64,000 nt of DNA from Climacium dendroides (taxonomy: Eukaryota; Streptophyta; Bryopsida; Hypnales; Climaciaceae): the NCBI GenBank assembly GCA_950106755.1, contig OX467089.1, forward strand, positions 28,377,345 through 28,441,344, written 5' to 3'. Below the pieces are notes generated by a model. The model had not been told where the DNA came from, did no database searches, and worked only from the letters and a program-made list of their open reading frames with translations. Positions 1 through 64,000 of this stretch are shown piece by piece (position 1 is the first letter of the stretch; the number at the start of each line of letters is the position of its first letter). The position numbers and the translations under genes are program-made.

Positions 1-3000
1 TTGTATCTAATTTTTTCATGATGTACCAAGGGTATACATTTTCGTAGTAAGAATGTACTTTGTTGATACATCATGATGGAATTGGGTATAGGGACAAGAA
101 TGGATGTTTTTATTGTATGACTTAAGTTACTACCTTCATAAATTGTAATAATTATTCCTCGTAGTTTCTTTTTATACCAAATCATCATTAAAAAAAATTG
201 AACCCACAAAGAGGCCTTCCGTTTTCTTACTAGTTTTTATACTAATTGAATGAATATAAAAGTGAAAAACAAAAGTTTTAGTATTTTTAATATAATAAAA
301 AAAAACTATTTTTTCAAACAATATAAATGAATTTTTCAAACCGCACATGTTTTGAATCTTTATTAGATTTCAAACATTTGTACCTAAAAAAGAATGTTAA
401 AAGACCAATATTAGAAGTGCTTGGATGTTATAAAGTTCAATTTAGAAGGATATAATTTGATGAAGACTTTCAAATAAAATTTGTAAAATAAAATTTGTAC
501 ACCATACAATTACATCAATTGTTATACTAAAATAATAATTTGAAACCAAAAAATGATATTTCTTCCTAAAATGTTTGTAACTTTCATGATATATTTTTCT
601 TTAAGTTCAATATTCTAAATTTAATTATAGCTATCTTCTAAGATTATGTTTTATTTATTTATTCAAATCATTCTAAGGGTCATTTTTTCAATTGAGAAAA
701 TTATCTTTTAGGTGAAACACATTAAAGATTTTTTTATATGTTTTTAATTTCATAAAAAATACTTCATAATTACAAATCTTCTTTCAAAATGATAATTTAA
801 GTAGTAATTATTGTATGAGCACAAGGTACACTAAAAATGAAGTCTTTATTCTAAAGTCAATTAATTGCTCGTAGTTTGAGAAGCACCTAGTATAAGAATG
901 TTTGAAATTTGAATAACTAAAATAGACCCACTTGAAATGAAAACGTAAAGACAAAAACTATAGAAGTCATGTTAATTTAGTGTGGAAAAGGAAGATCTTG
1001 CAAATAGAACATGCATTCATTAAATTATTCAATCTTTCATGACGAGAGGTTTTTGGATTCACATTCTTCAACTTTCATGTGAAAGGCCAAACTTGCCAAT
1101 AGAAACATGAAGAAGGTTCCACTAGTGTAGAGGTTCAATTGAATTAGTAAGTCCTCATTGGTGTAAATCATGAACTTGTAGCACTGGCAATAGAGGTTGT
1201 AGTAATTGGAGTTACTTAATTGCAACGAGTGCCCAAGAGATTCAAGGAAATCTGATGGACTTGACCAATTTGAATGGGACTTTGATTTCAATGCATCAGC
1301 CACCTTAAAAAGTTTGCAAGGGAGTATATACTAGTTTCAGTCTATATTAGGAGAACTACAATGTGTACACTTGCAAAATAGGTTGCATGGGATAGCTATT
1401 TGATTGCATTGCATGTTGAACAAGATAATACATAGAACATGAACTGAACAAAACAAAAGATGATATTGAAACAGAGTGTCAACTCAATATGTACATACTC
1501 TTTGATACACTAAAAAGATGATCACTTGACTACAAGTGACTGTAAACTAATATACAAGTACTAGTATAAAAGATGAATGAACAGTGAAAAAGGTCAAATG
1601 AAAATCATTGAGGTGAACTAACATTTGTTAACACTGCAATCTTGTGGAAAGAATTACAAAAATTTAGCTCCCTAGGAGCTAGCATTAGGTCCTTTGGTGA
1701 TAGTTCAATCGAAGATGGTTCTTATAATGCCATTTATCTCAATTTTGAGGTGGAATAAAGCTCCGTGATTGATGTAGTTAGCTGCTAATAGTAAGTTGTG
1801 ATACTCACCTTGCCCAAATTCATTAATGATTGGATGCGTTTTGGTCTATAATTTGTACCATTGTTTAGACATTGAGTCATCACATTAGAAGTGTGTTGAA
1901 ACTACATGTAGGTATACTATGAGAAGCTCGTTCAATTCCTGATTTCATATGTATACTTAGAAACAAAGTTCTCTTGCATGTGAATGGACTATGATTGTGA
2001 ATTATCTATACAATTGACGATGGGATACAATGCTTAATTTTAGAATTGAATACATGAAATTTAGCATTCCCGACCAACCATAACCACTAATAGCTTGAAC
2101 TTTAAGCAATCTTCGAAGCCCAAAAACTTTGATTGGCAATGATTAATATGTGCTCCAAAATTTGTCAAAGATTCACAAGATTAGTATACCTGATCCTCTA
2201 TGGAGATTGTCTAAAAATTTTTGGCTTGAAATTTGAAAATCATTGAGAGTGCCTATTCATTGTTTCAAATTGATGCAACATGCAAAATAATTCATGTACC
2301 AAAAAATGTGACTTTAAGAACTAATTGCAATTTGTGGGATGCTTTTTGAGTTGATTGCACTTTTAAGTCCTTGAAAAATTTTGCAATGATTTTTCATAGA
2401 AAGGATTTTGTACTTTGTTCAATTGTTTTTCAAATCCCTTCCAATATGAACAACGCTCAGACTTACACTTGCACGCACTGTAAGTGCACATACCTTACTA
2501 CCGTGAGGATGTACGAGCAACTGGAATCATCTCTTGCAGTTGTAAAATACTCCAGCGACGAAATGGTGCAGCAAAGACTCCAAACTTGAGATCCTACTTC
2601 TATGGAGCTCCTAGATCCACATTTCACGGAGTTTAACAAGAGTGAAATGATATCGGAACACCAAGAAAGTTTACACATCCTACTTCTTCAAACATTCACG
2701 GAGCTTTCGACATTGGGAGCAGATTCAGCAAGGAGCATTCAGAGAAGCACAAAATGATGCAAAACAACAAGAAGGAAGGCTGTCAATGTCGACGTCGGAA
2801 GGGAAGCCGAGAAGGGTTGGAGGAAGCGGGCAGGGTGCAGGTAGGTCAGAGGGGGAGCGGGAGGCACATAGGTTGGAGGGACAGGGAAGCTGGTAGGGAG
2901 ATCGGGGCGGACAGGGAATCCCCCCATCCATCCACAATTGGGGCAATGAGGGGGTCAATTCACCCTGGCCCATCCTGAGGGCTCATGTCGCATAAAATCA

Positions 3001-3132
3001 TATTAGCTCTGCACCGTGAGGGCTGGTGAAACCAAACCCATAGCTTTCGTGGCTCATATCCGACGTGGCTTGCCTCCCGTTCGCCTTACAAGCGCAGTCC
3101 AAAAGACGATGCAATTCCCCAACGCTTAACCC
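1..3132. other. AT-rich intergenic region, no supported gene
   Basis: AT-rich sequence with no splice-supported or recognisable coding region. Short open frames occur, for example at 1037-1303 on the minus strand and 2371-2589 on the plus strand, but none matches a family I know and their composition equals the background. A purine-rich, G-rich patch lies at about 2775-2960. Nothing else is supported. Confidence 0.6.
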
Positions 3133-3136
3133 TTAA

Positions 3137-4069
3137 CCCCTAAAGGACCATTGTCCCTTCGGGGGACAAATTGGATTTCGGGCAGGTACCTACGGGCTGA
3201 AATTTTGTCATGATTTTTTGAAACTTTTTTTGAAGATAGAAAAACTGATGAGCTTTGTGGGAATATAATTTTTTTCACATTTGGTGCCCGGAAACAAAAG
3301 TTATGACCAAATAAGCTCAAAGTAGGGGACGGGGGGCAGTCCGGGCAGCCAAAAAAAATTTGAATTTTTTTTTTTTTTTTTTTTTTTTTCTTTCTTTCTT
3401 GTAGATTATATTTTTGTCTGCATGGGAAGCTTTGATTCATTCCATTTGGACTTATTATGAGAAAGTTATGGACAATCTTGTTTATCGGGCAGTTAGAGCA
3501 TCTTCCTGAAAAAATAACTTATAGAATTCATTTCTGAATGCGATTTTTACAATTTTTCTAAAAAAAAAATTTACATGATTTTGTTTGCTTGCTAGAACAA
3601 TCTCACCATTGGGATTAGTGCATTTTAATTCCATCTTAAAGATATTAATAATTTAGATTTTCCTTCATTCTCATACCTACTTCTACTTAACAATTTTTTT
3701 AAGCATGAAAATTAATCTTTTTCTTAAAATTTTCTTTTTTTCTAGATTCTCAACTCAATTTCCCACAATAAGGATTTAAAGCTCAAAACTCTGTAGTGCA
3801 AAAAATTTAAGTTAAAAAAGTTCAAAGTCAAATAATCCAGTCCCGCAAGGTGCTGAAAAAATTGTTTTTTTCACTTTAAACACAAATATCTTTTAATCTA
3901 TGTGGTCAAAATTTCTGAAATTTTTTCCACACATTTCCATACTAGTAAGGTATAAGATCCTATGGTTGGATGTGCAAAAAAAATAATTTTCAAATTTTTT
4001 TACACTCTGCTACAGAAATGACAATTTTGAGTGTTTTTTGGCAGAAATAAGGCCTTGGTCCTTTAGGGG
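3137..4069. mobile_element. TTAA-flanked MITE (piggyBac-like ends)
   Basis: A 933-bp segment is bounded on both sides by TTAA (3133-3136 and 4070-4073). It carries a perfect 14-bp terminal inverted repeat, CCCCTAAAGGACCA at 3137-3150 and its complement at 4056-4069. TTAA target duplications with CCC-starting ends are the hallmark of the piggyBac superfamily. The interior is AT-rich with a long T run at about 3367-3390 and no transposase, so this would be a non-autonomous copy. A second element with TTAA and CCCCTAA ends lies at 61709-62503. Confidence 0.75.
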
Positions 4070-4379
4070 TTAAATGAAGCAACGGCCATTTTCTGGTCCA
4101 TGAATGCCAGAGAATCTTTGTGTAGGACAGAAATGAAACTATTCATCCTACGAATTTTGTTTGAAAAGGGGAAGTTTGGCATAGTAGTGAGACTTCCAAT
4201 GAATGTTTTTGCATTTTCTAAAACCAACAATTACATGATATCCAAGCAAATGATTTCCATGGTGACCAACTCATTGTTTAAGGGTTATCTTGGTTACTTT
4301 GTGAAGTGGAGATGTGTGAAAGTAATATAGGACTTTGGATTCAAGCGCCCTAGACTTGTTGAGCAATGCCATATTAGTC

Positions 4380-4620
4380 CTTGAAGGATGAATAGGTGAC
4401 CCTAGAAATCATCCTTTTTCATTACTGTATGAATCTTTGGCTTAAAAAATTGCAAAATCGCTCATTGGAAATCAAAGTATTGTAGAAGACCTCCCTTTCT
4501 ACAACAAATTTCGAGGATGAATAGTTAAACTTTTGTCCTACATAGGAGATTTTCTATCATTCATCAAACACCAAACATCCACTTTGACATTGAAAAATTA
4601 AGGTCAAAATGATGCAACAC
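4380..4620. repeat. Dispersed repeat, copy 1 (related to 18030-18320)
   Basis: This stretch shares long blocks with 18030-18320, including TATTGTAGAAGA followed by TTTCGAGGATGAATAGTT and an ending around AACATCC. The two copies differ by small indels and are about 13.7 kb apart in the same orientation. I do not recognise the family. No coding capacity is seen. Confidence 0.6.
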
Positions 4621-4807
4621 ATACATTTTTTTCACTACATAAAGCTTTTCTACTATGAACTCAGCATCATACAATACCAAATAGAATGCTAACATCCACT
4701 TTGACATTGAAAAATTAAGGTCAAAATGATGCAACACATACATTTTCTTCACTACATAAAGCTTTTCTACTATGAACTCAACATCATACAATACCAAATA
4801 GAATGCT
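4574..4807. repeat. Tandem duplication, 2 x 117 bp
   Basis: Two near-identical 117-bp units, 4574-4690 and 4691-4807, each begin AACATCCACTTTGACATTG. They create the repetitive minus-strand open frame 4564-4905, which I do not regard as a gene. The near identity suggests a recent duplication. Confidence 0.85.
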
Positions 4808-5776
4808 ATGTTTTGCTTAGTAAAGGCAATTTCTATGACTACAACCCTTAATCCTAAGACAAATTTGAGAACTATCCTAAACCTAAACCACCCTAACCTA
4901 AGCACATATCACAACCATAAAACCTCTTTTTTTCTTAAATATCTTAAACCATTGCAAATAAACCATAGGAAAAGTTCCAAATGAAAGCAGAACCCTATTA
5001 TGCATTCAACACCACCTCACAATCACCATGGCAAAACCTTATGTGTGGCAAAACCTTATAAAACCTTATGTACTCTAGATTAGAAAGACAATTCCCAAAC
5101 AAACCCTACAAGACAGCCCCTCTATGATAAGGTAATCACCAAACTGCTCTGATTATAGGACCAATAGGGGCATTCTTTATTTCTACAGTGAACAATTAAG
5201 TCATCCATCATACACTTTTGATTCTCATCGTCCTTGAAGAGTTAACCCCCCTCGGAAGGCTCAGGCAGGTTACGATTCAAGAGTTCAATTTGTATATTAC
5301 AACTATGTTTTCCAATTCTGTCTTGAACATGTGATGATGATAATGTAATACTATTCATACATATTGACTGCTTATCAACTGTGTAACAATGCCCATCATT
5401 TATTTCAACGTTGTCAAAGCTTTCGAATTGCCAAAAAAAAAATTTCAGCGTGACTTGTATTCGTCCATCAAAGATTTACACAGTTTCGTTGACATTTCTG
5501 GGAAAAATTAATGCCGAATACCGCATCACCCCATGCTACACCGGCATCATTGAGATCAACAAGCCGTTTTCGTAGAATGTGAAAATGAGAGATGAGATAC
5601 AAAATACCAACCTTGCAAATGAGAGGGCACAAATTTGATGATGACTTCCTGTTACAAAACTATTGACAACAAAACCTCCAGCATCCAAGGGATTGAGATT
5701 GTCACAGCTTGCGCAAGGTCCAGTTTGCAGTGAAGGAGTAATGTGCTACAAAAAACGAACCGACCATCTAAGCAAC
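4808..5776. other. Intergenic region and 3' flank of the aminopeptidase gene
   Basis: No gene is seen. The part next to 5777 should include the 3' untranslated region of the minus-strand aminopeptidase gene, but I cannot place a poly(A) site with confidence. Confidence 0.5.
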
Positions 5777-8700
5777 CTATGAAGCCAAACTTTTGGAGGC
5801 AATCTCGAAAACATTATCCGACAAACCGTTCGTGCCTGTGATTCGCTCCAGCTGCGCCTGCACAAGTAGTCACATAGCAAATGGAGATGAGCATCACGAT
5901 ATAATGCCAAACCACGTTCATTTCTAGCCCAATTTCACGAAGTGATACTGGATTGAATGCACAGGCTAGAAGGATGGCAAGGAAATATCTGAAAGACCTC
6001 TAAAGAATCTGCCAATTCATCAAGATTCATGCACTTACTTTGGACAAAGCCTGCCGTTCCTCATCAAATCTGCGCCATCTTGAGAAAGCCGAAACCATGC
6101 GGGATGCAACCTACACGAACATTTGGTTTAGCAAACAATCCTCATATATCAAGATGACACTGATTATGTCGCCTGTACGCTTTCCCTAACACTTCATCAA
6201 GAGTCCGAACTATATGGAATGAAAATATCAGCAACAGCATCAAATACATTATGCTTAACCAACCTGAGGGTTCAGTTTATCCAATTGGAGAACGATGTCA
6301 GCTAAAAACTTGTATCCTGATCCGTCTTTCGCATGAAAATTCACAGCAGATGCGCAGAACCCACCAATCAAGGAATAAACCTGCACAACAGAAGAGCAGT
6401 TATGTTGCAGCCAGATTGACTTAACACAGATAAGAGGGGTGCTAGTGGCTGAAATGAAGAATGGAAACACACCTTGTTTGGATTACGGATATCAAAAGCA
6501 GGATGGTCCAGCAAACTCCGCACATTCTCCACATTGCCAGGAACATCGGACATGGCTTGCAAACCAAGCCACTTGTTGACGACCTGAACACCAAAAATGG
6601 TTAGACATCTCAGAGACATTAGACATTAAGCGTGAATAATGAATAAAAAATTCTAAACCAGATGTCAATCGCATGTTCAACAGATAATTCAGAACATTCT
6701 GGACGAAGCATACCAAGGCGTCATTTTTCCACTGCTCGTAGAAGTCTGACAGAGACCGCGAGCGTGCATCTCCGGGGTTCTGGCAAATAGCTGCTAAAGC
6801 AGAAACTTGATCGGTCATGTTGGTGGCGTTCTTGAATTCATTCACTGCCAAATCAGTTGTCTCAGGTTCATCCAAAGATGCCAAGTAACCTGCACATAAA
6901 ATTGACAAGGGAGGTTAAGTGAGAACTGTGCTTCTCCTAGATTGAAGTGATTTACAATTAAAAAATCTAATAGCTGCTACAGACTATCAAGAAACTGAGT
7001 TTCAGCCTCTTAAAAAGATTATGAACAGGTTCTTCACTAGCAGAAAAAAAAGTCGGTACTACGGGCACAAAGACCCCCAACGCTGGTACTGTCGTATTCA
7101 GGTTGTGGACACAAAGCCGGAGGAACTCCGAAAAATAACAAAATTCATGTCCACAGAGGTCAAGACGAGAATGCGTACCCAAAGCAATATTCTTCAAAGA
7201 CCGTCGAGCCCTATGTTCGTGGCTAGGGTCATAAGTCACCGAGCTTCGGTTTGCTTCCACCTACATTTACAACACATGTTAAGAAATACACTTGAGTTCG
7301 GAGACGGAGTAGGTTTACTCAAACAGATGGCTCGACCGAAGAACTGCAGATAATACTTGTTTGATATACAATTTTTTAATGCAAAAACAGAAACAAAAAA
7401 ATATGGATAGGAATAATAGGTGAAAAGCCCTGTAAAGGAAATAATAGGGTCACATACGTATATGCTAGACTTCAAGTTCAAGAAAGCTTTAGATTTCAAC
7501 ATGAGTACTCGTTCTAGAATTGTAGAATGCTATTATCATACCCTCATGTGTGAAATCTCTTTTTCCATTTCTCTTTTGATCATCACATTCTTTATGCACT
7601 GCCAAAAATTTTACACCTCTAAGTTTGCAAGGATTGACCAGTTTTGGAGACACCAGACATAAGAGAACGGAAGTAGGAGAGTACATTCTAATTATACCAC
7701 CGTAAATTGACCAAATAAATGTTCAGGTTGAAATCAGGCTAGCAGACATATTAACGTTGCCACCCCCGAAACCAGTTTTCAAAGAGAGTTTTACAGAACT
7801 GAACATACCGTATGAAGGAGGTCCCCGCGCAGATTAGCAGCGATCTCTTTGATGACAAATCGTCTTACAGTGTGAATGGCATCTGGATCGGCCACATTCA
7901 TGAGGTCGGCAATCTCACTTTCTCCAGGTAATGACAAGCATTTTGCCACAAACTCCTGCAATATTTTATTTTAAAAACACTAAATGAAGCACTGTAACTG
8001 AATGCAATCCCAAGTCTTTATCTAATTTGCAAAATCAATCATAGCCAAGAAAACGAACCACAAACATATACACTAATAAAGCTTTCGCACATCGGAAGTA
8101 GAAGTTGACTTTCAAAGTGACCTTATCAAGTGACGAGTTTGTCAATGTACTACGGATGCCTTCGATAAAAGCACTGTTAACGCTGAGATTTTGTCCTTTC
8201 TGCTCAGCAACAATCAGGTCTAGCATAAGCTTACGGCTTAGAGTCTGACCAGCCTCCCACCTGTCCTCATTACAATATAGAGCAAGAAATCCATTAGCAT
8301 ACAGAGAGGCCGTATCAACACAAATGGTAATAATAATCGTTCTCATAGAAATCAACCAAAGCATAAGATGAGACTACTACCCTTACCGGTTGAATTGATC
8401 AGAATCATGAGCAAGGAGGAAGAAGAGATCATCATTTGTGACATCAGATACTAGACGGACCGGCGCACTGAAATTTCGCAACAGTGAAGGGACAGGTTTC
8501 TCCGCAATGTCTACAAATGTGAACTCCTGCTCAGCCTGGTATTCCAACAGACATCGTCAGAAAACTGCGATCACATCCTTTAAAATCTGAGGTGCATATC
8601 AAACGTATCGAAGGATGATAGAGCAAAAACCACCACATTGAGATGTCCAAAATTCTTTTCAAAGAAGTACTAAAAACATTTTTTAAAGAGACAGGAGATT

Positions 8701-11700
8701 ATCAAAGTTCAACCCCAGCCTGAACCATACCTTATTAACCTGCAATACAGCAGTGGTGGTAAAGTCGCCATCCGCACTCGTCAGATTGTGCAGTGAAGCT
8801 CCGTCTTTCACAGAGGTGAGACGCATATCCTTGCCATGCGAGTCAAGAAGTCCCACGGCTAGAGGTAGAAGCATCGGTTCCTTCGTTGGTTGTCCCGGGG
8901 TCGACGGAACTTCTTGCCTACACAATCGGCAACCACATCCAGAAAATCATGATCTCAAGCAATTACATGATTGTGCTTCATGCGGATACTAAAACTACGA
9001 AGAATAATCTGGCAAAAATAGTTGACGATGTTCAGAGTGAAATCTAAACGATATAATGTCTGTGCTGTCATGGAAACGACCATGTTCACTTATCACGTAC
9101 TTGCACTTGATCGTGAAGGTTTGCGCATCAGAGTTGTACGAGGTGGTCACAGTCAGGGCTGGAGTACCAGCTTGAGCATACCTGAAAAAGCCAACAGAAA
9201 ATTTCCAACATCATTTGATCCGATGTTTCAATGCTAGCAGCAAAGTTCATTAAAACATCTACGTAAACAATCGAACAAAAACCACATTGCAAAGACAAAA
9301 AGCGCATACGTAGACATTGTTTTAGACTTAACATGAATAAAACGATGTACCAAATAACACCTCAACTAGGATGCGACAAAGTGTCAGAATCCTTCGCAGC
9401 AGGACCTACTTACCATAGAGGAAACGTGGGGAACTTCACATCATTCGCATCAAACATAGCAGCCAGAAACTCCTCACAGGTGACAGCCTGACCGTCGTGT
9501 CTTTGGAAGTACAAATCCATACCCTGAAACCCCAGTACAATCCAGAATCTTATCACCTACTATATAAGACACAAAAATTATGGATGCTTTCCGACTTCGA
9601 AAATCTGGGAGAGCCTTGATGGGATAGAACTCAGAAATTCCGTAGAACCGTAGAAGTAAAGCAGCAACAAAATATTTGAAGCATTTGGATAAAAGTCAGG
9701 GCCACAATCCATAAAAAGAAGGTGAGCAGGAAAACCTTTCTGAAACCCGATTTTCCAAGCAAAGTTTGATACATACGTACAACCTCAGCACCCTGCGTCC
9801 AAAACAACATAATTAACTCTAGGAGTGCTCAAATACAAAGAGAATAACATGTAAAGTTGAATACCAACGCCAAATGGAGTGCTGTAATACCCTTTTATGT
9901 AATAATAAGGCAAAAAAATCAAAGACCCTACCTTCTCATACACCTGCAGTCCATCATTTAGGACGCAACAGCCACACCCGAAACATGCGAATAACAAAGC
10001 CACAATTAGCTTCACTTCAGCGTATAAACCACCATACTCCAACAAAGAAAACCACTGACGGAGAAAAAATTCTGAGGGTACGAATCGAAAAACTTACAGT
10101 AACTGCGGAACCATATGCATTAAGGATTCCAGCGGAAGCATCAACCCAAACACACGGCAATGAAGAATAATTAGAAGTGCCTCACGAAGACATCTAACTC
10201 GGAAGGAATATTCAGCGAACAAAAACAAAATGACATCCAACAGAAGTGACAAATTACGATAGACTTGCGCCACAATTGCCAACCAGTGTAGAAGTTATCC
10301 ATCTTGATGTACGAATGAGGTCGTACTGGATGGGCCATCGGACCAGCATCCTGCAAGAAATTCAAAGATATTCTCAGAACAAGCACATGCCTCTAAAAAA
10401 CTATCACCTCCAGCAGGCATTAGAGATACAAAAATAGCTTCGAAAGGAAACTTAGGGTTGCATTTCACTCAGGAAAAAGAGAAAAACATCCCAAAGATAC
10501 TTTAGATAGAGAAACTGCTTTATAAAACCTGAGAACTTTAACTTTAATGTTCGCTAGTTTCAATTTGAACCTGAGGATATTGTGAAATTCGCAAGCGACA
10601 CACATCAGCAATACGTTTTACTCCACGGCTACCCATATCAGACGAAAATTCCTGCATCAGACAGGCAAGTAACTAGAGTTAGCACCAGAATCATGCTAGT
10701 AAAGGATTTTTCAAGACATTCCCTTATAGGATTATCTTGAAATAATAAAAACAAACTCCATGTAGGCTTAAAAAACAAGCAGAACATGCGTTTCACTAAG
10801 GACAAAGGTACTTACCTGATCCCTGAAGACAGTGAGACCCTCCTTCAGACTAAGCTGAAACCAATCCCTGCATGTCACTCTGTCAAGACACAAGAAGCCG
10901 GTCGTCAGAATTCTATTCTGCGATAGTCCGCAATAGATTAGGGAAAAAACATAGGCAATAAACTGATGTCATAGTTGCACGACCTGCACATGTCTCCCCG
11001 AACCAATAGACTACAATCTGCCCGGTCAATAGTAGATAGGTAGACCATCAAAGGAAGCATACCGGTTACCAGTCCAATTGTGGAAATACTGAATCCCAGT
11101 TCAAGCCCCATGCAGATCACATACAAAAACATGTCAGTGATAAAAACGAACCATTAGAAAAATCACTACATGATAAAGAGGGCAATCTCTCAGAAGGTCT
11201 CTAGCCTGTGCACTGCTGCATGAGTGTTTGAAAGACAAACGAATTTGAATAAATGTCCAGCCAAGGAGAGTGACATGTTGGTATAGCAAGTAACACGGTA
11301 AGCCAATGTACCTCATGGCCAATAACACCTTCAATAGCTGCATAATCTGCATCCGTGGCTGTTTCAGGGGAAGCCAATACCAACCTTGAGTTGAAAATCT
11401 GTACCAAAATCCATGAGAGAAATATGAGTATTATTCTCAACTGTACAAAGCAGAGTTTGGATAACATCCGCTGAACTAAATCAAGATGTTTAAGATACAA
11501 AATCAGATCACAACATCAGAACGACTAAAAACGATTCATGATTCTTGAATGTAACACATCACTGCTTAGAACTGCAACAAGCTCGCCAAACGTTATTCAA
11601 ACATTATATATGCTGCAAACGAAGAAAAAGGAAAAACAGGAGCCCTGGGTCATGCTGACAGAACTCACGTTTAAACTCTTATTCTCCATGGCACCCCTGT

Positions 11701-14700
11701 CAGAAATCACCATTTGCAGTCTCCACGTCAGAATCGAAATCATGAAAATTTACAAACATCACATATACTACACATTTCGTCACACATTTCCAACTAAGTT
11801 TGTACACGTAAATAATTCCACAACGTGACACTGGCAAGAAGGTTAAGAACACCAAACGGGCATACTCACATGTTGAAGTCCGGTACAGCAACAATGTTGA
11901 ATAGATCCAAATCATACTCCAAGCCAAATACCTAGTCAATAATGTCAGAAGATCAGAGCTAATTCAAATGGAAGTAATACTCAAACTACACGTGGTCCTG
12001 TGCCGATCCTTAAGCTAACCAAAAACTCTCCGACTGTGCCATTGGCATGCAGTAGACATTTCCAGATTCATATCTAATTCTGTACGGAGTATGGTGAAGA
12101 CTCTATCCACAAGACTCTATCGTAATGTCTTGGCATTGCCTTTCAAGTTTAACGACAACGCCATTCTTACAAGTTCAAGCAGAGTAGAAGATTTCACCTC
12201 TTCATCCCATTTCATAGCAAGTTGCAGAGATTTCATTGCATGGGCAGTTTTGGGAACATCTTGAGGAGGGGTCCAGATTCGAAGAGCCACTTTGCGTCCA
12301 GACACGGTGGTGAAAGAGTCATCGCGGCTCACAAGTTGACCAGCGACCAGTGCAAACAAGTAGCAAGGTTTGGTCCACGGATCCTCCCACAATGCGTAAT
12401 GCTTGCCAACCTACAGTCGAGCAGCACCTTAGTCCGGCTACAGACTAACTCCGAATAGATAAATGTCTTCGTTCACCATCAAAGCAACAAGAGTAAATGA
12501 AAATCCGTGAAACAAAATCGAATGACTGGCAGCAACAGAGGCATGAATCCTTGGTCTGCAACGAGGCATGGATTTGAGCGACTTACAGACAATTCACCCT
12601 CTTCAATCAAGTTGCCATTGCTCAATAACACTGGGTATAGGGTCTTATCAGCCTCTATGCGTGTTGTAAACTTGGACATCACATCAGGACGGTCCTGCAC
12701 CAACAAAACCAAGAATATGCTAAGGTGCATGTCACTCAGAGTCTGTAATTACACAGCACGACTATAGTGATTCCCATGATGCCGAGTGATACCTGGAAGT
12801 AGGTGATCTTGCGAAAGCCCTCTGCTTCACATTGAGTGCAGAAATTCCCGGTTGATTTGTACAATCCCTCCAAAGAAGTGTTGTTTTGTGGCTCTATTTC
12901 CGTCACAATTTCCAAGTCGAATGAACTTGTTGGCAGCGAGATCAAATGCAACTTCCGAGCAGCGATTTTATGATTATCCTCCTATACGACAGATATTATC
13001 AATTGTTGGTCAAGAACAGACATAACGATCTCAAACTACACTTTACAAAAAAATCTCTGAAACAAAACACCAAAAACAATATCATTGAAAGAGGAAATTC
13101 ACTTTCGAATCAAACCGATGAAATCTCAATATAAAACTGCAGCAGTTGGACCCACTTGGACATTACACACGCATAGCTTCAACTGCTAACTCAAAAAATG
13201 CAGTGTCTGTTAGACCCGTTTCAGCTGAATGAGCAATTCAAGTGATAAACAAAACTTCCAAAAAGGTGCTTTCTCCGTTGAATGATCTATGACACATCAG
13301 AATCGAAACAGACAAAACAACTCAAACTAGATAATGCTGTACAGTTAAACCTTGATAAGAGTCAATATATAGGAAAATATGAAGCCTACCGGCACTGGTG
13401 AGCCATTAATCTTCAGTGAAACCAATTTCAAGTTCTCACCATCGAGTATCAATGGGGCACCATCTGTGAAGAGCAAACATTTAGAACAAAAGCATAGGTC
13501 ATACACAACTGATAAGCTGTCACAAAAGGTCATTTACAAACTAAACATAAGAGGAACAAAAATTGCTAATTCTGATTAAGCGCCTGTTTCCATATGCTCA
13601 CCATCCCTTCGTTCACATCAAGAAACTTTACTAGCAACAAGCAAATGCTTTAAATGGTGAATGAAAGATCATTACCAGAAGACTTAGGAATAACATGGAT
13701 GTTGGATGTCACTAGCGTCTTCTCTTCTCCCAACTCGAATTTCAAATCCACCTGCAGCAGCAAATGATCACAGCCTTAATTTACACCAGCTAATGCTCAG
13801 CACAACATTCATGGTAAATTCAAACCAGGCACAGAAGCTAGGCAGACCACATGAATGCTATGGCAGCTTATCTCAAAAGCCTAGCAAGAAAATCTGTACA
13901 ATTATGTAATATCAATCGGAAAATCAGGCAGCCCTAACCACAAATTACACTGCAAAAACAAAAGTAATACAGTCGGGAAAATTAACCTTCTCAAAAGCAT
14001 AATCGGGAGCCTTGTAATCTTTAAGGAAGATCTCCTTCGGAGTCTCCTTAGCAGTCTCCTCCTTCGTCATAATGTCTTCCCCTGGTTTGGGCTGCGCTGC
14101 CAATGTGCACTGAACCCGACCAGACACGGAGCCCTGCAAGAAGAAGCCATGCAGAAACTACTGTGACAAGATGCTTACAAGTAAGACACTGTGCAACATA
14201 AGAATACCCTATTCACAAATCGACACACCAGCAAACAAGTTTCAATGTTAAGATCATCGCCATCACAGTAAGCCTACCCGGAAGTGGGGCAGGTTGTTGC
14301 GGAAATATGATCGTGAACCAAGCACCTGGAAGAAGACAATTCAGTTATCAGAGAAAAATTTCCGATCTCTAACCATTGCTCCCACATGGACACATCAGTT
14401 AAAAACAAACCGTCAGTTTTTATGCAAATGGCTTACCTTGACACCCCTGGAAAGAGAGTAAGACCTCAAACTTGGCCCAACAGCCACACCCCGCTGACCT
14501 CGAGCGGATTGCAACCTCTGAAATTCACGTATAGCCCAAATTAGGTTTTCAGATAACACTCCAAATTCCCGAGGCAATTCCTTCACGGTTCAAGACAGTA
14601 CAATGCCAACAATTGATTTCTAAAGTAACGCACTTCTCTCAAACATTTCTCTCAAGGTCAAAAGTAGTTGTGTATCAAATCTTTCTCAACATGACGTTTC

Positions 14701-16431
14701 AGTAATCCAAAAAAGTTTCTCCCGAAGTCGCGATTGCACCAAACATTCGATGAGCTAGACGCATCACTCAAGCATTGGTAACTTGCTGCAATCCCCTTAA
14801 AACAAACAGCGCCACAATAGAAACGAAAACAACGTTGCAGAAAATAGAATCGCGGACGAAACAAGAAAAGCTGTCCTGAAGGTACATTTTTATGACAACT
14901 TCAAGAGACCAGAATCGTTCTTTTACAAGCTCAACCTAGCGAGGTACATGGATAAGATGTCAGCGCAGCCTGAGCTGAGAATGACAGCACGACTGTACAA
15001 TAGAGATAACAGACGCTCGGAGGACTGTGATCCTTTACACCACGAAATGGTGGCCTATGGCGACTCATGCGGAGTGCTCCGTTTTCAGAAGAAGGGAAAA
15101 AAGAAACCCTCTGCTCGAAAGAATTCATGAAAATTATTACGCGCTAGTCACGACGTTCAGCAGAAGATCAGCAGACGCTCCGCGAAACCCTAAAGATGAA
15201 ACTCAGCCACCAAGAACATACCAGAGCTTTCAAACTCAGACAACTCTAAAATCTTTCTGCACCGCTTGATCGCGGAGCGCCTTGAAATGAACCCTAACTG
15301 CCGTCCTCCTACTGTCCTCCAAATTCGAGATGGTCGCTTGAGGAATCCAGAGTTTCTGACATTCCTAAAACTCAGCTCCTTCTCTAGGAGAAACGCACAA
15401 GGGCAAAATCGTTGTCTCCGCTGTGGAGAATCAGACTGCCCGCACGAAATCTCGAAATTCGTCACCCAAGAATGAGTAGAAAGGGCGATTTATTGCAAGA
15501 AGAGTAGCCCACACGACTTCAGCAAGCTCGGGTCAGCCCATGCTCTGGACACGCGATCCTAATCAGAAAAACATTGCAGGGAGAGACTTACAAGAAACGA
15601 GATCACTTTCAACAGACGCGGGACACTCTGTGGCAAGCCCTAAACAGGATGCGCTTCTCCGGAGCTATAAGACCAATCAACAAGCTGAGTCGACAAAAAT
15701 CGCAAGACAGAAAGGCAGGGCAGGCAGCAGGCCGGAGATCCCGAGATATAAATATGTGGCGTGGCGCGGCGTTTGGAACCCAATACCGTGTGACAAAATT
15801 AGAGAGTCCTCAAGTTGATCAATTTCAGATGCTCAAAAGACACACGAACGATTCCGAAAAAGGTCCAGACACCCCTGACGGACACCCCACCTAGCTACAA
15901 AGGCCAATTTCCCACGATGGTCCACATCCCGATCTCTCTTCATTACTCATTCTCCGACGGGCATTCCAACTACGAAACTGAACGGCACATCCATCACCCG
16001 TGCTTCCACGGGGATCCTTCCAATTCAGAGCCCCGATGGCCGAACTAGGAAATGAACCCGAAGAAACGAAGTGCCTCTTCCTTTCTCTCTCGCCAGCCAT
16101 CCGAACGTGGAAACCCAGGAACCCACGGAGAAGACGGAGGAGGGAGGAGATTTGTGCCAGACTCAGTCAGTCAGATAGAAAAATAGTTACTCACAAGCGC
16201 AGCCCCAGATTTCGACCACGCGGTAGGGGAAGGTCGCCGCAGCAGCACCGAGCGAAGAGCCGAGGAGCGCAGGAAGACCTCCACAACCATACTCCGCCGT
16301 TGCGGCCACGATACTACGACGGGCGCAGAGGAGGGAGCGGCAGAAGCATGGGCACAAGCAGAGAGAGCAGAGACAATAACCGAGGAAGGAGAAGGAGGCC
16401 GATGAAATAGCAGGCTGGGAGCCGCCGCCAT
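5777..16431 (-). CDS. M1-family (PepN-type) aminopeptidase, 31 exons, complete
   Basis: A zinc metallopeptidase that removes N-terminal residues from peptides. It is 1037 aa, close to plant PepN-type enzymes with a presequence. Exons: 16431-16195, 14517-14437, 14325-14278, 14133-13987, 13751-13676, 13463-13390, 12981-12793, 12694-12587, 12410-12198, 11931-11870, 11696-11669, 11398-11312, 11088-11063, 10879-10816, 10651-10571, 10350-10284, 10102-10098, 9943-9932, 9792-9736, 9523-9414, 9181-9101, 8917-8731, 8535-8387, 8260-8122, 7955-7809, 7260-7179, 6889-6714, 6583-6473, 6380-6264, 6110-6039, 5857-5777. All junctions are GT-AG and keep frame. The first ~80 residues are rich in Ser, Ala and Arg and poor in acids, like an organelle presequence. 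PepN hallmarks follow: GFRKITYFQ (276-284), GAMEN (413-417), HEYFH (449-453) with the third zinc ligand E472, and catalytic Tyr533 in [12 protein letters not shown]. Nothing is broken, so it should be functional. The 1.7-kb first intron could hide a small extra exon. Confidence 0.93.
9932..9943 (-). other. 12-nt microexon carrying the catalytic tyrosine (exon 18)
   Basis: The minus strand reads CTGCAG, then the 12-nt exon GTGTATGAGAAG, then donor GTAGGG. It encodes Val-Tyr-Glu-Lys (532-535). The Tyr corresponds to the transition-state-stabilising Tyr of M1 enzymes (Tyr381 in E. coli PepN). It is in frame, so skipping would give a protein lacking only these four residues. Confidence 0.88.
10098..10102 (-). 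other. 5-nt microexon (exon 17)
   Basis: The minus strand reads CCGCAG, TTACT, GTAAGT. The five bases complete a Val codon begun by the last G of exon 16 and add Thr, giving FYTVT followed by VYEK from exon 18. This is the expected family sequence NFYTVTVYEKG. Without these 5 nt the frame breaks and two conserved residues are missing. The donor of exon 16 is a weak GTTGGC. Confidence 0.8.
11063..11088 (-). other. 26-nt microexon completing the HEXXH zinc motif (exon 13)
   Basis: Exon 12 ends at Gly-His-Glu. This 26-nt exon, between acceptor TTCAG and donor GTATGC, supplies YFHNWTGN plus two bases of an Arg codon, giving HEYFH. The intron therefore splits the zinc-binding helix between Glu450 and Tyr451. 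Skipping removes the second zinc His and shifts frame. Confidence 0.9.
11669..11696 (-). other. 28-nt microexon carrying GAMEN (aminopeptidase exon 11)
   Basis: The minus strand reads acceptor CAG, a 28-nt exon, then donor GTGAGT. With the split ATG codon from exon 10 it encodes [15 protein letters not shown] is the exopeptidase signature that binds the substrate N-terminus in M1 enzymes. Skipping it would shift frame (28 is not a multiple of 3). Confidence 0.9.
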
Positions 16432-17450
16432 TACGAATTATAGCTTAACTTTAGCTATAGGAAGGGAACGAGGCAGGCAGAAGAAGAAAACGGTGCCACC
16501 CCAGAGACCAGTCAGCCAGGTTCCTCCCGTCTCTCCTTCCCTGTCTGGCTCACCACGCTCACTCCTGACGCAGGCACCCTCCCACACGGCAACAACGCCT
16601 GCCTCCCCAATTCGCATTCCCTCTCAGTTCAGTTCACGAACCATCTGAGCAGTATCAGGTTGAACATGAGTGGGGGAGGGGAGTCTAATCTAAGCTTAAG
16701 CTTCCCCCAATTCAATTCCTTTCAAGTTACCCTCTGACCTGACCTGGCGTCGCGCTAGCAGTCCAGCACTCCTGCCTGTCAGACGTGGAATTCCCGCGAT
16801 TGATGATTCTGGGAGGAACCTTATCTAAAAGGAAGGAAGGAAGCAAAGCAAGGCTGTGGTCATCTGTCGTCACCAGGAGGCGGCGACTTCCGCTCCCTCC
16901 ATTGCTTCCAGCCCCAGCGCTCGCCCGCCTCGCTCGCTCGGTCTGTCGAAAGCTCCCTCCCTCGAATGCATTCATTTCTTCGGCAGCTATTGTGGTTTGT
17001 GATCGAATTGGGAGGGGGCTGGGGACAGGCCGGGTGCGTGCATGCATGGATGATGTGAGTTAAGGAATTCCAGCTCCTTCAGCTCGATCACACAGAACCC
17101 AATCATGCATATATGAGCTAGCTAGCCATGATCGAGTTCGTTCTCTGTGGGCGCCATTAATGATTGATGGAATGTATGTGTGAGAGAGCATGCAGGCGAT
17201 TGATCGCCCATCCAGGCAGTCACTGACTGGGCTGGGCTGTCTGGATCTTGTGCGTTTCTGTGACTGCTCGACCACTCGTAGAGGTTCCATTCAGCTGGGA
17301 TGAGGGGACACGGCGTCGGTCTCGGCATTCTTGGGCTGTCTTGGACACGAAGTTCGTTCCTACGGCCTCATCCCAACTTCTGCTTCCAATCACTTCTCCA
17401 TTCCCTTGGGCAGCTGCTACGGTAACGTAACTTAGTCTCGCCTGTTTCGC
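16432..17450 (-). promoter_or_regulatory. Probable 5' flank and promoter of the aminopeptidase gene
   Basis: The kilobase upstream of the aminopeptidase start codon is clearly more GC-rich than the surrounding AT-rich DNA, with pyrimidine-rich runs such as CTCCCTCC near 16500-16660 and 16880-16970. That composition fits a plant promoter and 5' untranslated region. No TATA box or start site can be assigned. Open frames on both strands here match nothing I know. Confidence 0.4.
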
Positions 17451-19272
17451 CTACTTCTAAGAACAACTCATTTCCCATCTCAATTCTCAATTTGGGACCT
17501 TATTAGGATCAATGTTTGTCAAATTCGGGACTTACTTCATAGCCCAATTGCGTTGCGACTGGACAAGCCAGCGGAAATGCGATTGGGAAACGGACTGGTT
17601 GGGAAAGCAATCGATCCAATCCCTCACCTGCAAAGCGGACTCTCAAGGTGAAGAGTAGGATCCATTGGATATTGATGCACGACATACGGATACGTGTACT
17701 ATGTCAATGTCCTATATCGATTGCAGTCAGAACAACTTCTTAAAAAATATAAATACGGTGAGGGGTGGATCATCTGCTAATTCTGAAAAGAATTCAACTC
17801 ACTATGTCACAGGTGACTGAGTCTATCATAATGCACTCAAAAGATACAAGGTTGTTTTCACGTTGGCTCGTCAATAAATGTCCTTGAATTTAAGTTTCAG
17901 TTCGAAGAATGTACCGTACCCAAATAGCTGATACTTTAAAGCGGGATATTTAATTAAAATATTAAAAGATGCTTGGATAACTTAAAATGTTGGATACTAC
18001 ATTGAAAGGAATGAAAAATCTTTGGCATCTATCTCACATAGCTTTAAATCTGTGTTTTTTTCAACCCTCAAATGTCGGGCTGGTGATTGAGGAAATCAGC
18101 CCTTTTGGAACCGTGTGACATCATCTAGTTTAAAAAAATAAAAAATAATCATTGGGAGTCAAAATATTGTAGAAGATTTCTCCCCCTAATTTCGAGGATG
18201 AATAGTTGCACCCCTAATTTCGAAGATGAATAGTTGCATTTCTATCCTATACAAGAGAATTCCTTGTCATCCATTGGAAGCAAAACATCCGCCTCAACAT
18301 TTAAGAGTTAAGGCGACTTATTGGTTGTTTGCACCAAATTGAAGGAACTTATACCATGTCTTTAGAATAATACATAGAAATTGCTCGTTATTGGTGTTGA
18401 TTTTAGGGCTTGGTGCCGATATCACCACAAATAGGCATAGGTTTGGGGCTACATCGCCAACTTGATATTTAGGATACCTTTAATTTTTTTTCCATTGGAT
18501 CCATTGTTCCAACCTCAGGTTTTAAATGCTCTCTTGGTACTGACTTCCTTCTCTGCATTGTCTACCTTGTTGCCTACTTCCCATTGCAATTGATCGTTCA
18601 AGCACTACTACATACCAAGGATACGAGCATTCATAGCCACTTCGTCTACATTCCCAATGCACATTGCTCAATTTGTCACTATATTAATTTCCACTTCATC
18701 CACAAAGATGGTGCATTTCTTTCTTATGGCAAAAATTATGGCTTTATTGGTTTGTAAAGATTTGGTTGACCATTGTCACACCTCTATTTCCTTGGGATGC
18801 CCGAAGTGCCTTAGTAAATAAAAGGGCTTTAGGGGTGACTTTCCAAGCCTTACAAAAGTTTAAAAAAGGAGAAATGAATAACTCCCAAACAAACAAGGTA
18901 CAATATCACCCTAAATTATAAAAGTATTGTAAAGTATCTTACATATTTGGAAATCCCTTGAGAAGACGCTTTCAACCTTTCAAAAAATACATGATTTGAA
19001 CTAGTTGACTAGAAATTATGGCCATTCAAAGTTGGAGGTGTCCCTTAGTCCGGGACACTTAAAAGTTAGGAGTGAGAGATTCCTAATGAATCCTTCATAG
19101 AAATATGGCATATAGCAAATCATTGGAAAGCTATAAATACAAATAAATTAGAATGACAAGCATTACAAGCCCAAAGTTATAGCCAAATGAAGGGCTGTGG
19201 TGAAGGCGTGACATGGCTCTTAGTAAATCCAAATCTTTGGAGGGCCATAACTTTGTGAGAAATTGGTCAAAT
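17451..19272. other. Intergenic, old repeats
   Basis: No gene is seen. The region includes the second copy of the dispersed repeat (18030-18320). Within it an approximately 30-bp unit ending in GATGAATAGTTGCA is repeated side by side at about 18183-18242. Confidence 0.5.
18030..18320. repeat. Dispersed repeat, copy 2 (related to 4380-4620)
   Basis: Related in the same orientation to 4380-4620 through shared blocks around TATTGTAGAAGA and TTTCGAGGATGAATAGTT. This copy has an extra internal tandem duplication at 18183-18242. The family is not recognised. Confidence 0.6.
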
Positions 19273-19487
19273 CACTACAAGAGAAACTCGTCCTAATTGA
19301 CAAAAATCAGCTTGTCCTAATCTACAGAAAATTGACAGATTTTTGTCAATTAGGACAAAAAACTGTCCGAATTGACAAAAAATTGTCCTAATTGACAAAA
19401 ATCTGTCAATTTTCTGTAGATTAGGACGGGCTGATTTTTGTCAATTAGGACGAGTTTCTGTCATTTTGGACAGGTTTTCTTGTAGTG
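19273..19487. mobile_element. CACTA-type foldback MITE, 215 bp, 3-bp TSD
   Basis: The element starts CACTACAAGAGAAACT and ends in the inverted counterpart TTTTCTTGTAGTG. It is flanked on both sides by AAT (19270-19272 and 19488-19490), the 3-bp target duplication expected of En/Spm (CACTA) elements. The interior is almost wholly one long inverted repeat built from GACAAAAATCAGC, CTAATCTACAGAAAATTGAC and CTAATTGAC blocks, so one strand can fold into a single hairpin. It has no coding capacity. Intact ends and duplication suggest fairly recent insertion. Confidence 0.88.
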
Positions 19488-19490
19488 AAT

Positions 19491-21399
19491 GAGAGAAGTG
19501 AGTAGTCCATCAACATCTATTCATTACATAAATATCCAAAATGGACTTCTATGTGGGATTTAGAACTTAGACCTCAAAGTTATACCATTTGGAAGTTTGG
19601 GAGTTCAAACGAGGTCATAACTTAGTAGTTTCAATTGGAAATAGGTGGTCTTCCAAAACTAATGTGGTTTTTAGAAGTTCTTTTGACCTATAAAGGGAGG
19701 TTTGTTGAATTACTATAAAAAGTACTATAAAAAGGGTTGGTCTTCCCCCTCCCTCCCTCTTAGAACTTTGATGAGTATTGATGATTTAAGGTTGATGATG
19801 CAACTTTATCACTAGGTCCAAGGCACCATATAACACTCGTATATATGTCCCATAACACCAATTGAATGGAGTTTCTCTCTTTGCTAAGTCATTCCAAATG
19901 TGTTCCAAATTATGAATTCCAACTAGTTTTGATATAAAAATAGAAAATATACAATGAATTTAGTATAGAGTGGACTGACCTTCAAAGGCAGTTAGCATTG
20001 GTGGAGAGTAGTACTTCTACCAAGTGCTTGGACATCAATAAGAGCTCTATCCCATGTCACCAAATGACATGCTTGGTGTCATGTGTAGTATGTGTTAGCA
20101 ATTTCGGGGACTAGGAGTTGGCAATATAAGTTGAAAATGGGAATTAATGTTGTGAATACGTGGCATGTGCAGTGTTAGTGAGTTGTAATTCAAGTGATAC
20201 TAAAAATGAAGCATGGTGAACCCATTAAGTTGTGAAGGCCCTCAAGAGGTTGTTTAGAACTATAAAGTGTTACTAGAGTTGCGATAATTATAGAGGGTTT
20301 GAACTTTAGGAAAGGTAGGGTGTTTTTAAATTTCAAATTATACAGTGGAAAAATCACCAATTTAATTGTAGCATATTTTCACAATATCTTCCATTCCTCT
20401 ATTTGTCACATAATCCAATGAGTGCATTGCTTTGTTTATCATTGTAATTGTTTTTTCAGTTGTTGTTGGTTACTTGGTCATTGAAGAGGTTGAGGTGAGG
20501 GTTAAAGATCTACAACTCTGTAAGAATATTCAAATCAATTTATTTTGATGTTAAAGAAATTAGACTTTGGAGATTTCAGTTTCTAAGAAGTTAGGTTTGA
20601 CCGAGATTAGTTTGGAGTGATTTTAGTTGCAATCAAGGATTTAGGATCAATTTACTTGAGCTAGGTTTGAGGGATTGCTTAGAGGTTTGATTTACAAATT
20701 GAAGATTTTAAGAATAATCAACAAAATTTAGATTTTGGAGATCGGTGGCTATACATTTCAATTTTCATGGCGGATTCTTCTTCTAAGTTTGTTGACATCA
20801 GTTTTACCAACATAGCTAAGGCAATCACAAAAGTCTTTTACAAGCAAAGAGGCTAAAGCAAAAACTTGAGAAATTAAAAAAAGGCAATGGTGGTTGAAAG
20901 AAAGGTGTTTGCAAAAAAGAGGTAGTCAAAGTAGAGGCATAAAAGAAAGCTTGAAATAACAAGACAATGAGAAGCTATTTCACTTCCAATAGCAACCTTT
21001 GAGGATTGCAACACAAGTGCTACAATGTGCAATGACGGGGGTGCATAGCAAATTTGAAGGACCTTTAACTACTATCTTTATAAAGAGTGAAGTAAGGGGG
21101 TTTGAATCGCTAGACACTGAAATCCTATTGTCCTATTTCAGCATCATTCTTGTTTCTAACAATGAAGCGTCCCTAGAGTCCAAATTTGATGACAAACTTC
21201 AACCTTGTAAGGTAATATGTTTCGAGAAGTAAACCAAATAATAGTGGAAATGTAATGATAGATTTTGACAACAATTTTGTGGACCTACCTTGCTTATGAA
21301 AGAAGCAGAAGGTTGCAAAACCAAAGTCAAAGGGTGTGAAGGAAAAATTAGTGTCTACTAGTAGAAAGAAATACGACTTCTACTACAAGTTTAACAACA
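19491..21399. other. Intergenic, unidentified repeats
   Basis: AT-rich sequence without a supported gene. Fragments with plus-strand codon-like texture between about 20760 and 21240 lead into the hAT-like remnant that follows but are interrupted by stops. Confidence 0.4.
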
Positions 21400-21580
21400 A
21401 GTAGGTATCGTAGGAGCCGTGGAGTAAGGCTATCCTTGTAGAGGATGATATTATGGACATCATGCAATGCAAGTTGTGCTCAACTATAAAGGGTAAATCA
21501 ATCCAAATGGTTCCAACATGGGATATAATTTCCAAGCATGCCATCTAGAAGATTCATAAGATATATGGTATTGTATGCAA
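21400..21580 (+). mobile_element. hAT-like transposase remnant (zinc-finger N-terminal part)
   Basis: The plus strand reads a Trp-rich start, then CKLCSTIKGK, then Lys-His about 20 residues later. This C-x2-C ... H spacing is typical of the N-terminal zinc finger of plant hAT-like transposases. Stops and lost frames show it is decayed. A fragment resembling the downstream catalytic part of the same kind of protein is at 46855-47345, but I cannot show the two were ever one element. Confidence 0.4.
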
Positions 21581-21739
21581 TTTATGGGCCTACTGTTAGA
21601 ACCGAAACAAATAGATTTTATTTATTTCAAATAGAATTTGAAGTAAGAAAATCCATTCTCAGTATATTTTCTTTATTCTATGGGTTAGAAATAGAGAAAT
21701 TACTAGAATTATGGATTAGCAAACCGTAGGGGCTCTTCA

Positions 21740-22200
21740 TTGAGATAAAATGATTAAGGAGGAAAATTGCACTTCCATCCTAACCGGAAACCGGAGCCTA
21801 GAGAGTTGTCCAAAAAAGTATTTTCAAAGACTTTTGGCAGTATTGGAATTGGATCTGGAAATATTCCGGACTAACGGATCCAGAATCCGGAAATGTCTAG
21901 GATCGAGATGAAGATCTAAAAAGGATTCGAATGAAGATCTAGAAAAGATCTAGATGAAGATCCGAAAAGAATCCGAATAGGATCCGGAATTCAGAAATGT
22001 TCAAGATCCGGAATCCATAAAATGATTCAAAACAGAAGCCTCATACCGGACGGCAACGAAGACGACTCCGGCTAGAAGCAGAAATGACAGATCCGAAAAG
22101 GGCGGATCCAGAACAGATCCGGATTTTTAGGAAGTTCCGAAAATTTAGGAAGTTCCAGATTTGTAGGATCTGACGGTGAATTTTCCGGATATCCTGGGGT
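21740..22200. repeat. GATCCGGA-rich low-complexity repeats
   Basis: Irregular repeats of GGATCCGGA, AAGATCTAGA and GATCCGAAAAG fill this segment. It looks like a locally expanded low-complexity sequence, perhaps inside an LTR-like element. No coding function is visible. Confidence 0.55.
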
Positions 22201-22429
22201 GTTCAGTGATTGGTTGCTTGGATTTCCAGGTGCCTTTTTAGGCTTTTAGGTGTTTTGACATTTTGACTTTGGTTTTGTGTTAGTATTTAATGGCAGGCAG
22301 GGGAATGCTGGTATGCGAGCGGGGGTCTGTGAGCGGCGAGCTGGAAGCGGGCATTAGTGAGCAAGGAGTGGTAATATTGGAAGAAAAAAGAATGGGTTTA
22401 AGAAAAAAATAGGATTAAAAAAATGAGAT

Positions 22430-22600
22430 AGTGGATGAAAGAAGGAATGAAAGCGGATTTGAAAAATGGATGAAAAAGTAGATGACAATGGATGAATGTA
22501 GTTGGGTTTAGGGTTGAAAGTGGATGAAAGTGGATGAATGTAGTTGGATTTTGGATGAATGTGGATGAAAAAGTGGGTGAGTGTGATTGAAAATTTGGAT
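22430..22600. repeat. GTGGATGAA tandem repeats
   Basis: Irregular tandem copies of GTGGATGAAAGTGGATGAA and related units. They account for the repetitive minus-strand open frame 22398-22655 (FIHFHPLSTLNPTTFIH), which I reject as a gene. Confidence 0.7.
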
Positions 22601-23564
22601 GAGAAGAATATCTTTTTTCAAAAAAGAATTGAACTAAGAGAAGTTGGAGAACCAAGTTAAATTAAATTTTCAAAAATTTGTTTGTAATTTTAATTCTTTA
22701 ATCAAAAGTTATGAAAAAATTATAGAGAGAGGTGTTTAAAAATGTCAAGGAAAATATCCCTTCCAACCCCTCTCTGAAATTTGTTCATAACTTTGACTAG
22801 AGGCTTTAAATATCAAATAGATTTTTGTCGATGAATGTTAATTTGATTTCCCAACTTTTCTTAGTTCAAAAGTTTTTGAAAAAAAATCATTCTTCTATGC
22901 TTAAATGAGGTTTGAAATTCTACTTCAAACACAATTCCTATATTTGACTTAATTATGAGCAATTGAGCTCATATTAATTTTCATTTACATATCCCACCTA
23001 GATTGTTTTACTTACTACCACCCCTCTTGTATATTAAGAGCTTGTTTTTTCTAGAACAACCCAAAGGTGTGAGTAGCCCATAAAAATCCGCCATCAGTAC
23101 CTCATAATGGGTAGTAGTTGTTCTTAGTTAATCCCTAAACATCAGAGGTCTAACCAAGCTTAAAAACTGCCTTCCTTTGCAAGTCCGAAAAATCAAAATT
23201 AGAGTAAGGTATGAAGATCTTAACCGTACAATATTGTAGTGTGCATGTTGTAGATGGTGTGGAACAAAGTTGGGGTCATTTGACCATATAAATTGAAAGA
23301 TTATAATGTTTTAGTGATGAAAAAAGGTGCTGAAATTTTCTTAAAAACACATTTGGAGGTGAAATTCGATTTCTAAACCTACTCAAATGAAAAAACTTTA
23401 AACTACAAAGTGAGTCAAAACTAGAATACATACAATTTGGTGAAAAAAAATATCATTCAAAATGAATCATTGTGTCTGCAAAATGGATTTGAAATCTTAG
23501 AAAACAGTGAAAAAAGTAACAAAAAATCACATCTATGACTGAACCTCCTTCTATTAAAATGCTT

Positions 23565-24065
23565 CTTAGTCAGTCATAACTTCTTGGATTGCTATGAAAT
23601 TTTAACCACTCAAACTAGACTAGTATGCTCAACTTCTCCAACAAGTTTTATTGGATTTGGACATTACATGAAGAAGTTATAAGCCGCCGAAGTTCATTGG
23701 AATTCACCAACGTTTGGATTTTGAACTTTGAATTGCTCCCAATCATTCGAAACAACTCGGATTGACATGAAAACTTTACCACAATAATTAGACTTCAGTG
23801 GAAACAAAACCCAACAAATTTGATTGAAAACAAACATTAGATTACAAAGATACAAGCCCCCAAAGTTGCAGCCATCAAATGCAATTTGGTGAGCTCAAAT
23901 TGAACCTGTGAACTTCGACTAGCTCCCAAAACTATTATACATCTTGTATTGATCTAAAAATTTTATCACACAAACTAGACTAGTATGCGCAACTTTTCCA
24001 ATAAGTTTTATTGAATTTGGACATTGGATGCAAAAGTTATAGCCCTTTGAATTTGACTTTTAGAC
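23565..24065. repeat. Degenerate ~175-bp tandem repeats, about 3 copies
   Basis: Three diverged units begin near 23570, 23745 and 23925. The first and third share CAAACTAGACTAGTATG, AAGTTTTATTG and ATTTGGACATT in the same order. The middle copy is more diverged. No coding capacity. It may be part of an old transposon or satellite. Confidence 0.55.
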
Positions 24066-25282
24066 TGTGAGGACGTTTTTCGTCCCCTATGACTAATTGC
24101 TCATCTGGAGCTCAATTAACTAACATCGCTCTTCACAATCTAGAATCTACGTTTTCTACTGATTGAGGTGCTATGTAACATTTCTTGGGATTCACGAAAC
24201 TGAATGAACAGTGTCTTCATTCATTGACTTGACCATCGTTCTTTTCTGTTGCCAACTCAACGTCCACCTAGGATCGGCATTTGCTAAAGAGCGAAAGTGC
24301 GAACACACACGATTCTCTTTCTAACAACCCCTAAAAGACTCTAGCTTAGCGCCAAGTGCAAAAGCGCCTTTATCCAAAAATGTAAACCATGTGTCCACAC
24401 TGACAGTCCTAACACGCGGGAAATTAAAGAACCATAGGTTTTTGAACTTTCCAAAGTTGTGCTGGCACAAGTAGTGCCAACTCGGACATACACATGCAAT
24501 CAATAGGTTGGCATTGTAAATCATTCCACACACACCCAAGTTAGCAACCTTCCCGTGGCCTCATTTTTTTTCTAATGTGTATTGTTCTAGTTTTTACAAA
24601 TCACAAGTTTATATGGATACTAATTTTATAAGTCACATTTTTGCACTCTTATGCTAGGATAAATTCTATATAAGGGGTACTTGAAAAGTCATGGTATATT
24701 TGATTTGATTTTTTTTATTTTGAATTTTTTAACCCTTAAATTCCATTCCAAAGCTACCATTTTCAATGCAAAAATATTGCATTGATTTTGCATTAAACTT
24801 GTATGAGAATATGTCAAGAAAAAATTCATAACTTCAACCAAGCAGATTGTAAGATTAGTATTCAAAGTGAAAAGAAAAAATTTGCACCTTGCTATTTTAG
24901 GTTTTTTAGACTTCAAATCCTTTTAATTGAAATTTATGAGCCAGAGAGTTTGGAGTTTAAATCATTGTGGTGGAGAATTGAGTTGAGAATCTAGTTTTAA
25001 AACTTTGAAAATCAAAAAGTGGCTGGCTGGCTTCTCACCCATAAGGTGTTGCTCTCTGGAAATGATATTCTGCTTTTATATGAGTCTATTTTGGTGACGT
25101 TTACGTAGTGTTTTGAGACCTTAAAGTATGCTGTTAATGGGCGTGCTAATTTCCAAGGTTTTGATTATTTATCATTAATGTGACTGTAATGGAACGAACT
25201 TATTCATGATTATTGAGACGTGCGTTTTGGGCACCTGGTTTTTGCTTACATCCTGGGTACTTATATGATTTGCTGCTCTAAG
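24066..25282. other. Intergenic region before the NAP1 fragment
   Basis: No gene is supported. I looked here for the missing first exon of the NAP1-like gene and found no convincing start exon. Confidence 0.4.
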
Positions 25283-26560
25283 TGCCGCAGACCGTGCAGG
25301 TGTGGTGAATGTATTGAAGGTGAGTATCAGTTCTTTCTCTAACCTCAGTGTTCTGCTGTCATTTGACTTCCCTCTTTTGGTTTAGGCTGTTTTCATCTGG
25401 TCCAAGTTACTGAAATCAAAAGTATAAGAATATCTATAAATTTTCAACTTGTTTCTTTGACCTCAGACCTTTGATTTCTGGAATTATATTACCATTTTTG
25501 TATTATGGTGGCAATTCGGTTCTGAGTGGTGGAATTTCATGACAAGCTGCAGTCGCTAGCGGGACAAGCATCTGGCTATTTAGATTCGCTTCCCAAGAAA
25601 GTGAAGCGACGTGTGGCAGTTCTCCAGGAGCTCCAGGTCGGTCTCTTCGGGACTCAGGAGGTCACATTGGAGAGTTCATTTGTTTAGGGTTTAGGAAGCA
25701 CAATTTATGTTTTGGCCTGCTCAATGTGGATAAAAATATTCTTCTGGATTGTATTACCATCTCAAGGAGTTTTCCCATTTGTGGCATACAGGCTGATCAC
25801 GATGAGCTCGAAGCGAAGTTCAATGAGGAGAGAGCGGCGCTTGAAGCCAAGTATGCGAAATTATATGAACCTCTTTATGTAAAGGTATGTAAATTTATCT
25901 TAATTGAGGAATAGTAGAGTACACTGGGCAGCTTCCGGCCTCACATACTGGTTTGGGGCTTGTCTACCTGATTCTTTCCAAACTTGAATTCGGAGGGTAA
26001 TTTTATAAATATCTGCTGTTGTTGCAGAGAGCGGATATTGTTAGTGGTGCTGTTGAGGTTGAAGCTGCCAAGGATGAAGCTCCTGAACCTGAAGATTCCA
26101 CGGCAGAGGGCAAGGAGGAAGGTGCATATCTCTTTGTACCAGTAGTATTTTTTAGGGTAAACGGTATAGCTCAGGCTTGAATGCCATTTTCTTTCTATTG
26201 TGCAAAGATTGAGGTCTTGCACGTGTTCTTATGGTTCTACTTTTCACTCTATTGTTCTTATGAATGTTAGAATGCTCTTATGCATTATGGTGGTAGCAGT
26301 CCTATTGTCCAGATTCATTACTGATGTTGTACGTACTTAAACCTTGTTTTGCAGTCAAGGGAGTGCCAGAGTTTTGGCTGACAGCAATGAAGACCCATGA
26401 GATTTTGAGCATGCAGGTATACTTGTTCGTTTGAGACTTTGGATTTACACTAACACCTAATTTCTTAAAGATCATATCAAGAATAAATACTTCGTTCATT
26501 ATTGGATTCAATTTTGTACCGACCTCCCTTGGTGTTCGCAGATTACTGAGCGCGATGCAG
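25283..26560 (+). pseudogene. Truncated nucleosome assembly protein 1 (NAP1) pseudogene
   Basis: NAP1 proteins are acidic H2A-H2B chaperones. Six exon-like blocks in order match the N-terminal third of plant NAP1: 25283-25319 (AADRAGVVNVLK), 25532-25636 (KLQSLAGQ ... [14 protein letters not shown]), 25792-25884 ([20 protein letters not shown]), 26028-26121, 26355-26416 (VKGVPEFWLTAMKTHEI) and 26542-26560 (ITERDA). Frames join except at block 2, where the base pair before the block is TG, not AG, so the acceptor seems lost. No start exon was found. Everything after ITERDA, the main histone-binding domain, is missing before the convergent citrate synthase gene begins at 27154. Codons inside the blocks are intact, so truncation may be fairly young. 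A functional gene with distant exons is unlikely because no room is left downstream. Confidence 0.75.
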
Positions 26561-27153
26561 GTATTCATAAAAAATTCTGAAGTAAAAGTAGGGCAGGCAC
26601 TCAAAATTTCCTTTCTATTAGGATGCACCGACTCATACCCGAATCTACAGTAAGTTATACAGACTTGACCTTATTTGAAATCTGCGTCAAGGGAAGGCTT
26701 CCTGTCCATTAGTATCTGGAGTAGTACAGATGCTGCAACAAGCTTCGTAAAATTTAAGCGTTACAGGCATGCAAAGATACGGAACACAGCTGACACGCGA
26801 AGATTTGACGACGTACTAGCAAGCTGGAAAAAAAAATGAAAAAGAATATTCCAGATTTGGAATGTTAGTCCACTTATATCAACCTCAATATAAGGCAGCT
26901 TTCTGTGTGACCTAAGTTCTAGAATCCAAGTGCAGGAACTGACACAAAATCTTTTGCCAAATCTTTTGTGTGAAGCCAGAGATCGTCTACTACTGAGACT
27001 CGATAGCTTAGGCAATAGAGTAACTCATCCTACTAATAGACTGCACTACAAGATACCATGTGTCGAATGCATGATTGAAAGATGGAACCCTCTAGTCACT
27101 CAATACACTTCCTCATTGAAAGGAATGATTGGAAATTGGGAATTGCAACATTC

Positions 27154-29963
27154 TCATACTGCTCCCGCCTGCCTGCGCTTCGTTGCGTTTGAGACAGTGA
27201 TTTTGCTACGTTTCTCAGTGTTTTCAGCAACAATACGGTTGCTGTTAGGAGAGTAATGGCGCAGCCACTCCCCTTGATACCACTGCACAATGGCAATACC
27301 AGCATTAGAAAAGTAGAAATAATAAGGCAAAAAATTTCATACTGATAAGGTCTTCTCAAACTCGCTTTTGTGGCCAAGACTATCAATACCATTTCGAATA
27401 TTAGAGTTCCTCATCCATCCAGAATGGCTTGCGTATGGTTTTCAGCAGGATTTGAAACAAAGTGCTGAATAAATCGCTAACCTGCTGAGGACGCATGATT
27501 TTTGTGTCAGGGTCGTCAATGGATTCTTTCCAGTGGGCAAGATATCCAGCCATACGGGGAATGGCGAAGAGTACTGGGAAAAACTCAGTTGGAAATCCCA
27601 GTGCCCTGCACGAATAGAGCCAAAAAACAAGTCTAAGAGGGTAGACGATTGGATAGATAGAGAAGCCAGACGACTCAAAAAGTTATTAGAAACGCAAAAG
27701 GTTCTAAGATTTAAGCATTTGACCATACAACAAGCAAAGCAGAAAAGCAATAAACGAGCAAAAAATATTCAATCCAAGCAAAAGCATCTGATTGTGCTCA
27801 ACACAACGGACGTTCTAAAAGCAATTCACCCTAGCGACTTAATGTAAAAGTGACAAGCTTCTTCTCCTGAGCAATATTGTAGGGATTACCTATGAATTTT
27901 CCGAAAACCAAAATCTAGGTATATGTTATCTAATCACTTGCCAGCACCCAACATTTTCGAAGGTTAGCCGGAAAAAAAACGCACAACATCTAACAAGTTA
28001 CGCACCTGTAAATGACACCCGAATAGAAGTCAACATTCGGGTATAATTTCCTCTTTACAAAATATTCATCCTCAAAAGCAGCCTTCTCCAAAGCAACCGC
28101 CACCTGCATGCAAAAACAAGAACGTAAACGTCACTCTCCGGTTAGTCACAACATTAGGCATCCTCTAGTCAGAAGGTAAAGAATACAAAAGCAATCAAAA
28201 AATGGAACTACACCAATTTGTCCCAGATCGATCTGACCTTTCCAAGAATGCGCACAATCTGCTTGTCCCTCACAGCTTTGTTTGCGTACAAATCTTGACC
28301 CTGATAGTACACCAAAATTTCCAAACAACATATATCAGCCTTGTTGACCAGTTGAAATACCCAGATGATTTGAATCAATGAGATCTACATCAACAATCCC
28401 CACTCGGTAAAATCTCGAGAACTCGCATCTCATGTGCAAGAATCGTCCATCCAACCAAAATGTAAGATCGCATGAACTTCAGAGTCAATGAGAAAAAACT
28501 ATGTCTCTTGCAACAATCCCGCATGACTATAAAGAGGGTATTGTACAATCTGCACATGCTTCGCACAGAATAAAATACGGAACTAAACTAAACTATTCTT
28601 TACATCAAGACAAATCACGAAAGTTAAGAAGTTTAATATCTGATAAATAAATTGTACTTGAAGAGCAGGGTTGGCATCTGGGTGAAAAGACGACAGAGCA
28701 CAGATGGATCCAACTAGCATTCCCATGGGATGAGCGTCATGTGGTAGCGCAGCTAAAACATTCTGCTCCCACATGAGCAGATGCAGAACCCATCACATGT
28801 TACCATAGTGCAGTTTCACAGGTTAAGTCTGGAAGTCTTAAATGCAGATTCGTGAACAAAATCTCAAGAAGAGACAATCAATTAACACTGAAGTGTAATT
28901 ATTTTTTTAAAAGCTTGACGACTCTGTATTACAATCTAGATAACAAAATGATTTGAAGAGGAAAACAAGACACACCAGTACTCCTTCTGGAACAACAGAG
29001 TGCTGGGAAATAGAAGCCTCCCAGTCAGACAACTGATCTTTTGTCGGTAAATTGACGTACACTGCAGATACCAAACTTCGTCAAAACATCACATTATATA
29101 AAAGATCCCTAATGTGATCAGCATCTAATATTCAAATTGACTGGCCTCACAAAAAATGTAAAATGAGGGATTCTGATCTCAGAATTTACTAATACTCATT
29201 GAAGCAAAACCCAAAATCGCGTTTTCCAATGACACTCAGACATATAGAAGTATGACCCAAATAATGAATAACAATGAGGTCGTCAAGGCCCTGTCAATCA
29301 CAGCTATATCCATCACCAGTGTGTGTTCAGAAAAACAGACGTGAAAGACACTTACTCAAAAGGAAAGCAACCTCAGGAAAGGTGCTCTTTTCAGCAAGCT
29401 CCTCAATGGGATAACCTCGGTATCGCAAAATACCCTTGTCTCCATCAATGTATGATATTGTTGAGCGCACGGGTGCGGTATTCAAATATCCTGGATCGAA
29501 CAATCTAAGTCCATTTCCATCTCCACCAGCAGTAATCTGCAGGAAATCACACCACCACTCGTTAAACAGCCATGTGACAAGTTATGGGAGCTGTCGGATG
29601 TCTTAAGACTTTTCTAGTACGTCATCAAATATCCAACAAACGTATCTCTGAGTCTCTCACCACGTACAAAACAAAACAAATCACTGCAACGATTAAAAAT
29701 TAAACTCAACCTCTTACCTTCTTGAAATCTGTAGCTTTTACTATTCCTCCTTCACTGATTCCAATTTCATACTTCTTCCTAGTCCGATTGTCCACGATTG
29801 TCAAAGTCCCTGCTCCACTTGAAAATTTTGGTGCGGTTTGAGTTGATACAGTGAATGCTTCAAGCATTGGAGAACAAGATGAGCTCCCTGATTCTAAATG
29901 ACCTTGCAAGATCGATAGTCTCTTCGAGGCAGACATCTCTGAGGCGCTATGAGCTTGCTCCAT
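27154..29963 (-). CDS. Peroxisomal-type citrate synthase lacking its catalytic core
   Basis: Plant peroxisomal citrate synthase condenses acetyl-CoA and oxaloacetate. Exons: 29965-29718 (ATG at 29963), 29536-29356, 29061-28976, 28762-28658, 28300-28214, 28103-28006, 27605-27482, 27282-27154. All are GT-AG, in frame and open, giving 351 aa against about 510 usual. Residues 15-23, RLSILQGHL, are an exact PTS2 (RLx5HL). Family blocks [44 protein letters not shown] and [12 protein letters not shown] are present, then the protein jumps to [20 protein letters not shown]. About 160 residues between them, carrying both catalytic histidines, are absent from the introns. The catalytic Asp (D260 in NVDFYSG) remains. 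An alternative donor after ILGK (exon 28300-28238) also keeps frame. It cannot be an active synthase; it may be a pseudogene or make a non-catalytic protein. I cannot exclude an assembly error. Confidence 0.85.
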
Positions 29964-29965
29964 AT

Positions 29966-30760
29966 CTACAAAACAGAACAGATCAGACACCAAGAGTCTC
30001 GTGTGAAAAACAGTTTTGATAAGAAAAGCTGAATAGGTCCTCTTCACTAATTGTGACGCCAGCAAACAGACAAGAGAAACAGAAGGCTACATCATAAACA
30101 ACTTTTTCATAAGTAGAGACAAACCAACGAGAGACCTGCCATCCAACACATTAAGTGAATCCATCACTATAGTCCTCCAATCTAAACTCAGTGAAGATCT
30201 CACTGTCTTCAACGTCCAAGCATATTCTCATAATAATGATCTTTTCAAAGCCATTTTCAGGTTTCCGTTGTTATACTTCCCAAGGAAAGTGTCCAAGTAT
30301 TCTCGCAGAGGACATTAGGACGTTTCGCACATTTCCTAAAGATCAAAAGTACATACTAACTCCCTGAGATTTATGTTCCCTATCCAACCTTCAGGCTTAT
30401 TTACATTCTTATATGCTCAATTATCTGAGTCCTTCAATCATCATTTTCCCTCCCTACCCCGTTCAGTCCTGTCTATTTTGTTCGCAGAAATTTAGCATCC
30501 ATCGATCCTCCACAGCCAACAATTAATGTCAGTCAAAAACTTCATACCGCTCAAGCTGAAACAGCAACAAAGACAGTAATAGATAAAGGTCAATCACTCG
30601 TGAACATCTGCCTAATCACACTATGAATGAAGTATTTCCGACTAAAGCTGGAACCAGAACCAAAAATCTACAGGAATACACACTAATCATCAAACTCCGC
30701 CGATAAAAAACTTCTATTGCATTGGAGAATTCAACAATGACTTACATCATCCGTACACCA
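29966..30760. other. 5' flank of the citrate synthase gene, no gene seen
   Basis: Upstream of the first coding exon the minus strand has a good acceptor (TTTTGTAG at 29966-29973), so one or more 5' untranslated exons probably lie further upstream. I cannot locate them. Confidence 0.4.
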
Positions 30761-30814
30761 ATGATCAAAAAGCAGAGGTAGCAATCAGTGAAAAAGAACT
30801 CCCGGCTTTCCAGA

Positions 30815-31420
30815 AATATAAACTAAAATTGCGCAACAAGATTTCACTCACGATTATGCCAATTGGGAAAACTATAAACAAACTCGTTACACTCACCTGC
30901 CATGACCTGAAATAGTAAAATTCGTTCACTACAAAGAGAAGGCAATCGCATACTTCCAAATTCCCAACCTAAAAGAAATGAACCTTAGCAGCATTAAAAA
31001 TTCAACTAAACTCGAGCTGAAACTCCGATCAATACAACTCCGTCGGAATTAAAGTCAACCGCCATTCTCGCACCTAATCAAAATAACAAATTCTAAATTC
31101 AAGAGCTCACAGAGTTTCCAGTAGATAGTATAAAATTGCGAAGAAAAACCAACACGATTACACTCACAATTACGTAAACTATGAACAAATTAGTTACACA
31201 CACCTACCAAACCCTGACGTCGTTAAATTAGTTTTCTAAGAAAAGAAGGCGATCAAGCTACCAATTCCGATATCACACATCCCAACCTAAAAACAAGAAA
31301 AACACAGCAGCAATAAAACTATTCTGCAACTCAGGTTGAAACTCCGATCAATAAAACTTCGCCATCGAAGAAAACTAAACAGTCATCCTCGCGCCAAATC
31401 GAAAAAAACCCCCAAAAAAA
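30815..31420. repeat. Degenerate ~307-bp tandem duplication
   Basis: Two units, about 30815-31120 and 31125-31420, share ordered blocks: AAAATTGCG, TTACACTCAC, AACTATAAACAAA or its variant, CCCAACCTAAAA, and GAAACTCCGATCAATA. They lie between the divergent citrate synthase and methyltransferase genes, so they may affect either promoter or 5' untranslated exons. Confidence 0.6.
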
Positions 31421-31427
31421 AATCCAC

Positions 31428-31690
31428 AGCTCACGGAGTGCAAAACAATCATACACACAAGACAATCATACCAAAAGCGCATCAATCCTCTGCATAATCG
31501 AACTCCTGCTTCACAAAACTAAACCGCCATTCTTGCACCTAATTTTTAAGAAATAAGAAAATTCAGAGCTCACGGAGCGATCAAATACACAAGACGATCA
31601 TAACACCATACCAAAAGTACCTCAATCCTGTTCACGATCGTGCTTCTGCTTCACTGGAAATTTTTCGAAAAAATGAAATAAGAAAGCCGG
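31428..31690. repeat. ~135-bp tandem duplication in the divergent intergenic region
   Basis: Units at about 31428-31560 and 31566-31690 share CTCACGGAG, ACACAAGAC, ATACCAAAAG, TCAATCCT and CTGCTTCAC in the same order. They continue the repeat-rich 5' region of the citrate synthase gene. Confidence 0.55.
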
Positions 31691-32291
31691 CTCAGATATC
31701 GCACCTGTTAATAAGCCTGAAGGCGCTGTGGCAATCTGTGTTTGGCAGCAACACACGCAATTGAAATCAGATGCAGAGCAAAACGTCAATAAGATGACAG
31801 AAGATGCAGAAACAGAAGCAGGCAGGGAAATTCTTCACTTGTTGATAAGACATGCTGCTAAACACGAAACAAGGCTCCGCCATCGCAGGAGCTTGCTCTC
31901 CTTGAAAATGAAAGCTCCACTTCCGTGTGAGTTGATTCTGCTCCACTATCCCAGCCAGACCGCGGCCCAACCTTCCGCCATTTTGGACTTCACCTAAATC
32001 CAAAATGCAGCAACCGACACCACAAATCGTGCTCCACAATGTGGATTGAACTCAAGCTGTAGGAATTGTAAAATACCGCATTAAGATGTGGGACAGACTT
32101 CATCTATTTTCAGGTAACCCTAACCTCATGCGACGATGACGGCTTGACTTACACTTGCTCTGCCGCCCTTCCCCACCTCCTTCTTCTTCTCTTGCACCGA
32201 CTCTACTTCGGCCATCGAAATTCAACTGCGGACTGCCGTGTACATGCTCCAAATTTCTCGAATAGGGCTAGTTGTGGATATTTTGCTGAAG

Positions 32292-35200
32292 ATGGCGGAG
32301 AGGGTCCTGAGGTCGAGGAGCGCGCAACGAGGGGAAACTTCTGGCGGTGAAGCGGAGAAGACTGCTCCCAGCGTGCTAGCAAAGGACGGCGAAGCGGAGA
32401 AGACTGCTCCCAGCGTGCTATCAGAGGTAAGTGGGATCGATGATGCGCAAAGTCTACTGCCCTGAGGTTACCGTCTCGGGACCGAGAGGGCTCTCTCGGA
32501 GAGTTGGGCACGGACAACCATGTCTTCTAAAAAGTATGTGGGTTCATGATTGCGCGAAGTCCGCTGCCCTGAGGATACCGTCTCGGGACCGAGAGGGCTC
32601 TCTCGGGGAGTCGGTCACGGACAACCCTGTCTCGTGAAAAGTATTTGGGTTCATTATTGCGCAAAGTCTGCTACCTTGAGGTTACCGTCTCGGGACCGAG
32701 AGGGCTCTCTCGGGGAGTCAGGCACGGACAACCCTGTCTCGTGAAATGTCCTTCTCAAAATATAAAGAACCTTCGATAGAGCTACATGATTGGTTTCGGT
32801 GCATTGGGATATAGTAACAAATTCTTTTTAAGCTTCTAGTTGCGAAATGCTCGAAGGTAGGAGACAGTAAAGTATCCTCTCGGTCCAGAGAAGGCTCTCT
32901 CTAGGGGTCTGCCTCAACGCACACTCTCTTCTGCATTTGTCTATGAGATGTGAGGTCTTAGATGAGAGCCTTGTCATAGCGTCAAATGCAGCACAATATT
33001 GATGATCGGAGCTTCATATACAACATCATAAAAATTAATTCTCAATCTGATTTCAGTCCATGCGTAAACACTAATGACCATCCAATACCGTCTCGGGACC
33101 GAGAGACCTTTCTCGGGAGGCCTAGTTTCGGAGAATGTGTCTTGTTTGATTAATTTCGAAGATTCTAGCTAAGGTGGAGCTTTGAAGGTGCTGAATGCTT
33201 GGGTTGTGAACGTCATTGGAGCTTCACTAGATGTTTATGGATTTATTTGGATCATTATCTTGAGCTTGAAAAGTGATTATTGTTAGTTTGAAGCCTTGAT
33301 ATGTGCAAAGGGTAGTGTCCTTTGAAAACCCTCTCGGGCTCGAGAGGCCTCTTTCGGAGAAGACTATTTGAAACACCTGATATTTGCATTTGTCCAAGAT
33401 AATCACAAGTAGGCCAATGATTTGTTTTGGATTGTGTTGTAGATTGAAGCTCTAGTGGCCGAGGAACATCCAGTAGTACTTATTGATGTGGTATCTGAAG
33501 CAATGGTGCATGATGGACGCCCCGAAGACTCAGAAGTAATGCCAATTTCTCACCAAGTGTCTGGATCTATATTGCAAGAGGGTAGTCTCCAACCGGAGAT
33601 TATTTCCGATGATGAGTTAGAGGACTATGAGATTCAAGGAGTGCCCAAGGATGCAATGGAAGATGACATCAGGCGGTCCCAAAAGCTTGACACTGTGTCC
33701 ATCCTTCATGGATTGAGATTGACGTCTAATGATACTTCTCGGATGAAAATTCCTTTATGTAGATTGGTTCCGATGCCAATGGTGCGACCTACTCTTGCTT
33801 GTGACTTGACTTTGCTAGAAAATCAATTCAGTGGAGGTTACGAGGAAGGAGCTAGAGTCTTCTATGTTTCTATATCAAACGAAGATGGCCAGAGTGGTGT
33901 TTTCACACCTGCCGAGAAGGACGAGTGGGGACCAATTTGGAATGAAATCAACCATGATTTCAACACTTACCTCATGTCACAGGCAGCATTGCGACATTTG
34001 GTGGATCACAAGTTTTACGTATGCGATGGAAATCATAGAAGAATTGCATGGATGAATCACATTATGCGATTGCATGCAACAGAGAAAATATGGCACATCT
34101 CTGTGGATTCAATCGTTTTAGACACACGGAATCGAATTGGTTTGACGATGCAGGCTATGCATGATATTAATATGTGAGTGTTCCATTCTCCACTATGCTT
34201 TCATTTTTATGATGTACTCAAATTCTATGAATTGTAATATGATATAATATGATTTTATCCCATGGTGTGATAGGCAAACAGAGAGTTATCATGTGAAGAC
34301 CAATCTCGTACACACGTTATATCGAGTTCAGAAGTATGGTGTCATGGACATTGAGAAGTTTAAAGAACTTCTATCACCGGAAGATGTGAACACCTGTTTG
34401 ATGGTTACCCGGTCTAAGTGGTACTCTATGTCCCTCGAAGTCTTCACATCATTCATTTTCAAGGTATTACTTCCACCATATTTTTGTATTGATTTCAAGT
34501 GTTTTTATATGAATTTTTATATGTCGATATAAAAATGTTTATGTTTATGTTCTTTTCGTGTCTATTTGCAATTTTGTAGCAAGACATATCTGCAGCAGCC
34601 GATATTGCTGTTCGTAAATACAAAGAGGACACTCCTTGTGAAGAGGTGACGTCAGATGGTGTTGCAGCCGCAATGAGGAGCTCTATCAAGGATTCCACCA
34701 AGAAGTTTTATAAAAAAATGTCAAAGATGGTGGCTGTTGCTAATCCGGCTCTGGGAAAAGACTGGCTTCTTGAGGTATGCCTAAACCATCATTGATCAAA
34801 TCTGCTCATATCTTCATACATGATGTATATTGAGTTCTAATTCTCATGCATTGCATTCTTGCAGATCCAAAGGCATTGGAACCTTTTTGCAACTCCGGAA
34901 TTAACCTTAGAAAAATTACAAATGATAGCCACAACCTCTACAAGTGCGGAAAACAAGATTAAGTGGCTCAAGTGGATGAATGCATCCAGTCCTACTAGAG
35001 AGGCCCGACGCTTTCCTTCTCGTCCTGTCAATGAAGAGAAATTACTGATTTTTTTGGCAAAGGCCTCTTGGTATGTTGGGGTAAGTTTTCTTTTGATAAA
35101 TGTTTAATTATATTTTATTTCAATATCCTTCAATTATATTAGTATGATTGTGTATAACGTACAGGAATGACCTAAAATTGATGTCTAACTTTGTATTTAG

Positions 35201-37845
35201 ATGGAAGAGGCATCATGCGAAATGTTCGACAACATTGTTCAATCTGACAATATTCCAATCAACATGTCCGTTCCTGCCGAGCCAGAATCATTGATGGAGT
35301 ATATTGAAGGTTGGAGAATGAAACTTTGGGAGACAGCTTATACAGGTGTTTTCAAGGGAGGAGATACTTTTAAAAAATCCGATAATTTCAAAGAGTTCAA
35401 AGGGGCTATGCTCGCTGTCAAGCGCTTGATATATAGGTTTGAAAACTTGCCATTTTACTTACTTATATTTTGAGGCTGATGTTATAGATTACAGGCACAT
35501 CTAGATGAACTAGCTAGTAGGACGTCAAATTGTAGCTTAACCAATGTAGCTTTCATTGTTTAATGTAGTTCTTGTCTTTCATATTCTTGGAATAATTATG
35601 TTGGAATCTCTATGGACTTTATATACTATTTTATTTAGGTAATTGATTTTGAATTTAATATGAATAGGTATTTCAAGTTTGAGTTGTATGCCAAGAAAAC
35701 TATCGAGAAGAAGGATTTGCCACCTTTTCTTACAACATGGTTAGATAGATCATCATCGGATTGTATGTTCTCGGCTTATCAGCTACGAAATTGGACGACT
35801 CCACATTTCCAAGCTTGCCCATGGTACTTGGAATGCAATATAGGATGTACTCTTGCTGAAGAAGAAGCTCTCTTCAAGACATTGACAGAGAATGCTATTA
35901 CGGAGCCGGAGTTCGATGAATTTGCTGGATTGGACCCGGAGGCCAAAGCCAAAGCTATAATCAGACGAGAAGTAGCTGACAAGAAAAAAGTGGATCGATT
36001 GGAGGAGACAAAGAAGCGGATGGAAGAGAACAAGAAGAAGCGCTTGGCCAAGAAGGTTGATAGAGAAGAGGAGAAGTCCAAGAAAAAAGGCACAAAACGA
36101 AAGGCAGAGGAGTCGGTGCATGAACCAGCAACAAGTGGCATTGGAATGAAAGATACTTCATCCGGATTTTCCCTCACACAGGATCTTTTAGTACATGGTC
36201 TGACAACAACCATTCAAAATTTTGGCCCTATACCTGATATTGACGAGTGCATTCTCAACTTATCGGTGGAGAGTCTCCCGAGTGATAATAAGGCTTTTGA
36301 TGCTGTCTTGACATTCTTAGACATGGTAAGTTTCTATTTCGTATACTTTTAATATTGTGTTCCAATTTGTTGTTAAGTAGTTTCCAAATTCAATTAGAAT
36401 TCAAATGTGCTTTATTACATATTATTTTAGTTTTTTATTCATTTGGAACTAACGATATTTAAACATTAATGTCTTCTACAGCATTCTAGCGATAAGGATA
36501 GATATTTTGATGGTATGTTAAACACGAAGCAGGCAGTGGACCTCATCATCGTGGATGTCCCCGAAGGCCTTCATGTTCCAACCGTTTCAGCTCCGCCGAG
36601 CCCTATTCCAGAATGGAATGAGTTCAAAAAAGATTCATTGGTTCCTATTTTTGACTTTGCTCAGGAATATCTCCATGACAAGGGGGGCCTTCTTATCATG
36701 TATCCAGCAACTTCTGTTCGTCACAGAAGCTTTCTTCTTGGTTGTTGTGAAACCTACGGATTTAGAATAATCATGACATGGTTAGGGATGAATCATCTGC
36801 ATTTGACATCGCCAGCCGATCCAAAGAAGACGGTATGATTAATCGTAACCTCATATTTTATTTCCTTTGATTTACAATTGATTTGCATTTGTGCTACTTT
36901 CTAACTTCTGAATTTTTGCAGACGATGCGATTTTCTATCTCTCTTCTTGTGAGGGAATCTGTGCCAAAGACTGATATTGATTTTCCATTCCAACATGTTC
37001 CTTCCCATGAAGAGGTAGGTGTCAATATTGCTCGTGATGACATCTTGCAAAACTTTTGCAACCGCGATGATGTAACCATGAATGGAGACATTCCGTGGCG
37101 AGGTCCTCGGGAAAAATCTCGACACTTCATGCAAATGCTTATAGAAGGGCTATCACAACCAGGCGATGTTGTTGTTGATTGCGCAGCAGCTACAGGTAAT
37201 TCCTTCTTTGAATTTAGTAATTGTGGGACTCTTATGTAATTTGAAATGTGTTCATACTATATTTTTCTTATCTGTGTTTGGTTCATTTCAGGTTCAACTA
37301 TTCAAGCATGTCGTGCAACTCGACGACATATACTAGCCTTTGAGGAGGATAAATTGATATTTGATGCCCTCATTGCACCTGTCATGCGCAAAACTATGGT
37401 ACCTCCCGAACCAACCCAATCAACTCCTTCAACATTTGACGTGGATGAAGAAGTGGTTGTTCCTGATCGTATCGTGAAGACAGCCCGATTCAGTAAGTAA
37501 GTCTATCTTGCTATTGATGCATTTTTTGTTATATAATCAATTTGGGAATTTTTGTCTAATTTCCTGTTTCTTTGGATTTAAAGGCAAGCCCAAAAAGTGA
37601 GGAACTTCCAGCATGTGCCTTTTTTTGGAAGACCAGGATTTTTTCCAAGTCCTCCCAAATCTTTTCACCTACCTGTGTATGCTGAGGCGTTGTCACGAGA
37701 CTTTGTGGCAATGGATCCAAATCCAACTTCACGAGCACGTTCAGTGCAACCTCGAGCTTTAGAATTTATAGATGATTATGCAATAGAGACAGATTTGGAT
37801 TCATCGGCTACAGAGGATAGTTCAACGTTGAATAGCTCTATTTGA
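32292..37845 (+). CDS. ParB-like domain / DNA amino-methyltransferase-like protein, 11 exons
   Basis: Exons: 32292-32426, 33443-34173, 34274-34463, 34580-34774, 34865-35080, 35201-35436, 35668-36325, 36482-36832, 36922-37195, 37292-37496, 37584-37845. All are GT-AG and frame-consistent, giving about 1150 aa. The start is chosen for its AAGATGGC context; an upstream in-frame ATG is at 32244. Residues 238-250 (VCDGNHRRIAWM) match the ParB/sulfiredoxin-fold box. Residues 660-718 are a Lys/Glu-rich, coiled-coil-like stretch ending in a likely nuclear signal (KKKGTKRK). Residues 806-816 (VDLIIVDVPEG) fit methyltransferase motif IV and 990-998 (DCAAATGST), then FEED at 1012-1015, fit the AdoMet loop. 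Motif IV before motif I is the beta-class order of N6-adenine/N4-cytosine enzymes. DVPE is not the usual DPPY-type tetrad, so catalysis is uncertain. The gene has no stop or frameshift. It lies head-to-head with citrate synthase, with palindromes in intron 1 and a transposase gene downstream. Substrate unknown. Confidence 0.85.
32333..32422 (+). repeat. 45-bp in-frame duplication in exon 1 of the methyltransferase-like gene
   Basis: Two adjacent copies of a 45-bp unit containing GCGGAGAAGACTGCTCCCAG encode GEAEKTAPSVLAKD and GEAEKTAPSVLSE. The repeat keeps frame and is nearly identical between copies, so it is recent. It lies in a short, probably disordered N-terminal region. Confidence 0.85.
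32431..32757 (+). repeat. Three ~109-bp tandem repeats with palindromes, in intron 1
   Basis: Units begin near 32439, 32548 and 32655 with a TGCGC(A/G)AAGTC block and include CTCGGGACCGAGAGGGCTCT, GGGCACGGACAACC or its variant, and TGTCT. Each holds one copy of the CTCTCGG/CCGAGAG palindrome (32471-32490, 32579-32597, 32686-32703). They begin right after the intron 1 donor of the methyltransferase-like gene. Confidence 0.85.
32471..33348. promoter_or_regulatory. Cluster of six CTCTCGG/CCGAGAG palindromes
   Basis: Palindromes at 32471-32490, 32579-32597, 32686-32703, 32876-32894, 33089-33106 and 33329-33348 all approximate CTCTCGGnnCCGAGAG, most followed by a second CTCTCGG half. They lie in intron 1 of the ParB/methyltransferase-like gene. 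Three more copies are at 38272-38289, 38411-38428 and 43970-43987 and none was noticed elsewhere in the window. They resemble binding sites for a dimeric protein or subterminal transposon repeats. The role is inference. Confidence 0.6.
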
Positions 37846-38235
37846 TGTATTGTATACACTACATCACTGTTATTGGGTGCTTAGCATTGACCTCATGATG
37901 TTGTCTTCATTTTTTTGATCATTGATGCTTTGATTACTTTCAATGTCGAACTCAGATTCTACATTTTTGAAATGGAGGCATTATTTATACATATAATTGC
38001 ACTAGTATAGAGAATTTTGTTCAACTCTATATCATATATAAGGCCTATTAGTACTCTGTGTTCATATGAAATAATTGTATTACTCAGAATTCTCAATTTG
38101 TCATGGGGCTTCTCGTGTCTAATGATATTTCAATGATGTATTATTCAAACTTAATGACCTACAATTAGATTGGTCTGAAAGGTTTTCTCCATTGCATTCA
38201 ATTTGTAAACACCTAATGAAACCAAGTTAATTATT

Positions 38236-38497
38236 GGGGATAGGGCGTATGCCCCCCTCCCCTCCCAGATGCCTCTCGGCACCGAGAGGCTCTTCGGGGC
38301 ACCCCCAGTATGCGACACGAGCGGGACCATGACGAGCACCAGTCAGGGTTCCCGAACTCAAATAAAAAAAAATTGGGGACAGGGCGTATGCCCCCATCCC
38401 CTCTTAGATGCCTCTCGGCACCGAGAGGTTCCTCGGGGCACCCGCAGTATGCGACTCGACTAGGACCATGACGAATACCAACATAGGGTTCACAAGA
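38236..38497. repeat. ~138-bp tandem duplication with perfect palindromes
   Basis: Two units, 38236-38373 and 38374-38497, start GGGGA(T/C)AGGGCGTATGCCCC and each contain CCTCTCGGCACCGAGAGG (38272-38289 and 38411-38428), which has perfect 8-bp arms around CA. Both continue with TATGCGAC and GGACCATGACGA. The duplication lies between the methyltransferase-like and transposase-like genes and shares its palindrome with the intron 1 cluster. Confidence 0.85.
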
Positions 38498-39801
38498 ATG
38501 ATATAAAAATTCATGTTTGGACATTACCTGGGAGTTTCGGATTGAAGGTGTACGATTGGATCTCTTTGTTTGGGTCTCTTAGTTTGGGGTCGCACGATTA
38601 GGTCTTGTAGTTGGAAGGGTTGGATTTCTAGTTCGGAACAAACTTGTGTGGTGTTCTAGATTGGGCATGTGGAGGTTTATTATATATTATTTTACATTTT
38701 CAGAATTATCGTGTTCTTGAATTAAATTGGTGAATCTCAGTTGTACTTCAAGGCTTATGTGAATTGTAAAATTGAATTCGGTATTTGGAATTATTGTTGG
38801 AATAGAATACATCTAACTATAATCATTAGATAGGAACTACTGCTTCATTGTCAGTGTATGATCCCCTATAACGTTGGTATAGTTCCTAGTCTTCATGTAT
38901 TTTGGAATTTTCCTGTTGCAACTGGAAGACATGTTGTATGTTTCCTATTAATAAGTGCTTTGTGATTTCTGGTCGTCTTACTCTCCATATTCTTTCTGAA
39001 GTGGATTTATGATTTTAATACCATTGTCCTATTAGCTTTAAAGTGGAGGTGTTTGTGGGCATTTAATAAACTTCTTCTCCAAGTTTGTTAATACTTGTGC
39101 TCAATATAAATTCCCATTGCCACATGGTGAGCAAGTTATCAATAACAAAAAATTGTGCTAGGTAATATTTTCGTACAGGACATTATCAATTCAAACGTCT
39201 AGCATCCATCACTGGACATTGCGATCTACTAGACACTACAATCTAACTGACACTATATACTTCCAGACACAATCTGTCGTGATGATTAAAACCCTGATCT
39301 CGTTGAATGTATGAGCACCACATTACCAAACTCCTGAACTAAGCTCCCTGACTCATATTGCACCGGCTTCTTCATCGTACCTGTTCTCATAATCATTGGT
39401 GGTTCTTTTCCTTCTTTTCGTCAGTCATTAAAGCCAATGACCGTCATGATTGTTGCCGTTGATATACAAATCTAGTCTAAAATATTAAATGGTTGATTCT
39501 CATTGAAATGAAATATTGTACTTTTAATGTTAGTTATTGTTGAGAGCGCCAAGTGAACATCTCTTAATCTTGCATTCTATTTTTGTATATTTGCACGGAT
39601 TTCATTTATTACAACTCTAGCGGTCCTCCCTACATTCTCAGCGGATTTACGTGTTCTAGAGGGTGTTTCGGTTAATACCAAAGCAACTGAAGCAGTGACA
39701 CTCAGGTTCACTGAGTTCCTTGTCATATGATTATTGTAGCTCGTGCGGTATGCGATTGATGCAGTTTTGTGCTTCAGAAGTAGAGTGCATGAAGCGTCTA
39801 A
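38498..39801. other. 5' flank of the transposase-like gene, no gene seen
   Basis: AT-rich sequence without a supported coding region. It should contain the promoter of the downstream transposase-like gene. The codon just before the chosen ATG is TAA, so the ORF starts at 39802 unless an upstream exon is spliced in. Confidence 0.4.
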
Positions 39802-42800
39802 ATGGAATACAATCAAATGGCAACTGTTAGGGCAAATGGTCAAGGGGTTCCAATTTCTTTTCCGATTGGTGATTTTGGATACGCTGTTGTGAGTTCCTCT
39901 CGACTAAGTGCTCGCTTTCTTCTTACTGAAAACTCGTTAGATATTGATGAGGAAGTTTTTTATAGTTCAAGTGGTGAACTCACGCATACTATAGGTCAAG
40001 AGCCGATTGTCTCTTCCCCACTGAGGCAGTGGCATCTGCATCCGGGTAGGTATTTAGCATATGGCTTATCCAAATCCATGGTTGGAGCACCAACTCTAGA
40101 AGGTACCACTAAAATATCTAGCACTAGTACTTTTGAGACAGCGTTGCTTAACACTGTAAAGATCGAGCCAAGTGTTGAGGTCATTGCCATTGATAGTGAT
40201 GATTCTGATGGTTCGTCGCCACCCTATAAAGTTCTACGACCAACTCTGTCTTTAGGAGTTCATGGGGCATCCTCATCTATCTCGCCTACTCCAGTCTTAG
40301 GGACACCATCCTCAACTTCTCGTGGATCCTCTATTATTTCATGTCTACAGAAGTTGTGCTACGCCAAAGGTTCTAGGAATCCGTTTAAGAAGGTCGATTG
40401 GAACTCAATTAGAGTCTGTGTAGTCCAATTTGTTCCACCTTTGTTCAATGGTGATGTGATATTTGAATTACCACCCGTCGGAGATGTTTCGGGAATTAAC
40501 AGTCAGGCTAAGCTTCTCACTGGAATGGAGAAACGCTACGATGGTCACATTTGGACAAATCTTCATACGACAAATATAAAGAATGTAGACGGTTTGACAT
40601 TTCGGTTGGCATCTTGCGTGGGCCACCTACGATGCGACAACCCGAGTTGTGACTACCTAACTCGAAAGCACCATGTAGCTCTTATCAACGAGACTGAATG
40701 GGATGGTTGTTCTCCTGCTCCATTTGAGGTTTGTGCCATTCCTCCTATTGGTTCCACTATCACATGCAAGATTTGTGCGACTGCTCCATTGTGTATTGGT
40801 AGTTGTCTTGCGAAAATATATTATGTAGTTGGGTCACAGGACATGACTCGGGCTTGTATTCATTTCGGTATTCACAACCACCCTGTGAAAGATGGAGACT
40901 GCCGGGACTCCAAGGAGAGAACTCGGTCCTTGATATCAGACCAAGTTGAGCGGAACCCCTCTGGAACAAATTCCGCTATTGTCCTGGAGGCTAGTAAGGA
41001 GTTCCTTGGAGAGATGCTACTTCGAGCCGAAGGAGCTACGCCTACCCCATTCGGATTACAAGAATTAATGCCTGTTTTGGAGAAATGCAAATTCATGAGT
41101 TCCCCAAGTATTCGCAATGAAGTTAGTACATTCAAGTACTTCCGCCGCTTTGGAGTCATGGACAGCATCACAAAGCTTTGTGGCTGCAGCAATTGGGCTT
41201 TTGTACAAGAGAACAAATTCCCTGGACAGGGATCTGACTCTGACAAAGTCTTCATGTTCAAAATGTCGGAGGTTGGCCCTGGAAGTGGCGTAGACTTGGT
41301 ATCACGTATGCAACCTGGTGGTGACCTTGAGGACGCATGGATCATGTTTGATCATGTTAGGCGAGTGAAGCTCTGGACTACAATTGCGTGTCATGTTTAT
41401 GACACGACCTATTGCCGAGTTATGACTATTGCGGTTTGCGATATGCAATCAGAAGATGTAGTTGCCCAATGCGACTTCTGGAAAAACTTAAACGTCGTGA
41501 TGGGTAGACATGGAAACACCTTGCCCTATTTTAAAGGCTTCATGGTTGATTCGGCACAAGCAAACTGGAATGCGGTGCGCATTGTTTACGGAAGTGGTGA
41601 CCCAACAGAGCCCATGCCCAATCGAGAACGTACATGTTTATTTCATTGGACTCAGTCAATGGAGAAACACACGAAAGCAGACATTCGCAGTGACCTTCAA
41701 GACCAACATCGAAAGTTGTGCAAACAATATAAGGATGCAAATTCCTTAGCACAGGCAGAGATTAGGTTTCATGCAATTCGAACGTGGTGGCATTCATCTG
41801 GAGCCACAACCGAAGAGGGGCTTCGCCGTTTGGAGTTGTGGTTAGCGTTTTGGCACTTCCGGTATAGACAATGGGGAGCATTCATGGACACTGTAAGATT
41901 CTTAATCATCCTATCCTTCATTTGTTTATTTTGCCAAGCTAGGATTCAGATTTTTAGGTTATCTTACATCATTGCTATTCGTTTCTTCCATGAATGCTTC
42001 CTGTCTTCAATTATTGAAGTACTTCATGTAACAACCCTGCCCTGTAGACGTTCAATCAAGGAAAGAGTGGTACTCTTTATTTGTAATAGCTTTAATCCAT
42101 GCTCCACAAAACAGGGACTCACTGAAGATGAACTCGGGCTTGTTCCTACTTGCAACCTCGCGGAGACCGTACATAACAAATGGTTGCAACAATCTGGAAA
42201 ACGTGGCTCTGATTTGTATGTCGCCACTGTGGATGACTATGTTCGGGCGTTCATGCAAATGGTTAGATATTACCAGTTTCTAAAAGGTGAGAAGCCGGGA
42301 ACTGGTCTAGGAAAAGAAGAGCTCTTGCTTCGTGTAGCATAGAGATATGCCCAACGTACCGGTAATCCGAAAGGATTGAATGATGCCATGGCATCTGTAC
42401 CAAGTGTTCAAGAGTACTGCACTAGGAAGCCCCATTTGGAAGGCGAGGAAGTTTTTGGATCTGAGAAGCGAATGCCCAATCTTCCACCTGGTTCTGAATA
42501 TGATTCACATCGTCCCGACAAAGTGAATTTCTCTCGACCCCGTGTTGGAACAAGGGCCACCCTTGCACCCACATCGATCATTTCCTTGGATCGGATTTCT
42601 GAAGAATCATGGCCTGTGACGCATGAAGATTATCCGGATTTGTTGGAATCACCTAAGACAAGGTCAATTCCTTCAACTGAGGTGGCCTCCCATGTGAGGA
42701 CTGTTCAAGAAATAGTTTGTGATGAGTCTGAATGGCATATTGCCCGCTTGCCTAAGACGTCTTCAAAGGCATGTTTTGCATTGCAGGCCATTACGCGAAA

Positions 42801-43581
42801 AAAGTGTGTTGCAAAGATAGTGCAAGGCAATAGGGGAACAGCTGCACCTACATATACCGACAGCATGGACAACTATAAGAAAAATAGGATTAAGAGAATG
42901 CAATTCTTTTTCTGCAATGATGATATATCGCGGTGCGTCAAAGGTTCTCGACGGAAATGGGTTTTATCAAAACCGGAAGTACCAAACATATGGCCGGTGC
43001 AAGTTGAAACCAATCTTACGCCCAAAGAGATCCTAGATCTTCAAAATGCAGGGTTCTGTCTTCCGCAGCGTCTTGAAATTTCCCCTCGTAGGCTATTTGG
43101 AAATCATGATCTGCCACCTGATGTTTTGGGACTTCAAGTTCCAGAGTCACTTGCAGAGCACCCTAGCACACGGTCAGGAAAGAAGATTCGGAGGAATCCA
43201 AAAGCACCTACAACAAAGCAAGCAAACAATTGCGCCTCCGCACTTACAATGAAAGCAGTGGTTCGTGAAGTTACTATGGTACCGCATCCAGGCTTTGGAT
43301 GCATCATTGCCCTGGACTCAGGTACACCGCCTGCCATTGAACGTTACATGATCACTGTAAATGCATTCCCTAAATGCACTTGCCCTTATTTCAAGGAGAT
43401 GGCAACAAAGGCTCTAGGAAAAAGAGGGCAATGGGCTAATTGCAAGCACTTGTACTTTTTGTTCACTGGAGTTTGCCAATTGGATGCAGAAGTAGATCTT
43501 TTTATTCATGCTCCAAGCTTTAGCTTTAACGAAGTGAAATGCATACTTCAGAGTGGTATCTTGAAGCTTAAATCCAATTAG
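39802..43581 (+). CDS. SWIM-finger DDE transposase-like protein with one in-frame stop
   Basis: One frame runs from 39802 to 43581, broken only by TAG at 42340-42342. A 222-nt GT-AG intron (41893-42114, a multiple of 3) lies inside and joins FMDT to GLTEDELGLV. Spliced, 772 codons precede the stop and 412 sense codons follow it. Order: Ser-rich tail with a SUMO-interacting-like motif (EVIAIDSDDSD, 126-136); a Cys/His-rich region (CDNPSC, CKICATAPLC, ending HNHPVK) like FLYWCH/FAR1-type DNA-binding fingers; an RNase H-like core with candidate acids D534 (VYDTTYC), D583 (FMVDSAQANW) and E714 (TCNLAETVHNKW) and a CLFHW insert motif; and a C-terminal SWIM finger (CTCPYF ... NCKH, near 43375-43450). 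This fits a MULE- or KDZ-like transposase. The open frame beyond the stop suggests a very recent nonsense change or readthrough. It is 2 kb downstream of the ParB/methyltransferase-like gene. Confidence 0.82.
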
Positions 43582-43942
43582 TATACATTTCTACTTCTTG
43601 CCGGTTGGTGCTAGCATATTGTAGTGTAGCTTTGGATGATGTGCTCCAAACTTGTTTCATGTAAGAATTGTAGTGAGACTAAAAGGGCCACTACTTCATT
43701 TCAATTGTCATTTGTCCATTGCACCTTGCACTATCATGCATTCGTGCATGATTGCCCATCCACGCTCTCTAGTATGATTTGTATATATATCTGGATATAA
43801 AATATTCATAGAGGGTTGTTTAGATTGTTATTGATAACTGCAACAAAATAAAATGGCCTTCTCTCGTCCCAATCCACTAAAAATAACCTTGCCTGAATTC
43901 CCTTTTCACAATGAATGGAGTAGGACAACGGCAAACTTCTAA

Positions 43943-44014
43943 ATGCATAAGGTGACCACCTCTAAGGTTCCTCTCGGTACTGAGAGGTAATCTAAAGGTG
44001 GTCACCTTATGCAT
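43943..44014. repeat. Nested palindrome at the 3' side of the transposase-like gene
   Basis: A perfect 19-bp inverted repeat, ATGCATAAGGTGACCACCT (43943-43961) and its complement (43996-44014), encloses the smaller palindrome CCTCTCGGTACTGAGAGG (43970-43987, one mismatch). The whole can fold into a stem with an inner stem. Its position about 360 bp past the stop codon and its shared inner palindrome suggest an element terminus or a transcription/recombination signal. Confidence 0.85.
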
Positions 44015-45925
44015 TCAAAATTCTACAACATTTATCTAAACTTGCTATGGTTGTAAACCCATTTTTTATTAGCACTATCTCATGCTAGCATTGGTAGAAG
44101 TTATCTTCCCTTGCAATACATATGAGTACTAATTATTGATGACATGATTGCAAACATAATTGAAATGCATTATTATCAATAGGAAGTTTGGCAACATGCT
44201 AATGCCTTTTATATGATAAATTGGTAAAGTGGTCGCGCATGGATGAACTTAATTAATCACCCTAAACCCTATCACATGGAAATGATAGCCTAATTCCAAG
44301 CCTTCTAACTACGGTTGTTCAATAGTTTAAGTAAAATTGTTCACCTAACCATACATTTAACAATACAATAAGCAGATGTCCATCCAGCAAAAGAAAGTTA
44401 CCCTAAACCCTAAGTATAATCCTCCTAAAAAATTTAACAGATATTCTATAAACAGGCCATGAAGGCAATCATAAATACCCTAAACCTTGAACCTTCACCC
44501 TAGAAGTATGCCTTTCTTTTACCTTTAAAGGAGCAGTTCTACTAGTTCACAGTCTAAGGTCCACAATTACATTGAGATCTTAAAACCACAGCTATAGGGG
44601 GCACACCTAAACCCTAAAACCGTGGTGAAAGGTTATATTATGTGGCTTGATACCACGGTTATAGGTTCACACCCAAATAATCTTTTTGGTGTAGATTTCG
44701 GGTCTCCTGTCTTGGATCCACGGTGATAGGTCCATTTTCACGGTCATGGGGGCATGAATATAAAGTCATCATGTTCTACTTTGTAAAACTTTGGAAGGCC
44801 AATCCTTGAAGAAAACAAACTCATTTCTCCCTCCCATGCCGTTGATCTGGATATGGGTAGGGATACTATACACAGACAAATACGATATAATATAGACCCG
44901 ATCCGGATACAAGAATCAAGATATAGTTCAAATACAATACAAATATAGTACGGTACAGATATGAGATACGATATATAGTTCAAATGCAATATAAATACAA
45001 TACAATGTAGATACAAAATATGAGGTACGGATACGGATATATCCCATATCAAATGTTATCCCTAGCCCCACCTGAAAATTAGAGAAGGGGGGGAGAGGGG
45101 GAAACGAGAAATTTAATATACAAAAAATTTGAGCTTATTGCCTTATTGGTGGGAGGTAGAAAAAATCAATTTCATTTTTTTTTGGGAGTGGATAGGGAGA
45201 CATTCTCACTATCCACTCAAAAGATAGGCCACTAAGCTTTGGCACATGAACCAATAAATTGATATAGCATTAAAAGACCGATCCCCTACACAAATTGGTT
45301 TGTCATAATCCCACCGTAGAGGTGTCCAATGTCATTGTTGAAGTTATTCACCAACAATAACAAATAATTCTTCTAAGTTCAATGAATATAACCCTTCCCT
45401 CTATGTGGTCAATGGTCATAAAATATTTTCACACATATTCAAATATTAGTCCACCCTAAACTTTTGAGGGTAGACTTTTTAAATCCCCAAATTTTTAGAC
45501 TGGATTTTTTATTACCCCCAAAGTATGTTGATTTATGGAAAAAAGGCCCAAAACTTATAGTCGACTTTTGAAAGTAAACACCCAAATTTAACAAAATAAA
45601 TAAATAAATAAATAAATACCCTAAAACCGCACCAAATTACAGAAAAAGGCCCTAAATCCATGCTCCATACTCCAATTCCACGCTCTACGCTCTACGCTCG
45701 TATACTAGCTTCGTTGATGGCAGGCAAGTTAATTGCCCTGCATTCCATCCTAGCGCTTTCATGTATGTCATTTCATTTCTCTTTTTTAATCCAATCCAGC
45801 TAGGGTACTACTAACTTAACTTTAAAGTGGCAGCTAGTGCGTGTGCATGTGTGTACCTAGGTGTTTAGGAGAGAGAAAGGGACAAGTGAGGAGGAATTCT
45901 GATTTTGAATGACAGATCTCTCGGG
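44015..45925. other. Intergenic, low-complexity and CCCTAAACC-like patches
   Basis: Scattered CCCTAAACC-type words occur at 44270-44500 and 44610-44620 but not as a telomere array. ACCACGGTTATAGG-type blocks recur at about 44580-44740. A low-complexity run of ATACAAATAC/GATACGGATA words spans about 44860-45060. No gene is seen. Confidence 0.5.
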
Positions 45926-46400
45926 TGTTGGAATCGTTGTAAGAAAAGGTGATTTAGGTAAAGGAGTGTGAGTGTAATGTGCCTTTAAATTGCTGTAACA
46001 ACAATCCGGGTAGAAAAGTAGAAGTCCATGCGAGTCCGGAATTGGGAAGGTTCCATACGGAGATAAACAACCGCCAGTGGAAAGATCTTATGCTACTCTG
46101 AAAGGTCTACCAACCTTCGAATCAATAAGCTCACCTTCTATTGACATTCCTCCCCTGAAATCTAGAAGTCCGGATCTGTTGTTGTAGTAAGAGAGGTGTT
46201 AGAGTGCCTTTGTGTGACCTGTCTCCGGATTGGCCAATCCAAAAACTATGAGAAGATACTCCCCCCCTTCACAATGCAACTTTGTCATCTGGGTGTTTTG
46301 TTAATTAAAATTAGAGTTTAGAAGTGATTAGAAAAACAAGTGGTGAGTTCCCATCCCTCTTTGGATCAAGGGCGGACCCTCTGAGGGTAAAACAGAGACA
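45926..46400 (+). mobile_element. LTR-like repeat, copy 1
   Basis: This segment is similar, in opposite orientation, to 55741-56251. Shared ordered blocks include TGTTGGAAT, GCCTTTAAAT, GGAGATAAA, AAGGTCT, TTGTAGTAAGA and GGACCCTCTGA. It is probably an LTR or leader of a plant retroelement. No intact internal region is attached. Confidence 0.5.
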
Positions 46401-46854
46401 ACAAAAACCAATAATGGAAGGAGACAAAATCGGATTTTGTGTGTTGCAGATCCAGATAGGAATCTGGGAAGTCTGGATTTTCCGGAACGGAGTAAGAAAG
46501 TAGTGAAAAGAATGGGTGGATTTAAGATTTGAGAAATGGATAGTGACGATCCAAAAGTCCTTAAATCAACAACACCATACTAGAATTTCCTGGGATGATA
46601 ATTTGTATCATCTTGCAACAATTTGTTGTTGCAAAGATACTTATGGCTAACTACGCGTACGACACCTACTACTATGATTGAAAAAATCCAAGGCTGCACT
46701 ACTCTTGATCCCAAAAGAAATAGGTCCAGTTTGCCATATTTTATTGTGACTACAGATGAGACCATTGCCTAAGACAACTCTAGTTCAATTGTCATTCACA
46801 CCTATGTAATGGTCAATTGGTGTTGTATTCCTTTACTACTAACCATCCAAAAAA

Positions 46855-47345
46855 TGGACATTGATGGTTTAGATGCTAATAAATTGACTACGTTGATTAT
46901 GAATGCTTTTAGTATTAAGGGAAGAGTTGTAGAATTAGAGATTTCTCAAAGATTTCTTTGTTTTGGTGCCAACAAGGTCAACACCTTCCAAGGACTAAAG
47001 AATGGAGTGACAATCTAAATCAAAGACAAATATGTTCTATTTTGCACTAGTATTCGCTATTGCGTCCATTGGCTCAACTTGATAGTGCATTCTCTATCCA
47101 CTTTATTGGTGATGTATGCAGCAAATGAAGTATTGAGGACTACACATGCCTATTTTGCACATTCCTTGAAGACGGCAACAGAATTCAAAACTTTGTTGTA
47201 GTAGCTATCTTCTAAGGAGTAGAAGTTACTAAAGAATGTCAAGATTTGTTGGATGAATTGTCGTGGTCCAATTTGCAAGCTACTGGCTAAATATAAGGGA
47301 ATTATGACAATGATGCATACTCACAAAAGCAACAAGAAATGGGGA
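46855..47345 (+). mobile_element. hAT-like transposase remnant (catalytic region)
   Basis: The plus strand reads, with several stops, CVHWLNLIVHSLSTL, then THAYFAHSLKTATEFKTLL, then a LLKNVKICWMN-like block. This order matches plant hAT-like proteins (CMAHRTNLAVQTLS..., YAYFAHSPKRHLEF..., LKILRNVKTRWIS). It is clearly decayed. Confidence 0.6.
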
Positions 47346-49100
47346 CAGAAAATTTAGGTGAGTTTAACCTTCATCTTTTTTAGAAATATTATAGTACTTG
47401 CTTTGGAATTGTTTTTATTGATTTATTATTTATGTTATAATTTTTTTTTATTACTTTAGTATTTTTTTGGCATTTTCTAGATTGTTTCAATTTTGGTCTT
47501 GGAATTGATAGATTTCTTTAGTATTTGTTTTGGGATTTCACAGATTGCTTCAATATTTGTTTTAGAATTTTTTTGATTGTTTTACTATTTGTTTGGAAAT
47601 TATTTTTTCAATTCTTGTGATTGCTTTAGTTTTGGTCTTAAAATCACCTTTATTGCTACAATACTTGTTTGGGTTTTTAATTTTCATTGCTTCAAAACTT
47701 TTTAACATCATATTCATTAATTTGGAAGATTGGGGACCTTCCAAAATAACATTACCAATTTTTGTGCCCAAAAAATTGAAGTTGAGTTGAAATGAATTTT
47801 AATGGAAGAGATTTCAATTTTCTAATTGTTAATTGTTGTTTAATTCCATTAAAATGACAATTTCTTGTCATTTTGAAGGTCCATTGCGATTGTGACAATA
47901 GTCTTTTCTCACATAAATGTGAATAATGGTACTCATTGAACACCAAGTCATGAGCTGAACAATTGGTTTTACGAGGCTATTTATCCATGTATTTATCTCA
48001 TTCAGGTGGTCCAAGTTTGAATCCCATTGAATTTGTATGAGCAGCTATGAAATATACATGACTTGGGGCTGCTAAATAAACATTGTAGGCAGGAAATGAA
48101 CATTGTAGGCAGGAAATGAACATTGTAGGTGGTCCAAGTTCAAATCCCATTGAATTCGTATGAGCAGCTATGAAATATATATGACTTGGGGCTGCTAAAT
48201 GAGCATTGTAGGTAAAAAAGTGATAACAACCAACTAGCCCCCTATCCTAAATTGTGACAAGTACTTTGTATGTTAACAAAATAAAAAAGTGGTCTTATCT
48301 ACTACCAATTTTTTTAACTCGCATTACAATTTTAAAGACATTGAGGTATAAAATCAAATAATAATAAAATGAAGCCAACATACACAATATGCCATGAATA
48401 ATATAATCAAAAATATATTTAATAAAATAAATATTAAGTGCATTTGGTATGCAAATGACTACACACACAAGATAGAAGTAGTTCCAATACATACTTATGA
48501 AATGCAATTATAATATTCCAATCTACACTATCTACTTTGTTAACATGATCTATAAAATCATGTAAAATTCTCTATGGTCATGCAAGAACATTACTATAGG
48601 ATGCAATGAAACACACAAAGTACCAAACTTAGCTTCAACTACTCTCTTTTTGTCTCCACAATCCCACATATATGATGCTCAATTAAAATTGTATGATGCC
48701 AAACTTCCAATTATGCCATCAACTTGAGCCGTAGGGATTTTAAGGACACACTCTAGTATGTCCTTTTTCACCTTGGACCTTCATGCATTGACAAAAGAAT
48801 TTGTGACCTCCCATACTAGATCTTGGGTTTTGTCCACTTTCCAACGTAGTCCTTTCATGGAGTCGCAACCTACATAGAATTTTTGAATGTTACAATCTCA
48901 TGATGTTGGTTGAAAGTACTAAATTTGGATACAATTTGGATGCTTCGGATTTGTGAAAGGATCGGATAAAGCTATGGAAATCTATATGGACTTTGTATCA
49001 CCATCAGTCGGTCAAAGGGTGACGAAGAAGTCTTTTTGAACATCACACCCCACTCGGAAAGATGGCAGCAGATGATTGCGACGTTGCCCTACAAAGACAT
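47346..49100. other. AT-rich intergenic with a direct repeat
   Basis: An approximately 83-bp block starting GGTGGTCCAAGTT is present at 48005 and again at 48128 (same strand). Between them, a 20-bp word ending in GGCAGGAAATG is repeated. No gene is seen. Confidence 0.5.
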
Positions 49101-49119
49101 CATCTTTAACAAACTCCTC

Positions 49120-49420
49120 ACAAACTTCACCATCGTCATTCAGTTTATCCTCCGTGGTTATTTTGATTTGGGTAGAAGGCTAGAAGCCTTCCATCAATGT
49201 TTCAAATGGCACTATTGGCTCCGACAAATATGCTTTTATTGCTTGCCAATAGAACACCAAATGCTCAAAACATCTTCTGTACTCTCCACTCTCATTACAT
49301 AATGCTTCCCAATAATTGATGAATCTAGATATCCCTTTAGAAATGTTGTCTACACCTTGCATTGGAAGGTAGGCAACAAGTACAGGCTCCCCATAAGGTG
49401 TGAGCACTTTTTTACCCACC
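49120..49420 (-). mobile_element. DUF7869-type transposon protein remnant (C-terminal part)
   Basis: The minus strand encodes RFINYWEALCNESGEYRRCF, then EHLVFYWQAIKAYLSEPIVP and FETLMEGF, which I recognise as the C-terminal end of a plant transposon-associated family with an RNase H-like DUF7869 domain. The preceding domain is at 53121-54440 on the same strand, 3.7 kb away, so the two may be halves of one interrupted copy. Confidence 0.5.
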
Positions 49421-52400
49421 TATGATAAACTAGCGTTGCACAACCAGGTTTTTAGTATTGTTTTGTAAGTTTTGTCCTAAGGGTGCCTAGCGTCAATCCA
49501 TTGTGCCTTCCAAGCAATGGATCTTTTCTAACTCCTACATGTGAAAATAAACAAAACAACAAGAAATTCTAAATAACTATAAGTTTTATCCTTTTATTTC
49601 AACTAACTAAGCCAATGTGATTTTTATTCAAAATGAATTCAGTCTAGATTTATCATTTTTAAGTGATAGAACATGTTATGCCATTTCTAAAAATATAAAA
49701 CTCGACCTCATCCGAGCTTTCTAACAATAATTATGGAAGGATGAAGTTTGACTGCTAATTGGTTCATCAAACTTCATCCATTGATTTCTACTAATCTACC
49801 TTATAATTTTACTTGAGATTTGACTTTTGGTCTCTGAACTATATTTAATATTTGACTTTCTAATATGGTTGACTTTGGATGATTTATCTAACTTTCATTC
49901 ATTTTGACCCCTAAACTTCATCCATCTCTATCTTTCTCATTTTTCGTTGGATTTCTAAGTGTGAGACATTTTTGGAAACCTTTAAACTAAAGGTATCACA
50001 ATCTGAATCTAAAACTTGGAGAAAATTTAGTTTTAATATTCTGACTTGAAAGGTTAGTTCGGCTAAGGTATTTAAAACTATCTACTTTATAATTTAATAG
50101 TAATTTGGGTATTTAGAATCTTACCTCACTTTGTAAGTCATCTTGGACGTTATAGATGAATCTTTCAGGATCTCCATTTTCCTCCATGGTTCCGTCGCTC
50201 GGTAATTTATGCTCACCGCTTGAAAGTAGACTTTTAATACAAATTTGCAACTAAATCCTAGCTACTATTCCTCCTTTCTTCTATTTGGGATTTTATACTA
50301 TACTTTTCTAATGGTTGGCTTAGAAAACTCTTGACCTCCTAACCACTACTTTTCCATTTTTTGCTTGCCTAATGACACCTTGCGACATTTCACACGGTCC
50401 ACCCTTCGTGTCTCAATCCTATTGGTTGTTCTAGATACTTGAGATTTCTCCTTCTTCAACTTCAACTATAACAATCTAACAATTTGGTCTTCAATTCACA
50501 ACTATCATTCCTATTGAGTTTTTGAACTCAAACTTAGTCTAAACTAGAAGAGTTGAAAGAGTGGTGAGATAGAACTTTGTTTTGCATTCTTCCTTGCTAA
50601 TCACACCTCCCTAATCTATTTTCTAATTTCCTTATCAAATGCCTTAGCTCTCAGTTTGACTTTTGACAACTTACTATTTGTAGACTTCTAATATGTTTTC
50701 CTTCTAGAGGCTAAAACTAGCTTTCTAAGTTGATGTGGCACTTATAAATCGGACTTTTCTAGTAGAAGTTATGCATGGATGAAGTTTTGAGTCCTAATTA
50801 GTGTTTGAAACTTCATCCGCTTATATCTTACTCATTTTAGCTCGGATTTCTTTGTATTCTATGTTTTTGGAAAGCTCTTGACCTCTACTATAAGATTTTG
50901 AACTTCAACCTGTACTGATCCTTCTTCTTAGCGGCCTGACTACACCCTTGGTCTCGGCCCTAAAGAAAGACTAATATTAAAAATGACAACTTGACCAAAC
51001 TAAGGCCAAAAGGCCTAACTACATAGAAATGATCAAAAGAAAGGAGAGGTTCAAAGCTTCGCCGTCAAAATGAAAATAACTAAGAGTTCAAATCCCACGA
51101 AGTCAAAGCTTTGCCGTCTTTTTAATAACACTCTAATTTTTAAGACAATTTCTAATACACAAAGTCAAAGCTTCGCCGATTTTGACAAAATCACAAGTGC
51201 ACAAGACAATTTCAATGAAGTTAAGCTTGATTCAAAATTTGTTAGAGCAAGGAGGTTAGTACAAACACTTGTTAATTCAAGAACGTTTACAACAAATTAG
51301 TACATCCACAACAAGCTTAGGGAATTTCTCAATTAAGGAATTTTTCACTTAGAGGGTTAGATAAGAAAAAAACGTACACTAGAAGTCCTCCACAACGGCA
51401 TAGCCAGACTTATGGTGGAGGAAGATTTAGGATTAGTACAATAACTTCAACACAAACACTAGAAGTCTTCCACAACGGCATAGCCAGACTTATCGTGGAA
51501 GAGGTTCCAAGATTAGTACAACCACATAAAACTCAACCAATTAGAAACGTAGCAAAGTTAATACAAAAAAAATTCAAACATACACAACAAAGGCAAACTT
51601 TGAAGGGACCCCAATGTCCTTCAAAGAAAGCTTCAAAAACAACAACAATGAAGCTTGAAATGCTCAAAAACACGCAAAATTTGGCAACTTGGCCTAAATG
51701 GCCAAAATCCAACTAAATGGACTCAAATGAAAACAAGACGATTCAAAATGAACCTAAGGGGTGTTTTGAGAAGAGAATGGGTGCCCTTATATATTCTACC
51801 AAGGGCACCCCCCTCCTCTCTTTTCCTACAAGGTAATCTTATCAATTAAGATTTTCATCTAATTTGCCCAATTTTCACTTCTACATTGGTCCAAATTCCT
51901 AACTTTTGGAGAAATGCTCCAAATCACAAACGGATTGCGCCATTGGCTTCAGAAGGCCATTTTTAGTCTAGTGGAATCCCCTCCCCTTTTTCCTACGTCA
52001 AAATCACAAAGATTTCTAGCACTAACTAGAAGACCAAAATTGGATAAAAACCCAACTTTTGGAGATCAACTTTTCTAAGAAAAGTAACTAGCCTAGGCTC
52101 TTTAGTAGGTGTAAGGGAGTAAGAAAAGACCCCGCTTTGACCTTAATTCAATTCCGTATGCTCCTCGTACGCCGGTCAACTCCACGATTAATCTTTAAAT
52201 TTGCCAATTTTGGAGGATCTTGATGGTTTTGCATCTTCTGACTATCGGAATGCCATGAAACTTATTGGATCTTGTTATTAACATAAAAGAAGCTACCCTA
52301 ATTTTTAGTGAGATTTTACCGTTGTTTGGATAATTTCTAGGAATTTCCCATCGTTACTTTCAGTGGTTGACTACCCGGAAAAAGATCTTTTGAAGATCAG

Positions 52401-53120
52401 AAAAAATCGAGAATTTTCATGGAACCTCTCATGGAGTTCCACAAGGGATGTGCAAACTCATATTCCCGTTTTGCACATCTAAGGAGGGAGAATCAAATCA
52501 TGTTATCTCCTTTAACTTCCGATAAAAAAGGAATCTTCCAAATAAAAGGGAATCTTGGTGAGCCGATTGCTCCGTTGGATTCTTGGCATGATTTCTACTT
52601 TGAACTACCGTACTTAAGTTGTAGATGCCCTCCTATGATTCGTCTTGAGTTTTCTTCACCTGCAAGCTAACAATTGGAGTTTCTACTATTTTACCAATGG
52701 AATGGGAAAACTGAAACCTCTTCTTTGGGAATCTATACTAAGGTTCTTACATAGTTCCCTTGGACCAATTTGGTTAGGATTTGTCACTGAAAGGCAGGTT
52801 TAGACAAGTTGGACAATTTCTACTAAACATGGTTATTTTGTACAATTTCTGGGTTTCTACCCTATCTACTTGCAGAATTTGGTTACAAATAACAAGAAAT
52901 GCCTCAATTAGGACCAATGGTCATATTGGTATGTGACATCTCCGTTTTGGTTATTCACTCTTTTGGGGGCTTTTTGTATATAAAACTACACTCAAAATTT
53001 TATAAAATCCAAAAAAAACAATTCCGAATCATGAATGACCAAATGAGCACTCATATAAGGCCATAGACTTCATCTTTTAGAGTCTTCTTGTCACAATTTG
53101 ACCCCCTTTTCTTCAAGAAA
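49421..53120. other. Repeat-rich region, no supported gene
   Basis: Contains three (G)TCAAAGCTTCGCCG-like words (51053, 51102, 51163), a direct repeat of about 65-70 bp (next entry), and a decayed plus-strand frame at 52419-52670 (EPIAPLDSWHDFYFELP) reminiscent of plant retroelement proteins but too short to assign. Confidence 0.45.
51375..51520. repeat. Direct repeat, two ~70-bp units
   Basis: The phrase CACTAGAAGTC(C/T)TCCACAACGGCATAGCCAGACTTAT is repeated at about 51377 and 51454, each followed by GTGGA, GATT and AGTACAA. The near identity suggests recent duplication. Confidence 0.75.
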
Positions 53121-54440
53121 CTAGTTACTATCCGTACAGTACCTCTTGTATTTCATAATTGGGACAGTCGTAGAGTTGAAGTAAAACTTGAATTGTTGTG
53201 CCTTGGTATATCTAACAAGTGCTTTGTCCCCTTCTAATACTGAGCCTTTTATGAAGGCTTTGAAATCAGGTACCTCTTCAATCAAATGAAGAATTGTAGG
53301 TACAGAATCCACATCCATGAAGGACTTCATGAAGGTTGGGATAGTAGGAAAGCTTTCCTTCTTTAATTGCATCCTTCATCTACCGAACAATGCGTCAATG
53401 TTGTTATGAGTGTGACCTACCAACATGAAACTCACGTACACCTCTCGAAACGTCTTCTTTACAACAAGAAGGGACCAAAATGCGAACTTACACATACCGA
53501 TTCTTGTTGTCTCTTGCAGCATTGTCCATTTGAATATTCAAAACTAGAAGAAGGAAAGTCGCTGCAACAGGGACTTCAGGCGGAGGCTGAATTGATGATA
53601 TGCACATTTCTGTTCTTTTTAGAACCGCTTCAAATAGAAGAACAGAACCTGATCTAACAAACAATTCTTAAGAAGAATTTTTTGGAAGGAGTTCAAGGTC
53701 TTGCAAGAGCTTTGCTAATGACCCTATCGTATAATTCGAGTCATGCAGGAAGATATCAAAACCATAATGCACGTAACGTACATCACCGTGCCTATGAGCA
53801 ATCATTCTAGTTACCGATATTGGCAACTTTGTGAGTCCGTTTAGTTGTTTGCTCTTATGGGAGAAAATCGAAGACGTTGTCTTTGCATGATCAATTTTGC
53901 CATACATAATCGTTAAGCATCTGTAAAGATAGGTAGTTGACATGTAACGGTTTGCATAATAATTGTTTTGATGAACTTGAGTACATGTATTCTGTTTTCC
54001 AATAAATGATCCCATTTTTGTCGTAATCCAATGGGAACAATCCTTATTTGTGCATAATATCTATCACAATTAGCACATCGAGCAAAATTATTTCCAAATT
54101 TTTTTACAAAATATTCAGAAAAATTTAATTTCCTTATTTTGCTAATATTTAAAGGGAAGACTTCTTTCAACCCAAACACAACATTTGTTGCATTGACTTC
54201 GGAAATTGTCTCTTTCTATGTAAAGGTGGTTGATAGAACCTTTAAAATGATTTTTTCTCCAAAAGAAAGAATGTGCATACAATGCGGCATATGGTCAGCT
54301 GACTTTTCAAATATGTACTTCAACATTGCTACGGCTTGCAGCATATGCTTTTGAGCCTTTTGTATGCCTACATTTCCATGTGGTTGAGCTTGTTCACCTC
54401 TAGCAACATATCTTTGAAGACGATGAAATATGGATTCCAA
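53121..54440 (-). mobile_element. DUF7869-type transposon protein remnant (central domain)
   Basis: Read on the minus strand with several frameshifts and stops: a block at 54440-54216, FARCANCDRYYAQIR (about 54080-54050), HAKTTSSIFSHKSKQLNGLT, GLTKLPISVTRMIAHRHGD, FAFWSLLVVKKTFREVY, GHTHNNIDALFGR (53430-53380) and FPTIPTFMKSFMDVDSVP. The GHTHxxIDxxF motif and its order match the DUF7869 family common in plant mobile elements. The copy is broken in at least three places. Confidence 0.7.
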
Positions 54441-55740
54441 GACACCTGCAATATATCACCATGTTACTATGTATACATCAACTCCTTCCAAAGTGACCAC
54501 CTTTTTGCCCCAAGCGTCACGATGGACCTGTCGATGCACGTCCAACTTCATGTGGTAGCGGAATTCAAAGGTTGTTTTGTGGTTACATGCGTTCATAGAA
54601 AGCTCAAATCTTCTCTCTTGAGAAAGGTTGAATATAGTTGCTCGGGCAATATACCTTACTTGATATAGAATTGATAGATTCTTAAGTGAGTAGATCCTTA
54701 TCTTTCACACAAATTCGAGGAGGAAGAGGAGGATTCTTCACAACGCTTGTATATTGTCTCACACCTGATGAACACGGCTACAATAGTTTTGCTTGCTGTT
54801 GATTATATTCATTATGAATCTCATGATCTTTGAGGCTTAACCCATTTAGAAACACTTGATCAATAGGCTACGTACAAAGTGAGTACTTCCAATCCTCCGG
54901 AATCTCCACAGGTTATAAGGATTTAGATATATGAATCGCGACAAGAGATTCTCTAAGGGGACTAGTGCTGCTTCCTACGTGTTTGGAACTCATGTTGTGA
55001 TAGATGCCTTCAACTACTAGTTGCCCATTCACGTTATATAGAATTACAATCTTAGTGCTCTAGAGGCGTCTTGGGATACTATTATAATCTAAAATGTTGT
55101 TGTTTTCTAACGGCGTATTCTCCACCTCACCTTCATTGGAAAAGTACTCTTCAACAAAATGCCTTAGAGCAACAGCCATCATTTTTGTGTGTAACAATAA
55201 ATGATGTTAAATATTGTCATGAGATACCAACACTACAATGAGTATATCAATCAGAAAGATGATGTAAACTACAAACAATGACATAAGCCACAATAGATAT
55301 GATCTGCAGCAATACTTGGCAAAGCAAAAGAATACACAAGTGCAAAGATAGAAATGATGCAGTAGTAGAAAGTTTATTGATTTTATAGTATGAACTAAAA
55401 TTATAATGAACTATAAAATCTTGAAGATGTGTCCACCCACAACCAATGTTTACAATCTTATTAAAGAGCATTGGTTGGTATCACACGCGCAGTCTAAACG
55501 TAAGTATTCTTACCACACCAAATGTAATAAGATGACACAAAATATTGTCCTAGGAAATTCTAATATGTTGTTTCAAGCCCAGGTATCCGAATTTTTTTAA
55601 TTCTAGGAGCTATTCATTCAAACATCAATCCATCCTTACTCCTCACCCTCTTCTGGATCTTGCCACTATCCGAAATACAATCCAAATCCATACTACTCCA
55701 AAAACCGAAATTAAATCTACTCCGTATCGATTTTCTATGC
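54441..55740. other. Intergenic, unidentified
   Basis: No supported gene. Short open frames on both strands match nothing I know. Part of it may belong to the upstream end of the decayed DUF7869-type element. Confidence 0.4.
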
Positions 55741-56251
55741 CTTTGTTTTACCTTCAGAGGGTCCACTATTGGTCTTTAGAGGGGTAGGGACTTCACCACT
55801 TGTAATCCTCATACACTCTCCACTCTCTCCAAATACATACAAACAACAAGAATCCACGTTCACTTGATTCAAGGGGGTGGCTCCCTTACAATTTTCTAGA
55901 TTGGACAACAAATTACACAAGATTGTATTAGGTCCTTTCTTACTACAACGACAGATCTAAACACACCCAAAACTTATAGAGATTCCGTAACTTAGTTTCT
56001 AGACTTGCTCATGTGGTTGGCAGACCTTCCAATAGGTTGGAATTTTCCTCTGGCAATTATTTATCTCCACACGGAATCCATCCTAGACTTTCGAACTCGC
56101 ATCCACACCGTTCTAGTCATTTAAAGGCACCGCGCACAAGTCCTTAATCACAAGTCTTAATTCCTCGACTGGTGGTACTCTTCAACTAAGATCCAGTTGC
56201 TACAAATCTGAATTCGCCCTTTACTTGTTCTCTCTCACATTCCAACATTCA
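55741..56251 (-). mobile_element. LTR-like repeat, copy 2
   Basis: Inverted relative of 45926-46400, with the same blocks in the same order when read on the minus strand. It lies just downstream (minus strand) of the gag-like remnant 56600-58302, which is where a 3' LTR would be expected. No polymerase region lies between, so the element would be non-autonomous or deleted. Confidence 0.5.
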
Positions 56252-56599
56252 GATGAACAAGTAGGAAAATACTGTATGAGAAAAATACTCAGGGCGGAAG
56301 CTTGGTTGCTTAAATTAAAATCGGAATGCAAACACAATTGAATTAGCTCAAATGACAAGAGTTGGAGCGAAAACAAGCTAAGGTAGAATGGAAGGGCAAC
56401 AAACTTGCCTATACTTAAAACCACAACAAAAAGGCTCAACAACCACCAACAAAACAGGGCAATGACACAATCGACCATTCCGGATTAAACAGAAAGTCGT
56501 TGGCCAGTTGTCCCTCGAAAATCAGAATCCGAGTCCACGCACGGAAATCCGTTCTAGAAAAATTCACTAATTTAATACTACTTGCCTACCTACCCTTTT

Positions 56600-58302
56600 G
56601 TGCCTTCTTTGAACTACCTCCGCCCTTTTCCATCAGCGTGGATAGTTTTCGGGGAGAGGACTTCGGAGGCGGAGTTGTTTTTGTTGCCGACCAAGTCTTG
56701 ATCACAAGAACAGATTGAGTAGTCTTGGTCGACTCGGATTTTTCTTCTTCCTCATCAGTTTTTGTCTTGTTGCTTTAGGTAGTTTCCTCCTCGGATTCCT
56801 CAATCTCTTGGATTTTCACGTTGTCATCCCTTGATGAATAGTCAGCTAAATTCACCACAATGTTGTCTTTCTTTAGCGTCGAGGCTGCAGCTTCCTAGAT
56901 CATGTGGAAGAAACTTTCCGAAAAAGCCCGTGCCAAATTCATAATAGCTCCTATTTGGGTAGCCAAAATAAAGCAAAATGGAATAGGTGGCATCTTGGAA
57001 ATCCCCTATGAACCCTGAATGCTCAACGGATCAAAGGTCTTTGTCTTTGTTGGACTGGGCATTGAAGTCGAGGTCTTAATTAATCCGAATGGTATCTTCT
57101 CTTTGTCTTCTGGAATTGGTGTTTGGCTCGTGGAAGGGTTCCCTGGCTGATCTTTACACGATGAAGGCGAAGAAATAGAAGTTGGCTGGGTGGGCCCCGG
57201 CGATGTCAATGCTTGTTGAGTTCGCTCCTACAGACTCAGATTCTGTAGATCCGGAAACATGGTAGCAAGTACCTTCGGAAATGAGGACAAGTTCAGCACT
57301 TGATTATGATCGATGTTTTGTGATAGTGCGCATAGCTCCCTCAATATCGCCTCCATGTGTGCTTTGAAGTCAACCAAGATCTTCAATACCTTTGATCCAA
57401 TTATGTGGCCATCCGCGATCAATTTGGCGTTGAAAAGTTTGACCTTCAACATTATATTTGACGCAAACGGAATCATATCCTTCATGTTTCGGACGATCTG
57501 GAGAGCTTCCAACTCTCTCTATCGTGTCGTATTCAGCTCATTCTCCAACGAAGTCAAACTGAGCCCTGAGGTCATTGCTCTCCTTTTCTAGACTCTGAAT
57601 ACATCCGACCTTCTTTTACAGAACTTCCAGTCTGTGTCTTTGCTTGATCTCCTCGATGATGTGCTTCAATTTTATGCCACCTAATGCCTCACAGACCTTG
57701 AGGATGTCGGCTATCATTCTGTCATACATTTCTTTGGCGTGATGCAGCCATTGAATCCTGCTCTCGAAAGTATCCAACTTACCTTGTTGTGCCAAAACTT
57801 GACTGGGTTCCACTTCCTCTAACATCGGCAACTTTCCTCATGAAGATGGATTTGTCGACTTCCTCTGATTTTTGGTGTATTCCTCCCTAACTTTTGGAAC
57901 TTCCTCCTTCGGATCCGACTATGGATATTTTGATCCATATTCTGTCGTGAGCTCATACTGTAGAATTGTAACTGTGGTCTAGTATGCTACTATCTCTGGA
58001 TCACTCAACACCTTGTTATGATGATAGAAGTGGAAGAGGTAGGGACTGATTGGGCTAGATTTGCTACGCAAGACAATATCTGCTAGTTTAGCCACTACTG
58101 CCCCAATTATCTGACCCCAATTGATCGGCCTATCCTCCAAAGTTCTAAAAAGAATATTGGCCATAGTGATTGTAACTTGGATAGGCTTTCTCGGATACAA
58201 GATTAGAATTAGGAACTCCAGCACCTGCCCTTGTCGAGCGTCCCTACAATTGCTAATGACGTACCCCTCCTTCGGGTGAGCCGGATTCCAGAGGGGAAAC
58301 AA
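56600..58302 (-). mobile_element. Decayed gag-like / transposon-associated ORF
   Basis: Successive minus-strand frames read as one broken protein of about 500 residues: MFPLWNPAHPKEGYVISNC and VVAKLADIVLRSKSSPISPY; then a helical part (MPMLEEVEPSQVLAQQGKLD, LKVCEALGGIKLKHIIEEIK); MEALQIVRNMKDMIPFASN; and a Pro/Ser/Thr-rich tail (TSPGPTQPTSISSPSS). This arrangement resembles plant retroelement gag-like or 'putative plant transposon' proteins, but I cannot name the family. Several stops and shifts show decay. Confidence 0.45.
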
Positions 58303-60462
58303 ATCTCAATATTTTGTAAACTAGGGTTTTGTAGAATAACAAGTTGGCATACTTGTTGAATCTTCTAATTTTCAAAATTTCAATGTAATAAATACTTTAA
58401 AATTGATTTAGGAAATGTAGTCTAAGAGAAAAAAGAGTAAACATAATTTTTTTACAATGAAAGGAATAGTAGGGATGGAAAAAAAATCCCTTTATTTGAA
58501 CATTCCTAGCCTTTATTTTGCACAAACAAATTGGAGCTGGACAAAAAATATCAAGTTTGTATTTTTAGCAATTTTATTAAAAATATAAGGTTTAATATGG
58601 TGTAATTAAAAATACATAAATAATTAAAATGGTTCCAAATTTTTTTGGTTTTAAAAAAAATAATATGATATTAATATAATTGATTAAATTTCATGAATTA
58701 ACATGCATTTAAATTCTTCAAAATTTTATAGGATCCAATTTGGTCAATTTGGGCTTTCTATTTTTTTTTGTTTGAAAATGTGTACAAATTTCAGAAAGTT
58801 TTTTATTTCTCATTTAAAAAAATTAAAGAATATTACATATGCCTTAGATTCCAATAAATTTGTTTGAAGGGGTAAAAGAGAATTATCCATCTTATAATTT
58901 TTTTTCCTCCAAAGTTGTGTTTTTTGCCTATAAAGTTGATCATCCAAAATTGTTATTATCTAAAAATCCAATGGTCAATATTTTCTATGGTTAATTTAAT
59001 GTTTATAAGACAAAGTATTCTTTACTTTTATAAAGTTAAAATTTTAAATTTTAAATACATCTATGTGCAAAAAAATATCAAAGTAGGACAATTCATTGAA
59101 AACCTCCATTGTTGAAAAATTATTAGGCCTTGAGGGGTTAATCTGTTAAGATCTTAGCATCCCCAAATGAAATGTGCCCTAGTCAACCTTATTGGTAACA
59201 TTCAAAGTGTTCATTTTTTGTTTAGATTTCAACTTATGAAATGAAGTCTAGTAAGTTATCATTCTAATTCATCTAAAAACTTTGAAAAATCCTGATATTC
59301 AAAGAGTTATTGCAATTGAAACTCCACAAGCTAAAAATCCAAAGCACATAATCTTTTATATTTTTCATTGTATTTTTTATTAAAAATTATTTTCAAATTT
59401 GAATAAAAAAATTACTGATTGTCACTCTAAAATTCATTATTGGTCAAAATTCCACATTATTTGAATATATATCTGATTGATATGATTCTAGGTATAAATT
59501 ATGCATTAAAAAATCACAATAATTTGATCTCTCTACTAAAATTTCTAAAATAATCAACATCCATTGAAATTTTGTTTATTCACACATGACAATTATAAAG
59601 ACTAAATTTAGCTTGATGGTGGTGGTGTGACTTGACAACTATTTTTAATAAAAATATAACACCAAGAACATTTTTGGCATAAAAAAGGAAAAAATTACTT
59701 CAAATTTTTTTACAAAATTTTCCATGGCTACATTTACTTCCTGAAATTTTTCAAATGCATTAGGTAGCATTTGTTAATTTTACCAATTTATTTTTATTTA
59801 TTAGTTAATTATAACAATTATTAAAAAATTGATAGATATTTTTACTTTGATAGTTTACACATAACAGTTTCATATAACAAAAATATTACAATGAAATTCA
59901 AATATAATTTATGAGGCTGAAGTGGGCTCAAAAACAAAGTTTGATTACATGGCAATGGAACTAGTCCTTTAGAGGTTAAACAGAGGTGTGCACACCATTT
60001 TATAAAATCTTCTAAAACTAAAACCAATGCCAAAGTGGTGTGATAAGTGTCACTGAAAATTAAACAACTATTTTTAGACAATAATCCACATATTAATAAT
60101 CAAAGCTATATTGATATACTAATTGTTATGTAAAATTAGATTTTAAGTCATGTGCCAAAAAATATTGAACTTAGGATGCAATAAACAATCGATACAAAGT
60201 AGAGGGTTATCATATCAAGAAAGGAAAGGGCTAAAGATAGAGAGTTGTAAACCCAATACGGGCTTTAGATCATTAGATTGAATGGATAATGATCTTTCAA
60301 GATCATAAATGCATGTTGATAGTACATTTCCATCATGATTATTCAAAAACAATTTAAAAGCATGTATAGTTGGATACTGAAAAGCTTACAAAATTCCTTT
60401 TGAAGCCATTCAAATTTTGTTGTACAATGTGGATTATAATTGGTATTTTTTTAGTGGATATA
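58303..60462. other. Very AT-rich intergenic, possible MITE ends
   Basis: No gene is seen. Two words resembling the right end of the TTAA-type MITEs occur: GCCTTGAGGGGTTAA (59132-59146) and TAGTCCTTTAGAGGTTAA (59963-59980). Their left partners were not found, so they may be decayed elements. Confidence 0.45.
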
Positions 60463-61291
60463 ACTAGCAGTTGGCGCTTGCTATGCTACGCATTTATCAT
60501 TAGAATTTTATAAGAATTCTTACGTATTAGATAGAATGCAGAACAAAAATTTCAATAAATCTTCAAATATAAATGACTAAAATCTTTGTATAATTTTTTT
60601 TATGAGTAAACATGTATTGATATGTACAATAGAAATTTATTTAGTAATGAATGAAACATATGCAATGATAAATATAAAAGATACATATACATTAGAATGC
60701 ATTAGAAATTTGACTCCATTGTTACAAAAAATGGCAACCCAAATTGAAGAATTGAAAAGAAAAACTTATAAATCTCAAAAACTTTGTGAACAACTTAATT
60801 GTTGTAGAATCCAAAATCGTTTCAATTGAATAAATTTCTCAAAATCATTTGGTAGTAGCAGTAAGAAATTGAAATTATGAAAGCTCAAAGCTCATAAAAG
60901 CACAAAAGCTCACAAAAGCACAAAATCATAAAAGTGCAAAGAAGTGTAAAGCCAAGAGAAGCAATGGATTTGCTACCTCTATAATATCATCCTATGGATC
61001 CTCTTTAATATCACCTTAATTGCAACAACTATATTATTTCTATAATATCATCTTTTGTAAAAAGTGATATTATAGAAATAATTGCAAACTGCTATTCTAT
61101 TTTTGTAATATCACATTGTGTGAAAATACGATTTTTATGTATGCATGATTGAGAATATTTTTATAAAATATTTAAAATAATTATTTTAAAGACTTATTGA
61201 AATCATTATCATGCATTCTATTCAAATATATCAAAATTTTACTAATATGTGATACAATGAATGCGTAGCATAGCAAGTACAAGTCCCTAGT
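60463..61291. mobile_element. Non-autonomous DNA element with ~32-bp TIRs
   Basis: The left end (60463-60495) begins ACTAG and contains CTTGCTATGCTACGCATT. The right end (61260-61291) is its inverted counterpart, containing AATGCGTAGCATAGCAAG and ending CTAGT. The ends match over about 32 bp with a few mismatches. The interior (about 830 bp in all) has no transposase and contains inverted CTATAATATCA/TGATATTATAG blocks near 60980-61080. No target duplication could be fixed. Confidence 0.7.
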
Positions 61292-61344
61292 ATTAATGGT
61301 AACATTTGTGATATTAAAAAGGAACTTATGATTTTAGTAGTATG

Positions 61345-62830
61345 ATAGCAGTTGGTACTTGCTTTGCTACGCATTAATTATATTACTTTCATCAATTTCT
61401 CATGTGATAGAATGTAGATAAATAAAGTATGTATAATCTTTAAATGAAAATATTGACATTTTCATACAATATTCTTTGGAAATACATATATTGTGCAATA
61501 GAAAGTAATTAAAGAAAATCTTTATATCATAATTTTCACAAAAAAAATCTTTGCAAACATGAAAATATTGCAAGGACACCACCATTTGATAAATTTCTTC
61601 ATCCATAAACAATGGTGACCTAAATTGAAGAATTGAAATGCAAATTTGTCAAATTGCAAAGACTTTGTAAAATACTTTGCTGTAGAATCCAAAATTACTT
61701 CAATTTAACCCCTAAATACCCAAGCCTTTTCAAGTGTGTTTTGACTATGAAAAAAGAGCATGGGTTAACCCCAATGAAGCAAATTGTGTTTTTTTCAAAA
61801 TCTAACTATATAGAAGTTTAAAGAGCTTGCTTATTAGTATGTTCACCAATTTTGAGTGAAAAATTGCATAGGAGTTGTGAGATTATAACAAGAGAAATGT
61901 TCATTTTTTAATTTTAGTATGCTGTCCTTCCCCACAATGTTTCAGAAATTTGCACATAAATTTATTTTGGAATTGGAGGTGGCATGAACAACTACAAATT
62001 GTGTTAGCACACTAAAATGCACTTTCAAAAAACTGAATTTCACATGAAAACCTATCAAATTCACTACACAATCCACCTTGCAATTGTTGAAATGTAATTT
62101 TTTTTATAAGTATGAATTGCAAATAACTCCAAATCAACACTTGCATGTTTAAATTTTCAATGGTGAAAATCATGAAAACACTAAGCTCTTTCCATTGGGA
62201 CCATTTTCAAATCAAATGGATAAGTACAATTTTTTAGATCTCAAGTCAAGTGAAATTGGCAAAGTTGGGATAATGAAGTAAAATTAGCAAACTTTACTCT
62301 ACCACTAATGGACAAACATGGCTTTAAGGACCTCTCAAAAATCAAATGTTCAACATTTTCAGTGAAAAATGAAAGTTTTCAATAGTTAACCCTAGAAAAT
62401 GCCCCCCAAAATTTTTATAATGGTCATATGAATTTAACTGCCCATCCCAAACTGAGCCTAAAATTTCAGATCGACCATATATGGTCGATCAAGCAATTAG
62501 GGGTTAAACAAAACTTCAAATCATTTGGTAGAAAAAGAACATTAGAATTGAGAACATTCAGAGCTTACAAAATCATAGAATTGTGAAAGCAAAATGAAGT
62601 GTGAAGCTAAGAAATATGAAACCTCCAAAATATCATTGTACCTCTATAATATCACATTTTAACACTGTGTGATATTACAAAGGTGAAATGATCGTTATAA
62701 CTTTATAATATCACATTGTGTATAAATATGATATTACAGAGGGATCTGATCTCTATAATATCACACAATGTGAAATGTGATATTATGGAAGGCCTTGTGA
62801 TTTTAGTAGTATGATTATAGTTATCATTGT
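61345..62830. mobile_element. Second, diverged copy of the 60463-61291 element, interrupted
   Basis: It begins AGCAGTTGGTACTTGCTTTG and follows the first copy in the same order: AAATTGAAGAATTGAAA, TGTAGAATCCAAAAT, ATCATTTGGTAG, CCTCTATAATATCA. The match is interrupted at 61709-62503 by a TTAA-flanked insertion. Its right end is decayed. Confidence 0.65.
61709..62503. mobile_element. Nested TTAA-flanked element, 795 bp
   Basis: Bounded by TTAA at 61705-61708 and 62504-62507, with short inverted ends CCCCTAA/TTAGGGG. Comparison with the undisturbed copy at 60820-60860 shows a precise empty site, since sequence before 61705 and after 62507 continues the same alignment. A perfect 22-bp palindrome centred on ATAT lies 13 bp inside its right end (62469-62490). 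The ends resemble those of the element at 3137-4069. Confidence 0.7.
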
Positions 62831-63786
62831 ATCTTTACGCAATTCCAATCAAGCATACCCAAATTTCAATTTCAAAAAAGCAAAATTTTATTTTTAGTGA
62901 ACTTTTAAAGTTAATTTTCATGATTTTACATAAATTTTATTGATAACAATTGGTGATGAATTATTTAAATATGGTTGCATGGATGTGGGTAACATCCACA
63001 CATCTTTCTTATTAAAAAAATAGCCCTTAAGTAACAAAAATGAGATCAATGAAGAATTCAATTAAATATGTCACATGACTAAATTTTGTAAAATAGATGT
63101 TGGTATGCTTGATTGGAATTGGGTTAGAGTTCAGTGATAATTGAACAAGAAAAAATCAACTTTATTCTATAGTATGTACGAACCTTTGAATGGCTCCAAA
63201 AGGCGATTTGTAAGCTTTCAGTAACCGGACTGTACAATGTGCATGCATTAACCTAAAATCCTAAAATCCTAAAATCATGTGTGGGCACATTTGAACGTTT
63301 TAGAACCCTGTTAGTTTTTCCAACCCTAGGGATACAGTCTTTCAGTTCTTGAGAAGCATAGGGAAGTGCAGTCCAATTCCACAACCTATTGGTACTCGCG
63401 GCTCGGAGCAAACCGTAGATTGCCTTCAAAGAACGAAGGAGACAAAACATCAGAACATAAAATTTCCAATTTCCAACTAAAATTGCAGACAAATTGTGTG
63501 TTCACAGAAGCTATAGGATGATAAAGCACAAGCTTGAGCAATGCAGGTAAATTTGACTATTTCCTGAACAGAATGAAACCGCCAAGTACTTCCTAAATCC
63601 ACTGTTGCAGGACACTACAAATTCTCAACCGCTTTTTGACTATTGGTTGTCACTTGCAAGCGCCTAGTCCTAGCAGAGACTACTCAAAATTGAGACTAAA
63701 CGGAGTGGCCAAGTACCCCTCAGGCTCTGCTACAGAAGCTCTGAAAAGTACAGCAGAAACCCCAAAGAGGGCAGTAAAATACAAAT
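62831..63786 (-). other. Intergenic region and likely 3' UTR of the SmD1-like gene
   Basis: No coding region is supported. The part adjoining 63787 should be the 3' untranslated region of the minus-strand gene whose last exon follows. Open frames such as 63253-63492 match nothing I know. Confidence 0.45.
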
Positions 63787-63848
63787 TTAACGACCACGTC
63801 CACGTCCCCTGCCACGGCCTCGCCCTCTCCCTCTTCCCACTGGTTTGC
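63787..63848 (-). CDS. Last coding exon of an SmD1-like (Gly-Arg tail) protein, partial
   Basis: The minus strand reads acceptor CTGCAG, then a 62-nt exon encoding KPVGRGRGRGRGRGRGRGR and TAA. A terminal run of Gly-Arg pairs after a KP-containing linker is the C-terminus of the spliceosomal Sm protein D1, where the arginines are dimethylated and bind SMN-type assembly factors. LSm4 has a similar tail and is the main alternative. The exon is entered in phase 2. No upstream exon lies before position 64000, so the rest is outside the window. Confidence 0.65.
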
Positions 63849-64000
63849 CTGCAGGAGAAATTCACCAATTTAGCTTGCTAGTGAAATTACACATAAAAAT
63901 ACAGAACACAAAAAAACGTGAACGAATGCGATTTATTCACTCTCCAGACTTCGTGTTCAGTCCAATGCACCATCAGTTCCGACACGACATTACTAACGCC

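Follow-up and report, generated by a model that had tools for sequence, protein, structure and literature searches.

The 64,000-nucleotide stretch of DNA analysed here (the window) holds a transposon that carries, as is well supported, its own ParB-like protein together with private palindromes. Sequence comparison shows that the element exists, where it ends and how many copies it has; it also shows that gene and palindromes are linked in two deeply diverged lineages and that the protein is under selection. The conserved core of the element appears to have three components: the transposase, the protein with ParB fold and methylase-like domain, and the array of private palindromes, each of 16 bp. 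Since these palindromes were found almost only in the element's own copies, the transposon may recognize itself. That the protein recognizes the palindromes is what we infer from this arrangement. We give about even chances to the reading that this is a Mutator-like element (MULE) whose ParB-like protein recognizes its own copies via the palindromes, most likely to act against host silencing.

Extent, ends and copies of the element

The transposon is 23,417 bp long and spans positions 22300 to 45716 (plus strand), as judged from ends common to independent copies and from a 10-bp target site duplication, ATGGCAGGCA, at 22290 to 22299 on the left and 45717 to 45726 on the right (no strand assigned). 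Its termini, at 22300 to 22321 (plus strand) and 45695 to 45716 (minus strand), form an imperfect inverted repeat in which 14 of 22 bases match by eye. An earlier, sequence-only reading had taken 32292 to 44014 as the unit. These boundaries were wrong, being ruled out as element ends by the alignment of copies; the two genes and nine palindromes lie where that reading placed them and form the right part of the larger DNA transposon. Aligning further loci, as it had proposed, yielded common termini (left at 22300, right at 45716) and 10-bp target duplications, and copies ending before 38 kb, one of two outcomes that it had named as refuting, were looked for and not found among those aligned, which have their common right end at 45716.

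Ten further copies, 97.7 to 99.0% identical to the window over the right module, were aligned, and every one reaches this right end (c10 after an extra minisatellite stretch). The left end was located in two copies followed further to the left, c1 and c9, and the 10-bp duplication is present in all six elements with both flanks available (window, c1, c9, c8, e15 and e6), in two of them with one mismatch. Copies c2 (C41:12.15 Mb) and c3 (C41:12.71 Mb) are the same insert with the same right flank, either a segmental duplication or an assembly duplicate, and were counted as one event. A minisatellite of CTCTACGCTC type, which varies in length between copies, adjoins the right end (45660 to 45716 in the window). 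The telobox-like AAACCCTA occurs three times in the element's right end (44264, 44405 and 44609); the remainder of the window has three more, with both strands counted.

Genome searches allowing up to two mismatches gave 106 matches to the right-end pattern versus 3 for the reversed control, and 111 to the left-end pattern versus 0. From 100 left and 100 right ends among these, at least 72 pairs of 6.2 to 35.7 kb were formed, mostly 15 to 24 kb in size; 28 left and 29 right ends are unpaired among the matches listed, and one 31.5-kb pair is probably false because its right end (C38:23365460) is used by two pairs. A 1-kb probe from between the two genes gave 54 aligned pieces, and 37 of the 40 places scored (the best 40 of 47 candidates) lie inside paired elements, as do 39 of 40 transposase places (the best 40 of 580 first-look candidates). 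A domesticated locus, the alternative offered by the sequence-only reading, is not what we found: this is a multicopy mobile element, and the large transposon has probably been active recently. At C38:16.09 to 16.78 Mb, seven paired elements of 15.2 to 15.5 kb, with a near-identical gene of the B lineage described below, lie 70 to 115 kb apart in alternating orientation; either a chromosome segment is present as an amplified or inverted array, or this is an assembly effect.

The Mutator-type transposase gene (39820 to 43581, plus strand; exons 39820 to 41892 and 42115 to 43581; 1179 codons) lies downstream of the ParB-fold gene in the same orientation, as had been noted before, and has the SWIM-type motif of Mutator-like elements. 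This zinc motif, CxC-x19-CxH (CTCPYFKEMATKALGKRGQWANCKH), was found directly in the sequence at 43375 to 43449 (plus strand), and Pfam gave no match on that stretch. The window copy has one internal stop, and one other copy has both genes open. Structure prediction, suggested earlier for both proteins, gave the transposase core a fold like that of the ISCth4 transposase and exon 2 of the other gene a ParB-like fold. As expected of the Mutator superfamily, the element has a 10-bp target duplication, an RNase-H-like DDE transposase of the IS256/Mutator kind, a SWIM motif and terminal inverted repeats, the last being short and imperfect. It resembles the Mutator-like elements of eukaryotes, which are described as having target duplications of 8 to 11 bp, SWIM motifs, extra open reading frames and gene capture, some of them being devoid of terminal inverted repeats (PMC6446971). 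The extra frames and motifs named in the available text of that survey are PMD, SET and an ovarian tumour gene, and this text makes no mention of a methyltransferase or methylase (PMC6446971).

Captured cargo, identified by eye and with approximate ends, lies in the left part of the element and includes a NAP1-like gene fragment (25770 to 26410, plus strand) and a gene (27150 to 29970, minus strand) which, by eye, we take to resemble citrate synthase. The latter seemed complete at first, and functional metabolic cargo was considered; its middle part is missing from the frames, so it is taken as a fragment. The left arm (22300 to 32090) is exchangeable between elements. Two of these, c8 and e178, lack the stretch bearing both captured pieces, c6 diverges left of 32085 (over the approximately 1.6 kb compared), and e21 has a 2.2-kb deletion in this arm. 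Elsewhere in the window, a frame at 12117 to 12410 (minus strand) resembles by eye a host aminopeptidase N gene.

The ParB-fold and methylase-like gene and its two lineages

The ParB-fold gene (32292 to 37845, plus strand) has 11 exons in the spliced gene model, with all ten introns GT-AG, and its frame is intact in the window, c1, c5 and c9, 4 of the 11 copies. Its product was described earlier as a protein of about 1150 residues that joins a ParB-like box to an amino-methyltransferase-like domain, and this description held: the gene model gives 1150 amino acids, with a ParB-like fold in the structure model together with a partial beta-class DNA methylase. The predicted ParB-like fold, with a CDGNHRR box, is in exon 2 (33443 to 34173, plus strand). 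It comes from the structure model, in which KorB is among the nearest folds; the ParBc profile PF02195 was absent among the matches of all 77 members at an E value of ≤1, and the match to the ParB-like family phrog_1033 was weak (E value of 0.19).

Exons 8 to 10 (36482 to 37496, plus strand) encode a beta-class amino-methylase-like domain, with DVPE at the position of motif IV and DCAAATGST at that of motif I. Its match to PF01555 (N6_N4_Mtase; E value of 7.9e-6) scores 26.4 bits, just below the cutoff of 26.7, and covers positions 163 to 217 of 221; phrog_3008, of the phage DNA methyltransferase families, matches with an E value of 1.1e-7. At motif I, the window has DCAAATG, e15 has NYTAATG, e16 and e155 have DCTAATG, and e6 has DCATATG, and the stretch that follows, ACRAT.RHILAFEEDK, is conserved in the elements compared. 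The catalytic motif IV of amino-methyltransferases is [DNS]PP[YFW]. It is replaced in all five elements, by DVPEG in the window, e16 and e6, GVPEG in e15 and DVLEG in e155, and the aromatic residue is missing from each. SAM or a partner is the probable ligand of this domain, which does not have to be an active methyltransferase.

The gene occurs in two lineages, A, to which the window belongs, and B. In e15 (C38:16.315 Mb), a B element, the right part shares 80 to 87% identity with the window, whereas the ParB/methylase gene lies in inverted orientation and has diverged far, with 53 to 70% protein identity to A, depending on the aligned piece, and synonymous sites that are saturated. Elements e16 and e155 belong to the same inverted lineage and are about 87% identical to e15 on the gene side, where they were compared. 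A B-lineage probe gave 41 rows from the best 40 of 184 candidates; after removal of four rows that belong to lineage A (65% identity) and of one second piece, 36 places remain, of which 27 are in pairs, in every case with the gene oriented against the element. Among the matches listed, the 72 pairs divide into 37 with the A probe, 26 with the B gene, one (the doubtful 31.5-kb pair) with both and eight with neither; of these eight, two have a transposase match, and another is the 6.2-kb deletion form e6, which retains gene pieces. The gene or its neighbouring DNA is thus present in at least 64 of 72 pairs, where the A probe is intergenic DNA: the gene was seen in the window and ten copies and partly in e21 and e178 and is presumed in the other A elements.

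For the ParB/methylase gene, comparison of A (copy c9) with e15 gives a pS of 0.785 and a pN of 0.225 over 1040 codons, from which we conclude that the gene is under selection; this evidence is limited to the comparison of A with B, because near copies show no codon-position bias. The transposase of the same pair has a pS of 0.257, a pN of 0.064 and a dN/dS of 0.21 over 1170 codons, so that the cassette of gene and sites appears to have a history different from that of the transposase. It may have been exchanged and turned round between the lineages, or the reverse.

In public data, homologues number 129 for the transposase (120 of them listed) and 108 for exon 2, and a search with the whole protein gave none among 7988 scored candidates at an E value of ≤0.001. 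Among the matches listed, 53 transposase and 50 exon-2 entries have a longest contig of at least 10 kb, and four of the contig sizes are identical between the two sets, compared with 3 matches in total over 400 shifts of the lists; both genes therefore very probably share contigs in other genomes. A virus origin was considered and rejected: the ParB exon alignment, scanned against viral_contigs, matched 49 stretches, and no relative was among them. A literature search, judged by titles and the starts of abstracts, returned nothing recognized as the present system, and no paper joining Mutator-like, ParB and plant was found; subscription papers were mostly outside its coverage, and absence from print is unproven.

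Private palindromes and the trace of silencing

With up to three mismatches allowed, the palindrome CTCTCGGNNCCGAGAG has nine sites in the window versus 0.51 expected, and none of 100 shuffles reached nine; these counts rule out chance palindromes. The form proposed as the site of predicted protein binding is CTCTCGGGACCGAGAG. All nine sites lie within 32473 to 43986, where they had been reported, and the remaining window has none. Six are in intron 1 of the ParB-fold gene (32473 to 32488, 32580 to 32595, 32687 to 32702, 32877 to 32892, which is degenerate, 33090 to 33105 and 33331 to 33346), two are between the genes (38273 to 38288 and 38412 to 38427) and one is past the transposase (43971 to 43986), all on the plus strand. 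The last is the centre of an 84-nucleotide inverted repeat (43937 to 44020), whose arms are conserved in e15; the centre there is a different inverted sequence and not the palindrome.

The whole genome has 150 exact palindromes, and the control has 0. Of the 50 listed, 45 are in paired elements, 3 lie at most 7.3 kb from an unpaired end and 2 are elsewhere. The nine sites are kept by the window and by each of ten A copies, c4 having a tenth outside the element end. Palindromes also accompany the B-lineage gene in all three elements examined: e16 has nine sites with up to two mismatches versus 0.02 expected, e155 has eight with up to three versus 0.21, and e15, which has no exact site, has six with up to three versus 0.17, four of them in repeats spaced 191 to 223 bp, the best form being GTCTCGGGACCGAGAC. 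The B arrays adjoin the 5' end of the inverted gene, in flanks that give no alignment with A intron 1. In gene orientation and with up to two mismatches, the palindrome centre is GA in 9 of 9 sites in e16 and 7 of 7 in e155; in the window, this holds for 4 of 9 sites. No palindrome site was found in the deletion form e6, in which gene pieces are present.

In a set of ten A copies that includes the window and leaves out c3, 713 of 903 variants are C to T or G to A. Such changes affect 25.6% of CG, 28.4% of CHG and 7.4% of CHH sites, compared with 1.5% for any change at A/T, a pattern that we read as the trace of plant-type cytosine methylation. Fewer of them lie within the palindromes (10 versus 22.0 expected; 1.5% of 5000 random comparable segment sets are equally low), and ten slid controls gave 1.0 to 2.4 times the expectation; the depletion is only suggestive because the sites were picked by sequence. 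Low C-to-T decay across the palindrome-rich intron 1 was not found, CHG and CHH changes being higher there.

Possible roles and known systems

Bacterial ParB proteins, which are DNA-segregation factors, bind 16-bp palindromes (parS). As in ParABS systems, 16-bp palindromic sites lie here on the gene-carrying element; unlike ParB of bacteria, Noc and KorB, the present protein has no ParBc Pfam match, and its site is one that we take to be unlike parS. In the reading that we favour, a dimer of the protein would bind the palindromes as ParB binds parS and would find its own family's copies and hardly anything else. Once loaded, the protein would spread along the copy and prevent or remove host silencing (cytosine methylation), allowing the transposase to be expressed; this is its most likely purpose. 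A more specific version, in which a nucleotide-gated clamp loads at the palindromes, slides and shields from or strips cytosine methylation, with the former methylase as a SAM sensor or antagonist and protein and sites exchanged as a cassette, is put forward tentatively. The transposons that we know to counter silencing in a sequence-specific way form one group of Arabidopsis elements. If true, the present case would add a second, differently built anti-silencing protein, implying that transposons repeatedly invent self-recognition; it would also be a rare case of eukaryotic DNA acted on by a ParB-type clamp and might serve as a tool to mark or demethylate chosen DNA.

It is conceivable, though unlikely, that the protein, like KorB-type ParB relatives, binds the palindromes mainly to control its own transcription, acting as repressor or activator, with no role in silencing. 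The six of nine A sites in intron 1 of its own gene, the B arrays 5' of the inverted gene and the nearness of KorB in fold would suit an operator, but the sites are many (as the nine in e16 illustrate), and in A they also lie between the genes and past the transposase, in our judgement more than is usual for an operator. Similarly improbable is self-methylation by the fused domain, acting as a 4mC/6mA (or altered) methyltransferase whose marks on the element or its palindromes would serve in protection, in the timing of replication or in counting copies. The matches to N6_N4_Mtase and to phage DNA methyltransferase families and the conserved stretch after motif I would fit such an enzyme, and ParB folds fused to N6N4-methylases are reported to be frequent in phages (PMC12704722). 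Against it stand the altered motif IV, without its aromatic residue in five of five elements, and a Pfam match that is slightly below the cutoff and partial. Of the self-recognizing, self-methylating transposon proposed by the sequence-only reading, the ParB-like protein and the private palindromes are thus retained, and methylation of its own sites by the protein appears doubtful.

There is a small chance that the protein helps transposition, by clamping the element so that its distant ends are joined or by coupling transposition to replication or chromosome segregation. The elements are very large, at least 64 of 72 pairs carry the gene or its neighbouring DNA, and ParB clamps are able to bridge DNA; however, the sites lie away from the termini, with none less than 10 kb from the left end in the window. 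That gene and repeats are cargo captured once and carried unused is very improbable: the elements do carry cargo fragments and differing left arms, and near copies lack codon-position bias, but purifying selection between the lineages is strong, the gene or its neighbouring DNA persists in at least 64 of 72 pairs, palindromes are retained in flanks that do not align and linkage is probable in other genomes.

For the anti-silencing reading, VANC of the VANDAL elements is the nearest working example. The VANC product binds repeated motifs in noncoding parts of its own VANDAL family and induces methylation loss (PMC10398659, PMC5735166). VANDAL elements are Arabidopsis MULEs that likewise have an extra gene beside the transposase and host cytosine methylation as the opponent (PMC5735166), as well as short motifs repeated in introns, intergenic regions and end regions of their own copies (PMC5735166, PMC10398659); in the present element, too, repeated motifs private to it lie in noncoding regions. 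The VANC21 motif is the 9-base YAGTATTAY (PMC5735166, PMC10398659), whereas the present one is a 16-bp palindrome, and the present protein appears to be set apart from VANC, as described, by its predicted ParB-like fold and methylase-like domain; VANC function was demonstrated by experiment, whereas that of the present protein is proposed. Genes for DNA modification are also found aboard other transposons, namely, DNMT in retrotransposons of dinoflagellates and charophytes (PMC5890265) and TET/JBP in fungal DNA transposons (PMC12730594); as described in these sources, they encode C5-cytosine methyltransferases or dioxygenases and have no private palindromes. Phage fusions of ParB-CTPase and N6_N4 methyltransferase share with our protein the two kinds of domain and the linkage to mobile elements (PMC12704722). 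Unlike them, the present gene resides in an intron-bearing DNA transposon of a plant-like genome and has an altered catalytic motif; among eukaryotes, the most common representative of the ParB-CTPase fold is described as sulfiredoxin (PMC12704722).
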